From Limihaloglobus sulfuriphilus (GTDB lineage: Bacteria; Planctomycetota; Phycisphaerae; Sedimentisphaerales; Sedimentisphaeraceae), in the NCBI RefSeq assembly GCF_001999965.1, contig NZ_CP019646.1, positions 434,001 through 498,000 of the forward strand: a DNA stretch of 64,000 nt. Direction: 5' to 3'. A program made the position numbers and the translations under genes. The notes beneath the pieces are model-generated. The model did no database searches. It was not told where the DNA came from and was given only the letters and a program-made list of their open reading frames with translations. Shown one piece after another: positions 1 to 64,000 of this stretch (its first letter is position 1; the number at the start of each line of letters is the position of its first letter).

Positions 1-45
1 CTATTTGAGATACTTTTAGAATTGCGGTTTTTAAAGGAAGATAAT

Positions 46-1995
46 ATGCGATACGACATTTCAGATTTAGGATGGCATTTGAGCGGTTTTGAGCCGTTTG
101 AGTGGGAACTTGAGAAAAGTGCTGAAATCGGTATAGCTCTTCAGCCTGAGATTGGACCTGTGCCTGCCAAAATCCCAGGTTCTGTGCAGCGAAGCCTTCA
201 CGATGCAGGTCTGATAGAGAACTGGGAAGTTGGGCACAATTGCCGCAATATAGAGTGGATAGAAAACAGACACTGGGTTTATAACGCGACACTGCCGGCA
301 GATAAAACTCCCGGGGGCTTGCGGCACAGTCTTGTTTTTGAAGGCCTTGACGGCCAGGGCCGCATATTTGTCAACGGCAAGTGCGTGCATCACTTTGCAA
401 ACGGTTTCGTCCGGCACAGTATTGATATTACAGACGCTTTGGAAGATGGCGACAATCAGCTTGCAATGGTTTTTGAATGCAGTCCGAGGTGGCTGGGGCA
501 GTTCGGAAGGACTTCGCAGATACGAGACCTGAAGGCGCGTTTCAACTACGGCTGGGACTGGAGCAAACGGCTGATGCAGATAGGCGTTTACGGCGGTGCC
601 TGGCTTGAAAGCCGCCCGGATGAAGGACGCTTCGACGCGTTTTTTTATACCGACTATGACCTTGAGACAAGAGAGGGCAGCCTTTTTATCTGCCCTGAGC
701 TGAGCGGGCTTTATTCGGCCGTCGTTGAGGTTGAAATCGACGGAGGTGTTCATTCCTCCACAATCGAGATAGACTTCGGCTGTGATGAATACATAATTGA
801 CGAGCTCGAAGTTGAGCCCTGGCATCCTAACGGCTGCGGAGACCAGAAGCTCTACCAGCTGGAAATAAAAGCTCTCGCTCCTGATGGAAAGCTGCTGTGG
901 CAGGCATCACAGAAAATCGGCTTTAAGAATATTCAGTGGAAACAGTGCCGGGACGCACCAAAAGATTCTGATCCCTGGCTGTGCTGCGTAAACGGCAAAG
1001 ATATTTTTCTCCAGGGTGCCAACTGGACGCCGATACGGCCCAACTTCGCCGACCTTGAAAGAAAAGATTATCAGCAGCGTATAAAGCTCTATGCCGACCT
1101 GGGTTTCAATATATTTAGAGTGTGGGGCGGCGGATTCCTCGAGTCACGCGATTTCTACGAGCTGTGTGATGAATACGGGATTATGGTCTGGCAGGAGTTT
1201 CCGCTCTCTTCCTCAGGTGTGGACAACAAAACACCCGATGACGATGAAACAATAGAACTGATGTGCCGGACCGTGCGTTCGTATGTTCGCCGCCGAAGCA
1301 GTTATGTCAGCCTTCTTATGTGGTGCGGCGGCAATGAGCTGCAGAAAAAGGGCCCGCACGGCACGATTAACGGAATACCGCTTGACGAATCGGACAGGAT
1401 GCTTGGCAGGATGGGACGAGTTTGCAGAGATATGGATCCAATCCGCAGGTTTATCGCGACATCTTCGCTGGGGCCGAGATTTTTTGCTCTTGAGAGCGAA
1501 TTTGGCCAGGGACTTCACTGGGACGTACACGGCCCGTGGAAGGCTAATGAAATGGACCTGGAAAAATGGAAAAGCTACTGGAGCCATGATGATTCACTTT
1601 TCAGGTCAGAAACGGGATGCCCGGGCCCGAGTGATGCGTCTTTGATACGCAGGTACCTCGGCGAGCAGAAGCCCGAGCCGTTTTCAGTTGAAAATCCGCT
1701 ATGGGGCGATTATGACTGGTGGTTTGAGGGCGATATTTTCGAACGTGAAATGGGCAGAAAACCCGCAAAACTTGAAGAGTACGCAGCATGGGGACAGAGC
1801 AGGCAGGCCAAGCTGCTCTCTATCGCCGTATCTGAATGTAAACGCCGGTTCCCCGAGTGCGGCGGCATTATAATATGGATGGGCCATGATTCCTGGCCAT
1901 GTTCGGCCAACACGTCATTGATTGATTTTGAAGGACAGCCAAAACAAGCTGCTCTTGAGCTGAAAAAAATATTCAAAGAACAACAGGATACATAA
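46..1995 (+). CDS. Glycoside hydrolase family 2 protein, beta-mannosidase-like
   Basis: It is predicted to hydrolyse beta-linked sugars, probably mannosides, in the cytoplasm, since no signal peptide is visible. The N-terminal half has the GH2 sugar-binding and immunoglobulin-like sandwich. The TIM barrel starts near residue 325 with a GANWTP stretch, followed by RVWGGGFLE and VWQEFP, which are typical of beta-mannosidases. The acid/base residue is E431 in WCGGNEL and the likely nucleophile is E522 in RSETGCP. At 649 residues it is shorter than the roughly 850 usual in the family and seems to lack the C-terminal beta-sandwich domains. The ATG at 46 is preferred over an upstream TTG at 22 because AAGGAAG lies just before it. 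The M14 peptidase gene follows 2 bp downstream, so the two are probably co-transcribed. Family assignment is firm; substrate is inferred. Confidence 0.85.
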   Translation: MRYDISDLGWHLSGFEPFEWELEKSAEIGIALQPEIGPVPAKIPGSVQRSLHDAGLIENWEVGHNCRNIEWIENRHWVYNATLPADKTPGGLRHSLVFEGLDGQGRIFVNGKCVHHFANGFVRHSIDITDALEDGDNQLAMVFECSPRWLGQFGRTSQIRDLKARFNYGWDWSKRLMQIGVYGGAWLESRPDEGRFDAFFYTDYDLETREGSLFICPELSGLYSAVVEVEIDGGVHSSTIEIDFGCDEYIIDELEVEPWHPNGCGDQKLYQLEIKALAPDGKLLWQASQKIGFKNIQWKQCRDAPKDSDPWLCCVNGKDIFLQGANWTPIRPNFADLERKDYQQRIKLYADLGFNIFRVWGGGFLESRDFYELCDEYGIMVWQEFPLSSSGVDNKTPDDDETIELMCRTVRSYVRRRSSYVSLLMWCGGNELQKKGPHGTINGIPLDESDRMLGRMGRVCRDMDPIRRFIATSSLGPRFFALESEFGQGLHWDVHGPWKANEMDLEKWKSYWSHDDSLFRSETGCPGPSDASLIRRYLGEQKPEPFSVENPLWGDYDWWFEGDIFEREMGRKPAKLEEYAAWGQSRQAKLLSIAVSECKRRFPECGGIIIWMGHDSWPCSANTSLIDFEGQPKQAALELKKIFKEQQDT

Positions 1996-1997
1996 AA

Positions 1998-2744
1998 TTG
2001 AAACGATTTTTTACATTTATAATTTGTATTGTCACAGCTTGTGCATTCTTCTGCTCCGGCTGTAATACTCCTTCGAATACAGTGCCTAAGAGATGCCCTG
2101 TCAGCCTGCCCGGCTACAGTTTTCCCGCCTGTTCTGTGGAAGAACGTCAGATTTGCAGGCTCGATGCCGGTGATCCGTCGGCTCCGCTGGTTCTGTATAT
2201 CGGCGGGATACACGGCAATGAAAAGACCGGTATCAGCCTTTGCTGGGATCTGGCAGAAGGTATTGCTGATTCTTCTATCGATATCAGCGGAAAAAGGGTT
2301 ATAATAATCCCTGTGTTCAATCCCGATGGTACCGCCGCGAATACCAGATACAACATCAACGGAGTTGACCTGAATCGAAACTATCCCGCAGAGAACCGGC
2401 AGGTCAGCAAGGTAAACGGTTTGGAGCCTGTAAATCAGCCAGAGTCACGGTTTATATATGAGCTTATACTCGATGAAAAACCGGAAAAGATTATAGTTCT
2501 CCATGAAGCTCTTGATTGTATTGATTATGACGGGCCGGGGAAACAGCTCGCAGAACAGATGGCTGCGGTCTGCCCGCTGGAAGTTAAGAAACTTGGAGCC
2601 CGCCCGGGCTCTCTCGGCGCATGGGCAGGGGAGACGCTTGGAATACCGATTATTTGCGTTGAATTCAGCGAAGCTGATTCAAAGCTCAGTGACGGGCAGC
2701 TCTGGCAAAGGTATAAAGAAATGATGCTGGCACCCCTTGATTAA
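1998..2744 (+). CDS. M14-family zinc carboxypeptidase-like lipoprotein (MpaA/succinylglutamate desuccinylase type)
   Basis: This looks like a metal-dependent peptidase or amidase anchored outside the cytoplasmic membrane. Residues 1-21 form a hydrophobic signal ending in CSGC, a lipobox-like site with C22 as the lipidated residue. The zinc ligands fit H72 and E75 in GGIHGNE and H169 in VLHEALD. E222 in VEFSE is the expected general-base glutamate. The NPDG and GVDLNRNYP stretches are classic M14 substrate-pocket motifs. Murein tripeptide amidase MpaA is the nearest well-known relative, so a cell-wall peptide substrate is plausible but inferred. The start is a TTG, chosen because it gives a complete lipoprotein signal (MKRFF) directly after the preceding stop. 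Confidence 0.8.
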   Translation: MKRFFTFIICIVTACAFFCSGCNTPSNTVPKRCPVSLPGYSFPACSVEERQICRLDAGDPSAPLVLYIGGIHGNEKTGISLCWDLAEGIADSSIDISGKRVIIIPVFNPDGTAANTRYNINGVDLNRNYPAENRQVSKVNGLEPVNQPESRFIYELILDEKPEKIIVLHEALDCIDYDGPGKQLAEQMAAVCPLEVKKLGARPGSLGAWAGETLGIPIICVEFSEADSKLSDGQLWQRYKEMMLAPLD

Positions 2745-2864
2745 ACTCTTTAGGCTGCTTCTGTAAGTAATTATTTAGAAAAGAGATATGTAAGTCAACA
2801 GTTTTTGAAGATGTGGAACTGCACAGATTTGCAGCCGCAAAAATAAAGACAGATGCACTGGACA

Positions 2865-2908
2865 GAAAAAAACCGCGCACCAGAAAATGGTATTCCGGTG
2901 AGCGGTTT
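2865..2908 (-). terminator. Rho-independent terminator of the 26-residue basic protein gene
   Basis: Read on the minus strand, AAACCGC and then CACC pair with GGTG and GCGGTTT around a 15-nt loop, followed directly by a run of T. It lies about 30 bp past the stop of the small minus-strand gene. The stem has one mismatch. Confidence 0.8.
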
Positions 2909-2936
2909 TGCCTTGCAGATTATATAAGTACTGGAA

Positions 2937-3017
2937 TTAGCCTATCTTATGCCGTACTTTCCAGCGGGCTTTTCTCTTTTTGCTTCCGACTTTCCTTCTG
3001 CGTCTTGGTTTAGCCAT
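2937..3017 (-). CDS. Very small, highly basic protein (26 aa), ribosomal-protein-like
   Basis: The gene encodes 26 residues, about half of them Lys or Arg, beginning MAKPRRRRKVGSKKRK and ending in HKIG. GGAG lies 7 nt before the ATG and a well-formed terminator follows the stop, so it looks like a genuine stand-alone transcription unit rather than a chance frame. Composition and size recall tiny ribosome-associated proteins such as bTHX or the bS22 type, but I cannot assign it to a named family. It is transcribed against its neighbours, between the M14 peptidase and the signal peptidase operon. Binding rRNA is an inference from charge alone. Confidence 0.75.
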   Translation of the reverse strand: MAKPRRRRKVGSKKRKARWKVRHKIG

Positions 3018-3065
3018 TTATTTTCTCCGAATAATTAAGAAACTATCATTTATACTTTAAAAGAC

Positions 3066-3094
3066 TTGAACTATATGTTATTATACGCATAAAT
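3066..3094 (+). promoter_or_regulatory. Possible promoter of the Cys-cluster/signal peptidase operon
   Basis: TTGAAC at 3066-3071 is followed after 17 bp by ATAAAT at 3089-3094, about 40 bp before the first gene of the operon. The same AT-rich region must also hold the promoter of the divergent small basic gene; on the minus strand TTGATT and TATAGT are 16 bp apart here. Confidence 0.35.
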
Positions 3095-3135
3095 CAAGTA
3101 TATAAAAAAGTTTTTTAATAACAGGACATACTAAA

Positions 3136-3468
3136 ATGATACAATGCAAAGATTGCGAGCTCTGTGATTTCAAAGAGGGCAAGGGCATAGTATTCCGCTG
3201 CAACCCGTTCGTCAACATTAAAGAACCGGAGTGTCTGACAAAGTGGCAACTGATGAAAACAGACCATCTTATAGCCAATATGAACATGCTCCTGCGAAGC
3301 CAGCAGAAACTTGCCCCGATCCAGGACAAACTCATTAAGTTTATGGAGCGGGAGATCGACGACATTGAGGAAACTGACAGCTGGAAGTACGGAACCGACG
3401 AGAATTACGACATAGAATTCAATGAAAACGACGATTGGGAAGACAACGAAGACGAGGAAAGTTTCTAA
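3136..3468 (+). CDS. Conserved-looking small Cys-cluster protein, acidic tail
   Basis: A 110-residue protein of unknown function. Residues 4-10 carry CKDCELC, with further cysteines near positions 22 and 33, a spacing compatible with a small metal site. The middle is helical and the last 40 residues are very rich in Asp and Glu. There is no signal peptide or membrane segment. Its stop codon overlaps the start of the signal peptidase gene (TAATG), so the two are translationally coupled and may act together, for example at the membrane export machinery. That link is inference from position only. Confidence 0.7.
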   Translation: MIQCKDCELCDFKEGKGIVFRCNPFVNIKEPECLTKWQLMKTDHLIANMNMLLRSQQKLAPIQDKLIKFMEREIDDIEETDSWKYGTDENYDIEFNENDDWEDNEDEESF

Positions 3469-4979
3469 TGTCCGATAAACAGAGTCCCAGCAAAGAGAAA
3501 TCGCTCTGCTCAACATTTGAATGGCTTCTTATCGCTTTGGCGCTGGCCTTTACATACAGGGCGTTTCTGCTGGAAGCCTACAAAATACCTACCGGCAGTA
3601 TGGCGCCGACACTTCGGGGCGACAGGTTTGCTGTTGCCTGCCAGAGCTGCGGCGAGAAGTTCGACTACGGTTTTATACCTGAGCGGTATCGCAGAGGGGC
3701 TAACCGTGAGGGTTTTTATCAGCTTGACCCGGGAACGATCTGCCCCAATTGCGGCACAACATCCAGGCCGGTAGCCTCTAAAATCAATGGTGACAGAATC
3801 CTTGTATTCAAAGGCAGTTATTATTTTCACGACCCGGACAGATGGGATGTTTTTGTCTTTAAGAATCCTACTGAACCGCATCTGAATTATATAAAGAGGC
3901 TTGTAGGGCTGCCCGGGGAAAAAATCGAGATAATTGACGGTGATATCTATATTAACGACAAAATAACCCGCAAACCTGCTAAGGTTCAAAACGAGCTCTG
4001 GATGCCGGTTTTCGACAGCAGGCTGACAGAGGTTGTCGCCTATAGCCAAAACCGTGAGCCGGTCTCGCCTATGATGAATTCTGAAGGCTCAAACTGGAGA
4101 TACATTGAAAACGGCCGCTCATTTTCTCTTGATGAAACAGAGGGAAAAAAGCATGAATTATATTATAACTATAAGCAGGGACGTGACCTGCGGGCTTTTT
4201 ATTCATATAACAGATATGATATGATCAACGTTGCTCCGTTCTTTTCCGATATGATGCTTGAGGCTTATGTGGCTTTTCCGGATCAGAGCGGTGAGTTCGA
4301 GGCTGTGCTTAGCAAGTACGGCACTGAATATACTGCATCTCTCGATGTTTCAGGCACGATGACTGTTTCGGCAAAAGAACCGTCAGGAAAGCGAAATGTT
4401 ATAGCCGAAAAGACTATCAAACCACTTGATACCGACAGGCCGGTACGTTTCTGTTTTGAGAATTTAGATCACGTTCTTCGATTCAGCTTTGGGCCTGAAA
4501 CACTCGAATACGATTTTGGCAGGGAGGCTCACGCCATGGGAGAGCCCGGCAGGCTGAGGCCTCAGATCAAGGTCGCCGGCAGCGGCAGGCTCCGGGTTGA
4601 GAATCTTCGAATAATGCGGGATATCTATTATTACGGCACCGGTTTTGATGATGAAACACTGCGAGCAGGGGAAGGCCGGCCTTATACGCTTGGAGAAGAC
4701 GAATTTTTTGCATGCGGCGATAACAGCCCCGCCAGTTCTGATTCACGCTATTGGGATGCCCCCGGTATCGGCAATAACGCCAAGACATATCCGGCCGGTG
4801 TGGTTCCCAGAGACTACCTGATAGGAAAAGCGTTTTTCGTTTACTGGCCCGGCAGCTTCAAATATAATCTAAACCCTAAATTCAGCAAGTTGGGCAAATT
4901 CGCAATACTGCCTAATGTCAGCGAAATGAAATTTATCTATGGCGGGGTTGATGATGCCGAAATTGAAGCTGAAGAATAA
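3468..4979 (+). CDS. lepB: Signal peptidase I with zinc-ribbon and large extra insertions
   Basis: Type I signal peptidase, which cleaves signal peptides of exported proteins at the outer face of the membrane. Residues 17-35 form the membrane anchor. The catalytic Ser is S44 in IPTGSMAPTL and the general-base Lys is K143 in YIKRLVGLPGE. The conserved GDNSPASSDSR box is near residue 417. Two features are unusual. Cysteines C58, C61, C92 and C95 form a CxxC...CxxC zinc-ribbon pattern directly after the catalytic Ser. About 275 residues separate the Lys from the GDN box, with a beta-rich insertion around residues 185-390. At 503 residues it is much longer than typical bacterial enzymes. The ATG at 3468 is preferred because GAGGAAAG precedes it and it overlaps the upstream stop. 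Confidence 0.9.
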   Translation: MSDKQSPSKEKSLCSTFEWLLIALALAFTYRAFLLEAYKIPTGSMAPTLRGDRFAVACQSCGEKFDYGFIPERYRRGANREGFYQLDPGTICPNCGTTSRPVASKINGDRILVFKGSYYFHDPDRWDVFVFKNPTEPHLNYIKRLVGLPGEKIEIIDGDIYINDKITRKPAKVQNELWMPVFDSRLTEVVAYSQNREPVSPMMNSEGSNWRYIENGRSFSLDETEGKKHELYYNYKQGRDLRAFYSYNRYDMINVAPFFSDMMLEAYVAFPDQSGEFEAVLSKYGTEYTASLDVSGTMTVSAKEPSGKRNVIAEKTIKPLDTDRPVRFCFENLDHVLRFSFGPETLEYDFGREAHAMGEPGRLRPQIKVAGSGRLRVENLRIMRDIYYYGTGFDDETLRAGEGRPYTLGEDEFFACGDNSPASSDSRYWDAPGIGNNAKTYPAGVVPRDYLIGKAFFVYWPGSFKYNLNPKFSKLGKFAILPNVSEMKFIYGGVDDAEIEAEE

Positions 4980-5074
4980 AATATCATGCCGGCCAGACTG
5001 ACACACAAGATAAAGAAGCCGCTTTGGTTTTTGAAGGATTTGCAACCGTCCTTTTTGCCCGGAACTGCTGAGAT

Positions 5075-6403
5075 ATGAGCAGGTTCTTAGAAGGCGATAT
5101 CAAAGGGCATCTTTTAAGGCTCACTTTTCCCAGTATCGGAGGCATGTTTGCCATAATGGCATTCAACCTTACTGACACCTATTTTGTTTCCAGACTTGGA
5201 ACAAGTGCCCTGGCGGCGATGGGGTTTACGTTTCCGGTGGTAATGGCTGTCGGGGCGCTGTCAATCGGGTTTTCAGTTGGCGCATCATCAATCGTTACAA
5301 GGGCCTTGGGTGCGGGCGACCGTGCTCTTGCCCGGCGTACTGTTGCTGATTGTCTTTTTATCACTGTTCTGGGCACGCTGCTGATAGGGTTTATCGGTTT
5401 TGTGTTTACACGAAAACTTTTTATTGTTCTCGGAGCAGAGGGTGAGGAGCTTGAGTTAGTTTGCCAGTACATGCGGATATGGTTTTTGGGCTCTTTACTG
5501 GCGGTTCTCCCCGCAGTTATAGACGGCTGCCTCCGCGCAACAGGTGATATGTTCAGGCCCTTTATTGTTATGAGTACTGTCGCGGCGTTTAACATTGCCC
5601 TGGATCCCGTTTTGATATTCGGGTTTGAGCCTTTGGGTATTCCGGCAATGGGAATAAGGGGGGCAGTCTGGGCGACACTGGCCGCCAGGCTGATCGGGAC
5701 TTCTCTGACCTTTAGTTTTCTCCACTTTCACGCCCGAATGATAGACTGGAGCAGACCTCACATACGTGAGCTTTTAAAGTCGTGGAACCGTATCCTCCAG
5801 CTGGGGGTGCCGGCATCTATCAATCAGGCTATAAACCCGCTGCTTTTTGGAGTGTTGACAAGATTGGCTTCTTCAGTTGGCGGGGTCAAAGCTGTGGCGG
5901 CTATGGCTTCGAGCACAAGGATCGAAGGAGTTATGTTTCTTGTTTCAATCGCGTATTCAATCGCTCTGGGCCCATTCACCGGACACAATTACGGTGCAAG
6001 GCTTCTCGGCCGCGTAAAAGAAACAAGACAGCTGAGCAACAGGTTTGCGTTCTATTACTGTATCGCAAGCTGCATATTTCTTTTTTTTACTGCCAGGACG
6101 CTGGCAGGAATTTTCAGTGACGACACTGAGGTGATTCGCCTTACAAAGGCTTATCTGCTGATTTGTGTGTTTGGCCATGCGGGAGTACACGCAGTTATGT
6201 GGAACTGCCAGATGCTGAACACTATCGGCAAAACACGTAAAGTTCTCATGATAAACTTCTTTAAGGTTACACTGCTGTTGATTCCGCTAAGCTGGCTCGG
6301 AGGTCGTATTTATGGATTTGTCGGGCTTGCAGCAGGACTTTCTGTCGGGAACATGCTTGCCGGAATTCTGGCGGCTAAAATCGCCCGGGCCGACTTGAGC
6401 TGA
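5075..6403 (+). CDS. MATE-family efflux transporter
   Basis: A 442-residue integral membrane protein with about 12 hydrophobic segments in two similar halves. The N-terminus has the MATE pattern of short basic start, first helix with GGMFAIMAFNLTDTYFVSRLG, and later SFSVGASSIVTRALGAGD-like segments that suit sodium- or proton-coupled drug/multidrug exporters. The second half repeats this with GVPASINQAINPLL. The natural substrate cannot be inferred. It lies 95 bp after the signal peptidase gene on the same strand and is followed by a convergent terminator. Confidence 0.88.
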   Translation: MSRFLEGDIKGHLLRLTFPSIGGMFAIMAFNLTDTYFVSRLGTSALAAMGFTFPVVMAVGALSIGFSVGASSIVTRALGAGDRALARRTVADCLFITVLGTLLIGFIGFVFTRKLFIVLGAEGEELELVCQYMRIWFLGSLLAVLPAVIDGCLRATGDMFRPFIVMSTVAAFNIALDPVLIFGFEPLGIPAMGIRGAVWATLAARLIGTSLTFSFLHFHARMIDWSRPHIRELLKSWNRILQLGVPASINQAINPLLFGVLTRLASSVGGVKAVAAMASSTRIEGVMFLVSIAYSIALGPFTGHNYGARLLGRVKETRQLSNRFAFYYCIASCIFLFFTARTLAGIFSDDTEVIRLTKAYLLICVFGHAGVHAVMWNCQMLNTIGKTRKVLMINFFKVTLLLIPLSWLGGRIYGFVGLAAGLSVGNMLAGILAAKIARADLS

Positions 6404-6406
6404 GCA

Positions 6407-6430
6407 GGGGCCTTTGAAAAAAGGCCCATT
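6407..6430. terminator. Bidirectional terminator between MATE and ROK genes
   Basis: GGGCCTTT (6408-6415) pairs perfectly with AAAGGCCC (6420-6427) around a GAAA tetraloop. ATTTTATT follows on the plus strand, and several A before the stem give U-rich tails for the other direction. It separates two convergent genes. Confidence 0.8.
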
Positions 6431-6436
6431 TTATTA

Positions 6437-7399
6437 TCAGTTGTTTTCCGCTTCAATTGCAAGTGCGGCCGCTCCGATTATGCCTGCATGTTTACCAACG
6501 GCAGCAAAACAAAGCTCACATTCGTCTTCCCTGCCCGGCCATACATGTAACCTGAAATAATACTTGATCCTGTCAAGGAGGGTATCACCCGAGCCGATCA
6601 TGCCGCCGGCAAAGATTATTTTAGAAGGGTTTGTGAAGTTCTGGATTGTTACGCATAATATGCCCAGCGCTTCACAAATACTGTTTACGACGTATGTTGC
6701 GAATGAATCTCCGTTTTCACAATGATCGAAGATGTCAATGCTGGAAACCTCGCCTTTCTCTTTGAATATAGCTTGCAGAGACGAATCTTTGCCCTCGGAG
6801 AGCAGCTCATTTGCCCATTTGGTGGAGTTTATTACTGACGCGTAAGCCTCAATGCAGCCGTATTGACCGCAGGCGCATTTGCGGCCGCCGGGATAGACCA
6901 CGATATGCCCCAGCTCGCCGCCGGTGTCGCGGCTGCCGTGAACCAGCTTGCTGTTGCAGATAACCCCGCCGCCGATTCCGGTGCCCAGTGTGAGAAAGAC
7001 GTAGTCGGGAGTGTCTTTTGCTGTTCCGGCTACATGTTCACTCCACGCGGCGGCGTTGGCATCATTTTCCAGAGTTACCGGCATACCCAGCATCTGCGAG
7101 AATTTGTCGCGTACCGGATAGTATCTAAGCGTCGGCAGATTCGGCGGGTTAAGGATCATGCCCTCTTTGAGATTAACAGGCCCGGGCAAACCCATGCCCG
7201 CCGCCTTTATCTCAGAGAGCTTAAGACCTTTTTTCGCGGCGAGATCTTGGCAGGCGTTTGCTACGTCCTGCAGTATCAGATCCGGTTCTCGTTCCGCGCC
7301 CGAGGGGATAGAGCTTGCCTCAAGAAGGTTGACATCCTGATCAAAAAGACCTAATTTAACCTTCGTTCCGCCAAAATCAATTCCAAAATAATATTGCAT
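6437..7399 (-). CDS. ROK-family sugar kinase (glucokinase-like)
   Basis: A cytoplasmic ATP-dependent sugar kinase, 320 residues. The phosphate-binding motif GIDFGGTK is at residues 6-13. The catalytic Asp lies in LENDANAAAW, and the ROK zinc signature is complete: GELGH followed by CACGQYGCIE. These features fit glucokinases and related N-acetylhexosamine kinases of the ROK family. The start at 7399 is chosen because an AGGAAA lies 9 nt upstream and the protein then begins at the first beta strand. The phosphofructokinase gene lies upstream on the same strand, so both may feed a glycolytic route. Confidence 0.88.
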   Translation of the reverse strand: MQYYFGIDFGGTKVKLGLFDQDVNLLEASSIPSGAEREPDLILQDVANACQDLAAKKGLKLSEIKAAGMGLPGPVNLKEGMILNPPNLPTLRYYPVRDKFSQMLGMPVTLENDANAAAWSEHVAGTAKDTPDYVFLTLGTGIGGGVICNSKLVHGSRDTGGELGHIVVYPGGRKCACGQYGCIEAYASVINSTKWANELLSEGKDSSLQAIFKEKGEVSSIDIFDHCENGDSFATYVVNSICEALGILCVTIQNFTNPSKIIFAGGMIGSGDTLLDRIKYYFRLHVWPGREDECELCFAAVGKHAGIIGAAALAIEAENN

Positions 7400-7455
7400 T
7401 TTCAGTTTCCTGCTTTCTGCTGTCAGTTCTCTGTTTCGCTGATACAAAACTCAAG

Positions 7456-7480
7456 GCGGCAGATCTCAGTCGTCTGCCGC
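7456..7480 (-). other. GC-rich hairpin between phosphofructokinase and ROK kinase genes
   Basis: GCGGCAGA and TCTGCCGC form a perfect 8-bp stem with a 9-nt loop. On the minus strand the stem is followed by CTTGAGTTTTG, only partly T-rich, so it could be a leaky terminator or an mRNA-end stabiliser between two co-directional genes. Confidence 0.5.
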
Positions 7481-7531
7481 ATAATCTTAGTATCGGCCTG
7501 AATCAGTTTTTTACGTTATTCCTGTGATATC

Positions 7532-8734
7532 CTATTTGTAACTGATGTCTGAAAGTTTAACATAATCAGGCAGCTCACCTACAAGCGGCTTTACGTAGTC
7601 AATGAATTCGTCCGTTACGAAATTGCCATCTTCGCTGATGAAGTTATCCGGCATAGGCTTTGCGCGAACGGCAACATCAGAGAGGCTTGCTTCGCCTGTG
7701 ACACAGCTGTAGCCCTGTCCGGCTCCGCGTTCAAGCGTAACCATTACGCCGGTTTTTCCGTCTTCGGCGTATTTGACCGCGGTGCGTCCGCAAAGATACG
7801 CCTCATCGAAATCAAGCTGAACACCTCTGTCTGCACCGCACATCGGCAGAGATTCGGTTATCTGGAACTCACCGCGAAAACCGAATTCACTGCTTATCAT
7901 GGAATGAATTCCAATCGCGGCACTTGCCCCGCCCATGGCTCCGAACTCTACATTACTGAACTTGTCACGTGTTTCGGAAGCCGAGACTGGCCTTCCCTCC
8001 GGAGTCATTATGCCCTCGCCGCAGACGATAGAGACAAAACCGTATTTCTTGTAAGCCGCTTCAACGTCAGCGAAAAACTTTTCACGAATAAACGGCCGTT
8101 CCGGCAGACAAAGAATATGCGGGGCATCCTCTTCTGATTTCTTGGCAAGCGCCGTCGCGGCCGGCAGCCAGCCGGCTTCACGGCCGATACACTGAAAGAC
8201 GACAAACTGATCCACACGTTTCATGTCACGAGCAAGAACACCGGCCTGCTGAACGGAGAGTGTCATATACCTGGCAGCGCTTGGAAAGCCAGGGGTGTGA
8301 TCGGTGCCGAAGAGGTCGTTATCAACTGTCTTTGGAATACCAATGCCGCAGAGCTCATAGTTTTGTTTTCTGGAATATTCTTCTAAGCGGTGAATTGTGT
8401 CCATCGTATCATTACCGCCTATAAGAAAAACGTAACGTATATTGTACTTTTTCAATAATTCAATAATTACCGGCAAATCTTCCTCTTGCAGCTTATGCCG
8501 GCACGAACCAAGAGCGCTTGATGGAGTTGAGCGAAGTCCGTCTATAATCTTTCGGTCCTGCGCAGCTAAATCGACAATATTTTCCTGCATAAAGCCTTCT
8601 ATTCCATAACGCATGCCCAGCACCTTATCAATATTCGGGCATTCTATCGCAGCGTCAATCACACCGGCCAGGGATGAATTTATGACGGAGGTAGGTCCGC
8701 CTGACTGACCAATAATCGCATTACCTTTAAGCAT
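7532..8734 (-). CDS. 6-phosphofructokinase, pyrophosphate-dependent type
   Basis: Phosphorylates fructose 6-phosphate to the 1,6-bisphosphate. The N-terminal GQSGGPTSVINSSL loop, GGNDTMDT near residue 105 and PKTVDNDL near residue 135 are the family landmarks. A Lys rather than Gly in the PKT motif, together with Asp-Thr after GGN, points to the PPi-using subfamily, which works in both glycolytic and gluconeogenic directions. Asn replaces the more usual Asp in GGDDT. IGREAGW is the fructose-6-phosphate site. AAAGGA lies 8 nt before the start. A ThuA/amidotransferase-like gene sits 28 bp upstream on the same strand. Confidence 0.9.
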   Translation of the reverse strand: MLKGNAIIGQSGGPTSVINSSLAGVIDAAIECPNIDKVLGMRYGIEGFMQENIVDLAAQDRKIIDGLRSTPSSALGSCRHKLQEEDLPVIIELLKKYNIRYVFLIGGNDTMDTIHRLEEYSRKQNYELCGIGIPKTVDNDLFGTDHTPGFPSAARYMTLSVQQAGVLARDMKRVDQFVVFQCIGREAGWLPAATALAKKSEEDAPHILCLPERPFIREKFFADVEAAYKKYGFVSIVCGEGIMTPEGRPVSASETRDKFSNVEFGAMGGASAAIGIHSMISSEFGFRGEFQITESLPMCGADRGVQLDFDEAYLCGRTAVKYAEDGKTGVMVTLERGAGQGYSCVTGEASLSDVAVRAKPMPDNFISEDGNFVTDEFIDYVKPLVGELPDYVKLSDISYK

Positions 8735-8762
8735 AATTAAATCCTTTGTAAAAATATTTCTT

Positions 8763-9506
8763 CTATTTTATTATCCAGTTGAGTAGATTTTTAACAAAAT
8801 TCACGTATTTTTCACCAACCTGAATTTCGTCTCCGCCGGGCGCACAGGCGTCAATACGCTTCTGTCCCCAATCTACAAAGCCGCCCGCCCAGTGCGGCGC
8901 AAGATCAAACGCCAGAGCAGATGTACGGCCCTTACCAAAGCTGCCCAAAACAAGAGCAGGGGTTGTATCAGACTCGCTGAAAATCACCTCATTATCTTCG
9001 AGATGGGCCCTGTATTGAACCGCCTCGAGAAGAATCTCGGCATCTTTTTTCGATGTAAACCGGTTCAGGCCCGCTACTGCCGGCATCTCACTGTTGAAAT
9101 CAAGTCCCGCCGTAACAGAGCTATGCGATATACACTTGAGAAACCACGGAAACGCGCTGTTGAGCCTGTCATCCTGCCGGGCCATAACTACAGGCAGAAC
9201 ATCCTCTATTGGGGTGTTCACGTATGAACCGAAAAGGGAATTGAAAGATTCCCAGCCGCCAATCATCAGCAGACCCGCTCCGGCCTCAACGCTGTGCCGA
9301 ATTGCCTCAAAAGCACCGGCGTATTCGCTGCAGGCTGGATAGTCACTTAAAATATACGCCGAATAGCCGTCCACTTCCGAAATGGATATCGGAGAAGCGG
9401 AGGGTATATAGTCATAATCTATCCCGCAATGACTCATCACGCCTGCAAGGTAACTCGCCTGCATGTGAAGTTCCGTGTCACCAAGATATAATACTTTTTG
9501 TTTCAT
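8763..9506 (-). CDS. Class I glutamine amidotransferase-like protein (DUF1355/ThuA-like)
   Basis: A 247-residue cytoplasmic protein with a flavodoxin-like start (KVLYLGDTELHMQ) and the motif LLMIGGWESFNSLFGSY near residue 100, as in the 'putative glutamine amidotransferase' DUF1355 family. The usual nucleophilic Cys of true glutaminases is absent at the expected elbow, so amidotransferase activity is doubtful. ThuA-like proteins often occur in carbohydrate-use loci, and this one is directly upstream of phosphofructokinase. I see only a weak ribosome site. Confidence 0.7.
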   Translation of the reverse strand: MKQKVLYLGDTELHMQASYLAGVMSHCGIDYDYIPSASPISISEVDGYSAYILSDYPACSEYAGAFEAIRHSVEAGAGLLMIGGWESFNSLFGSYVNTPIEDVLPVVMARQDDRLNSAFPWFLKCISHSSVTAGLDFNSEMPAVAGLNRFTSKKDAEILLEAVQYRAHLEDNEVIFSESDTTPALVLGSFGKGRTSALAFDLAPHWAGGFVDWGQKRIDACAPGGDEIQVGEKYVNFVKNLLNWIIK

Positions 9507-9632
9507 TATTACATACTCGCGAAATGCTTAATGCAGTTTAGCGGTTCATAAAGTCTGTACCCAAACGAACATCTTGTGTCATAAGGGCATTCTTACACAA
9601 TAAAATCCAAAAATGAAGTAATTGGAATGTGG

Positions 9633-9660
9633 ATTATATTGAAAATAATATATATGTAAA
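9633..9660 (-). promoter_or_regulatory. Probable promoter for the DUF1355-phosphofructokinase unit
   Basis: On the minus strand TTTACA (9660-9655) and TATAAT (9638-9633) are 16 bp apart, giving a leader of roughly 120 nt before the gene at 9506. Confidence 0.45.
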
Positions 9661-9668
9661 CTCTAAAC

Positions 9669-10652
9669 TCAGCCTTTGTACCCGTCAGGCCGGCTGGTAT
9701 GCCATTTCCAGGCGGATTCCACGATTTTTTCAAGCTGAGGCGTCTTCGGTTTCCAGCCAAGTATTTCTCGTGCTTTTGTTGAATCAGATGTCAAAACAGG
9801 AGGATCGCCCGGCCGGCGGGAAGTCTCTGTAACTCTGAAATCTCTGCCGGAGACCCTTTTGACAGCATCTATTACCTGCCGCACACTGTAGCCGGTTCCG
9901 TTGCCGAGATTGTATATCTGCTCGGGGGTCTCATCAAGTCTGTTAAGAGCCAGCAGATGCGCTGAGCAGAGGTCCTCAACATGTATGTAATCACGGATAC
10001 ACGTTCCGTCCTTAGTTTCATAATCAGTGCCGAATATCTTGATGTCATCTCGTTTGCCCATAGCCGCCTGTATTATCAATGGTATCAGATGCGATTCGGG
10101 GCAGTGGTCCTCGCCAAGTGTTGAGCCGCGGCCCGCGCCTGCCGCGTTGAAATAGCGGAGTGCCGCGTAGTTGAGTCGGCCGGTCTGGCTGAGAAATCCG
10201 CACATCTTCTCGACGGCAAGTTTGCTCTCACCATAAGGGTTTATTGGTGTTTTTGATTCATTCTCTGTTATTGGTGTGTTTTCAGGCGTACCGAACACCG
10301 CGGCTGTAGAGCTGAATACGAATTTCTTGATGCCTGCTGTTTCCATGGCGCGAAGCAGAGTTCTGGTGTTGGAGAAGTTGTTTTCGTAATATCTCAGGGG
10401 ATCATTGACAGATTCTCCAACTTCGATAAACGCCGCGAAATGCATTACAGCTTCAATTTCAAAATTCTTGAAGGTTCTCAGCAGGCAGTCATAGTCCGAC
10501 AGGTCACCATAAACGAATTTCGCTTCTTTTACCGGCTCTCTGTGTCCTTTGCTCAGATTGTCGTACACAACCGGTGTGTGGCCCGCAGCTTCGAGCATTG
10601 CAGTCATATTACTGCCGATATATCCGGCCCCGCCGCATACAAGTACATTCAT
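9669..10652 (-). CDS. galE: UDP-glucose 4-epimerase
   Basis: Interconverts UDP-glucose and UDP-galactose using tightly bound NAD. The NAD-binding GGAGYIGS motif is at residues 7-14. The catalytic SSTAAVFG stretch and the Y140/K144 pair in NPYGESK are present, and ALRYFNAAGA is the typical epimerase segment. At 327 residues it is the normal length. It follows a lipoprotein gene by 21 bp on the same strand and may share its promoter. It could supply UDP-galactose for surface polysaccharide or serve galactose catabolism. Confidence 0.93.
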   Translation of the reverse strand: MNVLVCGGAGYIGSNMTAMLEAAGHTPVVYDNLSKGHREPVKEAKFVYGDLSDYDCLLRTFKNFEIEAVMHFAAFIEVGESVNDPLRYYENNFSNTRTLLRAMETAGIKKFVFSSTAAVFGTPENTPITENESKTPINPYGESKLAVEKMCGFLSQTGRLNYAALRYFNAAGAGRGSTLGEDHCPESHLIPLIIQAAMGKRDDIKIFGTDYETKDGTCIRDYIHVEDLCSAHLLALNRLDETPEQIYNLGNGTGYSVRQVIDAVKRVSGRDFRVTETSRRPGDPPVLTSDSTKAREILGWKPKTPQLEKIVESAWKWHTSRPDGYKG

Positions 10653-10673
10653 GGGTATCCGTGTCCTTAAATC

Positions 10674-11228
10674 TTATTTTTCAGTTTTTTCTGCGTTATT
10701 TATCTGTTCTGTGATTCTCGTTTCGAGTGCCTTGTCGCGGCCCAAGTCTATCCAGCTGTATTCGTCTTTAGGGACAAGGGTATTCGTGCCTTTGCCTCGT
10801 TTGCTGTAAAGCATTCCCGTCTGCGATACGCTGTAGGCCTCGCGCCCCGGCATAGAAAGGCGTTTTACATTGCTTATGCAGGAAATCCTGACACCTTTCT
10901 GCTCTTTGGCCAGATCCAGTGAGACCGTTCTGACGAGATTATGGATGTTGGAGTCCAGTTTCGCTGACCCGTCGGCGTTGTCACTTCGCCATAATTCAAA
11001 AAACTGACCGCCTCTCAGCGGCTCAGTGATTATAACGCCCTTGTCAACATCGTATTTGTCAATATTAAAATACATCCGGTTCAGGACATCGCGGCTAAGC
11101 TGCATAGCCTCTTCGACAGTGCAGTTGTGTATAAACGCGGTTTCGGCTGATTCACCTGCGGATTTGGGCCCGCGGCACCCTGCCGTTATAACCACCGCTG
11201 CGGCAAGTATATATATAGTTTTGCGCAT
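10674..11228 (-). CDS. Hypothetical lipoprotein
   Basis: A 184-residue protein with a clear lipoprotein signal: MRKTIYIL, a hydrophobic core and TAGC with C18 as the lipidated residue. The mature part alternates beta strands and short helices and matches no family I recognise. AGGTGA lies just before the ATG and a good promoter lies upstream. It is transcribed towards galE. Confidence 0.75.
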   Translation of the reverse strand: MRKTIYILAAAVVITAGCRGPKSAGESAETAFIHNCTVEEAMQLSRDVLNRMYFNIDKYDVDKGVIITEPLRGGQFFELWRSDNADGSAKLDSNIHNLVRTVSLDLAKEQKGVRISCISNVKRLSMPGREAYSVSQTGMLYSKRGKGTNTLVPKDEYSWIDLGRDKALETRITEQINNAEKTEK

Positions 11229-11272
11229 AAATTCACCTGTATAGAATGGTATTGTTATAATTCTAAGAAATA

Positions 11273-11300
11273 ATTATATGGTTTTGATTTCTGAATACAA
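11273..11300 (-). promoter_or_regulatory. Promoter of the lipoprotein-galE unit
   Basis: On the minus strand TTGTAT (11300-11295), a 16-bp spacer and TATAAT (11278-11273), about 45 bp before the lipoprotein start. Confidence 0.55.
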
Positions 11301-11348
11301 GCGGTATTTGCCCTATACGCCGTGAATCGCCGGCAATGAGATGCCGTT

Positions 11349-12302
11349 TCAGAAATTCCAGGAAACAGTCAGACTGGCGATACTGTCTTTTGCGTGCTGA
11401 TTCTCGTACTGGTCTGTGAAGAATGTCTGGGAGTATTTAATGTCGAAGTCCTTTATGTTTATGACGATACCCAACTGGGCCTGGGCAGTGAGGGGTTCTT
11501 CTTTGAGGCCGGTTAGAAACCTGTTATGCTCGACACCTCTGCCGGAAATTCTGCCGAATAGATATGACGAGCTCTTAGATGTCGCGGCCGTGCCGTCTAT
11601 CGGCAGCCGATACCTGCCCGGCCCCAGCTCGCCCGGTTTGATGATTCCAAGCCGCATAAGCATTCCCGCCTCGGCATGTCTGAACACAGAGCCGACGGTA
11701 AGCCCGTAATCAGCGAGAATATCAAAGTCGTAACCAAAGAGTTCATAAGCATCTGTGAGCTTTTGCCGGATATAATAGTCGAGATTTATAGCGAATTCAT
11801 CTGAAAGCTGCTCGTCCCAGCCTATCGGCTTCGGGGAGCCGGTGATTTCATGAACAGGTTTCTGTATGGATTCGCCCAGAGCTGACGGGCCTATTACACC
11901 CATATTCAGCTCGATATATTCGAGTTTTTCTGAGTTTGAGCGGACATTAAAAAAACCGCCGTAGAGCCAGGCATTATACTTCATATCAGGCGTAGGCCGC
12001 ATGTTCGGCATGTCAATATAGTCGGGGGTATATAGGTCTTGGGCAATATAAACTCCCGACTCTCTGAGAGGCTCGGCTCCAGAGGCGAATGCCCAGCCGC
12101 CGAAGTAATCCAGCAATTGCCAGTCAGGCGTTTTCGTTACCCATGCCAGTTTGAAACCATTGGTATAATGCCGGTCGGTATTGTGGTTGGGCTTTAGGAT
12201 TTTGCTGTCATTCTGGAGATAAAGGTTGAGTGATTCCCCTGCGGCGGGAAATACGCTCATAAACACAATTATCGCTGTCAGTATAGCTTTTGTTTTTATC
12301 AT
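11349..12302 (-). CDS. LpxR-like (DUF2219) outer-membrane lipid A deacylase family protein
   Basis: Predicted outer-membrane beta-barrel. After a signal peptide (MIKTKAILTAIIVFMSVFPA) the mature chain begins SLNLYLQND, followed by the DRHYTNGFKLAW stretch typical of LpxR/DUF2219 proteins. The protein ends in a strand finishing with Phe, as outer-membrane barrels do. LpxR removes the 3'-acyloxyacyl group of lipid A; whether this member does so is inferred. The start at 12302 puts the signal peptide at the N-terminus; an in-frame ATG at 12359 would add 19 residues, and neither has a clear ribosome site. It lies just downstream of the MetF fusion gene. Confidence 0.75.
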   Translation of the reverse strand: MIKTKAILTAIIVFMSVFPAAGESLNLYLQNDSKILKPNHNTDRHYTNGFKLAWVTKTPDWQLLDYFGGWAFASGAEPLRESGVYIAQDLYTPDYIDMPNMRPTPDMKYNAWLYGGFFNVRSNSEKLEYIELNMGVIGPSALGESIQKPVHEITGSPKPIGWDEQLSDEFAINLDYYIRQKLTDAYELFGYDFDILADYGLTVGSVFRHAEAGMLMRLGIIKPGELGPGRYRLPIDGTAATSKSSSYLFGRISGRGVEHNRFLTGLKEEPLTAQAQLGIVINIKDFDIKYSQTFFTDQYENQHAKDSIASLTVSWNF

Positions 12303-12368
12303 TCGGTGTTTGTTTGCTGTATTTGAATTCCAGGTTTTAATTTTGACATTCACGGACATCTATGCGGC

Positions 12369-14816
12369 TTATTTAACCGCCTTTCTATTATTAGAGCAGA
12401 ACTCGCCCATCAGTTTCATCGCTTCGTTGAGGTTTTCAGAGTCTCCGTCAATTTTCGCGAATGCCTCTACGAGTTTCACCAGCTCAGGATCAGCGGGCTT
12501 AAGCCCAAATTTGTGAGACGGGTTCACTATGCCCGCGTCCAGTCCGTACCGCATAGCCACTTCAACATAAGCACGGGCAACACCGATTTTTCTGCCCGGC
12601 AGGTCTCGCACAGAGTTGGTAACTCCCAGAGAGCAGTGGCAGTCTTTCATCTGCGGATGCGTTTTAATCCGCTTGATGGTCTCGAATGCCCTGTATGTAA
12701 AGCCGCTTTGGCCCGGCATCATCGGCATATCTATCGCCAGCGGGAATACTGTTGTATCGAAGAAAATATCATCCGGCTTGAATCCGTAGCGGTTCACGGC
12801 GGCATCGAAAATCTTTTCTGCTATCTTGAAGAGCTCTCCGATCGGGTCATCACTGGTCACCTGTTTCTCATCCGCAACCAGCAGGCCGATAAACTTGAAT
12901 TTGTAATCCTTTTTCAGCGGCATAATCTCGTCAATAGTGTGTTCCTTTATTGAGTTGATCAGCGGCACGCCCACTTTCTGCTTCGTGTTGTACCATTCAG
13001 CCAGCCCCGCCTTTAGAACATTATCATCGCTGCTGTCGATACATGCCGGCACTCCGTGGCTCCATTTGCGAACGAGACGGACGTACTTTTTCATAAGCTC
13101 GGCTGTCAGCTGCGGGTCATCTTCCCCGAAAGCGTCAAGGTTGATCGCGATGTAGTCGGCGCCGTCTCGTGCCTGCTGGTCAATCAGAGAATGAATGTAC
13201 TCAAGCTCGCGGCTGTTGGCGGTATCCCAGTTATCCAGCTTGTGAAGGGCTTTCATTACCTCGCCGGTATTGGGGATAGAAGCGTGCACCATTTCGCCTA
13301 TGTTTATTATCGGGCATTTCACTGTATGATCCTTTGACAAAATATAATTAACAATTGAAGCGCTGTGTTCCAGCTCGGGCATTCGCGGCTTGTTTGACCT
13401 GGCCCTGAGTTTTTCCAGTCCGCCCTCGGTGGCAGCCGCGGCTTTGTAAATATATTCGCCAATACAAATTCTGTCAAGGTTATTGCAGCAGTATCCGTCT
13501 TCTGTGCTGTCGCCGCAGGGTGCGTTGTCGAGACCTTTTTCGCAGCCGCCGATGGTGCAGTAGCTGAAGTTCTCGGGCAGGTAGCAGTCGCCGCATTCCT
13601 CGCATTCAAAAAGCCAGTACTTTATCGGCTTTTCAATTCCGTTGAAAGCGGAATAACAGAAGCCCTTGGCCTTGTCCATTCCGCAGACTTGCATGGTTGA
13701 TTTGAGGCACTTTCCAACTGTAGATTCGGGGTTGATTATATGCTCGTGCATGAAATCAAAGTTTTTCTGGCGGAATTTACGTTTGGGCTTTGACAGCTGG
13801 ACTTTCTCGCCTGTTTCGTAGTAGAGGTACCAGCTTTTCTTGGCCGGCCAGCAGAGGTTATCTTTGTAAGCCTCCCAGCTCTCGCCAATCTCCGCCGCAC
13901 GTTTTAGTATCTTGATGAACGTCTGATAGTCTTCTACTCCGCCAAGATCAATTCCCGCGGCTCCGATTGATTTGTACATGGCAACCTGCTGGGCAGCGCG
14001 TTCAATGTGGTCTTCGACTGATTCACTGATGATTTTCTTGAAGAATTCGTCGCTGACAAAACAGCCCGGCAGTTTTCTATCGTGCATAAGACGCGGCGCA
14101 GGAGTAAGAGTGCTCAGGAAATACACGTTGCCCAGCACCGGGGTATCGAGGTTTTCGTCTTTGAGATACCGCATAAGCTCGGCGGATTTTCGCCAGTCCC
14201 AGCCGACCTGCGTAATCAGGAATTCTGCCCCTGCGCGGATTTTCTTTTCCATCTTGAAATACTGCTGCATCTGTGAGGCTTCTGTGTATTTAAACGGAGA
14301 GACTGCCGCGCCGGCAAAAAACGTGTTAACCTTCTCCAGGCCGTCGGGTTTGGCTTTGATGTATGATTCGTTGTTCAGCTCACGCATCTTGTTCAGCAGG
14401 CCGATAGATTCCAGGTCAAAAACGCCCTGAGCGACGGTCGGTTTGTCGCCGGTAAGGGCCAGTATGCTCTCAATGCCGCTGGCACGGTAGCCGTAGAGCC
14501 GGCTGACCAGGGCATCGGAGTTGTAGTCTTTACAGCTCAGGTGCGGAATGAAATCCAGCTCCCCCAGCAAATCGTTCTGGCGAAGATGTGCCAGGATAAC
14601 ATCGGGGTCGATGTTCGCAACGCCGCCGGGGCTTTGAGGGTTGGTGATGCCGACATAGTCGAATTCGTCCGGGATATCAAGCCCGTTGGAGTTTCTGAAT
14701 GCCTCCATGAATTTGTTTATAGGTGCGAGATTGCAGTTGGGGCCGCTGCATAACTCAGTGACAATAACAAACTTATCTCTCGTTTTGAGTGCCTGGCTAA
14801 GTCTCTTGCCGCTCAT
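12369..14816 (-). CDS. Fusion of methylenetetrahydrofolate reductase, MTHFR C-terminal Cys domain and methyl-THF methyltransferase
   Basis: An 815-residue cytoplasmic protein with three joined modules. Residues 1-310 are a MetF TIM barrel (VTELCSGPNC, LALTGDKP, ITQVGWD), which reduces 5,10-methylene-THF to methyl-THF. Residues 365-455 are Cys-rich (C405, C408, C411, C420, C425, C434, C443, C444) and match the MTHFR C-terminal domain known as MetV in acetogens, an Fe-S partner. Residues 500-790 resemble the pterin-binding methyltransferases AcsE and MetH (INIGEMVHASI, DYIAINLDAFGED, ACIDSSDDNVLKAG, PLINSIK), which move the methyl group from methyl-THF to a corrinoid protein. One chain could therefore make and hand on the methyl group. 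No corrinoid-binding protein is visible in the window. Confidence 0.85.
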   Translation of the reverse strand: MSGKRLSQALKTRDKFVIVTELCSGPNCNLAPINKFMEAFRNSNGLDIPDEFDYVGITNPQSPGGVANIDPDVILAHLRQNDLLGELDFIPHLSCKDYNSDALVSRLYGYRASGIESILALTGDKPTVAQGVFDLESIGLLNKMRELNNESYIKAKPDGLEKVNTFFAGAAVSPFKYTEASQMQQYFKMEKKIRAGAEFLITQVGWDWRKSAELMRYLKDENLDTPVLGNVYFLSTLTPAPRLMHDRKLPGCFVSDEFFKKIISESVEDHIERAAQQVAMYKSIGAAGIDLGGVEDYQTFIKILKRAAEIGESWEAYKDNLCWPAKKSWYLYYETGEKVQLSKPKRKFRQKNFDFMHEHIINPESTVGKCLKSTMQVCGMDKAKGFCYSAFNGIEKPIKYWLFECEECGDCYLPENFSYCTIGGCEKGLDNAPCGDSTEDGYCCNNLDRICIGEYIYKAAAATEGGLEKLRARSNKPRMPELEHSASIVNYILSKDHTVKCPIINIGEMVHASIPNTGEVMKALHKLDNWDTANSRELEYIHSLIDQQARDGADYIAINLDAFGEDDPQLTAELMKKYVRLVRKWSHGVPACIDSSDDNVLKAGLAEWYNTKQKVGVPLINSIKEHTIDEIMPLKKDYKFKFIGLLVADEKQVTSDDPIGELFKIAEKIFDAAVNRYGFKPDDIFFDTTVFPLAIDMPMMPGQSGFTYRAFETIKRIKTHPQMKDCHCSLGVTNSVRDLPGRKIGVARAYVEVAMRYGLDAGIVNPSHKFGLKPADPELVKLVEAFAKIDGDSENLNEAMKLMGEFCSNNRKAVK

Positions 14817-14838
14817 CTGTAAACTCCATATTCTACAG
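14817..14838 (-). promoter_or_regulatory. Hairpin enclosing the ribosome site of the MetF fusion gene
   Basis: On the minus strand CTGTA (14838-14834) pairs with TACAG (14821-14817), with the stem ending directly against the ATG. GGAG, 7 nt from the start codon, sits in the loop. The stem is only 5 bp, so control of translation is possible but not established. Confidence 0.4.
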
Positions 14839-15158
14839 GATCATTGATAGAAGCGAAAAACTTTGAATAATACGCTTCTGTTAAGTTTAAAACCAAAAAA
14901 ATAGCCTAAAACAGCGGAAAAATCAATATAAATCGCAAAACAGCAGAATATTGCCTAAATATGACGCTTTTGATATATTTTGTATAAATCGAAGGGGTTT
15001 ACTCTCAACTCTTTATTCACAAAGAGATTATCAGTGCATCGCGAGTAACAGTGCGTTTGCCGTTCTAAAGTATGGCGGCAAGCGCCGGCGCGACACCGCT
15101 TATAAAACCGATGTAGCCCAAAACGCTGCTTAAACGGGAAAAAGCGGTGCCCCCTGTA

Positions 15159-15180
15159 GAGAGAATTCACGAATTCTCTC
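15159..15180. repeat. 22-bp palindrome, copy 1
   Basis: GAGAGAATTC and GAATTCTCTC form perfect 10-bp arms around AC. The pattern GAGnnAATTCnnGAATTnnCTC is shared with copy 2, 117 bp away. It could be an operator or a repetitive extragenic palindrome. Confidence 0.7.
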
Positions 15181-15275
15181 AAAAAGGTAATGTCCGAAAC
15201 AACATTAAAATAACCAGAACCGGTCATAAACCGTTATTGGGTTTTATTCTGCGTACAGATGGGCATAAGCGTCTG

Positions 15276-15297
15276 GAGCAAATTCGTGAATTTGCTC
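15276..15297. repeat. 22-bp palindrome, copy 2
   Basis: GAGCAAATTC and GAATTTGCTC form perfect 10-bp arms around GT. The arms differ from copy 1 by compensating changes, so symmetry rather than exact sequence is kept. Confidence 0.7.
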
Positions 15298-15403
15298 TAC
15301 AAAAGCTTAAACACCGCGTCGATGTTGTCGGCTCTCTCCAAAATCGTCGGCAGGTGTAATGCCGCTTGCAAAAGGCAGGCTCGCAGGTTAAAATTATCGA
15401 ATC

Positions 15404-16486
15404 ATGACATCTGATATAAAAAATGACATTGTCTTTTACCGTATGAACGGCATCACAGGCACACTCCGCAGCTGTGCAGCGGACACACTGGTTATCGAGC
15501 CGGAGGGAGCCGCCGCCAAAGCAAGCGTGTTTTTTATACACGGGCTTGCTGAGAACTGCTGCCGGCATATACAATTCGCGGTAGAGCTCGCGAAAAACGG
15601 GTATCAAGCTGTATTGTTCGATCTGCCCGGCCACGGCTGGGACAGCGGAGACGCCCGTGACCTGCTATGGCTGGCGCAGGGCTGCATCGCTGTTGATGAG
15701 CCGCAGGATCTGGCGGTTTTCCTCAAGATTTACGCGGCGCAGTACCGCGCCGCGGCAGAGTCAGTAATGCGGCAGAACTATCAGAAACTCAAGCGGCTGA
15801 GCATGGAGGATAACCTTCAGTTTGTCCGCAATATCATTGAGTCTCACCGGCAGGGCGGCGCAGATCAGCCGTATTTTATCGCCGGCCACAGCATGGGAGG
15901 GCTGCTCGCGGCAGAGACCGCACGTCGGATAGCAATTCAGGGCGACGATGCTTTGAAGGGGGTTCTCCTGCTTAGCCCGGCGATTCGGGCTGTAAACCCG
16001 CCGCACAGTTCCGGCTTCACCAGGTTTATTGAAAATGCCGCGTGGAAAATGAAGCCGTGCCGCGGCATGTGCCGGTTTCTAACCGTGCTGACCAGACTTT
16101 CACGTGTAAAAATGGATATCCGCTGGTCTTTCAGTCATTTAAGCGATCTGGAGTTTGAGCCCGATGTTCAGGCGGCAGACCCTCTGCTGCGTAAAGACCT
16201 GCCGGCGGCGTATCTATTGGCAATATATGAATTGATGCAGGATTTTCGAAAATACTCGGATTCTTATCCAAGGGATATCGCACTCTTCGCGGCACTCGAC
16301 GATAAACTTGTCAATGGGCAGGAGGCGGCTGACTTCGGCAAAAAAGTCCAGAAAAATCGCGGCGAAAAAGTGAACATGGTTTTTCAATATCCAGATTTCT
16401 GGCCGCATGAACTGCTTCGTTCGTCAAAAAAGGCTGAAATAACGTCTCATGTTCTTGATTTTCTGCGTCAGCATTGTAATGCATAA
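15404..16486 (+). CDS. Alpha/beta hydrolase, lysophospholipase/monoacylglycerol lipase-like
   Basis: A 360-residue serine hydrolase. The oxyanion region FFIHGLAE is near residue 44, FDLPGHGWDSG near 72, and the nucleophile elbow is GHSMGG with S163. The Asp is likely in ALDDKLV and the His in WPHELL near the C-terminus. This order fits the Hydrolase_4 group, which includes lysophospholipases and monoglyceride lipases. No signal peptide is seen. It stands alone between a long gap and the arsenic island. Confidence 0.8.
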   Translation: MTSDIKNDIVFYRMNGITGTLRSCAADTLVIEPEGAAAKASVFFIHGLAENCCRHIQFAVELAKNGYQAVLFDLPGHGWDSGDARDLLWLAQGCIAVDEPQDLAVFLKIYAAQYRAAAESVMRQNYQKLKRLSMEDNLQFVRNIIESHRQGGADQPYFIAGHSMGGLLAAETARRIAIQGDDALKGVLLLSPAIRAVNPPHSSGFTRFIENAAWKMKPCRGMCRFLTVLTRLSRVKMDIRWSFSHLSDLEFEPDVQAADPLLRKDLPAAYLLAIYELMQDFRKYSDSYPRDIALFAALDDKLVNGQEAADFGKKVQKNRGEKVNMVFQYPDFWPHELLRSSKKAEITSHVLDFLRQHCNA

Positions 16487-16588
16487 ACAGCCGCAGACCG
16501 GTAATCAGATTTTTTTATATTATTAGTCACTGTAAGATAAGAAGTTAAAAAAAACATGCAAAATTTTTCACCAAAAATAATAAATATA

Positions 16589-16617
16589 TTGACTGAGTAA
16601 CGCTATGTGAGTATTAT
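16589..16617 (+). promoter_or_regulatory. Promoter of the arsenic operon
   Basis: TTGACT (16589-16594), a 17-bp spacer and TATTAT (16612-16617), 28 bp before the arsR start. The repeated TATGTGAGTAT motif overlaps the spacer and -10 box, so a repressor there would block polymerase. Confidence 0.75.
16604..16614 (+). promoter_or_regulatory. Putative ArsR operator, site 1
   Basis: TATGTGAGTAT overlaps the arsR -10 region. The identical 11-mer recurs at 16990, before the second gene. Confidence 0.5.
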
Positions 16618-16645
16618 GTGTTATATTAACATAAAGGAAAATACT

Positions 16646-16975
16646 ATGGACACAGCAAAAATGCAGATATATCAGTTGAAGGCCCAGATTATTCAGGCCG
16701 CGGCGCATCCTATCAGGCTGGCTGTCATTGAATACCTTGCCGACGGGGAGCAGTGCGTATGTGATATCGTGGACTATGTCGGCGCTCAAAGGTCCAACGT
16801 GTCAAGGCATTTATCTGTCATGCTCCGTGCCGGCGTTTTAGACTGCCGTAAAGATGGGCTCAAAATGATGTATTCGCTCAAGACACCGTGTATTGTCAAG
16901 TTCCTCAGCTGCGTAGAGCAGGCATTGAAAGAGCGGATTGAAGGGCAGGCTGCTATTTTGAGTAAAATGGAATAA
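16646..16975 (+). CDS. arsR: ArsR-family arsenic-responsive repressor
   Basis: A 109-residue winged-helix repressor. The HTH spans about residues 44-62 (VGAQRSNVSRHLSVML). The Cys pair C37 and C39 (QCVCDIV) sits at the start of the DNA-recognition region as in E. coli ArsR, where arsenite binding to such thiols releases DNA. The third Cys of the E. coli site is not at the same place; C67 may substitute. It is the first gene of the island, with a strong promoter and AAAGGAAA 5 nt before the start at 16646. Confidence 0.88.
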   Translation: MDTAKMQIYQLKAQIIQAAAHPIRLAVIEYLADGEQCVCDIVDYVGAQRSNVSRHLSVMLRAGVLDCRKDGLKMMYSLKTPCIVKFLSCVEQALKERIEGQAAILSKME

Positions 16976-16989
16976 TTTTTTTAAAGATA

Positions 16990-17000
16990 TATGTGAGTAT
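16990..17000 (+). promoter_or_regulatory. Putative ArsR operator, site 2
   Basis: A second exact TATGTGAGTAT between arsR and the permease gene, suggesting an additional regulated start site there. Confidence 0.45.
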
Positions 17001-17060
17001 ATGATTGTATAGTATTGCAGTCAAAAAACTGAAATTCATTTTTTGGGAGAAACACAACTA

Positions 17061-18530
17061 ATGAACTGGAAAAATGAGTGGAAAAAGTTAGCGGCTATTG
17101 CTGCGGTTTTTCTGGCATGTTTTTATCTGCCGGTGGGCATCAAAAGATTTGATAATGCAATTATGGAATCGCTGCACCTGGTCAAATGGTACGCACAGGA
17201 GCATGTTCTGTTGTGCCTGATTCCGGCGTTTTTTATAGCCGGAGCGATTTCCGTGTTTGTCAGCCAGGCATCCGTGATGAAATATCTCGGTGCCAAGGCG
17301 AATAAAATCCTCGCCTACGGCGTGGCTTCGGTTTCAGGGACAATACTGGCTGTCTGCTCCTGCACAATCCTGCCGCTTTTTGCCGGCATATACCGCATGG
17401 GCGCCGGCCTGGGACCGGCTACGGCGTTTTTGTATTCAGGCCCTGCTATAAATGTACTTGCAATTATCCTCACCGCCCGGATTCTGGGTTTAGAGCTGGG
17501 TATCGCCCGTGCCGTCGGTGCGGTCCTGTTCAGTGTTGTTATCGGGCTTATCATGCATTTTATATACCGCAAAGAAGAGTTAGACAAAGCCAACGGCCAG
17601 ATGGCTATGCCCGAGCCGGAGGTTAGCCGGCCGCTGTGGAAAAACGCGGTGTTTTTTGCCGTCATGATTGGCGTTCTCGTATTTGCTAACTGGGGAGCTC
17701 CCAATGATTTCTATTTTGAAACCGCTGAAGGCAATACGTTCAGAGCCGCAGTCATGCAGGCTCCCCAGCACGGCAGCGAAGAAGGTTTTTATGTTGTCAA
17801 GATTGCCGGCGGCGACAAAGCCGGTCAACAGGCAGAGATTCCCGTTGCGGATATAGTAAGCAAAGAAGCTGTACCGGGATTCTGGACGAGCATCTGGGAA
17901 AGTAAGTGGATAATCACATCAGTTTTCGCGATAGCTCTGGCTTTGGTTCTTGTGCTGTGGTTTTCAATACCCTTGTGGAAAGTGCTTACAGCCGCAGTAC
18001 CTGCCGCGGTTCTTGCCTTTGCTTTGCCGATAGATGGGATGATGGTTATGATACCGTTCACCGCGGCGGTAATCGGCCTCTCCTGGGCAACGAGCACAAC
18101 AAAAGGCGAAGCAGAGGAGTGGTTCAGCTCAACCTGGACTTTCGCCAAACAGATTCTGCCTTTGCTGTTTTTCGGCGTGATTATCGCCGGCGCTCTGCTG
18201 GGCAGGCCGGGGAATGAAGGCCTGATCCCGTCGCAGTGGGTGGCACGTGCAGTCGGCGGCAATTCCCTGTGGGCGAATCTGTTTGCTTCGGTAGCCGGAG
18301 CGTTTATGTATTTCGCGACATTAACTGAAGTTCCCATTCTGCAGGGCCTTATAGGTGCAGGAATGGGCAAGGGCCCTGCGCTTGCGCTGCTGCTGGCGGG
18401 GCCGGCGCTTAGTTTGCCTAATATGCTTGTGATACGCTCGGTGATGGGCACGCAAAAGACAGTTGTTTTCGTGCTGCTGGTTATTGTCATGGCGACAATT
18501 TCAGGGGTTTTCTTCGGAGCCTTTTTCTAA
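17061..18530 (+). CDS. ArsP/DUF318-type permease
   Basis: A 489-residue membrane protein with two sets of about four to five helices separated by a soluble loop (about residues 200-285). The first half carries CSCTILPLFAGIYRMGAGLG followed by FLYSGPAIN, the hallmark of the DUF318 permease family. That family includes ArsP, which exports trivalent methylated arsenicals, and related Cu/Zn exporters. The second half repeats the theme (ATLTEVPILQGLIGAGMGKG). In this setting arsenic or metal-thiol export is likely. GGGAGA precedes the ATG at 17061, which is preferred over a TTG 18 bp upstream. Confidence 0.85.
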   Translation: MNWKNEWKKLAAIAAVFLACFYLPVGIKRFDNAIMESLHLVKWYAQEHVLLCLIPAFFIAGAISVFVSQASVMKYLGAKANKILAYGVASVSGTILAVCSCTILPLFAGIYRMGAGLGPATAFLYSGPAINVLAIILTARILGLELGIARAVGAVLFSVVIGLIMHFIYRKEELDKANGQMAMPEPEVSRPLWKNAVFFAVMIGVLVFANWGAPNDFYFETAEGNTFRAAVMQAPQHGSEEGFYVVKIAGGDKAGQQAEIPVADIVSKEAVPGFWTSIWESKWIITSVFAIALALVLVLWFSIPLWKVLTAAVPAAVLAFALPIDGMMVMIPFTAAVIGLSWATSTTKGEAEEWFSSTWTFAKQILPLLFFGVIIAGALLGRPGNEGLIPSQWVARAVGGNSLWANLFASVAGAFMYFATLTEVPILQGLIGAGMGKGPALALLLAGPALSLPNMLVIRSVMGTQKTVVFVLLVIVMATISGVFFGAFF

Positions 18531-18602
18531 TTAGTGAAACTCGAAAATACTCAAAATCGGAATTTAACAAAATTAACCAACATAACTACAGGAGATTCTT
18601 AA

Positions 18603-18836
18603 ATGATAAAGATACAGATACTTGGAACCGGATGCCCAAAATGCAAAAAATTAGCCGAAAACGCGGAGGCCGCCGCCAAAGAAGCCGGCATAGAATATGA
18701 AATCGAAAAGGTTACCCAGATAAACGATATAATGAAGATGGGTGTAATGATAACTCCCGCACTGGTTATTGACGGCGAAGTCAAAACCTCCGGCAAAGTC
18801 GCACCGCCGGATGATATAAAAGCAATGCTTGTCTGA
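18603..18836 (+). CDS. TM0996/MTH895-family glutaredoxin-like protein
   Basis: A 77-residue thioredoxin-fold protein, the 'redox-active disulfide protein 2' type. Its active site is C11-P-K-C14 in GTGCPKCKKL, and cis-Pro lies in VMITPALVIDG. Such proteins are commonly linked to DUF318 permeases. It may deliver reducing equivalents to ArsC or the permease. A GGAGATTC lies upstream of the ATG. Confidence 0.85.
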   Translation: MIKIQILGTGCPKCKKLAENAEAAAKEAGIEYEIEKVTQINDIMKMGVMITPALVIDGEVKTSGKVAPPDDIKAMLV

Positions 18837-18864
18837 TATTAAACCCCAATGCTGAGGAATTACC

Positions 18865-19344
18865 ATGAATAACACGAAAAAAGCAGTAATTGTAATCGCC
18901 CTGATCGCTGCTGCTGCTGTAGTTATAGCACTGAAGAAGGGGCCGGATAAACCCGCTGCCGAAGATGCGGGCAATACAAATAGTTCTGAAACTGAAACCG
19001 TTTCTGAATCAAATATCACCGCAGAGACTCCTGTGCAGAATTTGCCCAGAATGGTTGATTTAGGTGCAGACAAGTGCATTCCATGCAAAATGATGAAGCC
19101 GATACTCGATGAGCTGAAACAGGATTACAAGCAGCAGTTTGAGGTGATATTTATCGATGTCTGGAAAAACCCAGACGAGTCCAAAAAATATAACATAAAC
19201 CTTATTCCTACCCAGATTTTTTATTCTGCCGCCGGCGAAGAGCTGTTCAGGCATGAAGGCTTCTACTCCAAAGAGGATATTCTTGCTAAATGGAAAGAAT
19301 TAGGCATTGATATTGCGGTTAATATCGCCAGTGAAAGCAATTAA
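18865..19344 (+). CDS. Membrane-anchored thioredoxin-family protein
   Basis: A 159-residue protein with one N-terminal membrane segment (about residues 7-23), a flexible Ser/Thr/Glu-rich linker and a thioredoxin domain. The active site is C71-I-P-C74, an uncommon dipeptide, followed by cis-Pro in NLIPTQIF. It should face the periplasm, where it could be kept reduced by the CcdA protein encoded next to it. Confidence 0.85.
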   Translation: MNNTKKAVIVIALIAAAAVVIALKKGPDKPAAEDAGNTNSSETETVSESNITAETPVQNLPRMVDLGADKCIPCKMMKPILDELKQDYKQQFEVIFIDVWKNPDESKKYNINLIPTQIFYSAAGEELFRHEGFYSKEDILAKWKELGIDIAVNIASESN

Positions 19345-19365
19345 AGTCATACAAGGTTTAATGCA

Positions 19366-20064
19366 ATGCAGGAGATTTTCACACAATTAACACAGGCGGT
19401 AGAGGGCGCGTGGTATCTTGCTGTTGCCGCGTCATTTATCTGGGGCATTCTGAGCATAATCCTGAGCCCGTGCCACCTTGCCAGTATTCCCCTGATCATA
19501 GGTTTTATTGACGGGCAGGGCAGGATTTCTACCAAACGGGCATTCTGGATATCAACCGTGTTTTCTGTCGGTATCCTGATAACAATCGGCCTGATTGGCG
19601 CTGTTACCGCTGCCGCCGGCCGGATGATGGGTGATGTCGGCAGATACGGCAATTATTTTGTGGCAGTGATATTCTTTGTGGTCGGGCTGCATTTGCTTGA
19701 TGTGATACCAAATCCCTTTTCCGGCCCCGGACAGGTGGGTATGAAGCGTAAAGGGATGCTTGCCGCGTTTATACTCGGGCTGATTTTCGGCGTAGCCCTC
19801 GGGCCGTGTACTTTCGCGTATATGGCGCCGATGCTGGCTATCGCTTTCAGGGAAGCCTCGGAGAGCATGATGTACGGGGTTTTGCTGATACTGGCTTATG
19901 GAATCGGCCATTGTGGAGTAATCGTTTTTGCCGGCACCTTTACAGAGGTTGTTCAGCGGTATATGAACTGGAACGAAAAGTCAAAAGGCGCTGTAATCTT
20001 AAAGAAAATCTGCGGACTGCTGGTTATACTCGGCGGCCTTTGGATGATATATACTGCTCCGTAA
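19366..20064 (+). CDS. ccdA: CcdA-type thiol electron transporter
   Basis: A 232-residue membrane protein with about six helices. The redox pair is C36 (LSPCHLASIPL) and C148 (LGPCTFAYMAP), in the two pseudo-symmetrical halves, as in CcdA and the DsbD core. Members carry electrons from cytoplasmic thioredoxin to periplasmic thioredoxin-like proteins. Here the likely partners are the preceding anchored thioredoxin and possibly the exported flavoprotein that follows. Confidence 0.88.
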   Translation: MQEIFTQLTQAVEGAWYLAVAASFIWGILSIILSPCHLASIPLIIGFIDGQGRISTKRAFWISTVFSVGILITIGLIGAVTAAAGRMMGDVGRYGNYFVAVIFFVVGLHLLDVIPNPFSGPGQVGMKRKGMLAAFILGLIFGVALGPCTFAYMAPMLAIAFREASESMMYGVLLILAYGIGHCGVIVFAGTFTEVVQRYMNWNEKSKGAVILKKICGLLVILGGLWMIYTAP

Positions 20065-20093
20065 AAGATTTTATTTTGATTAGTGAGGTGATT

Positions 20094-20786
20094 ATGGACA
20101 GAAGAAATTTTTTAACACAAACTATTGTTGCCGGCAGTGCCGCGGCTTTTGGCTCAGCTGTACCGGCAGAAACCGGATCTTTTGAAAAAACCAGGATAAT
20201 CGGCATCAGCTGCAGCCCGCGGAGAGGCAAGACCACTGCCGCGGCGGTTCAGACAGCCCTGGACGCGGCAAAGGAAGTTGACAGCCGCATAGAGGTGCAG
20301 TTAATTGATCTGGGCGGCTTTAACATTTCCGGCTGGGTCGGAGGGGCAAAACCCGATTCTCCCCAAATTGTCGGTGATGACTTTGAAGTTGAAGTAGAGC
20401 CTTATCTTATGGCTCCAAATCTGGGCGGATTGATAATCGGTTCTCCGGTTTACTTTCGCAGTATGAGTGCCTTGTGTAAGTCCTTTTTAGAGCGTCTTTA
20501 CGTGATGCGCACCCCGACAATGCGGCTGGCGGATAAGCCTGTCGGCGCATTGGCTGTCGGCTCGTTCAGGAACGGCGGACAGGAGCTGGTTATTGAGCAG
20601 ATTACCACCGCCATGTGCTGTTATGAGCCGTTTATTGTCGGCGGCAAGCCTAGCGCTCACCAGGGAGCAACCCTGTGGAACAACTACAATGATGACATAA
20701 CAAAAGACGAATTCGGCCTAAACACAGCAAAACTCTTAGGTGTCCGTGTTGCCGAAGCGGCACTAAGAACACAAAAGATAAATTGA
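20094..20786 (+). CDS. NADPH-dependent FMN reductase/flavodoxin-like protein with Tat-like signal
   Basis: A 230-residue flavoprotein. The N-terminus MDRRNFLTQTIVAGSAAAFG has the twin-arginine form, so export is likely. The flavin site begins GISCSPRRGKTTAA near residue 38, and GSPVYFRSMSALCKSFLER is the second flavin-binding loop. The fold is that of ArsH and iron-sulfur flavoproteins. ArsH oxidises trivalent organoarsenicals, but that enzyme is cytoplasmic and NADPH-fed, so the function here is open. GAGGTGATT precedes the start at 20094; an upstream open stretch overlapping ccdA is not used. Confidence 0.8.
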   Translation: MDRRNFLTQTIVAGSAAAFGSAVPAETGSFEKTRIIGISCSPRRGKTTAAAVQTALDAAKEVDSRIEVQLIDLGGFNISGWVGGAKPDSPQIVGDDFEVEVEPYLMAPNLGGLIIGSPVYFRSMSALCKSFLERLYVMRTPTMRLADKPVGALAVGSFRNGGQELVIEQITTAMCCYEPFIVGGKPSAHQGATLWNNYNDDITKDEFGLNTAKLLGVRVAEAALRTQKIN

Positions 20787-20805
20787 TGTAAGAGGACCCA
20801 ACAGA

Positions 20806-21141
20806 ATGAAATCAAAAGTGGAAATAGATGCCGGCGTTTGCGGTTTTTGTACAACCGTTTGCGCCCAAAGTGACAATGGGCAGAATGTTACATTTGAGAT
20901 AGAATCCGGCTGCCAAAAGATAGAAGAATTCAGCAGAGTTTTGCAGGAAAAAAGCCCGATTGACGCTTATGCGGAAATGAGCCCGGGACAGGACGGCGTT
21001 ATACTTTCGGCGGCTGATACCGCTGTCAGCGGCTGCTGCAAGGGCTGTATTGTTCCTTTGGGCCTTTTTAAGGCGATGCAGGTTGCTGCGGGGCTGGCTC
21101 TGCCTAAAGACGTAACTTTAAAAATCGTAAAGGAAGATTGA
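20806..21141 (+). CDS. Cys-rich conserved-looking protein of the arsenic operon
   Basis: A 111-residue soluble protein with clustered cysteines: CGFCTTVC at residues 11-18, SGC near 43 and GCCKGC near 79-84. This arrangement could bind a metal cluster or arsenite. I recall similar unnamed proteins in arsenic gene clusters but cannot name the family with certainty. It lies 19 bp after the flavoprotein and 2 bp before arsC. Confidence 0.7.
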   Translation: MKSKVEIDAGVCGFCTTVCAQSDNGQNVTFEIESGCQKIEEFSRVLQEKSPIDAYAEMSPGQDGVILSAADTAVSGCCKGCIVPLGLFKAMQVAAGLALPKDVTLKIVKED

Positions 21142-21143
21142 TT

Positions 21144-21578
21144 ATGGCTGAAAAATTAAAAGTATTGTTTCTCTGTACCGGTAATTCCTGCCGCAGCCAG
21201 ATGGCAGAGGGCTGGGCAAGGCATTTGAAGGGCGAGGCCATAGAGTCTTACTCTGCCGGCGTTGAAACCCACGGGCTAAATCCAAACGCAGTCAAGGTAA
21301 TGGCAGAGGCGGGTGTAGATATTTCCGGCCATAAGTCAAAACATCTCGATGATTTAAAAGATGTGAGATTCGATTATGTTGTGACAGTCTGTGATAATGC
21401 CCACGAAAGCTGCCCGTTGTTTCCAGGGAGAACAAAAATTGTTCATGTCGGTTTTGATGACCCGCCGCGGCTGGCAAAAGAAGCCAAAACAGAGCAGCAG
21501 GCCTTAGACTCTTACCGGCGGGTTCGTGATGAGATAAAAAAGTTTATCGAAAAATTACCAGAGAATTTAAATAAGTGA
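21144..21578 (+). CDS. arsC: Arsenate reductase, thioredoxin-coupled type
   Basis: Reduces arsenate to arsenite in the cytoplasm. The 144-residue protein has the low-molecular-weight phosphatase loop C11-TGNSC16-RSQMAEG, and the redox relay cysteines C83 and C90 in VTVCDNAHESCP. This three-Cys set marks the thioredoxin-linked class (Staphylococcus pI258, Bacillus). The Asp of FDDPP is the general acid. AAGGAAG lies 7 nt before the ATG at 21144; an overlapping TTG at 21138 is less likely. The thiol-redox genes upstream could supply its reductant. Confidence 0.93.
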   Translation: MAEKLKVLFLCTGNSCRSQMAEGWARHLKGEAIESYSAGVETHGLNPNAVKVMAEAGVDISGHKSKHLDDLKDVRFDYVVTVCDNAHESCPLFPGRTKIVHVGFDDPPRLAKEAKTEQQALDSYRRVRDEIKKFIEKLPENLNK

Positions 21579-21589
21579 GGATCTGAAAA

Positions 21590-21793
21590 ATGGATGAAAA
21601 AGTCAAAGAACTAATAGCAATTGGAGCCGCAGTTGCCTGCAACTGCCACCCGTGTGTAAAATTCCACACAGACAAGGCTCGAAAAATGAATATAGATCAG
21701 GAGCTTGTAAAACAGGCTCTTGATGTGGGAAAAATGGTTCGCAAAGGCGCAGCGGGCCAGATGGATGAATTGCTCGAAAAGGAAATAATTTAG
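21590..21793 (+). CDS. AhpD/carboxymuconolactone decarboxylase-like small protein
   Basis: A 67-residue helical protein with C19-HP-C22-VKFH26, the CxxCxxxH motif of AhpD-like thiol-disulfide proteins; C17 adds a third nearby thiol. It contains only the core half of the usual fold. It lies between arsC and the arsenite exporter and may be another thiol reductant or arsenite carrier. Function is inferred from motif and neighbours. Confidence 0.8.
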
Positions 21794-21804
21794 AGGGATA
21801 TAAC

Positions 21805-22908
21805 ATGTCTGAAACGGCAGCAGAATTGAAAACTAAAAGGCTGAATGTTTTTGAAAGGTACCTTACTATATGGGTCGGGATTTGCATAATTGCCGGCATA
21901 GCCTTAGGCAAAATCGCCCCCGGTGCGGCGGAGTCACTTGATAAAATGGCAATATACGTCAATGGGGCGCCTGTCGTATCGATTCCAATTGCAATTGCTC
22001 TGTTCTTTATGATGTACCCGATAATGGTGAAAATAGATTTTGCCGAAGTTGTCAAAGCCGGCAAAAGTCCCAAGCCCGTTCTGCTGACGCTGATAGTCAA
22101 CTGGGGCATAAAACCGTTCACAATGTTTGCTATCGCGACTTTCTTTTTAGGATATGTATTCAAGGGTTTTATTCCCGGAACAGAAATCATCAAGGACGGC
22201 ACAGAGGTAGAGCTGTTCCGCTCTTATATCTCCGGTGCAATCCTGCTGGGAATCGCTCCGTGCACGGCAATGGTGTTGATGTGGGGTTATCTGGCAAAAG
22301 GCAATCAGGGCCATACCCTGGTGATGGTCGCTATAAACTCATTGACAATGCTTGTCCTTTACGGCGTTCTTGGCGGCTGGCTGCTTGGAATAAACGAGAT
22401 GCCCGTACCGTGGCAGGCTCTTCTGCTCTCAATCGGCATTTATGTGGCTTTGCCGCTGATTGCAGGCTATTTTTCGCGTAAGTGGATTATTGGTGCCAAA
22501 GGGCGGCAGTGGTTCGAAGATAAATTCCTGCATATTCTTACGCCAGTTTCTATAATTGCTCTGCTTGGAACACTGGTGCTGCTGTTTTCGTTCAAGGGCG
22601 AGACAATTTTAAACAACCCCCTTACAATCCTCTGGATCGCAATACCTTTGTTTATTCAGACTATTTTGATTTTTGCCATAACCTATGCTTTGGCAAAGGC
22701 TTTGAAGTTTTCATACGAGGATGCCGCGCCGACGGCGATGATAGGTGCCAGCAACCATTTTGAAGTGGCGATAGCCACCGCAACTATGCTTTTTGGCCTT
22801 TCTTCAGGAGCCGCGCTGGCGACAGTGGTAGGCGTATTGATAGAGGTTCCGGTGATGCTCTGGCTTGTGAAGATATGCCTGAAAACCCGAAAATGGTTTT
22901 CCGTGTAA
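21805..22908 (+). CDS. acr3: ACR3-family arsenite exporter
   Basis: A 367-residue membrane protein with about ten helices. The conserved Cys is in [18 protein letters not shown], and [15 protein letters not shown] is a second diagnostic segment. ACR3 expels arsenite using the membrane potential or proton gradient. It ends the operon and completes arsenate detoxification started by ArsC. The 300-bp gap afterwards marks the end of the island. Confidence 0.93.
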
Positions 22909-23209
22909 AATATTTTAGTCCTTAATCGGCAGTGTCTTAGGCTGCACTGTACGATAATTTTAGTGAATGAACAATGGATGACAAACCGCAGAATGAACCT
23001 GTGAATCAACCTTAAAACCGGTTTTTAATATGACCGGTCAGTTTTGAAATAAATCTTCGTCGGACACTTGCTTTATTTTCATAATAATGTACGATTTAAG
23101 TTGTTAGTAGCATAACAGTTTAAGTTTCATTTAAAATTGCGAATTTGTAATCAGCGTCATGGCTGATAATCGTAAATGAAGACTAATCGCAGTTACTGGA
23201 GACATTTTT
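22909..23209. other. Gap between arsenic island and sugar operon
   Basis: No gene is seen. It contains the operator-like AAAACCGGTTTT palindrome, a second ACCGGT 16 bp further, a possible promoter (TTGCTT and TACGAT 16 bp apart near 23070) and a small perfect hairpin, ATCAGC/GCTGAT at 23150-23167, in the leader of the next gene. Confidence 0.5.
23014..23028. promoter_or_regulatory. LacI-type operator-like palindrome before the sugar operon
   Basis: AAAACCGGTTTTTAA, with the AAnCGnTT core. The 13-mer AACCGGTTTTTAA is identical to one upstream of the GPH transporter at 33957-33969. A competing reading is a terminator stem, since ACCGGT recurs 16 bp downstream. Confidence 0.5.
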
Positions 23210-24226
23210 ATGTTAAAAGCTGGTATTGTAGGTTTTGGGTTCATGGGGCAAATGCATTATCGTTGTCTTCGAAATCTTGAAGGAGTGCAGGTTGCCGCCG
23301 TATGTGACTCAAATCCTGATATAGACAAAATTGCTGGATCGGTCAAGGGTAATATCGAGGGCAACCAGGGGGCCGTCGATTTTTCAGAATTCGAACTTTT
23401 TCAGGATTTTGACACTATGCTTGAAAAAGCGGATCTTGACATCATTTCAATAACCCTCCCGACTTATCTACACAAGGCGTTTACCGTAAAAGCCTTAGAG
23501 CATGGCATTAACGTTTTTTGTGAAAAACCAATGGCATTGGACGTTGATGAGTGCAGTGAAATGATTTCCGCGGCACGAAAAAGCGGTAAAGAACTGATGG
23601 TAGGCCACTGTATCAGGTTTTGGCCTGAATACGTCAAGGCCAAAGAAATAATTGACAGCGGCAAATACGGCAAAGTCATTTCAGCTGTATTTCAGCGGCT
23701 CGGCTCGCCGCCAAACTGGGGAGACAGCTGGTTTAAAAATGAAAAACAGAGCGGCGGCATGGCATTGGATTTGCACATTCACGATACTGACTACATTCAG
23801 TATCTCTTTGGTTTGCCCAAAAGCGTTTTGAGCTCATCTGCCGCAAACAGCAACGGTCTAATGACTTATATTTCCACCCGGTACGAGTATGAAGACGGCA
23901 AGCTGGTAATTGCCGACGGGAGCTGGGCAATGACGGCCTCGTTTGGGTTCCAGATGAGTTTTAATATTGCCATGGAAACGGCTGTTTTAGTTTTCGACTG
24001 CACCCGTGACCCTGCGTTGAGGTTATGTCCCGCCGACGGTGAGGCTTACTCTCCGGAGGTTGCAGAGGGTGACGGATATTCCAGAGAGCTTAAATATTTT
24101 ATTGATAAAGTAAACGGCAAGCCGACAGAGGACATCATCACGGACGAGCAGTCGGCCAGGTCGGTTCAAATCATCAAAGCCGAGCTTGAATCTGCAAAAA
24201 CCGCAAACAAAGTAATCATTAAATGA
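23210..24226 (+). CDS. Gfo/Idh/MocA-family oxidoreductase
   Basis: An NAD(P)-dependent sugar or inositol dehydrogenase-like enzyme of 338 residues. The Rossmann motif is GFGFMG near residues 8-13, the EKPMA loop carries the catalytic Lys near residue 105, and HIHDTDYIQYLFG supplies the usual His/Asp pair. The protein lacks a signal peptide. GGAG stands 9 nt before the ATG. It opens a four- to five-gene operon with a TIM-barrel isomerase, a transporter and a second, Tat-tagged Gfo/Idh protein. The sugar substrate cannot be told. Confidence 0.87.
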   Translation: MLKAGIVGFGFMGQMHYRCLRNLEGVQVAAVCDSNPDIDKIAGSVKGNIEGNQGAVDFSEFELFQDFDTMLEKADLDIISITLPTYLHKAFTVKALEHGINVFCEKPMALDVDECSEMISAARKSGKELMVGHCIRFWPEYVKAKEIIDSGKYGKVISAVFQRLGSPPNWGDSWFKNEKQSGGMALDLHIHDTDYIQYLFGLPKSVLSSSAANSNGLMTYISTRYEYEDGKLVIADGSWAMTASFGFQMSFNIAMETAVLVFDCTRDPALRLCPADGEAYSPEVAEGDGYSRELKYFIDKVNGKPTEDIITDEQSARSVQIIKAELESAKTANKVIIK

Positions 24227-24237
24227 AAGGATATAGC

Positions 24238-25053
24238 ATGAATAACACGAAAATGAATATTGGCGTCTGCAACTGGTCGCTTCAGATGGACATATCCGGT
24301 GCAGCATCTTTTATGAAAGAAGCCGGCATAAATCATGTTCATCTCGCTGTGGGGCCTGCTCTGGGAGATGACGGCAGTTCATACCTGTCCGCAGCAAAGA
24401 AGCAGGATTGGAAAATCAGCTCTACAATGATAAATTTTCCACAGGAAGATTATTCAACTTTGGACACCATTAAGGAGACCGGAGGGATAACACCAGATGG
24501 CTGCTGGGATGTGAATAAAGACAGATTTATTCGTGCCGCTGAAATAACTAAAGACCTTAATGTAAGCTATATCTCCATGCATGCGGGGTTTATCGACCAC
24601 AATGACTCTGCCAAATACAGAGTAATGTGTAATCGCGTAACCGAATTGGCAGATATCGCGGCTGATAATGGAACAATATTGCTTCTTGAGACAGGCCAGG
24701 AAACTGCCCAGGAGCTCAAGGATTTCATGGATGAGATTAAACACCCCTCAACAGGTGTCAACATTGATCCGGCTAACATGATACTGTACGCAAAGGGCGA
24801 TCCCGTTGAGGGCGTAAAAATCCTTGACCAATGGATACGTCACGTGCATATCAAAGACGCTGTCCGGGCCAAGACCCCCGGCCAGTGGGGCACAGAAGTT
24901 CCCTGGGGGCAGGGCCAGGTGGAAACAGTGGAGTTTCTTAAGGCTTTAAGTGCGATTGGCTATGAAGGCACGCTTGCCGTTGAGAGAGAAGGCGGCGAAG
25001 ATAGATGCGGTGATGTGAAACTGGCTGTAAACAGACTGAAACAATATTTATGA
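24238..25053 (+). CDS. Xylose isomerase-like TIM barrel (sugar phosphate isomerase/epimerase)
   Basis: A 271-residue protein of the AP-endonuclease family 2/xylose isomerase-like superfamily. Metal ligands are suggested by the Glu in LLLETGQE, the Asp in NIDPANM, the His in HVHIKD and the Glu of AVERE. Such enzymes isomerise or epimerise keto sugars, often paired with Gfo/Idh dehydrogenases as here. AAAGG 7 nt upstream favours the ATG at 24238 over one overlapping the preceding stop. Confidence 0.87.
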   Translation: MNNTKMNIGVCNWSLQMDISGAASFMKEAGINHVHLAVGPALGDDGSSYLSAAKKQDWKISSTMINFPQEDYSTLDTIKETGGITPDGCWDVNKDRFIRAAEITKDLNVSYISMHAGFIDHNDSAKYRVMCNRVTELADIAADNGTILLLETGQETAQELKDFMDEIKHPSTGVNIDPANMILYAKGDPVEGVKILDQWIRHVHIKDAVRAKTPGQWGTEVPWGQGQVETVEFLKALSAIGYEGTLAVEREGGEDRCGDVKLAVNRLKQYL

Positions 25054-25072
25054 GATTAGAAGGAATTGTCCC

Positions 25073-26329
25073 ATGCAAAGCAAAGTAAAAGCACAATTGT
25101 CGGCAATGATGTTTCTTGAATTCTTTATCTGGGGGGCATGGTATGTCACCATGTGGAAATATCTGACTGCTGTTAATTTTGACAATATAATAGGCCTGGC
25201 CTACAGTACAACCGGAATCGCGGCGATAATAAGCCCGCTGTTCATCGGTATGATTGCAGACAGGTTTTTTGCAACTGAGAAAGTTTTGGCCATACTGCAT
25301 ATTGCCGGCGCTGTTTTGATGTTTGCGGTCTCAGAAATTAGCAATTCAACTGTATTTTTCTGGGTTCTTCTTGGGTATGCTGTTTGCTATATGCCTACGC
25401 TTGCCCTTACGAACTCAATTTCATTATGCCAGATGTCTGATCCGGAGAAAGAATTTCCGCCGATCAGGGTTCTCGGCACGATTGGCTGGATCATAGCAGG
25501 TTTGATAATCGGGTTTATGCCCGAATCAATCAGCGGACTTTCTACCATAGAAAACACATCTATTCCGATGAAAATTGCCGCGGGGGCTTCTTTGATTATG
25601 GGTTTTTACTGTTTAACACTGCCCCATACCCCTCCGCCGTCTGCGGGCAAAAAAGTCTCTGTTAGAGACGTTCTCGGGCTTGACGCTCTGAAAATGCTCA
25701 GAGATCCCCAGTTTGCCATTTTTCTAATATGTTCATTTCTGATATGCATTCCCTTGGCATTCTATTATCAATCCGCCAATGGTTTCCTTGGCGAAGTTGG
25801 TGTTGAAAATGCCGCAGGCAAGATGACTCTTGGACAGGCTTCAGAGTTCTTCTTCATGTTAGTCATGCCGTTTTTCTTCGTACGGCTCGGTGTCAAGAAG
25901 ATGCTGCTGGTCGGTATGCTGGCCTGGGTTGCCAGGTATCTCATGTTCGCATTCGGCAACAGCGGAAGCCTCGTGTTTATGCTCTACATCGGTATCATGC
26001 TTCACGGTATATGTTATGACTTCTTCTTTGTTACCGGACAGATTTATGTTGATAAAAAGGCCCCCAAAGAAATCCGCTCAAGTGCTCAGGGTTTCCTGGC
26101 GTTGATTACGCTTGGCCTTGGTATGATTATCGGAAGCCTGATAAACGGCAAAGTTACGAGATATTATGAGACGGCCGGCGATATAGGGCACAACTGGAAG
26201 ATGATATGGCTGATTCCCTGTATAATGGCAGGTGTTGTGGCCATTCTCTTTGGAATATTGTTTAAGGATGAGATTTCGGCAAAAAGAGTCCAAAATCAGC
26301 CCACGGGAGCAGCTAATGAATTCAAATAA
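25073..26329 (+). CDS. MFS transporter, nucleoside:H+ symporter type
   Basis: A 418-residue carrier with 12 predicted helices. The start FLEFFIWGAWYVTMWKYL and the following SPLFIGMIADRFF are typical of the nucleoside:H+ symporter (NHS) group, which in planctomycetes and Bacteroidetes is often found with Gfo/Idh and DUF1080 genes. Uptake of a sugar or nucleoside-like compound for the neighbouring enzymes is inferred. Its last 14 bp overlap the next gene. Confidence 0.85.
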   Translation: MQSKVKAQLSAMMFLEFFIWGAWYVTMWKYLTAVNFDNIIGLAYSTTGIAAIISPLFIGMIADRFFATEKVLAILHIAGAVLMFAVSEISNSTVFFWVLLGYAVCYMPTLALTNSISLCQMSDPEKEFPPIRVLGTIGWIIAGLIIGFMPESISGLSTIENTSIPMKIAAGASLIMGFYCLTLPHTPPPSAGKKVSVRDVLGLDALKMLRDPQFAIFLICSFLICIPLAFYYQSANGFLGEVGVENAAGKMTLGQASEFFFMLVMPFFFVRLGVKKMLLVGMLAWVARYLMFAFGNSGSLVFMLYIGIMLHGICYDFFFVTGQIYVDKKAPKEIRSSAQGFLALITLGLGMIIGSLINGKVTRYYETAGDIGHNWKMIWLIPCIMAGVVAILFGILFKDEISAKRVQNQPTGAANEFK

Positions 26330-27584
26330 TATTACAAGGCGAACCTTTACCAAATCAGTTTTAGCAGGCGTATCAGCTTTTACAATAGTTCCCAGGCATG
26401 TTCTCGGCGGCAAAGGCTACATTGCTCCGAGCGAACAGCTGACCAGAGCCGTAATCGGCGTTGGCGGCATGGGACAGGCGCATCTGGTTTACCCCGGAGC
26501 AAAACTGCTCGCGGTATGCGATGTTGACAGAAACCGTTTACAATCAACACTTGCAAAGGTTGACAAAGACGTCAAAGGCTATACCGATTACCGTGAGGTT
26601 CTTGCCCGGCCGGATATTGACATTGTTCATATTCCAACCCCGCCTCACTGGCACGAAAGTATATCAATAGCCGCGGCCAGATCCGGCAAAGATATATGGT
26701 GTGAAAAACCTATGACCCGCACAATCGGTGAAGGGCGCAGAGTGGTGGACGCTGTCCAGCGAAACTCACGTATTTTCAGAGTTAACACATGGTTCCGTTT
26801 TGGAAGCCGTTTTTACGGAATGAAAACGCCTGTGGCTCCCATAAAAAAACTTGTGGACAGCGGTCTGCTCGGCTGGCCTTTGAAAGTCACAATCAGTGAA
26901 ACTACTGGTTTTACCTGGAAGTTTCAGTGGAGCGGTCTTACGCATCTGCCGCCTCAGCCTGTTCCTTCGGAGCTGGATTACGACATGTGGCTCGGACCCG
27001 CTCCATACAAGCCGTATCACCGTCACAGAACCCACGGCACATTCCGTGGTTATTGGGATTATGACGGCGGCGGACTTGGTGACATGGGCCAGCACTATCT
27101 CGATCCGGTGCAGTATATTCTGGGTAAGGACGACACGAGCCCTGTTTATGTTGAGGCCGACACTCCCGTTCAGCATCCTGACGCGGTAGGGCCGTGGCGA
27201 AGGATATATATGCGGTATCAGGACGGCTGCGAGATAATTCTTGACGGAGAAAACGTGGATAAGGACGCGGCATTTTTAGAAGGGCCCAACGGCAAACTGT
27301 ATCCCGGCTTTAAATCGGATATTCCGGATCTCGAAAATAAGCTGGCGGCTTTCCCCGACCCCAGAGAGCAGATTACAGATTTCTCGCAATCGGTTAGAGA
27401 ACGCAAAAAATTTGCTTTAAACGAAGCAAACGCTTTTCGTTCCTGTACGCTTGTAAATCTGGCAAAGATAGCGTTAATAACCAGAAGGCCTTTGCGGTTT
27501 GATTCGGTAAATCTCCGGTTTATTGATGATCAGCAGGCCGACCGCTTGATTGATCCGCCCGGGCGTGCCAAGTGGAGCGTTTAA
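26316..27584 (+). CDS. Gfo/Idh/MocA-family oxidoreductase with Tat signal
   Basis: A 422-residue oxidoreductase with a twin-arginine signal (NITRRTFTKSVLAGVSAFT), so probably exported folded with its cofactor. VIGVGGMGQAHL is the nucleotide-binding motif and CEKPMTR carries the catalytic Lys. This secreted class is common in planctomycetes and may use a tightly held NAD(P), as glucose-fructose oxidoreductase does. GGGAG precedes the start at 26316, which overlaps the end of the transporter gene. Confidence 0.87.
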   Translation: MNSNNITRRTFTKSVLAGVSAFTIVPRHVLGGKGYIAPSEQLTRAVIGVGGMGQAHLVYPGAKLLAVCDVDRNRLQSTLAKVDKDVKGYTDYREVLARPDIDIVHIPTPPHWHESISIAAARSGKDIWCEKPMTRTIGEGRRVVDAVQRNSRIFRVNTWFRFGSRFYGMKTPVAPIKKLVDSGLLGWPLKVTISETTGFTWKFQWSGLTHLPPQPVPSELDYDMWLGPAPYKPYHRHRTHGTFRGYWDYDGGGLGDMGQHYLDPVQYILGKDDTSPVYVEADTPVQHPDAVGPWRRIYMRYQDGCEIILDGENVDKDAAFLEGPNGKLYPGFKSDIPDLENKLAAFPDPREQITDFSQSVRERKKFALNEANAFRSCTLVNLAKIALITRRPLRFDSVNLRFIDDQQADRLIDPPGRAKWSV

Positions 27585-27609
27585 GAATTACATAAGATTT
27601 GAGGATAAA

Positions 27610-30600
27610 ATGATAGAAATTAAAAGGTTTCTCAGCGTTTTCGTACTGGCTTTCTCTTTTTTTGCAGTTTCATCTGCCGCAGCAGTACAAGTAGAAAATA
27701 TTATTGAACAGATGCCTGCACCAGATGCAAAGACTGAGAGGATGCTTTGCCAAGAGCTCGTAGAAGGCGGCCCGAAAACAGTCTTGCAGCTCTGTGGTCT
27801 TGTCGAGGCACCGGGCGAAATTGACGACTCAAAGGCACGTTACACTATTGCCGGACTTACTTCGTACGTAAACCGTCCACAGGCTGCCCCCGCCCAGCGA
27901 AAAATGTATGCAAGTGTTCTTCTGAGGTCTCTTAATGCGACTGATAACAAGGAAGTAAAGGCCTTTTTTATCAGCCAGCTCCAATACGTTGGAGATGATG
28001 GCAGCGTTGTTGATTTGGCCAGATACCTTGGTGATGAAAGGCTTAGCGAAGATGCCGCGATGGCGTTGACGGCAATAGGAACTCCAGCCGCCGAAAAAGC
28101 TCTGCTTAACGCTTTGGAGACGTCACCCGACGCGGCGGCAGCGCCGGTCATACAGGCTCTTGGAAAACTTCACAGCAAGGCTGCCGTCAGCCTGATTACG
28201 AAACATGCACAAAGTGGAAATGAGCTTGTAAGCAGAGTTGCGGCACGGGCTTTAGCTGAGATTGGCGATGAATCGTCTATTCCGTTAATTAAGAAGAGGC
28301 TCGAGACGGGTAACCTTTACGCTCAATCACAGGCACTGGCAGATTATACTCTTCTCGCTCGAAGGCTCGCTCAAAACGGTAATAACGCCGGCAGCGTCCA
28401 AATATGCGAAAATATAATCAATGGTGAATATGATCCGAATCATAAAGCATCGGCCTTGAGTCTTCTGGTTGAGATATCAGGCAGTGATTCGCTTGATTAT
28501 CTTGTAGATGCGGTTCAGAGTGAGAATTATCAGTTTCAATCGGCGGCTCTTGATTTAGCGGTAAAGCTGAAAAGTAAAGACGCCGGTAATCGCTGGCTCA
28601 ATCTTCTCGAACAAGCCTCGTCGCAGCTTCAGGTGAAAATTATTGAAATGCTGGGCAGAAGGGGAGGTAAGGATGTCTTAACTGATTTACGCGGCTTCAC
28701 TTCCGCCGGCGATAAGGCCGTGCGAAAGGCAGCTTTGCAATCAGTAGCTGATATCTCTCCTGAGACAGCCGCAGCTGATATCGTTAACGTTATTAAACAA
28801 GGCTCCCCTGACGATATTGAGTATGCTTTTGAACTGCTGCTTCAGTCGCCCTCGGAAACAGCTGTTTCGCGGGTCAGCGCGGTTTTAGGTGAATCTTCAA
28901 ACGCAGGCAAGGCGGCTTTTTTGGATTTTCTTGCCAGAAGGCGGGCTTACGGTGAGAAAGACAATATCTATCAATATGTATCCTCAGAAGATGAAAAGGT
29001 CTGCATCGCTGCAATTAAGGCTCTTGCCTATGTCGGCGGAGAGAATGAACTTGAAAAACTGATTGACGTTATGCTGACGGACGATTCTGCTCAGAAATGC
29101 TCTGAAGCGTCACGCACTATAATCAAACTTTCAAATGAGATAGAAGACGCAGATAAGAGAGCGGAACCGTTGTTAGAGGCAATGAACGATACGGGAGACA
29201 GCCAGAAAGCCCAGATACTGGCGATATTGCCATCAATAGGCGGAAAGGCAGCCCTGGCTGCGGTTGTCAGCTGTTTAGACAGTCCGGATAAAAAACTGCG
29301 GGAATCGGCTGTTAGAAGCCTTGCAAAATGGAACGGGACTGAAGCTGCCGATCCACTGTATAAAGTGGCATCTGAGGCGCAGGATTTGTCAGAGCATCTT
29401 ATAGCTGTATCTGCTTATATCAATCTGATAGACCGCTCTGATATGAAGCCGTCAGACAAACTGGCGCATTATGTGAAGGCTGAATCTGTCACCGAACATA
29501 CAGCTGTCAGGAAAAATATCCTTTCTAAAGTCTCCAAGGTCGGCACAGTTGACGCTCTGCGTTTTGCTGTAAAAAGACTTAATGACAGCGAACTAATCAA
29601 CGAAGCAACCGCTGCTGTCACGTCGATAGCCCTGCCGGGCAGCGAAAAGGATAAAGGTTTGATCCAGCCGGGAGTTGGTAAACTTCTTCTGGAGGCCTAC
29701 CCCGGAATTTCAGATGAAAAAGTCCGCCACAGCATTGATGCTCATGTAAAAGCGATAGCAAAAGCCGGTGTTTCTGAGAGTGCAGGGGACAAGTCTGACC
29801 CGCCGGCAGGTTTTGTTGAGCTTTTCAACGGCAAAGACTTAACCGGCTGGAAAGGCCTGCTTGCCAGACCGTATGACAATCCGGCGAAACGTTCGGAACT
29901 CAATAGCGATGAGCACGCTTCTCATCAGGCATCCGCCGATGATTTAATGCGTAAGCACTGGCATGTTGTTGACGGAATGCTCTATTTCGACGGCGGCGGC
30001 CACAGTCTTGCTACAGCCCGGGATTACGGCGACTTTGAAATGCTTGTTGACTGGAAACTTCTTCACGATAACGGCGACAGCGGCATTTACCTGCGAGGTT
30101 CTCCTCAGGTTCAGATATGGGATCCGGCTTATCATGAGAATATTGGTTCAGGCGGCCTGTATAATAATCAGAAAAACCCGAGTAAGCCGCTTGTAACGGC
30201 AGATAACCCGATTGGGCAGTGGAACAGGTTTCGCATTAAGATGATTGGGGAGAAGGTAACTGTCCATTTAAACGGACAGCTGGTTGTAGATAATGTTACA
30301 CTTGAAAATTACTGGGACCGGAGCCGGCCGATATTTGAATCTGAACAGATTGAACTGCAATGCCACGGTAACCCTGTATGTTTCAAGAACATATACATAC
30401 GTGAGCTGCCGCGTGAGGATGAATTTGTGCCGCTGTTCAACGGCCGCGATCTTGCCGGTTGGACGGGCGATACGCAGGGCTATGCGGTCGAAAACGGCAA
30501 CATTATATGCAAACCCGGCGGAGTTCTATATACAGAGAAACAGTATTCTGATTTTGTCCTCAAATTTGAGTTTAAGTTGACTCCCGGTGCCAATAACGGC

Positions 30601-32208
30601 CTTGGCATCCGTACGCCAATGAATGTAAATGCCGCGTACCATGGAATGGAACTTCAAATTATAGACAACTTTGCCGAAAAATATAACAATCTGAAACCCT
30701 GGCAGTACCACGGTTCGATTTATGGTGTTGCGGCCGCAGATTATAACGGCGAGCCGACAAAAACCTCTATTCTAAATCAGCCCGGTGAGTGGAACAGACA
30801 GATTGTTACCGCTGACGGGGACAATATAAAGGTTGTTTTAAACGGTGAAACTATTGTCGATGCTGATCTTGGCAAGATAGACTTAGAGAAGACTGCTGAC
30901 GGCAGGGAACACCCGGGTTTGAATAATAAATCAGGCCATATTGCTTTTCTCGGTCATGGGTCAGTGGTCGAGTTTCGCGACATCTTAATTAAGGAATTAA
31001 ATATCAAAGGACATAACATGACAGAAGATAAGGATTCCAAAAAACAGAGGGCAGTTGAGGCGGCCATAAACGGTCTTGATTTTCTGGTGCGGCATCAGAT
31101 AACCAATCACCGAAGTGCTGATCACGGCAGGTTTGTGAACGTGTATGACACATTAAAGAATGAAGCTGTATCATATACCACAAACTGGACAACCGGAGTC
31201 TCAACAGAAGTGATGCTTATCGGCCACAAACTGACCGGCGATCAAAAGTACCTGGACGCGGCAGAAAGGGCGGTAAAATACATCGCCAGCCTCCAGTATC
31301 TCGCCCCGGGGAGAATGCGCGGCGTTATCCGTGAATCAACCCCGCAGACCCAGGCAGCGCATCCCCGCGATGCCTTGACGGCAGCGTGGGCAATGCTCGA
31401 TTATTCGCAGTATGCCTCCGATGAAAAATATCTCGAGAAGTCTCTCTTATATGCAGACTGGTTTATAAATGTCGGCCTTGAAAAGGGATATCCGTACTGG
31501 ACAGTTCGTTTAGACGATGAGCCGTGGCTGCCTCAATGGTTTGGTTCTTTTCAGAGCGGCGGGGCGTTTTACTTTTTCAGGCTTTTTGACGTAACCGGCC
31601 GTGAAGAATATAAACAGGCCGGCTTGCAGATAATGGATTTCTACAATAAGTATCATCTAAGTGAGACAGGCGATGTTACTATTGTAGTGGATATAGAAAC
31701 CCGAAAACAGCTTAAAGGGCATATCGAGGCTCCCCAGTATAGTCCGTTAGGCTGGGAGGTTATGCACGAATATAATGACGATTTCGGTGCTTTGGCAAAT
31801 CTCGCCGCCTACAGGCAAACCCGTAATCAGGATTACTTGAATAACGCAGAGCGTTTTCTTAAGAAAATGATTTCATCACAGAGAGAAGACGGCGGCTTTG
31901 GGCCCAAAGATTATTCTGTCCCCAGTGCGGGCGGTTCAGTGCTGCTCGAACTCATGGCGGCCAGGGAGCTCGGGCTCACAGTGGGCTCATCTGACAATCT
32001 TGACAGGGCCCTCGATTATATCCTGGATCTTCAGATAACAGACCCTCAAAGTCCGGCCCGCGGCGCATTTAGAGGCTTTGACCACAACTATCAGATCAGC
32101 GGTTTCGCCAATACCCGTACGGCAACTTACGCCATTATGGGATTATTAAGATACGCCGGCGCGGCAGACCCGTTCTACTTCTTCGATTCAGAAAACATGA
32201 AAGAATAA
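27610..32208 (+). CDS. Large exported multi-domain protein: HEAT repeats, two DUF1080 domains, alpha/alpha toroid
   Basis: A 1532-residue protein. Residues 1-26 form a signal peptide. Residues 70-720 are helical HEAT-like repeats. Two DUF1080 (3-keto-disaccharide hydrolase/concanavalin-like) domains follow, starting with VELFNGKDLTGW near 735 and VPLFNGRDLAGW near 940. The rest, from about 1140, is an alpha/alpha toroid with repeated AAERAVKYIASL, AMLDYSQYAS and AERFLKKMISSQ helices, as in six-hairpin glycosidases and terpene-cyclase-like folds. At the junction an AAAGG ribosome site precedes an in-frame ATG at 31018 (residue 1137), so the toroid may also be made alone or was once a separate gene. 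Role in glycan breakdown is inferred. Confidence 0.8.
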   Translation: MIEIKRFLSVFVLAFSFFAVSSAAAVQVENIIEQMPAPDAKTERMLCQELVEGGPKTVLQLCGLVEAPGEIDDSKARYTIAGLTSYVNRPQAAPAQRKMYASVLLRSLNATDNKEVKAFFISQLQYVGDDGSVVDLARYLGDERLSEDAAMALTAIGTPAAEKALLNALETSPDAAAAPVIQALGKLHSKAAVSLITKHAQSGNELVSRVAARALAEIGDESSIPLIKKRLETGNLYAQSQALADYTLLARRLAQNGNNAGSVQICENIINGEYDPNHKASALSLLVEISGSDSLDYLVDAVQSENYQFQSAALDLAVKLKSKDAGNRWLNLLEQASSQLQVKIIEMLGRRGGKDVLTDLRGFTSAGDKAVRKAALQSVADISPETAAADIVNVIKQGSPDDIEYAFELLLQSPSETAVSRVSAVLGESSNAGKAAFLDFLARRRAYGEKDNIYQYVSSEDEKVCIAAIKALAYVGGENELEKLIDVMLTDDSAQKCSEASRTIIKLSNEIEDADKRAEPLLEAMNDTGDSQKAQILAILPSIGGKAALAAVVSCLDSPDKKLRESAVRSLAKWNGTEAADPLYKVASEAQDLSEHLIAVSAYINLIDRSDMKPSDKLAHYVKAESVTEHTAVRKNILSKVSKVGTVDALRFAVKRLNDSELINEATAAVTSIALPGSEKDKGLIQPGVGKLLLEAYPGISDEKVRHSIDAHVKAIAKAGVSESAGDKSDPPAGFVELFNGKDLTGWKGLLARPYDNPAKRSELNSDEHASHQASADDLMRKHWHVVDGMLYFDGGGHSLATARDYGDFEMLVDWKLLHDNGDSGIYLRGSPQVQIWDPAYHENIGSGGLYNNQKNPSKPLVTADNPIGQWNRFRIKMIGEKVTVHLNGQLVVDNVTLENYWDRSRPIFESEQIELQCHGNPVCFKNIYIRELPREDEFVPLFNGRDLAGWTGDTQGYAVENGNIICKPGGVLYTEKQYSDFVLKFEFKLTPGANNGLGIRTPMNVNAAYHGMELQIIDNFAEKYNNLKPWQYHGSIYGVAAADYNGEPTKTSILNQPGEWNRQIVTADGDNIKVVLNGETIVDADLGKIDLEKTADGREHPGLNNKSGHIAFLGHGSVVEFRDILIKELNIKGHNMTEDKDSKKQRAVEAAINGLDFLVRHQITNHRSADHGRFVNVYDTLKNEAVSYTTNWTTGVSTEVMLIGHKLTGDQKYLDAAERAVKYIASLQYLAPGRMRGVIRESTPQTQAAHPRDALTAAWAMLDYSQYASDEKYLEKSLLYADWFINVGLEKGYPYWTVRLDDEPWLPQWFGSFQSGGAFYFFRLFDVTGREEYKQAGLQIMDFYNKYHLSETGDVTIVVDIETRKQLKGHIEAPQYSPLGWEVMHEYNDDFGALANLAAYRQTRNQDYLNNAERFLKKMISSQREDGGFGPKDYSVPSAGGSVLLELMAARELGLTVGSSDNLDRALDYILDLQITDPQSPARGAFRGFDHNYQISGFANTRTATYAIMGLLRYAGAADPFYFFDSENMKE
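31006..31020 (+). promoter_or_regulatory. Internal ribosome site and start codon inside the large fusion gene
   Basis: AAAGG (31006-31010), 7 nt, then an in-frame ATG (31018-31020) exactly between the second DUF1080 domain and the toroid. DUF1080 proteins usually end with the IKEL-type strand seen just before it. Confidence 0.5.
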
Positions 32209-32331
32209 TAGATGCACGGCTGCCTCATTCGCTGATTAGCTCTGAGACAGGTTTCATTTATGAATTTCAAGATTAGATTTTGGTCTTGGCAAATACTGCT
32301 GTTACCGCCCCGCGCGGACAACGTTGCATAG

Positions 32332-32381
32332 ATGTACTCAGATGTGCGCGAATGTGCCCGGATGTACGCGAATTTACCGGG
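32332..32381 (+). repeat. Degenerate 10-bp tandem repeat, five copies
   Basis: Five successive 10-mers without gaps: ATGTACTCAG, ATGTGCGCGA, ATGTGCCCGG, ATGTACGCGA, ATTTACCGGG. The period is about one DNA turn. It lies in the gap after the large fusion gene. Confidence 0.7.
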
Positions 32382-32407
32382 TCTATTTAATGCAGACCTT
32401 TTGTTTT
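32380..32407 (+). terminator. Probable terminator of the sugar operon
   Basis: GGTCT and AGACC pair around a 9-nt loop, followed by TTTTGTTTT. The stem is short; it overlaps the end of the tandem repeat. Confidence 0.5.
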
Positions 32408-32431
32408 AAGGGGTTTATGTTGTATAGTTGT

Positions 32432-33856
32432 TTATCCGATTTTGCCGCGTCTGCTTTCAAGCTCAGCCCTGATTTCGTACGCCCGCTCTTCTGTAATCGG
32501 GTAGCTGTAAATAATGTATAGAGCTATAGCTGATGTTATCAGGGGGATTCCTACATCAAAAATTCTCAACTGGAGAAGTGTCTCAGGGGTTTGTTGTGCG
32601 AGAGCTTCGTCAAAGCCTGAAACCTTTAGAAGTATGCCGGTTAGCAGGCCGGCCAGAGCCATTCCGACCTTGACCATCCACCAGTAAATCGCTCCAAAGA
32701 CACCCTCGCGTCTTTCATGGGTCGTAAGCTCGTCATAGTCGCAGACATCCGATATCATCGAGCCCATCAGAGTAAACAGCGAGCCGGTTCCAAAAGCGAC
32801 AAATGGTGCCGCGGCCAGCAGCAGGTAGGGCATATCTGGGTTGTAGCCAAACCATTTAAGAGCATAACCTGCCAATGACAGGGAAATTGTGAGCAGGAAT
32901 GTATTGCGTTTGCCCAAGCGGGTGGCAATCCAGCCTGTCAGCGGGATAACGCCGAGTGTGGCTATGGACGTTAGCATCCCGAACCAGCCGTTAAGTTTTC
33001 CGGCGAGATAATTATTGCCGTTAAAAAGATAATATATCATTATATACAGCGAAAAGGAGATACCGAGCTGAAAACCGTTAAAGACCAGAAACGTCGAAGC
33101 ACAAAGTTTTACGAACGGTTTGCACTTAAAAGTAACCGTAATCCCGCTGATAAATTCTTTTGTGTTTTTGAGCACACCTTCGCTCTGCTTTTTGGGAGCA
33201 TCGAACCGGCGTTCTCTGCAAAGAATTGCCGGCATAATACCCAGTACCGCCACTACCGCACCGACCCAGATTGCCAGCGTCCTTGCGCCGTGAACCGTAT
33301 CTCTGAACAGGTTCTCATTTGACATAAGCATATAAAACCACGGCACGCCAATCCAGGCCAGCTGGCCGACAGTGTTTGCGAAAGCATGAAGCCGGGTTCT
33401 TTCGTGGTAGTCCGCCGTCATCTCGTAACCAAATGCCACAAAGGGGGTTGCGTAAATAGTGTACGCCAGAAAAAACAGAATCAGTGCGATAAGGAAGCTC
33501 CAGAAATAAAACGTTTCGCTGTGGCCCTCCGGCAGCTGCCACATCAGAGCGAAAATAAGCCCCGACAGAATCGCTCCGGCAAAGATATAGGGTCTGCGCC
33601 GGCCCCATCTCGAGCGGGTATTGTCAGAGATGTAACCCAGCATCGGGTCACTCAGGGCGTCAAAAATCCGGGGGATAAAGCCGAGGATCCCAACCAGAAA
33701 CGGATCAATACCCAGGCCGAGATTGAGTATTATCATCATTGCCGGCAGGGCGGCGGCCTGAAGGTTGTTTACGAACATGCCCACTGAATATGCCGATTTC
33801 TGCATAAGAGGTATTCGGTCTGCAGCGGGCGTTGTATGGTGTTGTTTCTGGCTCAT
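32432..33856 (-). CDS. GPH-family MFS sugar symporter
   Basis: A 474-residue carrier of the glycoside-pentoside-hexuronide:cation symporter family. The marker RIFDALSDPMLGYISDNTRSRWGRRRPY is split across the first loop, with the DP and the RWGRRRP residues intact. About 12 helices are visible. GAGG lies 6 nt before the ATG at 33856, preferred over a GTG two codons upstream. An operator-like palindrome about 95 bp upstream links it to the adjacent LacI-family regulator. Confidence 0.87.
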   Translation of the reverse strand: MSQKQHHTTPAADRIPLMQKSAYSVGMFVNNLQAAALPAMMIILNLGLGIDPFLVGILGFIPRIFDALSDPMLGYISDNTRSRWGRRRPYIFAGAILSGLIFALMWQLPEGHSETFYFWSFLIALILFFLAYTIYATPFVAFGYEMTADYHERTRLHAFANTVGQLAWIGVPWFYMLMSNENLFRDTVHGARTLAIWVGAVVAVLGIMPAILCRERRFDAPKKQSEGVLKNTKEFISGITVTFKCKPFVKLCASTFLVFNGFQLGISFSLYIMIYYLFNGNNYLAGKLNGWFGMLTSIATLGVIPLTGWIATRLGKRNTFLLTISLSLAGYALKWFGYNPDMPYLLLAAAPFVAFGTGSLFTLMGSMISDVCDYDELTTHERREGVFGAIYWWMVKVGMALAGLLTGILLKVSGFDEALAQQTPETLLQLRIFDVGIPLITSAIALYIIYSYPITEERAYEIRAELESRRGKIG

Positions 33857-33950
33857 TGTCACCTCAATTGTTTCAGAGTTAAATTACAAGCGGAAGAACA
33901 AAACACGGATTTCGCTCATAGCATCAAACATGATACTTCAAATATAAGTA

Positions 33951-33970
33951 TATAGCAACCGGTTTTTAAG
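33951..33970. promoter_or_regulatory. LacI-type operator-like site before the GPH transporter
   Basis: TATAGCAACCGGTTTTTAAG, with the AAnCGnTT core and a left arm (ATAGnAA) matching the site at 35349. Shares an identical 13-mer with 23016-23028. Confidence 0.55.
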
Positions 33971-34042
33971 CTAAATATATTTTTTCTGGTGACCCCCTCC
34001 GGCAGAATCTGCCCGCAGCGGGTTCATTGTGTAGAAAAAATG

Positions 34043-35143
34043 CTATGCCGGCGGCGCGGTAGTTTCGTTTACTACAAGCTGTTCGGGCAGCACAATTTTT
34101 TCCGGTTTGGTTTGCCGGTGACTGTGAATCTGCTCAACCAGCAGCTTGGCTGCGATTCTGCCCATCTGGGCAGTCTGGAGGTCTATAAAGGTAATTCTGG
34201 GGCTCATTACCCGATTGGCGTATGCATCGCAGAAACACATCAGGCTGAAATCTTCCGGGATTGCCAAACCCATTGCATGGGCTGTCTGCATTATGTTCAG
34301 GGCGCCCATGTGGCCATAGGCAAGGATTGCGGTTGCTCCGTGTTTGTTTATCGTTTCTTCCAGATACTCCTGCGGCGAATCAACTTCGTAATGGGATCTT
34401 ATAATCGGCTCAAGGCCGTATTTTTCCAATTCTGAGAGATAGGTATTGTAGCGGTCGGTTAAACTCGGGTGTGTTGTCAGGACGTTCACTTCAAGGCCCA
34501 GGCTTTTGTATTCCTGAGTTCCGTTTTGTTCATTGGTTTTTTCTTCTAATTCAGAGCTGCCCGGCGGAATTGGCCCGCTGTAAGCGATTTTTCGGTGCCC
34601 GAGCCCGACAAGATGCTCTACCGCCAGTCTGGTGCCGCCAATATCATCGGGAACAACGGCAAAACCTCCTTCGTCACACATCCCGTTGATCATGACGTAG
34701 GGGATTCCCATCTGCTTTATCGTATCCATCGTGTGTTGGCTGTATCTGGCAAGTATTGCCGCACCGTCGATTCGCCAGGCGGGCATCTCGCTTTCTCCTT
34801 TGAGATGCCTGGACATATCCATCGTAACGTCAAAACCCTCGTTCAGGGAGTCAATCTCGTCTGTAAAGTTATTCAGAATGGTTTGATAGATGTTTCCCAG
34901 CTCGGCAAGTGCCGGATTGCCGCCAAAAACATGTATCATTCGTGTGCTTTTCATCGATAGGCTTTTTGCGATCAGGCTGGGCTGATAGTTCAGCCTTTGA
35001 GCCACTTCCAGAACTCTCTCGTGCACTTCCTTTTTGACAGAAAAATTATGGCCGAACCTGTTGTTCAGTATTCGGCTAACTGTGGATTTGCTGACCCCTG
35101 CCTCTTTGGCAACATCGCTCAAATTGTAAACATTTTTTTTCAT
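34043..35143 (-). CDS. LacI-family transcriptional regulator
   Basis: A 366-residue repressor. Residues 6-27 form the HTH (NLSDVAKEAGVSKSTVSRIL), followed by the hinge and a periplasmic-binding-protein-like sugar domain (RMIHVFGGN, then GTRLAVEHLVGLGHRKIAYSG). It sits between two GPH transporters and presumably represses both; palindromes with the LacI-type CG centre lie in each regulatory region and near its own start. The inducer is probably a sugar carried by those transporters. Confidence 0.9.
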   Translation of the reverse strand: MKKNVYNLSDVAKEAGVSKSTVSRILNNRFGHNFSVKKEVHERVLEVAQRLNYQPSLIAKSLSMKSTRMIHVFGGNPALAELGNIYQTILNNFTDEIDSLNEGFDVTMDMSRHLKGESEMPAWRIDGAAILARYSQHTMDTIKQMGIPYVMINGMCDEGGFAVVPDDIGGTRLAVEHLVGLGHRKIAYSGPIPPGSSELEEKTNEQNGTQEYKSLGLEVNVLTTHPSLTDRYNTYLSELEKYGLEPIIRSHYEVDSPQEYLEETINKHGATAILAYGHMGALNIMQTAHAMGLAIPEDFSLMCFCDAYANRVMSPRITFIDLQTAQMGRIAAKLLVEQIHSHRQTKPEKIVLPEQLVVNETTAPPA

Positions 35144-35195
35144 TATTTAAAGAGCTCGTGTTTGCTGACACAAACGAACGGTTATGCCTTTTTAT

Positions 35196-35214
35196 TTAGT
35201 AAACGATTGCTTAA
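35196..35214. promoter_or_regulatory. LacI-type operator-like site near the regulator gene
   Basis: TTAGTAAACGATTGCTTAA, an imperfect palindrome centred on CG, about 50 bp upstream of the lacI-type gene start; suits autoregulation. Confidence 0.6.
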
Positions 35215-35348
35215 TGTTATTTTACAGGATTAACTCTGATATGATTATACTTATCTGCCGCTGTGAATCAATATTTATATAATCATGAAGTCTTTTTTGG
35301 CTGTTTTATCAGTTTTTTGATGTATGTGAAATTGTTTTTCTTAAAATG

Positions 35349-35368
35349 TATAGAAAACGATTGCTATA
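35349..35368. promoter_or_regulatory. LacI-type operator-like site overlapping a -10 box
   Basis: TATAGAAAACGATTGCTATA, symmetric as TATAGnAAnCGnTTnCTATA. It overlaps the TATAAT at 35365 for the downstream transporter, so binding should repress. Confidence 0.7.
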
Positions 35369-35541
35369 ATCGATATAATGGCTCACAATACAGATTGACG
35401 GCTGAACTCAGCGTACAATCAGTCCGCTCCGGCGAATATTGATTTGAGCCGGAGTGATTAAAAGCATAGATTTTGGAACCATGCGGCCGCGGAAAGGTAT
35501 CTTGACCGGCTGATAAATGTAAAGAAACTGGGGTTTAAAAT

Positions 35542-36915
35542 ATGATTTCCGGAAATAAAAACGACAAAGTCTCCGTCATAGAGAAAATAGGTTACGGCCT
35601 GGGCGATACCGCGAGTAACATAGTATTTCAGACTGTTATGCTTCTGCTGGCGTATTTTTATACCGATATTTTTGGCATAAGTGCCGCGGCAATGGGGACG
35701 CTGTTTCTTTCTGTGCGAATTCTTGATGCCGTGACAGATCCGTTGATGGGGGCAGTCTGTGACCGGACAAACACCAGATGGGGCAAATTCAGGCCCTACA
35801 TCTTCCTGCTAAGTGTGCCCTTTGCAGTTATATGCGTGGTTACATTCACAACTCCGCAGTTTTCCCCCGCGGGCAAACTCATCTATGCCTACATAACCTA
35901 TTCCCTGCTTATGATAATATATACCGCCATAAATATACCGTACTGCGCTCTGGGCGGGGTAATTACCTCTGACAGCCAGGAGCGTGTCTCGCTCAACAGC
36001 TACCGGTTTGTGCTTGCCACCGCCGGCGGAGTTATTGTCGCCTCATGCACCCTGCCTCTGGTCAGGCTTCTTGGCCAGGGAAACGAGCAGAAGGGCTATC
36101 AGCTTGCAATGACTGTATTTGGGGTCTTTGCTGTTGTCATGTTTCTTGCTTGTTTCTTCCTGACCAAAGAAAGGGTGTTTGCCGTCTCAGAGAAAAAGAC
36201 CGGTATTTTGACTGATATTCGGCTCATTTTCAGCAATGACCAGTGGCTGCTGATAGCGGTCTTGACTTTTATGCTTTTGATATCTCTTGTATTACGCGGG
36301 AGTTGCGCTGCTTACTACATCAAGTGGTATGCCGGCAGGCCGGACTTGATTACTGCGTTTCTGACGACGGGAATGGTTGCTTCAATGATAGGGGCGGCAT
36401 TTGCGGCGTCTTTGACCAGGCGAATGCCTAAGTCTAAAGTTTACATATTGATACAAATATCTATCGCGTTGGTTTCGGCGTGTATGTTTTTTGTCGGGCC
36501 GGCAAATTTAGCCCTTATCTTCATTCTCTTTTTTATAGTGCAGTTTTTTGTCCAGATGGGCAGCCCCATTCTCTGGGCAATGATGGCCGACTGTGTAGAA
36601 TATGGAGAATTAAAAACCGGCAGGCGGGTAACAGGGCTGGTATTTTCCGGCGCTTTGTTTACTCTCAAGCTGGGAATGGCTCTTGGAGGTGCAATCCTCG
36701 GCTGGCTGCTTGCCTATTTTGGCTATCAGGAAAAGGCGGACATGCAGACAGAGGAGGCAATCCGAGGTATAGTGCTGATCTTTACACTAATACCGGCGAT
36801 AGGGCATATCTTAGTGATCGGAATTGTCAGCCGCTACAAGTTAACTGACGATAAGTGCAGACAAATCCGTATCGAGCTTGAGAATAGAAGAGTTGATACG
36901 CACCAGGATATATGA
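35542..36915 (+). CDS. GPH-family MFS sugar symporter
   Basis: A 457-residue carrier of the same family as the one at 32432. The loop VRILDAVTDPLMGAVCDRTN followed by RWGKFRPY carries the expected family residues. About 12 helices are seen. It is divergent from the LacI-type regulator and has an operator over its presumed -10. Having two different GPH carriers under one regulator suggests uptake of two related oligosaccharides or uronides. Confidence 0.88.
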   Translation: MISGNKNDKVSVIEKIGYGLGDTASNIVFQTVMLLLAYFYTDIFGISAAAMGTLFLSVRILDAVTDPLMGAVCDRTNTRWGKFRPYIFLLSVPFAVICVVTFTTPQFSPAGKLIYAYITYSLLMIIYTAINIPYCALGGVITSDSQERVSLNSYRFVLATAGGVIVASCTLPLVRLLGQGNEQKGYQLAMTVFGVFAVVMFLACFFLTKERVFAVSEKKTGILTDIRLIFSNDQWLLIAVLTFMLLISLVLRGSCAAYYIKWYAGRPDLITAFLTTGMVASMIGAAFAASLTRRMPKSKVYILIQISIALVSACMFFVGPANLALIFILFFIVQFFVQMGSPILWAMMADCVEYGELKTGRRVTGLVFSGALFTLKLGMALGGAILGWLLAYFGYQEKADMQTEEAIRGIVLIFTLIPAIGHILVIGIVSRYKLTDDKCRQIRIELENRRVDTHQDI

Positions 36916-37214
36916 TTCTGCTGCGACTCTGAAACCCGCTGCTGAAAAGGCTTTAGATACGCATTCAAGGCGTATTTGCTGTGCAGTCTTAAACCTCATG
37001 TATAACCTGCGGTAATAGGCGTAATCTGCGGATTTACATACATCACACACTATTTTCGATTGACTAAGGGGTCTTTTTAGGCTATCTTACGTTTTTTAAT
37101 AGAATTATGAAAAACGAGCGTCCAGATTTGTTTTGCGTGAAAATCAATTATTGGCGTTCTGTAGAATTTTTTTTGATAAGCGGTTATGCTTGCAATATTT
37201 AGGAAATTATATAT
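36916..37214. other. Gap before aspS
   Basis: No gene is seen. A perfect 6-bp hairpin with 7-nt loop (ATACGC/GCGTAT, 36957-36975) followed by TT could end the transporter transcript. The aspS promoter candidate is listed separately. Confidence 0.4.
37060..37088 (+). promoter_or_regulatory. Probable aspS promoter
   Basis: TTGACT (37060-37065), 17-bp spacer, TATCTT (37083-37088), about 125 bp before the aspS start. Confidence 0.5.
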
Positions 37215-39023
37215 ATGCTGAAAAGAACACATAAGTGCGGCGAGTTCAGAGCAGAAAATATTGGTCAGGAAGTCGTTGTCTGCGGCTGGGTCAATTCGTA
37301 TAGAGACCATGGAAACCTCGTTTTTGTTGACCTGCGGGATATCAGCGGCCTTGTGCAGGTGGTTTTCAATCCTGATGAAAATCCTGATATACATGAAACC
37401 GCCCGCCATCTGCGTTCTGAGTGGGTCATAGCTGTAAAGGGTAAGGTTCGGGCAAGGGGCGAAGGCCTCGAGAATCCGCGTCTTGCAACTGGCCAGATAG
37501 AGATAATAACCGGTGAGCTTGAAGTTATGGCAAGGGCAAAGACGCCGCCGTTTGAAATCGACGGTGCCGACCAGGTCGGCGAGGATACGCGTCTGAAATA
37601 CCGCTATGTGGATTTGCGAAGGCCTGTTATGCAGCAGAAAATGATTGTGCGGCATAAAATAGCCAAACTTGTACGGGACTATCTCGACAGCCGCGATTTT
37701 CTTGAAATAGAAACTCCGATGCTGGGTAAAAGCACGCCGGAGGGTGCAAGGGACTATCTTGTGCCGAGCAGGCTTTATCAGGGCAGTTTTTATGCCCTGC
37801 CGCAGTCTCCTCAGCTTTTCAAACAGATTCTGATGGTTTCGGGCATGGACCGTTACTTCCAGATTGTACGCTGTTTCCGTGATGAAGACCCCAGGGCAGA
37901 CCGCCAGGCGGAGTTCACGCAGATTGACATTGAAATGAGCTTTGTTGATTCTGATATTGTCATAACCACCATGGAGGAGATGATAGCCGGAATATGGAAA
38001 GAGATCGCCGGCTACGATGTTCAGCTTCCTATACGGCGAATGAGCTACAGGGAATGTATGGACAGCTACGGTATTGACCGGCCGGATCTGAGGTTTGATA
38101 TGAAGCTGCATGATATATCGGATATTGCCGGCGAGTGCGAGTTTAAGGTGTTTAACTCCGTGGTTGCCAACGGCAATGTCGTCAAGGGGCTTTGCGCTCC
38201 AGGTGCCGGCAGCTATTCGCGAAGTGACATCGAGAAGGGCCTGACAGGTTTTGTCGGCGATTACGGCGCCAGGGGACTGGCATGGTTCAAGGTTTCCGCC
38301 GCGGAAGGCGGAGATGCTCTGGAACTTAAGTCTAACATAGCTAAATTCTTTACCGCTGATCAGCAGCAGGAAATTATACGCCGTTTTGATGCCAAGGACG
38401 GTGATCTGCTTCTCTTTATCGCTGATTCTGAGAATGTCGCGAACAAGGCTCTTGCCCCGCTTCGGGTGAAACTCGGCAGGGACCTTAAGCTCTACGACGA
38501 AAAGTCACTGGCGTTTGTATGGGTTGTTGATTTTCCGCTTTTTGAGTGGAATGAGGAAAGCGGCCGCTTTGATTCGCTTCACCACCCATTTACTGCCCCG
38601 GTTGAAGAAGACCTTTCTAAATTAGATACAGACCCGGGCAATATCATCAGCCAGGCGTATGATCTGGTTGTCAACGGTTCAGAAGTCGGCGGCGGCAGTG
38701 TTCGTATTCACAATATGCAAACCCAGCAGAAGGTCTTCGATATTCTCAACATTTCCCGCGATCAGGCCGAGGATAGATTTGGATTTTTCCTCAAGGCGCT
38801 TGAATACGGCGCACCTCCGCACGGCGGAATCGCCTTCGGCCTTGACAGGCTCACAATGATATTGACAGAGACAGATAATATCCGCGACGTTATAGCATTC
38901 CCGAAAACACAGCGGGGTCAGTGCCTTCTCACGGACGCTCCCAGCAGCGTTGATCAAAAACAGCTTGATGAGCTCAATATAAGAACACAGAAACATCTTC
39001 ATGCCATTGAGGAGGAAGCATAA
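37215..39023 (+). CDS. aspS: Aspartyl-tRNA synthetase
   Basis: Charges tRNA-Asp. The 602-residue length and the inserted GAD domain (about residues 290-410) mark the bacterial type. The OB-fold anticodon domain is at the N-terminus (VCGWVNSYRDHGNLVFVDLRD). Class II motif 2 is FRDEDPRADRQAEFTQID near residue 218, and motif 3 is GIAFGLDRL near residue 540. The TIAGxxGLQ-type features that would separate discriminating from non-discriminating enzymes were not examined. Confidence 0.96.
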   Translation: MLKRTHKCGEFRAENIGQEVVVCGWVNSYRDHGNLVFVDLRDISGLVQVVFNPDENPDIHETARHLRSEWVIAVKGKVRARGEGLENPRLATGQIEIITGELEVMARAKTPPFEIDGADQVGEDTRLKYRYVDLRRPVMQQKMIVRHKIAKLVRDYLDSRDFLEIETPMLGKSTPEGARDYLVPSRLYQGSFYALPQSPQLFKQILMVSGMDRYFQIVRCFRDEDPRADRQAEFTQIDIEMSFVDSDIVITTMEEMIAGIWKEIAGYDVQLPIRRMSYRECMDSYGIDRPDLRFDMKLHDISDIAGECEFKVFNSVVANGNVVKGLCAPGAGSYSRSDIEKGLTGFVGDYGARGLAWFKVSAAEGGDALELKSNIAKFFTADQQQEIIRRFDAKDGDLLLFIADSENVANKALAPLRVKLGRDLKLYDEKSLAFVWVVDFPLFEWNEESGRFDSLHHPFTAPVEEDLSKLDTDPGNIISQAYDLVVNGSEVGGGSVRIHNMQTQQKVFDILNISRDQAEDRFGFFLKALEYGAPPHGGIAFGLDRLTMILTETDNIRDVIAFPKTQRGQCLLTDAPSSVDQKQLDELNIRTQKHLHAIEEEA

Positions 39024-39103
39024 AAGGAAAAAATAAAACCGCAGAAAATAAACGAGTTCGCACGGATGAGCTCAAAGGCCGAAATCTCCTGAAGACTGTG
39101 GCG

Positions 39104-40741
39104 ATGGATATTCAGGATAAGTTTAACCTGCGGAAATTTTTCCAGCCGGATACTATTGCCTCAAAGTGCCGTCTGCGTTTTGGGTTTACGATTATACTTG
39201 TATTGATTCTGGCGCTGCTGTTTCCTTATTTATGGATGGGTAAACTTGCCCAGAAAAGCGTTATAGATTCGGGGTTTTCCGCTGTTGAAACTGTTCTTAA
39301 GAATCACATGAAAAGCCGAAGTTCGTTTGAGCTTGATACAGAACCTTTTATTCTTGAAGAAACTGGGGACAAGTACAAATCGCAGTACAGCCCCGTTAAT
39401 ATTCGCTGGCGAAGGTTTGAGCTGGAGAATCAGCCGGAGAGTGAGACTGTCTTTTCAAAAAAAGAGCTCAAAACGATTACGGAAATCCGTGAAGAAGATA
39501 AGCAGCCTTTTCGTGTATGGGGTGAAGGCAGCGGCGCTCTTGCCACAAAAAAATACGTGCACCTTATAAAGAGTGAAAGCAGGTGCCTACAGTGTCATTC
39601 GGAACAGGGAGCTGCGCCGCCGTTTCAGAATAATCAGCCTATTGGTGCATTCGTAATAACAAAACTTGTCGGCCATACAGACAGGGCCAGGCTTGTTAAT
39701 ATTATATGCATACTAATGGCAGGCCTTCTCGCCGGTTCAGGAGCCATTATAGCCCTCTACGTAACTGTTCAGAAGGTTATATTGAGTCCGCTTCGTCAGT
39801 TAAGGGCCCTTGCCAACAATCTGGCCGAGGGAAATCTCGACACCAGGACATCTATTAAGACCAATGACGAATACGAACGGCTTTCGAACGCGATTAACCA
39901 CATGCTTGACGGTTTACAGAGTTCGCAGGAAAAACTCAGAAACGCAAACCGCCAGCTTGATGAAAAAATACTCGAGCTTTCAGAACGCAACGTTGAGCTT
40001 TTCAAGGCAAACAAACTTAAGGGTGAGTTTCTTGCAAATATGAGTCATGAGTTCCGCACGCCGCTCAATTCAATTATGGGTTTTGCGGATATAATTCGGG
40101 AAAGACCCGATGCCCAAAAAGAAAAAATACAGAGATATGCTGACAACATAGGCAAGAGCGGCAGAAATCTTCTGTCCATGATCAATGACCTGCTTGAAAT
40201 GGCAAAGGTCGAAGCCGGCAAGGTGGAGATAAAAATCCACGAGGTAAACATCCCCGAGATATGTTCATCGCTGGTGAACTTTTTTCTGCCTATGACAACG
40301 AAGAAAAGCATATATGTAGATATTGATCTTGACCCTGAAATACCGATAATCAGAACAGATCCGGATAAGCTCCAGCAAATACTCTATAATTTCATGAGCA
40401 ATGCGGTTAAATTTGTTCCAGAATCCGGCAAGGTATCTGTAATAGGCAGGCTGCTTAATGAGAAAACCGTAAGGCTCTCTATCGCAGATAACGGGCCGGG
40501 CATATCGAAAAATAATCTGGACAAAATTTTTGACAAATTTCGCCAGCTCGACGGCTCAATAACACGAACCGGCACAGGAACCGGCCTGGGGCTGGCTATC
40601 TCAAAAGAGCTTTCGGTACTGCTTGGGGCTGAAATAAAAGTAGAAAGCGTTTTAAATCAAGGGGCTGTTTTTTCTCTTGACCTGCCGGTTCTCGGCCCCG
40701 ATGCCAAAATGCCTGAAACCGCCAAAGACAATCAGCAGTAA
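39104..40741 (+). CDS. Sensor histidine kinase with DUF3365/Tll0287-type heme-binding sensor domain
   Basis: A 545-residue membrane kinase. A first membrane segment lies near residues 25-45 and a second near 200-225. The extracytoplasmic part between them carries CLQCHSEQG, a CxxCH heme c site as in DUF3365 sensors, so it probably senses redox state or a small ligand. HAMP, then HisKA with the phosphorylated His in NMSHEFRTPLNSI, and HATPase (N, DNGPGI and GTGLGLAI boxes) follow. No response regulator gene lies next to it. ATG at 39104 is chosen over a GTG six bases earlier on spacing from GAAG. Confidence 0.87.
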   Translation: MDIQDKFNLRKFFQPDTIASKCRLRFGFTIILVLILALLFPYLWMGKLAQKSVIDSGFSAVETVLKNHMKSRSSFELDTEPFILEETGDKYKSQYSPVNIRWRRFELENQPESETVFSKKELKTITEIREEDKQPFRVWGEGSGALATKKYVHLIKSESRCLQCHSEQGAAPPFQNNQPIGAFVITKLVGHTDRARLVNIICILMAGLLAGSGAIIALYVTVQKVILSPLRQLRALANNLAEGNLDTRTSIKTNDEYERLSNAINHMLDGLQSSQEKLRNANRQLDEKILELSERNVELFKANKLKGEFLANMSHEFRTPLNSIMGFADIIRERPDAQKEKIQRYADNIGKSGRNLLSMINDLLEMAKVEAGKVEIKIHEVNIPEICSSLVNFFLPMTTKKSIYVDIDLDPEIPIIRTDPDKLQQILYNFMSNAVKFVPESGKVSVIGRLLNEKTVRLSIADNGPGISKNNLDKIFDKFRQLDGSITRTGTGTGLGLAISKELSVLLGAEIKVESVLNQGAVFSLDLPVLGPDAKMPETAKDNQQ

Positions 40742-40760
40742 ATGATTTTGGAGATACAAA

Positions 40761-42743
40761 GTGAGTAAAGGTTACAGAAAATTAACTGAGGCTGAAATAA
40801 AGGTTCTTGAATCAAACGGGTGTGTTTGCAGCCGCTGGGATGATGTGTCGGTATGCAAGGGTTTTGATCCGGCTTTTATTAAAGAATCTTTTTTTTCCGG
40901 AACGGTCAGAATCGGCAGAACGGGTGAGACTGTTGAAATGGAATGCGGATTAGTTTTGCATTCGGGTATCTACCGAAGCCGGATCCATAACTGCTCATTT
41001 GCGGATAATGTACTGATAGAGAATGTTTCACTACTGGCAAACTATGACATACAAAATGACGCCGTTATTTGTAATACAGACCTCATGACAGTAGAAGGCC
41101 CAACGTCTTTCGGCAACGGCGTATTTATAGAGGTTGCAAACGAAAGCGGCTCAAGGGCGATTCCCATGTTTGACAGAATGTCGTCGCACGCAGCCTACAT
41201 GATGGCAATGTATAGGCACAGACCCCAGATGATGCAGAAACTGTTAGGTATGGTTGATAAATATTCGAAGAAAGTTACTTCGGAAAGAGCTGTTGTAGGG
41301 GAAAAATGCATCATCAGAGGGGCTCGTCTGATTCGAAATACAAAATTCGGGCCGGGTACGCGGGTTGAACATGCAGATTGTCTGGAAAACGGCTCTATAA
41401 ACAGCTCTCTGGATGATCCTGTGTATATAGGCGTCGGGGTTACCGCGAAAAATTTTATTCTTTGCCAGGGCGTCTCTGTAGAGGACAGGACCATACTGAA
41501 AAAATGCTTTGTCGGCCAGGCCACACGTCTGTCAAATCAGTTTTCAGCGGAAAACTGCGCATTCTTTGCTAACTGCGGCCTGCATCACGGCGAGGCATGT
41601 TCCGTTTTTGCCGGACCCTACACAGTTTCGCACCACAAGTCAACACTGCTGATTTCCGGTACATATTCTTTTTTTAACGCCGGCAGCGGCTCCAACCAGA
41701 GCAATCACATGTATAAACTCGGAGCTCTGCATCAGGGTGTGATAGAACGAGGTTCCAAAACCACCTCTGATTCATATATTCTCTGGCCTGCTCGTGTGGG
41801 CGCGTTTTCACTTGTAATGGGCAGGCATTATTCTCACGGAGATACAAGGAATATGCCGTTTTCGTATCTGATTGAGAGTGATGACAAATCCATGCTGTTT
41901 CCCGGGGTCAACCTGCGAAGCATCGGTACTATTCGAGACAGCCGCAAATGGCCCGAGAGGGATAATCGAAAGACCAAAGATATACTGGATTTTATATCTT
42001 TTAACCTGCTTACTCCTTATACCGCCGAAAAAATGTTTAACGCTCTTGAGATAATTGATCGCCTGCTTGAGGATGACAGTGATTCGGCGATAGTGGCATA
42101 CAACGGGATGTGGGTAAAAAGAAGTTCACTTACCAAGGGCAAAAAGCTCTATATGCTCGCAATAAACAGGTATCTGGGCAACATATTGGTTCACTTTATG
42201 CGTAAATCAGGCTTTAAGTCATTGGATGATATATACAAACTGCTCGAAAGAGAGGACGGCAGGGCCAGAGGCGAGTGGATTGATCTGGCAGGGCTGCTGG
42301 TTCCAAAAGCCATGGCTGAAGAGCTGCTCGACGAGATAGAGTCGGGGAAGATTAACGGACTTGAACAGATACATGAAAGGCTGAAAAAACTGCATGAATC
42401 TTTTGCTGATCTCGAAGCATCATGGATCAGGGCTGCCATAGAAAGGCTCTATTCCAAAAAATGGCATGATTTTACGAAAAATGATTTTATCACCTTTGTT
42501 AATACGTGGATAGAATCAGTTGCCTCGCTTGATTACATGCGGTGCAGTGACGCGGCAAAAGAATTTTCCGAGACGATGAGTATAGGCTACGGCATAGACG
42601 GGGACAGGGAAGTCCAGAAAAAGGACTTCGAAGCTACCCGCGGCACAGCTGAAACGCATCCGTTTACAAGGGCGATCCTGGAAAGGCTCGAGAAAAAACG
42701 TGCCTCCGCGGCTAAGATAATCAAAAAACTTGAGAGTCTCTAA
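40761..42743 (+). CDS. DUF4954 family protein, left-handed beta-helix
   Basis: A 660-residue cytoplasmic protein. Residues 60-300 hold hexapeptide-like repeats rich in I/V-G-x (for example CIIRGARLIRNTKFGPGTRVE) as in left-handed beta-helix nucleotidyl- and acyltransferases. NPxYxxS-like and HHKSTLLISG segments, then a helical C-terminal half, agree with the DUF4954 family. The biochemical role is unknown; sugar-nucleotide or acyl transfer is a guess from the fold. It begins with GTG, with GGAG upstream, 20 bp after the kinase gene. Confidence 0.75.
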   Translation: MSKGYRKLTEAEIKVLESNGCVCSRWDDVSVCKGFDPAFIKESFFSGTVRIGRTGETVEMECGLVLHSGIYRSRIHNCSFADNVLIENVSLLANYDIQNDAVICNTDLMTVEGPTSFGNGVFIEVANESGSRAIPMFDRMSSHAAYMMAMYRHRPQMMQKLLGMVDKYSKKVTSERAVVGEKCIIRGARLIRNTKFGPGTRVEHADCLENGSINSSLDDPVYIGVGVTAKNFILCQGVSVEDRTILKKCFVGQATRLSNQFSAENCAFFANCGLHHGEACSVFAGPYTVSHHKSTLLISGTYSFFNAGSGSNQSNHMYKLGALHQGVIERGSKTTSDSYILWPARVGAFSLVMGRHYSHGDTRNMPFSYLIESDDKSMLFPGVNLRSIGTIRDSRKWPERDNRKTKDILDFISFNLLTPYTAEKMFNALEIIDRLLEDDSDSAIVAYNGMWVKRSSLTKGKKLYMLAINRYLGNILVHFMRKSGFKSLDDIYKLLEREDGRARGEWIDLAGLLVPKAMAEELLDEIESGKINGLEQIHERLKKLHESFADLEASWIRAAIERLYSKKWHDFTKNDFITFVNTWIESVASLDYMRCSDAAKEFSETMSIGYGIDGDREVQKKDFEATRGTAETHPFTRAILERLEKKRASAAKIIKKLESL

Positions 42744-42772
42744 TCAGAGCACTCCGAGAATCAAGTTTTGCT

Positions 42773-42800
42773 TTGAAAAACGCCGCGAGCTGTTTATACT
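42773..42800 (+). promoter_or_regulatory. Probable nadE promoter
   Basis: TTGAAA (42773-42778), 16-bp spacer, TATACT (42795-42800), 43 bp before the nadE start. Confidence 0.5.
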
Positions 42801-42843
42801 TGAAGAACGAAAAACATAAATCTCAATATAACGGAATTTTTAA

Positions 42844-44466
42844 GTGAAGATTGCACTAATACAGATAAATCCCATTGTGGGAGATTTTGAATATAATCTG
42901 GATAAAATCTCTTCTGCATACTCAAAAGCTGTTGAGCTGGGGGCGGAACTGACGGTTTTTCCCGAGCTGGCTTTGAGCGGCTACCCTCCGGAAGATCTGC
43001 TGCTCAAACCTCATTTCACAGACTCCGCTTACGCAGCGCTGCGGAAGTTGGCCGCGTCAGTAATCCAGGTGCCTGCGGTTGTCGGATTTCCTTCTAAAAA
43101 GGAGGGCGGCTGCTACAATTCTCTCGCATTACTGGCTCATGGCGATATTGCCGAGGTTTACGACAAGCATGTCCTGCCTAATTACGGTGTTTTTGATGAA
43201 AGACGCTATTTTAAGAGCGGCTCTAAAGCGGTTTCCGCAGAAATAAACGGTTTCAGTGTAGCTTTCACCATTTGCGAAGACATCTGGCAGCTCGACGAGA
43301 TTGCCGGCCACCTTGAAGCTCTTCCGCATCCTGATTTGATTTTAAATATTTCTGCCTCACCCTTCCATAAGGGCAAGATTGAGCAGCGAAAACAGATTCT
43401 GGCAAATGCCGCCCGCACTTTAGGCTCGCCCTTAGCCTACTGCAATCTTGTCGGCGGACAGGATGAGCTGGTCTTCGACGGCAGGAGCATGTTTGTAGAT
43501 ACTGACGGCAAAGTGGTCACCAAAGCCGCGGCGTTCGACGAAGATATCTGTATTGCGGATTTAACCAGAGACGGTTTGACGGCAGTTACGCCGCGTGCCG
43601 CACAGCCGGAGGATGTGTCTTTAGAGGTGTTTCACGCGGTTACAACCGGCACACGTGACTATATCCGCAAAAACGGGTTCAAGAAAGCTGTGGTCGGGTT
43701 AAGCGGCGGCATAGATTCGGCGGTTGTCGCGGCAGTAGCCGCCGAGGCACTGGGGCCGGAGAATGTTATCGGAGTTACGATGCCCTCGCAGTTTAACTCT
43801 GCCCAGACCCGAAGCGATGCGAAGGTGCTTGCGGATAATCTCGGAATTGCGTTTCATACAATACCTATAGGTGATACGCTGAATTCGTTTCACACCGAGC
43901 TGCTGCAAATAGACGGCTGGAATGACAAAACGACGGCTTATGAAAACCTTCAGGCCAGGATACGCGGCACGCTTTTGATGTCGCTTAGCAATCAGTTTGG
44001 CTGGCTTGTACTTACAACCGGCAACAAGAGTGAAACCGCTGTGGGGTATTCTACACTCTACGGCGACACCGCCGGCGGTTTTGCGGTAATAAAAGATGTG
44101 CCCAAGACACTCGTTTACAAGATTGCACGCCGGTTTAACGAGCTAAAAGGCCGCGAGATAATACCCGAATCCACAATTACCCGCCCGCCCAGTGCGGAGC
44201 TTCGGACAGACCAGAAGGACAGTGATTCACTGCCTGACTATGACCTGCTTGACGGGATTATAGAAGGATACGTAGAAAAAGACATGAGTGCTGCCGAGCT
44301 GGTAAATGCCGGATTTGACGCTGAGCTGGTGCAGCGTGTGATAAGGCTGGTTGATATGAACGAATATAAACGCCGCCAATGCCCGCCGGGGGTTAAGATA
44401 ACGCCAAAGGCATTTGGCCGCGACAGGCGGATGCCGATTACAAACAGATACAAAACAAGAATATAA
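42844..44466 (+). CDS. nadE: Glutamine-dependent NAD+ synthetase
   Basis: Makes NAD from nicotinate adenine dinucleotide, ATP and glutamine. The N-terminal nitrilase-like glutaminase has its triad E41, K108 and C144 (FTICEDIW). The synthetase domain starts with the PP-loop GLSGGIDSAVVAAVAAEALG near residue 285. The 540-residue length suits the two-domain enzyme. Translation starts with GTG. hisH follows after 14 bp. Confidence 0.95.
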   Translation: MKIALIQINPIVGDFEYNLDKISSAYSKAVELGAELTVFPELALSGYPPEDLLLKPHFTDSAYAALRKLAASVIQVPAVVGFPSKKEGGCYNSLALLAHGDIAEVYDKHVLPNYGVFDERRYFKSGSKAVSAEINGFSVAFTICEDIWQLDEIAGHLEALPHPDLILNISASPFHKGKIEQRKQILANAARTLGSPLAYCNLVGGQDELVFDGRSMFVDTDGKVVTKAAAFDEDICIADLTRDGLTAVTPRAAQPEDVSLEVFHAVTTGTRDYIRKNGFKKAVVGLSGGIDSAVVAAVAAEALGPENVIGVTMPSQFNSAQTRSDAKVLADNLGIAFHTIPIGDTLNSFHTELLQIDGWNDKTTAYENLQARIRGTLLMSLSNQFGWLVLTTGNKSETAVGYSTLYGDTAGGFAVIKDVPKTLVYKIARRFNELKGREIIPESTITRPPSAELRTDQKDSDSLPDYDLLDGIIEGYVEKDMSAAELVNAGFDAELVQRVIRLVDMNEYKRRQCPPGVKITPKAFGRDRRMPITNRYKTRI

Positions 44467-44480
44467 GGTAAAATACTGAA

Positions 44481-45095
44481 ATGATCGTAGTTATCGACTA
44501 CTGTGTTGGAAATGTCAGGAGTGTCTGCAACGCGCTTGATTATATCGGATGCGAGAACAGGCTCTCTGCCGAGCAAAAGGATATAGAGCAAGCCGACGGG
44601 ATTATCCTGCCGGGGGTGGCGGCGTTTGGCTTTGCCGTCAATGCTCTGGGCAAATCTGCCGAGCTTGTTATCGAGGCCGCAAACTCGGGCAAGCCGCTGC
44701 TTGGGATATGCGTCGGCTACCAAATGCTCTTTGACTCAAGCTCTGAGCTTGGAGAACATAAAGGTCTGGGGCTTATTGAGGGCAGGGTTGTTCCTCTGCC
44801 GGCAGATAAGGGTCTCACTGTGCCGCACATGGGCTGGAATGAGGTTGCCGTATCGCCCGAGATGCATATTTTTGACGGTATGCGGGATAAGGAATACATG
44901 TATTTTGCCCATTCATTCCATGCAGAGGTGCAGAATAAATCTGCCGCGGTCGCCTATACTGACTACGGCGGAGCGGTAGTGGCCTCGATTCAAAAAGATA
45001 ATATCTACGGAGTTCAGTTTCACCCTGAAAAAAGCTCAGATACTGGGCTGGAAATCCTTCGGAATTTCGAAAAGATATGTATGAACAGAATTTAA
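44481..45095 (+). CDS. hisH: Imidazole glycerol phosphate synthase, glutaminase subunit
   Basis: Provides ammonia to HisF in histidine synthesis. The nucleophile is C77 in GICVGYQM, where GICLGMQ is more usual. The His and Glu of the triad are in VQFHPEKSS, and HMGWNEV is the typical interdomain segment. At 204 residues it is of normal length. hisF follows directly, but no other his genes are in the window; paralogous HisH/HisF pairs also serve surface-sugar amidation, so histidine synthesis is likely rather than certain. Confidence 0.92.
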   Translation: MIVVIDYCVGNVRSVCNALDYIGCENRLSAEQKDIEQADGIILPGVAAFGFAVNALGKSAELVIEAANSGKPLLGICVGYQMLFDSSSELGEHKGLGLIEGRVVPLPADKGLTVPHMGWNEVAVSPEMHIFDGMRDKEYMYFAHSFHAEVQNKSAAVAYTDYGGAVVASIQKDNIYGVQFHPEKSSDTGLEILRNFEKICMNRI

Positions 45096-45121
45096 TTTAC
45101 TATATTTAAAGGACTTATACA

Positions 45122-45886
45122 ATGCTTACAAAACGAATTATACCGTGCCTAGATGTCAAAGATAACCGTGTTGTAAAGGGCGTGAATTTCGTAAACCTCC
45201 GCGATGCCGGCGATCCGGTCGAGCTTGGAGCAAGATACAGCAGCGAAGGCGCTGATGAGCTGGTGTTTCTTGACATAACTGCCACAATACGCAATAATAA
45301 GACCATTGTTGATATGGTTCGTAATGTCGCAGAACATGTTTTCATACCCTTTACTGTCGGCGGCGGTGTACGCAGTGCCGACGATATCGACATACTGCTT
45401 AGAAACGGTGCCGAAAAAGTCTCCATAAATACCGCCTCTGTACTTAAGCCGGACATATTAAAGGAGTCTGCAGACCGCTTTGGCGCTCAATGCGTTGTCC
45501 AGGCGATAGATACGAGAAGAGACAAAAACGACCCGTCAAAGAACTTTGTATATCTCAAGGGCGGCACAGAGGCAACAGAGCTTGATACAGTAGAATGGGC
45601 TCAGCGGGCCGAAGAGCTCGGCGCCGGCGAGATTCTGCTTACTTCCATGGACGCCGACGGAACAAAGGACGGTTTCGACTGTGATATAACCAGAAAAGTT
45701 GCCGAGGCTGTCTCGATTCCGGTTATTGCTTCGGGCGGGGCGGGAAGCCTGGAAACCTTCGCTGACGCAATCCTTGTAGGCAAGGCCGATGCTGTGCTTG
45801 CTGCGTCTGTGTTCCACTACGGAGAAATAACGATACGTCAGACAAAAGAATATATGGCCTCCAGAGGTATTTCTGTAAGGCTTTAA
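45122..45886 (+). CDS. hisF: Imidazole glycerol phosphate synthase, cyclase subunit
   Basis: A TIM barrel that makes imidazole glycerol phosphate and AICAR. The two catalytic aspartates fall exactly at D11 (PCLDVKD) and D130 (QAIDTRRD), as in the Thermotoga enzyme. [10 protein letters not shown] and [11 protein letters not shown] are the two phosphate sites. Length 254 is standard. The AAA ATPase gene begins 38 bp later on the same strand. Confidence 0.95.
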
Positions 45887-45924
45887 TTCATAATCAATGA
45901 ACATACTCTTAAACGGAGTCTATC

Positions 45925-47163
45925 ATGTTAAAAGCGATAAAAATAAAAGGGTTATTCGGTTCTTTTGACTATGACATTAAACTCAAGGACGAGGGGATAA
46001 CAATCCTGACCGGGCCAAACGGCTATGGCAAGAGTACTATACTTAAGGCTGTCTATGCATTGGCGAGCCGGAACCCTTTCTTTTTTATTGACCTTTATTT
46101 CAGCGAGATGCTTCTTGAGTTTAATGACCGTCTGCCGGTAAAAATCTTCAAGAAAAACCAGGATGTTGAGATAGTTGACGGCGACAACGAGCCTGTGGTC
46201 TTGAATTTTGACAGGATAACTGACGAGCTTGAACAGAATCTTAAGAACAGTAACTACAAACGTATCGGCGGTGACCGCTGGATCGACAGGCGAACCGACA
46301 GAATTATTGATACAGAGATGCTTGTAAGCCGTATCGGCTCAGAAGAATGCGCCCTGAGGGACATCTTTCCGGATGTGCCTGATGTTTATCTGATAACCGA
46401 TCAGCGGCTTTTCCGTAAAACATCCGGCGACGGAAGGCTGATACTTTCTAACGAAAACCAGGATGTTGACCATTTCAAAGAGGCTATATGGGAGTATGTA
46501 AAGGATCTGGGCAATCAGATCACCAATACTCTCGCCGAGGCGACTAAAGTTTCTCAGGGACTTGACAGCAGTTTTCCAAAGCGGCTTTTTTCGCAGAAAC
46601 ATGGTGTTGACAAAGAAGAGTTTGACCGGCGGTTCAATCGTATAAAACGAGTTCAGTCTTCCCTCAATCGCTATGGGCTGGCAGTTTCGGTTGTAGATGA
46701 TGAGCCTGTTTACAGCGAGGAGAACGCAAAGGCCCTGAAGGTCTATCTTGATGACACAGAAAAGAAACTCAAAGTATTTGAGCCGCTTCTGATGCGTCTT
46801 GAGCTTCTGACCGAAATACTTAACAAACGCGGCTTCGTTAATAAAGAGGCGGTAATCAAGGGGCAAAAAGGACTTTGTTTCAAGACTAAGGAAGGCCGGT
46901 CACTGAAGCTGAAACGCCTTTCTTCCGGAGAGCAGCAGGAGGTTGTGATGATTTACGAGCTGCTCTTTAACGTTAAGCCCGATACGTTGGTAATGGTCGA
47001 TGAGCCCGAGATTTCACTGCATGTTGCCTGGCAGAAACAGTTTATCGAGGATCTGCTGCGGATTGCCAGTATGCAGAGGATAAATGTCATCGTGGCCACC
47101 CATTCGCCGCAGATAATCAACAACCGCTGGGATCTTACCATTGACCTGGAGGATATCTCTTAA
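45925..47163 (+). CDS. AAA (SMC/OLD-like) ATPase, AriA-like partner of a DUF4435 protein
   Basis: A 412-residue soluble ABC-type ATPase. Walker A is GPNGYGKST (K36), the signature is LSSGEQQ at 332-338, Walker B is LVMVDEPE with D359/E360, and the switch His is H393 in ATHSPQII. A predicted coiled helical region lies between about 185 and 300. No nuclease domain follows, unlike OLD proteins, but the next gene supplies a separate TOPRIM-like domain. The same two-gene order, AAA15-type ATPase then DUF4435, defines PARIS antiphage systems (AriA/AriB). GGAG lies 7 nt before the start. The gene lies close behind hisF and could be read from the same promoter. Confidence 0.85.
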   Translation: MLKAIKIKGLFGSFDYDIKLKDEGITILTGPNGYGKSTILKAVYALASRNPFFFIDLYFSEMLLEFNDRLPVKIFKKNQDVEIVDGDNEPVVLNFDRITDELEQNLKNSNYKRIGGDRWIDRRTDRIIDTEMLVSRIGSEECALRDIFPDVPDVYLITDQRLFRKTSGDGRLILSNENQDVDHFKEAIWEYVKDLGNQITNTLAEATKVSQGLDSSFPKRLFSQKHGVDKEEFDRRFNRIKRVQSSLNRYGLAVSVVDDEPVYSEENAKALKVYLDDTEKKLKVFEPLLMRLELLTEILNKRGFVNKEAVIKGQKGLCFKTKEGRSLKLKRLSSGEQQEVVMIYELLFNVKPDTLVMVDEPEISLHVAWQKQFIEDLLRIASMQRINVIVATHSPQIINNRWDLTIDLEDIS

Positions 47164-48011
47164 TGAGAAGATACCTCGATGAAAATGACATCATGAACGA
47201 GATCAGGCTCGAACTGCGACATCCTTCTACCCGTGATAATGTCTGGGTGCTGGTGGAGGGGCCGACAGATCAGAGACTTTTCTCCAAACTCCTCGATGCT
47301 GATAAGGTGCGGGTTGAGATCGTGCACGGTGGTGGTGTGGAGCCGCTGCTAAGAGCCATCGAGAAACTTGCACGGGAGACAGACAGAATTGTTGCCATCC
47401 GTGACTCTGACTTTATACGGCTTGAGGGGAAATTCCCAGACCAGCAGGACCTCTATATTACAGACGCCCACGATGCGGAGATGATGATGGCGGCGAGCAA
47501 TCCAACATTCCGCTCGCTTGTTTCCGAGTATTTGACAAACAGGCTCGATGATTATCTCGATTTGAGGGATGAAATTCTGCGATCAATCGCCTTTGCCGGC
47601 GCCGCCAGGTGGCTCAATCACATCAATTCATTGACCATAAATTTCAGCAAACTTGGTCTGGGCAGCTGTTATCGCGGCAAACAACTCAGGCTGCACAAAA
47701 AAAAGTACCTCCGCAAACTTCACGCGGCATCTCCCAACAGGGTGCGGGATCTGAATCTTGAAGAGGTTGAAAAGGCGATGCGGAAGTTTAAAGATTTGTT
47801 TAACCTCTGCCATGGACATGACTTCGAAAAGGTTGTCTCGCTTCATATCAGTCAGGTAACTTCAAAAGATATCAGGGATGACGATGTCGGCAAGACTCTC
47901 CGCCTGGCCTATTCATTTATTGAATTCGCAAAAACAGAACTGTATAAGTCGCTTCGCGGCTGGGAGCGGGAACACGGCTATAAACTTTTTTCAAAGGCAC
48001 ATTCAGCTTAA
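47163..48011 (+). CDS. DUF4435 TOPRIM-like protein, AriB-like
   Basis: A 282-residue protein with the TOPRIM pattern: Glu E32 in LVEGPTDQRLF and the acidic pair D81/D83 in AIRDSDF; DAHDAEMMM at about 101-109 follows. DUF4435 proteins include AriB, the toxic nuclease effector of PARIS, which is released when its ATPase partner senses a phage anti-restriction protein. Here the start codon overlaps the stop of the ATPase gene, so the two are coupled. Nuclease activity is inferred from the acidic residues. Confidence 0.82.
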   Translation: MRRYLDENDIMNEIRLELRHPSTRDNVWVLVEGPTDQRLFSKLLDADKVRVEIVHGGGVEPLLRAIEKLARETDRIVAIRDSDFIRLEGKFPDQQDLYITDAHDAEMMMAASNPTFRSLVSEYLTNRLDDYLDLRDEILRSIAFAGAARWLNHINSLTINFSKLGLGSCYRGKQLRLHKKKYLRKLHAASPNRVRDLNLEEVEKAMRKFKDLFNLCHGHDFEKVVSLHISQVTSKDIRDDDVGKTLRLAYSFIEFAKTELYKSLRGWEREHGYKLFSKAHSA

Positions 48012-48030
48012 TTTTTGGAAAATTTATAAA

Positions 48031-48306
48031 ATGGAAAAAACCGCATTAAAAGTTATATTTTCCGGCAGGGTGCAGGGGGTTGGATTCAGATATAATGTTT
48101 TATCTCTTGCCGGCGGTTACAGAATCAGCGGTTACGTGCGAAACCTCCGCGACGGCACTGTTGAGCTTTTTGCCCAAGGAGATGAATCTGAAACAGAAGC
48201 CTTTATTAACGCCGTTTGCCGGAGAATGGACCGATACATTCAAGACCAGTACAGAACAATAGTTCCAGTTGAGCCGGCAATAAAAGATTTCCGCATAAAA
48301 TATTAA
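48031..48306 (+). CDS. acyP: Acylphosphatase
   Basis: A 91-residue enzyme that hydrolyses acyl phosphates. The active-site Arg is R20 in GRVQGVGFRYNV and the Asn is N38 in GYVRNLRDG. This is a full-length single domain. The ATG at 48031 gives the canonical N-terminus; it lies 19 bp after the DUF4435 gene. Confidence 0.92.
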   Translation: MEKTALKVIFSGRVQGVGFRYNVLSLAGGYRISGYVRNLRDGTVELFAQGDESETEAFINAVCRRMDRYIQDQYRTIVPVEPAIKDFRIKY

Positions 48307-48340
48307 AACATCACAAGTTACACTGGGGCAATTTTTTACG

Positions 48341-48748
48341 TCATTTATCGTTTATCAGTGTGAGCATTATTTCCCGTTCTGCTCTGGGGCCGTCGAATTC
48401 GCAGACAAATATATTCTGCCAGGTTGAGAGCATAAGTTTACCGTCTTTGACCGGCACTGTTTCACTGGGGCCGACAATACCTGCCTTGAGGTGGGCGTCT
48501 CCGTTGCTGTCCTGCGCATCATGAAGCCAGACGCCGCGGGGGATCAGCTTTTGCAGAAGGCTCACGACATCACGCTGAACACTCTCGTCCCAGTTTTCCT
48601 GTATCATGATGCCGGCAGTTGCACCTCGGACGTAGATATTCAGCAGGCCGTTTTTTGTTTCTGATTCCGCTATAAACGATTCGGCGTGAGCCGTTATATC
48701 GTAGAGCATTTCTTTTTCGTCAGTGGCGATAGTTATTGTCTTTTGCAT
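48341..48748 (-). CDS. YjbQ/UPF0047 family protein with altered HTTA motif
   Basis: A 135-residue protein of the secondary thiamine-phosphate synthase YjbQ family. The C-terminal landmarks GDAHLKAGIVG, LSTWQNIFVCEFDGPR are intact. In the N-terminal half most members have an HTTAA-type motif; here the corresponding stretch reads YVRGATAGIMIQEN, so the usual His is missing. That could change activity. It is convergent with acyP and has no obvious operon partner. Confidence 0.85.
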   Translation of the reverse strand: MQKTITIATDEKEMLYDITAHAESFIAESETKNGLLNIYVRGATAGIMIQENWDESVQRDVVSLLQKLIPRGVWLHDAQDSNGDAHLKAGIVGPSETVPVKDGKLMLSTWQNIFVCEFDGPRAEREIMLTLINDK

Positions 48749-49073
48749 AAGTATTTTCTGAATAAAAGTTTATTTGTAGAATGAACCCAATATAGCTGAA
48801 AATATAAAAATTTCAATTCTGCCGTTGAAATATTATCAGACGCCAACGGCCTGCTGCGGCATATTTATGTAAGATATTTCTTTAAAAGGTTTTATCGGTC
48901 ATGTCAATTGTCTTGTAAGCAGTTTATCTTTAATATGTCTGCTGTCTGTACCTGCGGGATAGCAGTTAATCGTAAAATTTCCCATAAAACTGTTAATAAA
49001 TACTCAAAATTATATACAATGCATTGTTCGAAAATTAATGAACGCTGTAAATAAATAAGGATTTTTATCTCGT
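48749..49073. other. Gap upstream of lon
   Basis: No gene is seen. TTGTCT (48908-48913), 17 bp and TAATAT (48931-48936) could be a lon promoter with a long leader. No CIRCE-type heat-shock inverted repeat was found. Confidence 0.4.
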
Positions 49074-51458
49074 ATGAGACTGCTTGACATAGATAATTAC
49101 GAATCATATCTCGGGGATACCGAGGTTGTGGGAAGCTCTGCGCCGGACATAGAGGATATGCCCGAAACCATAGCTCTGCTGCCAATACGCAACGCTGTAG
49201 CGTTCCCCGGCACAATAATGCCGCTGGCTATCGGCCGCAAGGGCAGCAAAACCCTCTTAAAAGATTTAAAAGAGGATGAGCTTGTCGGCCTTATTACACA
49301 GAAGAACCCGGAAATTGATGAGCCCGGCCCGGATGATATTTATCAGGTTGGAACAGTCGCCTCGGTCTTGAAGGTGATTCAGATGCCTACAGATACGCTC
49401 ACTGTTGCCGTCCAGGCTCACATGCGGTTTAGAATCGTTGAAATTACCCAGCACGAACCCTATATGCGTGCCAGGATTTCGGCGATGCCGGTTAAGCTCA
49501 AGACAACAAAGAAATTTAAGGCTCTTGTAGTAACTGTGAAACAGCAGGCGGCAAGAGTACTTGAATTGAGCCCGAATGTCCCGGAAGAGGCAAATATAAT
49601 TCTTGAGAATATCGCCAACCCTGACACTCTCGTTGATTTTGTCGCCGGCACAATCAACGCCAAAGTCTCTGACAAACAGCAGTTTCTCGAAGAAGTTGAT
49701 GTCCAGAAAAGACTCCAGAAGGTTTCATTAGAGCTTGCTAAACAGCTTGAGGTGCTGGAGTTGAGCCAGAAGATTCAGGGTGATGTTCGAAGCTCAATCG
49801 ATAAAAGCCAGCGGGAATACTTTCTGCAGGAACAGCTCAAAGCTATACAAACCGAGCTGGGCCAGACGGATATGAAAACCGAAGAGCTTAACCAGCTCAA
49901 GGAGAAAATCAACAGCTCCGGTATGCCCGCAAAGGTTCGCAAAGAGGCGATGCGAGAGCTTGAAAGACTGAGTAAAATCCCGCAGATATCCCCTGAATAC
50001 AGTGTAGCACGCTCATATATAGACTGGATTTGTGAGCTTCCATGGTCAAATTCAACCCAGGACAGCCTGGATATACCACGTGCGGAAAAAATTCTCGAAG
50101 CAGACCATTACGGCCTTAAAAAGGTAAAAAAACGTATTCTTGAATTTCTCGCGGTTCGCAAACTCAATCCCGAGGGTAAGAGTCCAATTCTCTGCTTTGC
50201 CGGCCCGCCCGGTGTAGGCAAGACAAGTCTCGGCAAGTCGATTGCCAGAGCAATGGGCAGGAAATTTGTCCGGATATCTCTGGGCGGCATACGTGATGAA
50301 GCTGACATCCGCGGCCACCGCCGCACCTATATTGGTTCTATGCCCGGCAGGATACTCCAGGAGCTGCGAAAATGTGACAGCAGCAACCCTGTATTCATGC
50401 TTGATGAGCTTGACAAGATAGGGCAGGATTTTCGCGGCGATCCGGCTTCTGCGCTTCTTGAGGTTCTTGATCCTGAGCAGAATAACACCTTTACAGATCA
50501 TTACATAGATCAGCCTTTTGACCTGTCAAAGGTGCTTTTCATCGGCACGGCCAATTACATCGAGGATATCCCCGATCCTCTCTATGACCGTATGGAGGTG
50601 ATAAACATAACCGGCTATACGGCGAACGAAAAGCTGAAAATAGCCAAAAAATACCTTGTGCCGCGTCAGTTAAAGGAAAATGGGCTCAAAAAATCCCAGA
50701 TAACCTTTAAAGATGATGCGTTAATGCTTATCATAAACAGCTACACGCGGGAATCTGGAGTTCGCAGCCTGGAACGCCAGATAGCAGCGGTTTGCCGCTC
50801 GCTGGCGACAAATATTGCCAGAGGAACTAAGCGGCGGGCAACAATCACCAAAGCGGCAGTAAAGAAAATACTTGGCCTTGAGAAGTTTACGCTTGAGCTG
50901 GCCAACCGCATAGGCGTTCCCGGGGTTGTTGCAGGCCTTGCCTGGACACCTACCGGCGGAGACCTGCTTTTTGTTGAGGCTCTCGGAACACCGGGCAAAG
51001 GCGACCTTTCGCTTACCGGACAGCTTGGCGAGATCATGAAAGAAAGTGCCCAGGCGGCTTTTACCCTGGTAAAGAGCATCGCTCCGTCTTACAGTATAGA
51101 TGAGGCGGCGTTTAAAGAATTCGATTATCACATTCACGTTCCCGCCGGCGCAGTACCTAAAGACGGGCCAAGCGCGGGAATTACGATGTTTACAGCTCTG
51201 TTCTCTCTTGTCATGGGTGTTAAGGTTCGCCCGGATTTTGCCATGACAGGCGAAATATCTCTTCAGGGCACAGTCCTGCCAATAGGCGGGCTTAAAGAAA
51301 AAGTCCTTGCCGCAAAACAGGCGGGGATAAAGACTGTTATTCTTCCCCGAAGAAATAAAAACGATATGGCAGATGTCTCTGATGAGATAAAGAAGGGGAT
51401 GGAATTTATCTATATTAAACGGGCAGAAGAAGTCATTAAACATGTTTTAGACGAATAA
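49074..51458 (+). CDS. lon: ATP-dependent Lon protease
   Basis: Degrades misfolded and regulatory proteins in the cytoplasm. The N-terminal substrate-binding domain starts with [17 protein letters not shown]. Walker A is GPPGVGKTS near residue 380, and the protease dyad is S700 in DGPSAGITM and K743 in [11 protein letters not shown]. At 794 residues it is the normal length. A parvulin-type isomerase gene follows 11 bp downstream, forming a small protein-quality operon. Confidence 0.96.
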
Positions 51459-51469
51459 AGGAATTTGAT

Positions 51470-52297
51470 ATGCAGGTAACTGTTAATGAACAAATAATTA
51501 ACGAAGAGATGATAAAAGCTGAAATGGAACGCATGAGACCTCAGTATGAGGCGTGTTTCCAGGACATGGATAAGGATCAGCGGGAAGGGCAGTTGGAAGA
51601 ATGGGCAAAGGAAAACCTTATAGAGCAAACGCTTATAAGCCAGTGTGCCGATAAAAGCGGTATCAAAATTGACCCGAAAAAGCTTGAGGATTCAATAAAA
51701 GAAATCAAGTCCCGCAATCCAAATGTTGAGGTTAATAAAGAGTTCAGAAACCAGCTTGAAAAACAGATGCGGCTTGAGCTGTTTATAGCCTCGCTTACAG
51801 AGGATGTGCCCGAGCCAAACGAAAAGCAGGTGAAAAAATACTATGAAAAACACAAAGACCGTTTTGTCGTTGGCGAAGCCGTACATGCAGCGCATATCGT
51901 GAAGCACCCCGGGCAGGGACTGACTCCAGAGCAGTCAAAGGCTGAACTGGAAACAGCTTATGAAAGACTCAAAAACGGCGAAGGCTTTTTCGAGGTAGCT
52001 AAAGACTATACAGACTGCGCCGACGGCGTCGATCTTGGCTATTTCGGCCGCGGCCAGATGGTGCAGAGTTTCGAAGATGTTGTCTTCAATATGGATCCCG
52101 GCTCATTTAGTGAAGTTTTCCAGACCGAGTTCGGTTATCATATAGCGACAGTTATGGATAAACAGCCCTCAGTGCCTGTTCCGCTGGATAGAGCGGCACC
52201 TGTTATACAGAAAGAGCTTCAGGACGAAGCAAAACGCAAGGCAGTGGAAAGTTTTGTGGATAACGAGAAGCTCAAGGCCCAGATAGAAATTTCGTAA
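51470..52297 (+). CDS. Parvulin-type peptidyl-prolyl cis-trans isomerase
   Basis: A 275-residue protein with an N-terminal helical SurA/trigger-type region and a rotamase domain from about residue 125: VHAAHIVKHPGQG, then DGVDLGYFGRGQMVQSFEDVVF and TEFGYHIATVMDK. There is no signal peptide, which is unusual for SurA/PrsA-like folding factors and points to a cytoplasmic role beside Lon. GGAATTTG precedes the ATG. Confidence 0.85.
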   Translation: MQVTVNEQIINEEMIKAEMERMRPQYEACFQDMDKDQREGQLEEWAKENLIEQTLISQCADKSGIKIDPKKLEDSIKEIKSRNPNVEVNKEFRNQLEKQMRLELFIASLTEDVPEPNEKQVKKYYEKHKDRFVVGEAVHAAHIVKHPGQGLTPEQSKAELETAYERLKNGEGFFEVAKDYTDCADGVDLGYFGRGQMVQSFEDVVFNMDPGSFSEVFQTEFGYHIATVMDKQPSVPVPLDRAAPVIQKELQDEAKRKAVESFVDNEKLKAQIEIS

Positions 52298-52313
52298 CAT
52301 GCGGTAAATGCTC

Positions 52314-52341
52314 TTGACAAAATTGCCGGATAAAGTATTCT
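52314..52341 (+). promoter_or_regulatory. Promoter of the TPR lipoprotein gene
   Basis: Consensus TTGACA (52314-52319), 16-bp spacer, TATTCT (52336-52341), 54 bp before the start. Confidence 0.65.
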
Positions 52342-52395
52342 GATTAAAAGGTTAACGGCAGAATTAAATAACATGCTTTCAGAAAGGTCTTAATT

Positions 52396-53202
52396 ATGCG
52401 TAATATGGCTATGATTATATTGATGTTGCTTGCCGCTGTTGTAATGTGCGGTTGCAGTTCAAACCGCTCGGGCAGAGCTCGTGAGGTCGTAAATCCAGAA
52501 GAGAAAAACTTTTATCGTTTGGCGGACCTTGATGTTGTCGATCCTCAGGAAATTGATCTGGTAGAGAATATGGCAACCCTGCGTACGCAATACTACGAAG
52601 CTCTCAGGGAACTTAACAAATATTACTCGCTTAAGGGTAACTATATCAAGACGCAGTGGAGTCTTAAGGAAATTGAAGACTTTAACCAGGCTTCTCAGTA
52701 CACCTACATAAGCCCCGCACAGATTGTTGATGTTACTCCGGGTGCCCAGAGATCTATCGCGGCGGCAACAGAGTTGTTTTATGAGGCAGCCAGGATACAT
52801 GACCGTGCTACTCAGTATGTAGTGGTCAAAGACAAAGACGGCTTAAGGCGGGCTCTGGCTAAATATAACCAGATCATAGCAAATTACCCCGAATCTGATA
52901 TGATTGATGATGCAGCTTATGAGGCGGGAACAATTTACGAAGAGTTCAAAGAATATGACATCGCTCTTTTCTACTTTGAAAAGGCGCTTGAATGGAATCC
53001 GCAGATTGAATACCCTGCCCGTTTTCATATAGCTTATCTGCTGGACAGAAAGTTCGGCATGAAGAACGAAGCCCTGCCGTATTACCAGCAGGCAGTGGAT
53101 CTGGAATCAAGCTACAGGCAGAATTACGAGTTTGCTCTCGAGCGTATAGAGGTGCTCACTTATGATCAGCGGCGCAGAGGCGCTGAGAGAGACCTTAAAT
53201 AA
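52396..53202 (+). CDS. TPR-repeat lipoprotein
   Basis: A 268-residue lipoprotein; C20 in VVMCGCSS is the likely lipidated residue. The C-terminal half (about 150-255) has TPR-like helices (ALAKYNQIIANYPES, DAAYEAGTIYEEFKEYDIALFYFEKAL), resembling outer-membrane assembly or cell-division coordinator proteins such as BamD/CpoB. The exact function is not assigned. A consensus promoter and a good terminator flank it, so it is monocistronic. Confidence 0.8.
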   Translation: MRNMAMIILMLLAAVVMCGCSSNRSGRAREVVNPEEKNFYRLADLDVVDPQEIDLVENMATLRTQYYEALRELNKYYSLKGNYIKTQWSLKEIEDFNQASQYTYISPAQIVDVTPGAQRSIAAATELFYEAARIHDRATQYVVVKDKDGLRRALAKYNQIIANYPESDMIDDAAYEAGTIYEEFKEYDIALFYFEKALEWNPQIEYPARFHIAYLLDRKFGMKNEALPYYQQAVDLESSYRQNYEFALERIEVLTYDQRRRGAERDLK

Positions 53203-53216
53203 ATAGAAACACAACA

Positions 53217-53247
53217 AAGCCGGTTCCTTTTCAGGGGCCGGTTTTTT
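53217..53247 (+). terminator. Terminator after the TPR lipoprotein gene
   Basis: AAGCCGGTTCC and GGGGCCGGTTTTTT form a GC-rich stem around a TTTTCA loop followed by six T. Confidence 0.8.
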
Positions 53248-53269
53248 ATCAAAACTATGAGGTAATTAT

Positions 53270-53743
53270 ATGAAGAAAACTGCGATTATTATTACTGCAC
53301 TTATTTTTTGTGCTGTTTTTCAGGGGTGTAAAAAAAGTGACACTCCCGCAACCGCTGAATACAGTTCTGACCTGAAACAGGTTACTGATGTACAAAGCTC
53401 AATTGATGAGTATAAAGGTGAAAATCTTCTGGTTGTCTTCTGGGCGACCTGGTGTCCGCCTTGCCGCAAGGAAATACCGCATCTGAATCAGCTTGTATCT
53501 GAAAATGAAAGTGTATCGGTTCTGGCTTTGTCAAATGAAAAGCCTTCTACGGTAGTTGAGTTTATGCAGAAAAACGAAATGAAATATGATGTCGCCAGTG
53601 TAGAGAGTATTGACCTGCCGGCACCGTTTAATCAGGTAAATGCAATCCCGACAATATTTTTTATCTCTCCTGATGGAGAAATAAAGGAAAAAGTTGTTGG
53701 CGGCCTGGATTATGAATCTCTTAAGGAAAAAGCACTGAATTAA
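53270..53743 (+). CDS. TlpA/thioredoxin-like lipoprotein
   Basis: A 157-residue exported lipoprotein; C20 in VFQGCKKS is the lipidated residue. The thioredoxin active site is W61-C62-P-P-C65 followed by RKEIPHLN, as in TlpA/ResA proteins, and cis-Pro is in NAIPTIFF. Likely reduces disulfides or serves cytochrome maturation outside the membrane. The sulfatase gene starts 1 bp after its stop. Confidence 0.87.
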   Translation: MKKTAIIITALIFCAVFQGCKKSDTPATAEYSSDLKQVTDVQSSIDEYKGENLLVVFWATWCPPCRKEIPHLNQLVSENESVSVLALSNEKPSTVVEFMQKNEMKYDVASVESIDLPAPFNQVNAIPTIFFISPDGEIKEKVVGGLDYESLKEKALN

Positions 53744-53744
53744 A

Positions 53745-55226
53745 ATGCGTGTACTATACCTTGATCTTGATACGTTAAGACCCGATCACCTGGGCTGTTA
53801 CGGTTATCACAGAAACACTTCCCCCAACATCGACAGAATCGCGGCTCAAGGTGTCCGCTTTGAAAATTATTATTGCTCTGATGCGCCTTGCCTGCCTTCG
53901 AGAACGGCAATGATGAGCGGACGTTTCGGCATACATACCGGCGTTGTCGGCCATGGCGGAAGCGCTGCTGATATGAGAATAGACGGCGAAGGCCGCGGCT
54001 TTAAATCAAGCCTTGACTCTGAATGTCTGCCCGCGATTTTCCGGCGTGAAAACATGAGAACTGTGCTTGTCAGCCCGTTCGCCGAGAGGCATTCAGCCTT
54101 TAACTTTTATGCCGGTTTCACCGAAATGTACAATACCGGCAAAAGCGGCATGGAGTCGGCCGAAGAAGTTTCACCTGTTGCCCTTGACTGGATAAAAAGA
54201 AATGCAAAAGATGATAACTGGTATCTGCACATAAACTACTGGGACCCCCACACGCCTTACAGGGCTCCGGAGGATTTTGGTGACCCGTTTAAAGATGATC
54301 CGCTGCCGGCCTGGCTGACAGAAGATGTTCTGGAGCAGCACAAATCGCATGTTGGGCCGCATTCCGTGCATGAGATAATGATGTTCCACGGAACACCGGA
54401 TCCGAAATACCCGCGACATCCCGGTACTTTGTATAATATGGACGCGCTGCGGAAGATGATCGACGGTTACGACTGCGGCATACGTTACATGGATGAACAT
54501 ATCGGACGCTTGTTTGATGAGCTGGAAAAGCAGGGTGTGCTTGATGATATAATGATTATTATCAGCGCCGACCACGGCGAGAACCTCGGCGAGCTGGGGA
54601 TTTATGGTGAACACGGCACGGCTGATCGGCCGACCTGCCGGATACCTATGATAATACGCCGCCCCAACGGCAAGCCGGCTGTAGATACGCAGCTAAGGTA
54701 CAATCTCGACCTGGCGCCTACACTGGCAGAGATGTTCTGCCAGGATAAACAGCCCCGCTGGGACGGTGAGAGTTTTGCCGGAGTGCTTGACGGCAGTCAG
54801 GAACCTGATGCAAGAGATTATATTGTCATCAGTCAGTGTGCCCATGTCTGCCAGAGGTCTGTAGTTATGGGTGATTGGCTGTATATCCGCACCTATCATG
54901 ACGGGTATCATCTTTTCCCGGATGAAATGCTCTTCAACACCAAAGACGACCCGTATGAGCAAGAAAATCTGTCAGAAGCCCGCCCCGATGTTTGCGGCAG
55001 GGCGGCCAGGTATCTGGAACAATGGCATGAAGAAATGATGAGTAAAATGCAGTGCCCTGTTGATCCGCTTAACACGGTTATCTCTGAGGGCGGGCCGTTT
55101 CACGCTAAAGGCCATTTGCGGGACTACGTTAAACGCCTTGAAGATACGGGACGCGGCTGGGCTGTGAGTGAGTTAAAAAACAGGTATCCGGGCGAATTTT
55201 CTTGTAAATCGAATATTTCGAATTAA
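53745..55226 (+). CDS. Sulfatase without signal peptide
   Basis: A 493-residue formylglycine-type sulfatase. The modified Cys is C49 in CLPSRTAMMSG, and metal ligands include D7/D9 in LDLDTLRPDH and the later SADHGENLGE. No export signal is present, so it should act in the cytoplasm, possibly on imported sulfated sugars. Cys-type sulfatases need a maturase (FGE or anaerobic anSME); none is in the window. Confidence 0.88.
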   Translation: MRVLYLDLDTLRPDHLGCYGYHRNTSPNIDRIAAQGVRFENYYCSDAPCLPSRTAMMSGRFGIHTGVVGHGGSAADMRIDGEGRGFKSSLDSECLPAIFRRENMRTVLVSPFAERHSAFNFYAGFTEMYNTGKSGMESAEEVSPVALDWIKRNAKDDNWYLHINYWDPHTPYRAPEDFGDPFKDDPLPAWLTEDVLEQHKSHVGPHSVHEIMMFHGTPDPKYPRHPGTLYNMDALRKMIDGYDCGIRYMDEHIGRLFDELEKQGVLDDIMIIISADHGENLGELGIYGEHGTADRPTCRIPMIIRRPNGKPAVDTQLRYNLDLAPTLAEMFCQDKQPRWDGESFAGVLDGSQEPDARDYIVISQCAHVCQRSVVMGDWLYIRTYHDGYHLFPDEMLFNTKDDPYEQENLSEARPDVCGRAARYLEQWHEEMMSKMQCPVDPLNTVISEGGPFHAKGHLRDYVKRLEDTGRGWAVSELKNRYPGEFSCKSNISN

Positions 55227-55227
55227 A

Positions 55228-55267
55228 ATGACCCTGAATTCGGCTTTTATACATTAAAGCCGGTCAT
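55228..55267 (+). other. Hairpin with internal loop before nrdR
   Basis: ATGACC pairs with GGTCAT and GGCTTT with AAAGCC, an interrupted 12-bp stem with an 8-nt one-sided bulge. It has no T-run after it and may be a weak sulfatase terminator or a leader structure of nrdR. Confidence 0.45.
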
Positions 55268-55296
55268 CTTAGCAATTATTATATCTAAGGAAACAG

Positions 55297-55809
55297 ATGC
55301 TTTGCCCTTATTGCAAAAAAGATAACGATAAGGTTATTGATTCGAGATCTTCTGATCTCGGCGCCGTTATTCGAAGACGGCGGCAGTGTCTTGAGTGCGG
55401 CAAGCGATTCACTACCTATGAAAAAGCCAGTGAGACCCAGAAACTCCGTGTAATAAAGAAAGATTCAACACGGGTTCCCTATGAACGCGAAAAGATTGTT
55501 TCCGGCCTGGAGAAAGCCTGTTATAAAAGACCCGTTTCGGCAGAACAGATCCGTTCTCTTGCCGAAAAAGTAGAAGATGATATTTTTCGTAAATTCGATA
55601 AAGAGGTTTCATCTACATTTATCGGCCAATGCGTCATGAATCAGCTGCGGGAGTTTGACAAAGTCGCTTACATTCGCTTCGCAAGTGTTTATAAAGACTT
55701 CAACGATGCAGATGATTTTGTTACTGAGATCAGCGAGGCAACAGAGGAAGCTGCGGATGAATCTGAAAAAAGCCTCTTCGGCCTGGTAGATGAACCGGCC
55801 AATCCCTGA
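55297..55809 (+). CDS. nrdR: Transcriptional repressor NrdR
   Basis: Represses ribonucleotide reductase genes in response to bound ATP/dATP. The zinc ribbon is CPYC at residues 3-6 and CLEC at 31-34, with DSRSSDLGAVIRRRRQC between; the ATP-cone follows from about residue 45 (VIKKDSTRVPYEREKIVSGLEKAC). The 170 residues include about 20 extra acidic C-terminal ones. No nrd gene lies nearby. A T-run just before the convergent regulator may terminate transcription. Confidence 0.95.
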   Translation: MLCPYCKKDNDKVIDSRSSDLGAVIRRRRQCLECGKRFTTYEKASETQKLRVIKKDSTRVPYEREKIVSGLEKACYKRPVSAEQIRSLAEKVEDDIFRKFDKEVSSTFIGQCVMNQLREFDKVAYIRFASVYKDFNDADDFVTEISEATEEAADESEKSLFGLVDEPANP

Positions 55810-55844
55810 AAACCAGTCTCAAGGCCTCTGAAGCCGCAGTTTTT

Positions 55845-57008
55845 TTACAGTGATTTCAGGTTGCCTAAGTGCTGTTTTCTGAATTCGTTGGGGCTTGTGC
55901 CGGTTTCACGTGTAAAGAATCGTGTCAGATGGGGTACTTCGCTAAAATTCAGCCTGAGAGCAATCTGCGAAACAAGCAGATTAGTTTCCAAGAGCAGTTT
56001 TTTTATTTCCTCAAGGCGGGCCCTCCGTATTTCTTCGTGAACAGAGCGGCCCAGATGCTTCTTAAACCGCCGTTCAAGCCCTCTTCGGTGAATAGCCGCC
56101 GCCTCTGCCACTTCGTCCACCTGAATGAACCGCTTTGAGTTCATTCGTATATAGCTCAATGCCCTGGCAACCGTTTCGTCCTCAATCATAAATATATCGG
56201 TTGACTGACGTGCCTTAACGCCGAGTGTCTGGACAACAACGTTTTCGTATGGTCCCGGCCGGCCCTGCATCATTCTGTCGAGAACCTCGGCGGCTTCGTA
56301 GCCGGCTTTTTCCGCGTTGACCGATATACTCGAGAGCGGCGGCTGAGTGAGCTCGCAGATCGTCTCGTCATTGTCAACTCCTAATACCGCAACCTGTTCT
56401 GGGACAACAAGTTCGGCAATTTTACAGGCCTCAAGTACGTGCTTGCCCCGTTCGTCGTTACACGCCATTACCGCCACAGGTTTGGGCAGAGATACCAGCC
56501 AGTCGGCAAGCTCTTCCTGCTCTCTTTTCCAGTGCTTATGAAGAAACAAAAATGGTTTTTCGTACAAAGCCGGCTCTATGCCCTCTGCCTTGAGCCTTTC
56601 TGCGAAATATTTCGCTCTGATTTGCGACCATTCGAGGTTGCTGAAACTGCAATACGCGAAATTTCTGAATCCGGCGTTGAGGAAATATTCAACAGCGGTG
56701 CAGCTTTCGTTTTTCCAGTCACCTATAACGTTAGGGTAGCCTGGGATTTCTGCGTTGGTTGTAACTATCACAGCCGGCAAATCCGGCGGCAGCAGCTTGT
56801 GAAGGTTTTCTGATGTGTCAAAGTATGTAATAATCCCGTTGGCGTTCCAGTTTTTAAGAAGCGGCAAAACTTCATCAGGTTCGCCGCGTTCATTAAAAAA
56901 CGACCACGGCCCGTGCAGGCGGGAATAACGGGCTATTCCGCGAAGAAGGCCCCTGCAGTAAGATGCCAGTGCCGGCACCAGAACTATTATTCTCGGAAGT
57001 TCTTTCAT
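55845..57008 (-). CDS. AraC-family regulator with XylR/LacI-type sensor domain
   Basis: A 387-residue regulator. Residues 1-270 resemble the periplasmic-binding fold of XylR (RGIARYSRLHGPWSFF, ACNDERGKHVLEACK, VAVLGVDNDETICEL). The C-terminus carries two AraC HTH motifs (VDEVAEAAAIHRRGLERRFKKHLG and SQIALRLNFSEVPHLTRFFTRETG in part). XylR-type proteins activate sugar operons upon ligand binding. It is divergent from the lipoprotein-sulfatase operon, its likely target. The start at 57008 has a GGA 7 nt upstream. Confidence 0.88.
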   Translation of the reverse strand: MKELPRIIVLVPALASYCRGLLRGIARYSRLHGPWSFFNERGEPDEVLPLLKNWNANGIITYFDTSENLHKLLPPDLPAVIVTTNAEIPGYPNVIGDWKNESCTAVEYFLNAGFRNFAYCSFSNLEWSQIRAKYFAERLKAEGIEPALYEKPFLFLHKHWKREQEELADWLVSLPKPVAVMACNDERGKHVLEACKIAELVVPEQVAVLGVDNDETICELTQPPLSSISVNAEKAGYEAAEVLDRMMQGRPGPYENVVVQTLGVKARQSTDIFMIEDETVARALSYIRMNSKRFIQVDEVAEAAAIHRRGLERRFKKHLGRSVHEEIRRARLEEIKKLLLETNLLVSQIALRLNFSEVPHLTRFFTRETGTSPNEFRKQHLGNLKSL

Positions 57009-57132
57009 CGTCAATCCAATTATCTTCTGGTTTTAAATCTGTATATACTATAAATCATTGTCGGTTTATTGCAAATTTATTTTCATTACCCGTCACTTGT
57101 CGCAAAAATATAAAAAATAGTGCAGAAAATGG

Positions 57133-57162
57133 TGTTTTATCAATGTTTTATTTGGGTATGAT
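57133..57162 (+). promoter_or_regulatory. Direct repeat and -10 box before the sulfated-glycan operon
   Basis: TGTTTTAT occurs twice, 11 bp apart (57133 and 57144), directly before TATGAT at 57157-57162. Direct repeats next to the -35 region suit activation by an AraC-family protein. Confidence 0.4.
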
Positions 57163-57212
57163 AGCAGTTATAAATAACAATGAAATTTTAAATTGTGAGG
57201 AAACAGCAGCTT

Positions 57213-59639
57213 ATGAACAGAAAGAAATCTTTTTTATTTATTTCAATTGCGGTTTTATGCTGTCTTTTTGCATCGTGCAGCAGTTGTGAGTGCGGAGGCG
57301 TGGAAAAAATGATGACAAGAGGCCCGTACGGGTTTTTATGGTGGGAGGATGGGTTTTCTAATCTTAAGCCGTTGGGCAGCAGAGAGCTAAACATACAAAC
57401 CAGCAGTTACGGCCTGTCTTTTAATGTGGAAACTGCTGATATAACCCGTTTTGGAAGGATAAAGACAGATTTCAGGGCAGACGATGTCCCCGGCCAGGGT
57501 AACCGGATCGTGCAGAAACTTGAAGAGTCTGAACTGAATATGGAGCTTAAAATCGACGGCAGGCTTTACACCTGCAAGGGCGGGGTTGATTTTACATCAC
57601 AGATTGAGTACAAAAAAATACCCTACAGGCTGATAAATACAGGCCGTTATGTTCAAAGATATGACCTTCTGGGCATTTTATTCGAAGACAGTGACGGCAA
57701 TCCTGCCCCTGCGGATGTTCGCCTTGAGCTTCTGTCCTGGCCGGATAGTCTTACACTTGTTCTTGATGCTGAAGCGGAAAGCGAATTTGAAAATTTTGAG
57801 ATGTCGTTGAAGCTAAAGGGCAGTGGTAAAGTCTGGCTGGAAGCGGATAAAACTTTTGAGAATGTAAAGCGGGCTGATTCCTGTAAAGTATTCAGCACAT
57901 GGTCTGCGGATACCGAATCGGAATCTGTTGAAGAACATATCGAAGTCTCGGCAAAGGCGAAGGAATCTCTTTCTGCCGGATTCGAAAAGCAGCAGGACTG
58001 TTTTGTTATTGATATACCCAGTGATTTCTTTTATGTAGGCAAGCCGCATCAGTCGGTTGAGTCTTGTGATGTTTTTATACGAAATGATTCTGAGAAGAAA
58101 CTGCCGGTGAAGCTGTTTTTCCGTATGGAATATGAGCCGGGTCAGGGCGCATCAGTTATCGGCACTGCTCCCATACTCTGTTACGCAGACGGGCGGCCAA
58201 CGGGTGATTTTGTCCAGATATCCAAAAACTGGCACCGCCCGGACGACGGGGAGTATCCTGAATATGTGGATAACTGGTTTTACGCATATACAATTGTAGA
58301 GATGCCCGCAAAATCCTGTTCGCAATTTAAGTACAAGACTGTCAACGGTTTTCTCGACGGAGTCCCGATTGTTTCTCATTCTCAGCTTTGTCTGCTCGGC
58401 TGGGGCGGCAACCAGCTCTGGGAACAGGTGGCGATAGGCAACTGGGGTGAGGCGATATGTTATGACCCGGATATCGGCCTGAATCGCAGTTTCATAGATG
58501 ATGTCCGCCCGCTTATGGTCTGGTCGATGGGTGATGAAGACCGAATTAAATGGGGCTGGACAAACAATGTGGGCGGCGGCAATTTTCTGCAATATTATGA
58601 CCAGAGCGGCCAGGAGCAGAAACTTGTGTCGGTCAAAACGCTGCATCGCGTAAACGGGCCAAACTGGACAGAGGCGGTTTACAGCGGGATTACACGGGAT
58701 GGGGCGATCAAAGCGGAGATCACGGTTTCAACGCCACGCTGCGAGGACTATAACCGCAGCAGGCACCGTTTTCGGTACGAAGTTCTCAAGCCGGTTAATT
58801 TTTCGCGGCTTGCATTTTACCAGATGGGCGCAGACAACTACAATACCAGTGTTTTCGATCTGATGGCAAGAGGCAGCGCAGATGGCCTTGTGGAAGAATG
58901 GAAGCCCGAGATGGGCGGCAAAAAATATCACCGCAAATCCATTGCCTGCAAAGGGGATCTGCCGTGGTTCTCGATACATAAGACTACCGATTGCAACAGT
59001 TTCAGAGAGCGGAAAGGCGCTTTGGCAAACAGAGGCCTGATCGTTCGTGACTATTCTGCCAGAATCAACGGCACAGATTACAATTACCCGTTCATGAGCA
59101 ATTTCGGAGTGGAGAACGGCTCACCGAGCAGCAATGTTGAGCTCTCTGCTCCAGAGGGCGTCAGCACGCTCAAACCCGGGGATTTTGTGGAATGCAGTCT
59201 GGATTTTATAGTTCTGCCAAAGAAGGCTGATGATTATTACGGCACTAACGAGACTCTCAAGGCTTATCTTGAGAAATACGAGGATACCTGGCGGCCTGTT
59301 TACAGAGAGGCTGTTCTCAACGACCTAAAGGTTCAGATGCACTCAGGTATTCTTGTGGAGAATTACCCTCTTGTAGTTTGTGTCGATGAAGAACAGAAAG
59401 CAGAGTTTACAGTAACCGGCGGGGCGGGCTATGTGCCTGTGATTTTCGCCGATGTTACGTCGGGCAGAGGCTTCCGGCTTGTTGAAATAACAGAGGGCAA
59501 ACAGGTTGATATTCATGACAATATAAATTATCAGCTTGATAAAACGTGCTCTGATACTTACAGAGTAACTTACAATATCAGCCTTGATCCTGATAACGGG
59601 AAATCACATGCCAGAAGACTGAAATTTACTGTTAAATAG
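57213..59639 (+). CDS. Large lipoprotein of unknown function in a sulfatase operon
   Basis: An 808-residue exported lipoprotein: MNRKKSFLFISIAVLCCLF is the signal and C17 or C22 in FASCSSCEC the lipidation site. The mature protein is mostly beta-strand with many Trp, Tyr and Gly (WGGNQLWEQVAIGNWGEAI, WSMGDEDRIKWGWTNNVGGG), as is common in carbohydrate-active proteins. I recognise no glycosidase or lyase signature. It heads the operon with two sulfatases and an esterase-like gene and is divergent from the AraC/XylR regulator, so it may be a new polysaccharide-degrading or binding protein. GAGGAAA precedes the ATG at 57213. Confidence 0.75.
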   Translation: MNRKKSFLFISIAVLCCLFASCSSCECGGVEKMMTRGPYGFLWWEDGFSNLKPLGSRELNIQTSSYGLSFNVETADITRFGRIKTDFRADDVPGQGNRIVQKLEESELNMELKIDGRLYTCKGGVDFTSQIEYKKIPYRLINTGRYVQRYDLLGILFEDSDGNPAPADVRLELLSWPDSLTLVLDAEAESEFENFEMSLKLKGSGKVWLEADKTFENVKRADSCKVFSTWSADTESESVEEHIEVSAKAKESLSAGFEKQQDCFVIDIPSDFFYVGKPHQSVESCDVFIRNDSEKKLPVKLFFRMEYEPGQGASVIGTAPILCYADGRPTGDFVQISKNWHRPDDGEYPEYVDNWFYAYTIVEMPAKSCSQFKYKTVNGFLDGVPIVSHSQLCLLGWGGNQLWEQVAIGNWGEAICYDPDIGLNRSFIDDVRPLMVWSMGDEDRIKWGWTNNVGGGNFLQYYDQSGQEQKLVSVKTLHRVNGPNWTEAVYSGITRDGAIKAEITVSTPRCEDYNRSRHRFRYEVLKPVNFSRLAFYQMGADNYNTSVFDLMARGSADGLVEEWKPEMGGKKYHRKSIACKGDLPWFSIHKTTDCNSFRERKGALANRGLIVRDYSARINGTDYNYPFMSNFGVENGSPSSNVELSAPEGVSTLKPGDFVECSLDFIVLPKKADDYYGTNETLKAYLEKYEDTWRPVYREAVLNDLKVQMHSGILVENYPLVVCVDEEQKAEFTVTGGAGYVPVIFADVTSGRGFRLVEITEGKQVDIHDNINYQLDKTCSDTYRVTYNISLDPDNGKSHARRLKFTVK

Positions 59640-59654
59640 TAATGGAGTAATATA

Positions 59655-61136
59655 ATGGATTTGAGCAGAAGAAATTTTATCAAAACTGCATGTTTATGTT
59701 CAATCTTTCCGGCTTCGGCGATAAAATCATCTTTTGGTGCCGCGGAAAGGCCCAAAGCTGACAGACCGCCTAATATCCTGTTTATACTTACAGACGACCA
59801 GGGCTATGGGGATATCGGCCGCCACGGTCACCCTTTGCTCAAGACGCCGAATATTGACAGGCTATACGATGAGAGTGTGCGTTTTGATAATTTCTACGTA
59901 AGTCCGTGCTGTGCCCCGACGCGGGCAGCTCTCTTAACCGGAATGCACGAGTTTAAGAACGGCGTTACGCACACAATTGAGCCGCGGGAGCATCTCAACA
60001 AAGACGCTGTAACCCTTCAGGAGCTTCTGAAAAAACGCGGCTATGCTACCGGCCATTTCGGCAAATGGCATCTGGGTAACAGCCCGGGATATTTCGCGCA
60101 TGAACGCGGGTTTGATGTTTCAGTTCGACCTTGCGGCGTGCATACATCAAGCAATTTTGATGCGGGGATAATCCGCAACGGAAAACAGGAAGACTCAAAA
60201 GGATTCCGTGAGGATGTCCTGTTTGACGAGGCGATAAATTTTATAGAAGACAATAAAGACAAGCCTTTCTTTTGTTATCTGGCGACTTTTTCGCCTCACA
60301 CACCTCTTGTGGCTCCAGAGAAATTTATAAAGCCCTACAAAGGCAAAACGCGTGATGATATCGCTGTTTTTCTGGGTATGATAGCAAATATTGACTGGAA
60401 TGTAGGGCGGATAATGTCCAAACTTGACCAGCTTGGGCTTGACGATAACACTATTGTTATGTTTATGAACGACAACGGCCAGACGGTAGGTCTCGACCTG
60501 TATAACGCCGACATGCGTGGGTGCAAGTGCACAATCTGGCACGGCGGCTCAAGAGCGATGTCGTTCTGGAGATGGAAGGGCGTCTGGAAGCCCAGAACAG
60601 AAGATGCCCTCACAGCCCATCTTGATGTTCTGCCGACACTTACAGAGCTCTCTGGTGCAGAAATCCCCGCAGGGACACGCAAACGGCTTGACGGTTACAG
60701 CCTTGTTGAGCTGCTTGAATCCAAAGACGGTGATTTCCCCCGTGACCGCAAGCTATACGAACATGTCGCCAGATGGCCCAATGGTATGGCTGATTCTCAT
60801 AAATACGCCATGGCGGCTGTGCGGCAGGGAAATTACCTTTATGTTCGCAGCCGGCCCTGTGATAATCCCGAATGCACGCCCAAGGTGATGGGTAATCAGT
60901 GCCATACACTGCGGCTCGTTGAAAAAGGAGCAACGGCGGCTACATATACACGCGACAATGCGCAGTTTCACTGGGGTGTTACTCCCGGCGACGGCTGGGC
61001 ACTCTACGATACGAAAAAAGACCCCGGGTGCATGAATGACATCTCTAAAAAACATCCAGTGCTTGTAAAACAGCTGAAAGCCGATTATGATAAGTGGTGG
61101 GACACTGTCCGTCCGGCTATGATAAACGAAGAATAA
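59655..61136 (+). CDS. Exported sulfatase
   Basis: A 493-residue arylsulfatase-family enzyme. The signal MDLSRRNFIKTACLCSIFPA has a twin-Arg form. The formylglycine Cys is C86 in CCAPTRAALLTG; TDDQGYGD near residue 46 and MFMNDNGQ supply metal ligands; FGKWHLG is the second family signature. Expected to remove sulfate esters from glycans outside the cytoplasm. Sits 15 bp after the unknown lipoprotein. Confidence 0.92.
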   Translation: MDLSRRNFIKTACLCSIFPASAIKSSFGAAERPKADRPPNILFILTDDQGYGDIGRHGHPLLKTPNIDRLYDESVRFDNFYVSPCCAPTRAALLTGMHEFKNGVTHTIEPREHLNKDAVTLQELLKKRGYATGHFGKWHLGNSPGYFAHERGFDVSVRPCGVHTSSNFDAGIIRNGKQEDSKGFREDVLFDEAINFIEDNKDKPFFCYLATFSPHTPLVAPEKFIKPYKGKTRDDIAVFLGMIANIDWNVGRIMSKLDQLGLDDNTIVMFMNDNGQTVGLDLYNADMRGCKCTIWHGGSRAMSFWRWKGVWKPRTEDALTAHLDVLPTLTELSGAEIPAGTRKRLDGYSLVELLESKDGDFPRDRKLYEHVARWPNGMADSHKYAMAAVRQGNYLYVRSRPCDNPECTPKVMGNQCHTLRLVEKGATAATYTRDNAQFHWGVTPGDGWALYDTKKDPGCMNDISKKHPVLVKQLKADYDKWWDTVRPAMINEE

Positions 61137-61160
61137 ATTTTACAGGCTGCGAGGTGCAAA

Positions 61161-62906
61161 ATGAATAATGTAAATACGACAAGACGGTCTTTTCTCAAGA
61201 CTACTGTTTCTGGCGCTGCCGGATTTGCCGGTATGTCAATGTTTGGCGGATGTCAGGCAGCAAAAAACTTTTTCAGCTCAAACCCAGAGAATCGCCCCAA
61301 TATACTGCTTGTTATAACAGATGATCAGGGATATGGCGATTTGAGCCTGCACGGCAATCCGGATCTTGAGACCCCCAATATCGACGATTTCGGGGAAAAT
61401 AGCGTTCAGTTTACGAATTTTTATGTCAGTCCGGTATGCGCTCCAACACGTTCAAGCCTGATGACAGGCCGCTATCACATGCGAACTGGTGTTGTTGATA
61501 CCTATATCGGCAGGGCGATGATGCGCAGCGAAGAGGTCACACTTGCCGAGATGCTTAAACGCCTTGGATATACAACAGGAGTCTTCGGCAAATGGCACCT
61601 TGGCGACAATTACCCGATGCGCCCGCAGGAACAGGGCTTTGATGAGGTTGTGATGCACATGGGTGGAGGGCTTTGCCAGCCGTCGGACTATCCGGGCAAC
61701 AGCTATTTTGACCCGATGTTGATGCACAACGGGCAGTGGCAGAAGTATCACGGCTACTGTATGGATGTCTATACTGATCTTACGATCGATTTTATGAAAA
61801 AGAATAAAGACAAGCCGTTTTTTGCATACCTGGCAACCAATACCCCGCATTCTCCCCTTCAGGTTCCTGATGAGTATCTTGAGCAGTACAGCAGTTTAGG
61901 TCTGAAAGATAAAACCGCCCGGCTTTACGGCATGGTAAAAAATATTGATGATAATTTCGCACGGCTTATGGATGTTTTGAAAAAGCAAGGGCTTGCTGAT
62001 AATACAGTTGTGATTTTCATGACCGATAACGGACCGTGCCCGTCCTCAATTGAAGATGACAGATACATGGCAGGTCTTCGCGGCAGGAAAGGCACTGTCT
62101 ATGAGAATGGCATCAGGGTGCCGTTCTTTATTCGCCGGCCGGGGGAAAACGATGCCGGCAGAAAAGTTGAGTGGCCCTCGGCTCACATCGATGTCCTGCC
62201 GACACTGCTTGAGATGTGCGGCGCAGACAAGGCCAAAAACATTGACGGCGTGAGCCTGATGCCGCTGCTGAATAACGAGAAAAAATCCCTGGGCCAGAGG
62301 AATCTTTATTTCCAATGGCACCGCGGAGATGAACCAGAGCTTTACAGGGCATTTGCCGTTCGCGGCAGCCGCTATAAACTCGTGCAGGCAAACGGCGTAG
62401 AGGAAGATGCGGATTTTGAGCATAAATTTGAGCTGTTTGATATTGTAAAAGACCCCGGCGAAAAACATGACATCTCCGCCGCACACCCGGAAATAGTGAA
62501 ACGTATGAAAGATGAATATAGACAATGGTTTAGCGATGTTTCATCTAAAGGGTATGAGCCGCCGCTTATAATAATAGGAACAAAGCACGAAAACCCCGTT
62601 ACCCTTACCCGTCAGGACTGGAGGGACACGAAAGGCTGGCAGGATGAACATATCGGCAGGTGGTATGTTGAAAACGCGGCTGACAGGAAATATCAGATTA
62701 AACTCAGATTCCCAGCTTCATACGATAACACCGGCAGGGCATATCTGGTTATTAACAGCCAAAGATATTCGCTATCCGTTCCCGCGGGTTTAGACGAGAT
62801 AATTTTCACAGATATTCAAATCAGCAAAGGGCCGGCAACGGTCAAAGGTTGGATTCAGGCCGGCAGTGTAACTAACGGTGTAAAATTTATCGATATATCT
62901 TTCTAA
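61161..62906 (+). CDS. Exported sulfatase with C-terminal extra domain
   Basis: A 581-residue sulfatase. The N-terminus has TTRRSFLKTTVSG, and a lipobox-like FGGC gives possible lipidation at C31. The formylglycine Cys is C93 in CAPTRSSLMTG; TDDQGYGD, FGKWHLGDN and FMTDNGP are present. The last 110 residues (from about 470) form a beta-rich domain as in the arylsulfatase A-like sulfatases with C-terminal carbohydrate-contact domains. Differs enough from its neighbour to suggest a different sulfate position. Confidence 0.92.
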   Translation: MNNVNTTRRSFLKTTVSGAAGFAGMSMFGGCQAAKNFFSSNPENRPNILLVITDDQGYGDLSLHGNPDLETPNIDDFGENSVQFTNFYVSPVCAPTRSSLMTGRYHMRTGVVDTYIGRAMMRSEEVTLAEMLKRLGYTTGVFGKWHLGDNYPMRPQEQGFDEVVMHMGGGLCQPSDYPGNSYFDPMLMHNGQWQKYHGYCMDVYTDLTIDFMKKNKDKPFFAYLATNTPHSPLQVPDEYLEQYSSLGLKDKTARLYGMVKNIDDNFARLMDVLKKQGLADNTVVIFMTDNGPCPSSIEDDRYMAGLRGRKGTVYENGIRVPFFIRRPGENDAGRKVEWPSAHIDVLPTLLEMCGADKAKNIDGVSLMPLLNNEKKSLGQRNLYFQWHRGDEPELYRAFAVRGSRYKLVQANGVEEDADFEHKFELFDIVKDPGEKHDISAAHPEIVKRMKDEYRQWFSDVSSKGYEPPLIIIGTKHENPVTLTRQDWRDTKGWQDEHIGRWYVENAADRKYQIKLRFPASYDNTGRAYLVINSQRYSLSVPAGLDEIIFTDIQISKGPATVKGWIQAGSVTNGVKFIDISF

Positions 62907-62929
62907 CAGCAAAGAGCAGCGATAATCAA

Positions 62930-64000
62930 TTGAAGTCAAAACACATGTCAAATAGCAGTTTATATGCTTTTGCGGTTTTATTTCTTGTTGGGTCGGTATG
63001 CGTGTTCGGTCAGGGGCGAGTGCCGGCATCCGGCGGCGGGCTTGAGACGGGTCTGGTCTGGGATGTTGATAATTTAAAATCTCAGCCCGTGCGAACCTGG
63101 CCTGATACTGACTGGCAGGTTGACGGCGTGAAGTCTTTATACTATTGCGGTCTTGACTACAAAGGCAGGCCGACACGGGTCTTTGCGTATCTGGGAGTGC
63201 CGAAGGGGGCTTCTGTTGAGAAACCAGTTCCCGGCGTTGTCTGCGTACATGGCGGCGGCGGTACGGCGTTCGCTGAATGGGTCAAGATATGGAACCAGCG
63301 CGGCTACGCGGCGATATCAATGGATGTTGAAGGGCAGGTTCCTGATAAACAGGATGACAGGCACAGGCGGCCCCAGCACAATTGGCACGGCCCGAGGAGG
63401 GCGGGGATATTCGATGATATTAGAGAAAATATTGAGGATCAGTGGATGTTTCACGCTGTTGCCGATGTTATCCTGGCTAATACGCTGCTTGGCAGTATGC
63501 CGGAGGTTGACGGCGAGAGAGTGGGGCTTACCGGTATATCCTGGGGAGGCGTTATATCCAGTATAGTTGTCGGCGTGGATGACAGGTTTGCTTTCGCGGC
63601 GATCGTGTACGGCTGCGGTTATCTCTTTGAGGCTCAAAATCACTATACTACAGCTTATGAGGGCATGGGGCAGCAGTTAGCCCCAAAGTGCCGAAATCTC
63701 TGGGATGGTTCGAGCTATCTGGTGAATGCCGATATGCCGATATTATGGCTCAACGGTGTCAACGACAATCACTTTCCACCGCCCATATTCAACAAGTGTT
63801 ATCTCGATACAAAGGACAGCGCAGTAATGTCCATGCAGCTTGACCTGAAGCACAGCCACCAGCACGGCTGGGCTCCGGAAGAAATTTACGCTTTCGCAGA
63901 CAGCATCGCCAAAAACGGCAAACCGCTGCCCAGAGTGATTGAGACTGGCAAAAACGGCGAAGTATGGGTGAGATTCAGCGGTGAGAATCCGCCGGTTAAA
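62930..64000 (+). CDS. Alpha/beta hydrolase, acetyl-xylan-esterase-like (truncated at window end)
   Basis: The reading frame stays open to the end of the window (357 codons), so the C-terminus is missing. A signal peptide fits a TTG start at 62930, since KSKH then gives the positive N-region; an ATG at 62945 would leave none. VVCVHGGGGTAFAEW is the oxyanion region, GISWGG the nucleophile elbow, and ILWLNGVNDNHFPP the acid-containing strand; KHSHQHGW may hold the catalytic His. The fold is that of acetyl-xylan esterases and related deacetylases, consistent with glycan debranching beside the sulfatases. Confidence 0.8.
   Translation, partial: MKSKHMSNSSLYAFAVLFLVGSVCVFGQGRVPASGGGLETGLVWDVDNLKSQPVRTWPDTDWQVDGVKSLYYCGLDYKGRPTRVFAYLGVPKGASVEKPVPGVVCVHGGGGTAFAEWVKIWNQRGYAAISMDVEGQVPDKQDDRHRRPQHNWHGPRRAGIFDDIRENIEDQWMFHAVADVILANTLLGSMPEVDGERVGLTGISWGGVISSIVVGVDDRFAFAAIVYGCGYLFEAQNHYTTAYEGMGQQLAPKCRNLWDGSSYLVNADMPILWLNGVNDNHFPPPIFNKCYLDTKDSAVMSMQLDLKHSHQHGWAPEEIYAFADSIAKNGKPLPRVIETGKNGEVWVRFSGENPPVK

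Follow-up and report, generated by a model that had tools for sequence, protein, structure and literature searches.

A single chain joining MTHFR, a MetV-derived domain and a methyl-THF:corrinoid methyltransferase in Sedimentisphaerales, the probable folate half of a split methionine synthase

Introduction

A 64,000-nucleotide stretch of the Limihaloglobus sulfuriphilus chromosome (hereafter the window) carries a gene whose product appears to combine an MTHFR, a MetV-like cysteine domain and a methyl-THF:corrinoid methyltransferase (MT) in one chain. The locus raises the question of what such a chain would do with a folate-bound methyl group, and which protein would accept it. An earlier note on this DNA had proposed the fusion from its sequence, compared it with acetogen enzymes, and suggested an unusual one-carbon or methionine route. 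Here we examine the gene, its relatives and its genomic partners, and conclude that the fusion probably forms the folate half of a corrinoid-dependent methionine synthase that is split into separate proteins, and brings an MTHFR of its own.

Results

One open reading frame encodes three domains

The gene lies on the minus strand, starting from an ATG at position 14816, while the plus strand of the same interval is interrupted by many stops; the earlier note had the interval right and left the strand unstated. Features in window coordinates are as follows.

12369-14816, minus strand: fusion open reading frame, MTHFR - MetV (C-terminal half) - methyl-THF:corrinoid methyltransferase, 815 aa, stop codon included
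14824-14827, minus strand: GGAG upstream of the fusion ATG, resembling a ribosome-binding site (motif match only)
13887-14816, minus strand: MTHFR barrel, residues 1-310 (Pfam PF02219, alignment, fold match)
13428-13652, minus strand: DUF5981/MetV C-terminal half, residues 389-463 (Pfam PF12225, invariant cysteines)
12372-13322, minus strand: methyl-THF:corrinoid methyltransferase barrel, residues 499-815 (NCBIfam PRK07535, alignment to 2yci/3k13)

Three Pfam matches, all passing the curated cut-offs, cover this single frame: PF02219 (MTHFR) at residues 86-242 (E=1.2e-16), DUF5981 (MTHFR C-terminal/MetV) at residues 390-463 (E=1.4e-10), and PF00809 (Pterin_bind) at residues 536-734 (E=6.7e-10). 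This bears out the single-chain fusion described earlier, with domain borders that were nearly right. The NCBIfam model for methyl-THF:corrinoid/FeS protein methyltransferases (PRK07535) matches residues 534-776 (E=3e-27) at a score below its own cut-off, so we read this match as family-level kinship only; the NCBIfam MetH profile matches the last part of the fusion (2.5e-18), likewise under its own cut-off. By Pfam, PF00809 occurs in the chain without PF02574, PF02607 or PF02310, leaving the pterin-binding part unjoined to homocysteine methyltransferase (HMT) or B12 domains, and of the classical MetH domains (HMT, Fol, Cob, activation) the fusion has Fol only.

Whole-chain homologues are present in 38 of the 59 genomes of the order, on contigs of many assemblies, with most of them full-length, uninterrupted open frames and a few cut by contig ends, which rules out a frameshift or an assembly mis-join as the source of the fusion. 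Identity among the aligned fusions is 43-69%. The window genome is itself a single 3.87 Mb contig in which the fusion protein was found once. The gene lies by itself, flanked by LpxR and a divergent hydrolase, with no operon evidence in the window. Searches for a cobalamin or SAM riboswitch were negative for the window, for the upstream region (permissive search) and for 13 related loci.

Conserved residues and folds of the three domains

In the N-terminal barrel, H92 and D124 align with His88 and Asp120 of E. coli MetF (alignment to 3fst/1b5t), and E21 and Q203 correspond by motif to its Glu28 and Gln183; E21 would be the catalytic Glu and D124 the flavin/folate Asp. All four residues are invariant in the 34 fusions that we aligned. 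An AlphaFold2 model of the fusion built with these 34 sequences (mean pLDDT 85.3, pTM 0.85) predicts both barrels well, with lower scores for the cysteine-rich middle part (pLDDT 58-70), and a Foldseek search with the modelled N-terminal barrel matched T. thermophilus MTHFR (TM 0.78) and E. coli MTHFR (0.77). The sequence of this barrel is far from those of the solved enzymes (E about 1e-3).

Such divergence would fit an MTHFR-MetV half that is idle or regulatory (e.g., a folate or redox sensor), leaving the MT to work alone on methyl-THF supplied by a second protein. The window genome does contain a second MTHFR, within an HMT-MTHFR protein, and several genomes of the order have a stand-alone MT without the N-terminal half. 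We consider this explanation quite improbable, as none of the four MTHFR residues or eight cysteines varies among the 34 sequences, no MTHFR other than the fusion was found in one relative (G007, below), and another relative (G020) retains the MTHFR-MetV half of a fusion whose MT has decayed. The second MTHFR nonetheless makes the fused one redundant in the window genome, which also counts against a role in methionine synthesis.

The middle domain contains eight cysteines (C405, C408, C411, C420, C425, C434, C443 and C451) that are invariant across the 34 aligned fusions and probably form an Fe-S and/or Zn site. In an alignment with full-length MetV proteins from the same bacterial order, this domain comprises the C-terminal DUF5981 half only; nothing in it corresponds to the N-terminal half of MetV or to the cysteines there. 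The MetV-like cysteine domain of the earlier note is thus present, but alignment narrows it to the C-terminal half alone. This short form likewise exists as a separate 157-aa "MTHFR C-terminal domain" protein in Azoarcus, by alignment. A search by sequence found no solved MetV structure. The MetVF of acetogens has FMN and Fe-S clusters as cofactors and works without NAD(P)H (PMC8760232), from which we infer that electrons would reach the fused reductase from a donor other than NADH.

In the C-terminal barrel, N734 and D687 align with N199 and D160 of MeTr (alignment to 2yci and 3k13), its catalytic and pterin-binding residues, respectively. Across the 34 aligned fusions D594 is invariant and D687 and N734 are nearly so. 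The position of MeTr D75 is Ala557 in the fusion and Ala or Glu across related MTs, which weighs against the methionine synthase assignment and marks the MT as a subfamily of its own, with H511 and D561 as characteristic residues. Its solved relatives are AcsE/MeTr (2yci) and MetH folate domains (3k13, 4ccz), and Foldseek with the modelled C-terminal barrel gave TM scores, by target, of 0.83 for the MetH folate domain, 0.80 for AcsE/MeTr and 0.76 for the methyltransferase component of an O-demethylase (4o0q). Together with the PF00809 match, these MetH and MeTr folds agree with the pterin-binding methyltransferase that the earlier note had placed third in the chain. Profile comparison by hhalign placed the MT about equally far from AcsE (E 6e-18), MetH-Fol (1e-17) and an Azoarcus MT (9e-16), and the MT is therefore not assignable to methionine synthesis by sequence alone.

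Every intact copy retains its catalytic residues except in G020, whose degenerate fused MT has lost both key residues (N to D, D to E) and is followed by an intact stand-alone MT.

Distribution and origin of the fusion

In addition to the 38 genomes with the fusion, 17 more of the 59 genomes in the order have only a stand-alone MT of about 315 aa. Our wider phylum search covered Planctomycetota, and a one-genome-per-species scan of limited sensitivity returned 12 relatives, all of them planctomycetes except for one Kiritimatiellales MAG. In a tree of MTHFR sequences, the fusion MTHFR parts fall into a single clade (support 99) that lies close to the two-domain MTHFR-MetV proteins of other planctomycetes and is separate from HMT-MTHFR and stand-alone MetF.

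A tree of the MT parts, obtained by a quick search and with long outgroup branches, placed the stand-alone MTs of several CODH/ACS genomes beside fusions from their own family (f7), a placement suggesting that the reductase half was lost where another MetF/MetV exists. In the same tree the window fusion groups with family f2, and other members of its own family have divergent stand-alone MTs, so that transfer or differential loss is likely behind the window fusion.

Gene order in relatives indicates that the fusion unites genes found side by side in operons elsewhere. MetV, MetF and MT are consecutive separate genes in one genome of the order (G043), and in a planctomycete of another class (G330) a two-domain MTHFR-MetV gene is followed directly by an MT-like gene. 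On the Azoarcus plasmid pAZKH, genes for a corrinoid protein, DUF1638, a small protein, short MetV, MetF, MT and an ASKHA protein are consecutive. By product name, that cluster reads corrinoid, DUF1638, virulence factor, MTHFR C-terminal protein, MTHFR, "dihydropteroate synthase" and ASKHA.

Partner genes in the window genome

Profile searches of the window genome for named families identified candidates for the remaining parts of a split synthase, as follows in genome coordinates.

508222-508845, 10.2 kb past the window end: MtgC-like corrinoid protein, 207 aa (cap and B12 domains, PF02607 + PF02310)
271081: homocysteine methyltransferase, 296 aa (zinc motifs GTNC and GGCC)
628000-628527: DUF1638 protein (E=3.7e-39)

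The acceptor protein that the earlier note reported missing is indeed absent from the window, but the genome has a candidate in the 207-aa corrinoid protein just beyond it. The best NCBIfam profile for this protein is MtgC, at a score under its cut-off; its DxHxxG motif reads DLHDIG. Sequence identity is 49% with the corrinoid protein of Azoarcus, compared with 33% for the Cob domain of MetH. A second PF02607 protein (at 1344 kb) was rejected as the acceptor; its match is weaker, and it is probably a sensor since it resembles CarH and a histidine kinase gene comes directly after it. The HMT-MTHFR protein provides a second HMT gene, with zinc motifs (GxNC/GGCC) intact in both HMTs, and two RamA/RACo (DUF4445) genes are present. 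These partner genes are scattered rather than clustered, which counts against their acting as one system with the fusion.

The same searches of the window genome found no MetE and no MetH activation domain (PF02965), the latter indicating that there is no classical MetH. They also found no CdhD/CFeSP (PF03599) and no MttB, the first methyltransferase that the search covered.

The absence of a CdhD match (PF03599) rejects a role for the fusion in a Wood-Ljungdahl methyl branch with CFeSP as the acceptor, at least in the window genome. Such a role, the acetogen parallel, is suggested by the match of the three activities to the MetF, MetV and AcsE trio, and by one relative (G039) in which MetV and Fhs adjoin a stand-alone MT within a CODH/ACS region. 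Across the order, however, CdhD occurs in 2 of 38 fusion genomes compared with 7 of the 17 with a stand-alone MT (p=0.0023), CODH/ACS genomes often have a distinct AcsE-type protein of their own as well (G039, G045), and cultured Sedimentisphaerales are described as strictly fermentative (PMC11266412). Overall, we regard this role as highly improbable.

Co-occurrence and gene neighbourhoods across the order

We compared the presence of partner genes between genomes with and without an MT; since these genomes are related (relatedness uncorrected) and some are incomplete, all co-occurrence p-values here serve as guides only. RamA was present in 51 of 55 MT-bearing genomes and in none of the 4 without MT (Fisher p=1.5e-4). 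Two of these four (G004 and G048) encode a classical MetH, intact and about 1250 aa long, and profile searches found neither fusion, stand-alone MT, RamA nor DUF1638 in them, as would be expected if those genes together replace MetH. The evidence is not uniform, as DUF1638 (43/55 MT-bearing vs. 2/4 MT-less genomes) showed no significant association (p=0.24), MetE is also present in seven fusion- or MT-bearing genomes, and classical MetH is also present in the genome behind the Kiritimatiellales contig (L008), each of which counts against a split synthase.

The clearest case for a split synthase is G007 (97% complete), in which the fusion is both the only MTHFR and the only MT found, a corrinoid protein, HMT, RamA and DUF1638 are all present, and neither MetE nor MetH was found. 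Gene neighbourhoods add to this, with L008 encoding consecutively on one strand the fusion, FocA, Fhs, a 208-aa corrinoid protein, RamA and DUF1638, and with two members of the window's own family (G003 and G009) placing a stand-alone MT 11 nt from HMT-MTHFR. Together with the Azoarcus cluster, and with genetics from Phaeobacter inhibens and Ruegeria pomeroyi described below, these arrangements support the reading of the fusion as part of a split methionine synthase.

The same neighbourhoods also bear on the main rival, in which the module runs catabolically in reverse, with a methyl group passing from a methylated compound to the corrinoid, by the C-terminal barrel to THF, by MTHFR-MetV to methylene-THF, and onward to formate or CO2. 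R. pomeroyi MtgD and, as proposed, MetF2 act in this direction on glycine betaine (PMC12478193), the Azoarcus cluster is flanked by betaine-transport genes, and the O-demethylase component is among the fold matches of the C-terminal barrel. The rival is strongest for L008, where the nearby Fhs and FocA could release formate with ATP gain and whose genome also has a classical MetH. MttB is present in 10 of the 38 fusion genomes, but shows no association with the fusion (p=1.0) and is missing from 27 fusion genomes besides that of the window; demethylation of glycine betaine or methylamine via MttB was accordingly rejected for the window genome, in a search that covered MttB among the first methyltransferases. 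As no other methionine synthase was recognised in that genome, the module has to work there in the biosynthetic direction unless the organism is an auxotroph, and we consider the reverse direction unlikely.

Discussion

The closest known systems are the split, three-part methionine synthases of marine alphaproteobacteria (MtgC-MtgD-MtgE in R. pomeroyi). In P. inhibens, methionine synthesis needs all five of a pterin-binding (MtgD, PGA1_c16040), a corrinoid and a homocysteine protein together with a RamA-like protein and DUF1638 (PMC5764234). In R. pomeroyi, MtgD and MtgC mutants are methionine auxotrophs, the two proteins also run backwards in betaine demethylation, and MetF2, encoded downstream of mtgD, is a proposed methyl-THF oxidiser (PMC12478193). 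The window genome resembles both in having separate pterin-binding, MtgC-like corrinoid and homocysteine methyltransferase proteins, a RamA-like reactivase and DUF1638, and no PF02965; the position of metF2 downstream of mtgD is a further likeness to R. pomeroyi. It differs in that the pterin-binding protein is fused to MTHFR and half of MetV, and in belonging to anaerobes of another phylum.

In the Azoarcus sp. KH32C plasmid cluster, the three fusion domains are three adjacent genes, the MetV-like protein comes in the short form too, and corrinoid, DUF1638 and RamA genes lie alongside. In contrast to the fusion, these genes are unfused, follow the order MetV-MetF-MT rather than MetF-MetV-MT, and lie beside glycine betaine transport genes on the plasmid of a betaproteobacterium. 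The MT is itself remote from this proteobacterial neighbour-cluster form (28% identity to the Azoarcus MT).

Other comparisons are partial. Acetogen type II MetVF (PMC8760232) shares MetF, the MetV C-terminal cysteine motif and probably a non-NADH entry of electrons, whereas the fusion lacks the MetV N-terminal half and its cysteines, is joined to an MT, and occurs in a genome with no acetyl-CoA pathway. AcsE and the MetH folate domain share the barrel, with the catalytic Asn and pterin-binding Asp kept, and differ at the D75 position (Ala/Glu in the fusion's relatives), in H511 and D561, and in that the MT is the C-terminal partner of a reductase. HMT-MTHFR (PRK08645, YitJ-like), also encoded in the window genome, similarly holds a methionine-pathway methyltransferase and an MTHFR in one chain, but joins the MTHFR to the homocysteine half-reaction, has no MetV domain, and falls in a different clade of the MTHFR tree. 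The acetogens named in the earlier note are thus not the closest comparison; the window genome has no CdhD/CFeSP, and its RamA, DUF1638 and separate HMT fit Phaeobacter and Ruegeria.

The earlier suggestion of an unusual methionine route fares better, and given the split-synthase partner genes it is the best reading of the locus. It is supported by the window genome, where those partners are present and MetE, MetH, CFeSP and MttB were not detected, from the two classical-MetH genomes that have no MT, RamA or DUF1638, and from G007. The scheme that we infer, including its activities, partner binding and direction of flow, would begin with reduction of 5,10-methylene-THF to 5-methyl-THF by the N-terminal MTHFR barrel, with a one- or two-electron carrier, not NADH, feeding electrons in through the cysteine-rich domain derived from MetV. 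The C-terminal barrel would then hand the methyl group of methyl-THF to the cob(I)alamin of a separate chain, the 207-aa MtgC-like corrinoid protein, from which a zinc HMT (the 296-aa protein and/or HMT-MTHFR) would form methionine, and oxidised corrinoid would be re-reduced by the RamA-type ATPases with DUF1638.

Channelling of methyl-THF by the fusion is plausible. A more specific version, which we offer as possible though doubtful, is that the chain makes methyl-THF and passes it to the corrinoid without release of the folate, and that two MTHFRs draw on different donors. Taken jointly with this, and at the same tentative strength, the channelled step would be the sole one-carbon step with a normally irreversible commitment to methionine, and the second MTHFR, being fused to the homocysteine half-reaction, would place MTHFRs at the two ends of the split synthase.

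Each of these modules is already known, and their fusion appears to be new; the open-access literature yielded no paper on such a fusion, nor on a split methionine synthase in planctomycetes. If the methionine synthase reading holds, the split RamA-dependent enzyme, known genetically only in marine alphaproteobacteria, would now reach an anaerobic planctomycete order, and the largely fermentative Sedimentisphaerales would gain a methionine route in genomes where our survey found no MetE or full MetH. By the gene-fusion principle, MTHFR, short MetV and MtgD-type MTs may be expected to act together, which would give a function to the poorly described "MTHFR C-terminal domain" proteins. The single 815-aa chain would also be a handy object for testing folate channelling, and for probing the electron donor of MetV-type reductases, a question in acetogen energetics (PMC8760232).

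Genes and sequence elements around the fusion gene

Features near the fusion gene in the window include the following:
11349-12359, minus strand, LpxR-type lipid A deacylase (PF09982, E=3e-59)
15155-15301, intergenic, upstream of the fusion gene, two near-perfect palindromes with AATTCACGAATT common to both
16607-20064, plus strand, consecutive genes for an ArsR regulator, a 495-aa ArsP-type permease, a thioredoxin and a DsbD-like membrane protein

The LpxR-type gene begins 9 bases 3' of the fusion stop on the same strand, a pairing not found in relatives. The row from ArsR to the DsbD-like protein resembles a cassette of the arsenic or redox type. There are 2 palindrome matches in the window vs. 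0.12 expected, and none to Rfam.

Across families of the order, a ThiD2-ThiE fusion gene often lies upstream of the fusion or of a stand-alone methyl-THF:corrinoid methyltransferase (MT) gene (loci L001-L007, L047-L049, L051, L054 and L060); none occurs in the 64-kb window of Limihaloglobus sulfuriphilus. In 7 genomes (loci L072, L073, L074, L076, L079, L083 and L086), the corrinoid protein gene has as neighbours genes for an ETF alpha-beta fusion and for a protein resembling ETF-QO, possibly for electron supply or possibly as plain synteny.

Reductase and methyltransferase in other genomes and in the window genome

Several loci elsewhere bear on how these domains are combined:
L050 (genome G020), 4904-8538, fusion with a decayed MT domain, adjoining an intact stand-alone MT gene
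L051, 7124-8032, and L060, 7591-8457 (genus g21), separate classic MTHFR gene directly 5' of a stand-alone MT gene
L121 (Acinetobacter lwoffii plasmid), 5803-11332, two-domain MTHFR-DUF5981 protein near MesX and a methionine synthase
L044, 4982-7033 (window genome, C1:3746981-3749032, outside the window), HMT-MTHFR (homocysteine methyltransferase plus MTHFR, PRK08645 type)

In the G020 fusion the catalytic Asn is replaced by Asp and Asp by Glu; with the intact MT alongside, this is a natural uncoupling of the fusion. The immediate adjacency in g21 indicates that reductase and MT are kept together though unfused, and the Acinetobacter arrangement once more links DUF5981 proteins with methionine synthesis. 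The two MTHFRs of the window genome, in the fusion and in HMT-MTHFR, belong to different clades; with HMT-MTHFR present beside the fusion, each half-reaction of methionine synthesis therefore has its own MTHFR.

Follow-up and report, generated by a model that had tools for sequence, protein, structure and literature searches.

The window, the whole 64,000-nucleotide stretch of Limihaloglobus sulfuriphilus DNA analysed here, encodes an 808-residue protein (P0001) that is a member of an unclassified family. Two sulfatase genes and then an esterase gene follow on the same strand, separated by gaps of 15, 24, and 23 bases. The gene for a regulator lies upstream of P0001, with another sulfatase gene further upstream. 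These genes and the features of P0001 are listed below by window position.

53745 to 55226, forward strand: third sulfatase of the cluster, with a CLPSR motif (PF00884, motif)
55845 to 57014, reverse strand: divergent XylR-type regulator with a LacI-like sensor and an AraC helix-turn-helix (PF13377, PF12833)
57213 to 59639, forward strand: P0001, 808-residue protein of an unclassified family (ORF)
57213 to 57278, forward strand: signal peptide of P0001 with the lipobox LFAS-C (Cys22) (pattern match; helix at residues 3-23 in the model)
57315 to 58022, forward strand: N-terminal all-beta region, residues 35-270 (model; 23% mean identity to relatives)
58056 to 58346, forward strand: middle beta region, residues 282-378, with a conserved Q-x-S-K-N-W-H motif at 335-341 (model, conservation)
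58368 to 59381, forward strand: beta supersandwich, approximately residues 386-723, proposed catalytic domain (model, structure search)
58449 to 58508, forward strand: proposed active-site stretch with invariant E413, D430, and R432 (80 of 80 relatives and the outlier L096)
58746 to 58757, forward strand: invariant D512-x-x-R515 (80 of 80 relatives and the outlier L096)
59655 to 61136, forward strand: S1-type sulfatase with a CAPTR motif, 15 bases downstream of the P0001 gene (PF00884, motif)
61161 to 62906, forward strand: S1-type sulfatase with a CAPTR motif (PF00884, motif)
62930 to 64000, forward strand, continuing 195 bases beyond the window end: AXE1-like carbohydrate esterase (PF05448)

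Beyond the edge of the window, the opposite strand carries genes for a GH29 alpha-L-fucosidase and an SSF symporter, together with two further sulfatase genes. Within 20 kb here there are five sulfatases, compared with 0.4 expected under even spacing (P = 6e-5); sulfatases may cluster in any case. The sulfatase at 53745 to 55226 has no signal peptide evident by eye. In the genome as a whole there are 79 PF00884 matches (78 above the cut-off) and six PF01120 matches (one weak). With their listed start codons, the convergent fucosidase and symporter ORFs (L005:12224-15362, reverse strand) share 77 bases. Two other features of the window lie apart from this cluster. An AAA_15 ATPase (PADLOC AriA, E = 5.7e-29) adjoins a DUF4435/TOPRIM-like protein (PADLOC AriB, E = 3.5e-14; PF14491) at 45925 to 48011 on the forward strand, and the two are a predicted PARIS-like anti-phage defence pair. 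A 1552-residue ORF at 27550 to 32208 (forward strand) contains both HEAT repeats and two stretches that resemble 3-keto-disaccharide hydrolases (PF06439, E = 5.7e-83).

The P0001 gene starts with ATG, and a Shine-Dalgarno-like GAGGA is situated 11 bases upstream; use of an alternative GTG start, 18 bases further upstream, would give a protein of 814 residues. LFAS-C22 agrees with the lipobox pattern, and P0001 is probably secreted and lipid-anchored. No family matched P0001 in Pfam or NCBIfam (E up to 1) or in PADLOC (E up to 0.01), and no PDB sequence matched at E up to 10. A search of PHROGs returned noise only (E = 0.3). The S1 sulfatase domain (PF00884) is absent from P0001 by Pfam search, and the protein is a neighbour of sulfatases rather than one of them. 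Phenylalanine, tryptophan, and tyrosine make up 11.8% of its residues, against 8.2% (s.d. 2.5) across 513 ORFs of more than 300 residues from related loci. A previous sequence-only reading of this DNA had described an unrecognised, aromatic-rich lipoprotein of 808 residues at 57213 to 59639, next to sulfatases and an esterase. The gene is real and placed as described, and it is unrecognised as far as Pfam, NCBIfam, PADLOC, and PDB sequences are concerned. Its aromatic enrichment is mild, as the adjoining sulfatases, at 10-11%, come close to the same content.

P0001 represents a widespread bacterial family that has no name in the searched databases. A first scan of genome contigs with P0001 alone as the query retrieved no relative (16 stretches), whereas a later scan with an alignment (A2) confirmed 279 relatives from 422 candidate stretches, the best 80 of which were retained. 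Relatives were confirmed by tblastn against the candidate stretches, to which the threshold of E ≤ 1e-3 refers, and the loci were found with two patterns (residues 334-340 and 449-457). With 279 relatives in one genome scan, the observation of this protein is more than chance. Neither viral contigs (39 stretches) nor plasmids yielded relatives. A search of open-access literature found no description of the family; given that the family is nameless, this is no proof of absence.

According to record titles, the relatives derive mostly from Planctomycetota, Verrucomicrobiota, Hydrogenedentota, and Armatimonadota, in addition to Lentisphaerae/Victivallales and Flammeovirga. One is titled 'Nealsonbacteria', which may reflect a binning error, and some of the isolates bear names that point to peat, groundwater, or lakes. 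An alignment (A3) of 52 sequences was assembled from P0001 and 51 of the 80 loci; the other 29 loci had partial, split, or similar ORFs or were simply unselected, and all 80 were aligned for the analysis of residue invariance. Within the phylum Planctomycetota the family is patchy, being detected in 7 of 392 genomes with the A3 profile and in 6 of 392 with P0001 alone.

Members of the family vary in their accessory features. LamG matches occur in 13 of the 52 aligned members by Pfam, and 13 of 52 have 110-128 additional residues, matching LamG, inserted in the N-terminal region after residue 217. At E up to 0.01, the remaining Pfam matches among the 52 members comprise Laminin_G_2 in seven and two weak singles; NCBIfam gave one model, TafC, in 13 of 52, perhaps the same members that carry LamG. 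The lipobox pattern matches three of the 80 relatives, two of them credibly, and two further lipoboxes were noted by eye (L008, L009). Lipidation was rejected as a family trait on these counts, so the designation of lipoprotein suits P0001 itself rather than the family in general. The L. sulfuriphilus genome also encodes a paralogue of 1157 residues (L004:7732-11205, reverse strand), which shares 40% identity with P0001 over residues 249-805 and 29% over residues 30-199. It has a C-terminal LamG domain; inspection by eye indicates dockerin-like repeats and the lack of a lipobox. Neither PF00884 nor PF01120 has a match in its 19 kb region. A more divergent relative of 825 residues (L096:3402-5879), 20% identical to P0001, may mark a sister subfamily. 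A GH95 fucosidase gene is situated approximately 3.5 kb away, and the two ORFs that separate them look unrelated.

An AlphaFold2 model of P0001, built from the 52-sequence alignment (pLDDT 89.8, pTM 0.91), is almost all beta, as had been anticipated from the sequence. It comprises an N-terminal region, a middle region (residues 282-378), a large domain (residues 386-700), and a C-terminal beta region. When modelled separately (residues 380-728; pLDDT 90.3, pTM 0.90), the large domain is predicted to form a galactose-mutarotase-like supersandwich. Its best structural match is to MdoD/OpgD of GH186 (Z 17.1, 254 residues aligned, 3.9 Å), followed by the GH38 mannosidase Ams1, over a C-terminal stretch (Z 16.5, 243 aligned), and PL26 (Z 15.6, 261 aligned, 4.1 Å; Z 16.3 with the whole model). 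The GH174 endo-1,3-fucanases 8jd7 and 9k1g match at Z 14.1, with 251 residues aligned of a 510-residue chain (4.4 Å) and 250 of a 449-residue chain (4.3 Å). PL17 reaches Z 14.0 with the domain and HepC Z 12.6 with the whole model. Two sets of matches were discarded or weak: poor global superpositions headed the whole-model Foldseek list, which was left out of the assignment, and the viral structure library gave weak matches only, the best by E-value having a high r.m.s.d.

A supersandwich is often an accessory domain without catalytic function. The accessory domains of GH38 and LacZ score Z 12.4-16.5, and matches within 1 Z were counted as tied. Given these ties and the scores of LacZ stretches, which reach 13.8, fold alone is no proof of catalysis. 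P0001 might instead be a non-catalytic glycan-binding or surface-attachment protein that would hold the polymer for the sulfatases and the esterase, a role consistent with these accessory matches, the inserted LamG of 13 of 52 members, the C-terminal LamG of the paralogue, and the lipobox of P0001. No Pfam model matches P0001, those of binding domains included, which argues against such a role. As for the rest of the protein, a separate helical or barrel catalytic domain of the GH38 or GH2 kind is absent from the model, which is beta except for the signal helix and short helices. No other catalytic fold was recognised in structure searches with the whole model and the large domain; the N-terminal residues 35-380 have no assigned fold and may conceivably have a catalytic role as well.

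Conservation is concentrated in the large domain. Mean identity of the 51 relatives to P0001 is 55% over residues 380-470, a stretch that is largely loop in the model, 51% over 671-705, and 40% over 471-670; it is 31% over 706-808, 29% over 275-379, and 23% over 35-270. E413, D430, R432, D512, and R515 are identical in all 80 relatives and lie outside the patterns used to search for loci. The conservation of Q335, S337, K338, W340, W449, and N452 was in part selected by those patterns. The L096 outlier, the alignment of which requires insertions near E413, keeps K338, E413, D430, R432, D512, R515, D657, and R698. W403, Y490, R532, Q537, Y543, and W585 are invariant in the 80 relatives and cease to be so once the outlier is added. 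Five charged residues, three of them acids, in every relative would seem to exceed the normal need of a binding protein. Their invariance makes an enzyme more likely than a binding protein: P0001 probably has catalytic activity, and a purely binding function appears unlikely. The arrangement E413 / D430-x-R432 / D512-x-x-R515 on a predicted supersandwich suggests an enzyme that cuts polysaccharides, with the roles of individual residues assigned provisionally.

Among enzymes of this fold, GH186 (OpgD/OpgG, PF04349; beta-1,2-glucanases) is the best match to P0001 and bears its catalytic residues on the supersandwich. The likeness is confined to the fold, and scores close to it are reached by other folds of the superfamily. 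CAZy families are defined by sequence, and on that basis the kinship was rejected: PF04349 was found neither in P0001 (E up to 1) nor in the 52 members (E up to 0.01), and hhalign gave probabilities of 0.1 and 0.3 with a GH186 alignment of seven sequences. P0001 also differs from GH186 in its gene setting and its extra N-terminal beta regions. The catalytic residues of OpgD are D300, R359, and D388 (PMC10514313), and on that numbering all three fall inside the matched chain range of the structural alignment (94-421). An alignment of P0001 to OpgD made by eye was suggestive but unsupported and was discarded.

The GH174 endo-1,3-fucanases share the supersandwich, and the neighbours of P0001 suggest a fucan setting; accessory domains score similarly to the GH174 match. 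Profile searches of PDB sequences (A3, A6; E up to 10) retrieved no GH174 or PL26 chain, 8jd7 and 9k1g being assumed present in that library. In the GH174 enzyme Fun174A, the mutated acids are D119, E120, and E218 (PMC11943901), which would lie within the matched range of 8jd7 (46-372) if its numbering is the same. P0001 may resemble GH186 and GH174 as a supersandwich enzyme without a barrel, and sequence tests place it in neither.

The match to PL26, an exo-rhamnogalacturonan lyase (5xq3, 5xqo), raises the alternative that P0001 is a polysaccharide lyase. The supersandwich would then cut a uronic-acid-containing polymer by beta-elimination, a conserved Tyr, His, or Lys serving as base and acid and an Arg, Asn, or Gln neutralising the carboxylate. 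PL26 is among the top matches, PL17 and HepC also appear, and candidate residues are conserved (Y490, Y543, R432, R515, and R532 in 80 of 80 relatives; K338 in 79 of 80, with one gap). The GH186 score is at least as high, however, and the supersandwich fold does not distinguish lyases from hydrolases. Furthermore, no uronic-acid enzyme was detected in the 10 cluster representatives scanned or among the 25 of 97 families listed for adjacent ORFs. We consider a lyase rather unlikely and tentatively prefer a hydrolase, an assignment that falls a little short of an even chance.

To examine the genetic context of the family, 594 ORFs of at least 180 residues around the 80 loci were classified using the window's own neighbours as seeds. 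ORFs were picked by length, without a gene finder, and neighbour counts are not mutually independent; 233 ORFs were near (within two genes) and 270 far (four or more genes away). AXE1-like esterases of the type in the window account for 11 of 233 near ORFs and 1 of 270 far ORFs (P = 0.0018), all 11 being on the same strand; in all, 13 of the 80 loci contain 14 such ORFs. The difference is not significant for GH29 (6 near and 2 far, P = 0.15), which occurs as nine ORFs in eight of 80 loci, all nine on the same strand. Likewise, it is not significant for sulfatases (6 near and 3 far, P = 0.31), which are present in nine of 80 loci; searching with the window's three sulfatases returned 11 ORFs, distributed over 10 of 80 loci. 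Across the family, the partner with significant linkage is the AXE1-like esterase, and the sulfatase link is local.

Other comparisons were made by an unbiased Pfam scan and across genomes. Among the 25 of 97 families listed for 96 of the 125 adjacent ORFs, Pfam matches include DLH (5), AXE1 (4), GH106 rhamnosidase (3), and GH29 (3). All four are missing from the 25 of 147 families listed for 96 of the 270 distant ORFs, which include SASA (2), the PF00756 esterase (2), and GH95 (1). Single matches may be hidden in both sets, given the share of families listed. GH29 is encoded in five of seven family-positive genomes of the phylum and in 124 of 385 others (P = 0.041; P = 0.093 when the outlier genome is omitted), a comparison that rests on seven genomes. 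In individual genomes, two sulfatases are on the family contig of G386, one of them directly upstream on the same strand; an AXE1/DLH esterase is directly upstream on the same strand in G134; and GH29 is approximately 3 kb away on the same strand in G133. By contrast, the genes beside three close relatives (L014, L015, L018) do not encode sugar enzymes; they are for a GGDEF protein and a kinase and include one of pseudopilin type.

These data refine what had been proposed from the sequence. The sulfatase operon exists at the P0001 locus and is not borne out as a feature of the family. The broader suggestion of a new glycan-active enzyme or binding protein gains from the lack of a family match, the GH186-like supersandwich, the invariant acids, and the setting among esterase, fucosidase, and sulfatase genes; it is qualified by the local nature of the sulfatase link and by the few relatives that are lipidated.

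The esterase link also bears on whether the family has already been characterised under another name. A candidate is a fucoidanase from the verrucomicrobium Luteolibacter algae H18, an organism reported to deacetylate fucoidan (PMC11943901, PMC7699409, PMC8997789, PMC7356697). In these sources, the enzyme is listed as unclassified (PMC11943901) and was tested on deacetylated fucoidan (PMC8997789). The host phylum is common among the 80 loci, many of which are titled Verrucomicrobia or its orders, and the esterase link is found in such loci. No direct link between this enzyme and P0001 was found, and we regard the identity as improbable.

Our preferred reading, held with slightly less than even confidence, is that P0001 is a depolymerase of an unclassified CAZyme family that acts on an acylated, here sulfated, deoxyhexose-rich polysaccharide. 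The C-terminal beta supersandwich (approximately residues 386-700) would be the catalytic domain, and the long loops of residues 397-460 together with the Q-x-S-K-N-W-H motif would form the active site. E413 and D430 are the candidate acid/base pair; R432, D512, R515, and K338 may bind substrate or control charge. P0001 would most likely hydrolyse internal bonds of a 6-deoxyhexose-rich polysaccharide, either fucan-like or rhamnose-containing, and at this locus a fucan-like substrate is possible. The esters of such a polymer would need removal too: the co-directional sulfatases and the AXE1-like esterase may take off sulfate and acyl groups. Trimming of oligosaccharides would fall to the convergent GH29 fucosidase and sugar uptake to the SSF symporter, and the divergent regulator would control the gene set.

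Fucose-rich sulfated polysaccharides are described as slow to degrade, tied to carbon sequestration, and acted upon by poorly understood enzymes (PMC12786026, PMC13174399). The family described here, with at least 279 relatives lacking a Pfam or NCBIfam name and a link to esterases, provides defined proteins and residues to test. It is plausible, with somewhat less than even confidence, that it is a new and widespread family of depolymerases, in which a supersandwich-borne E413 / D430-x-R432 / D512-x-x-R515 site unlike that of GH186 or GH174 cuts esterified deoxyhexose-rich polysaccharides in concert with a dedicated esterase. If true, this would add to the few families known to have catalysis reside in the supersandwich.
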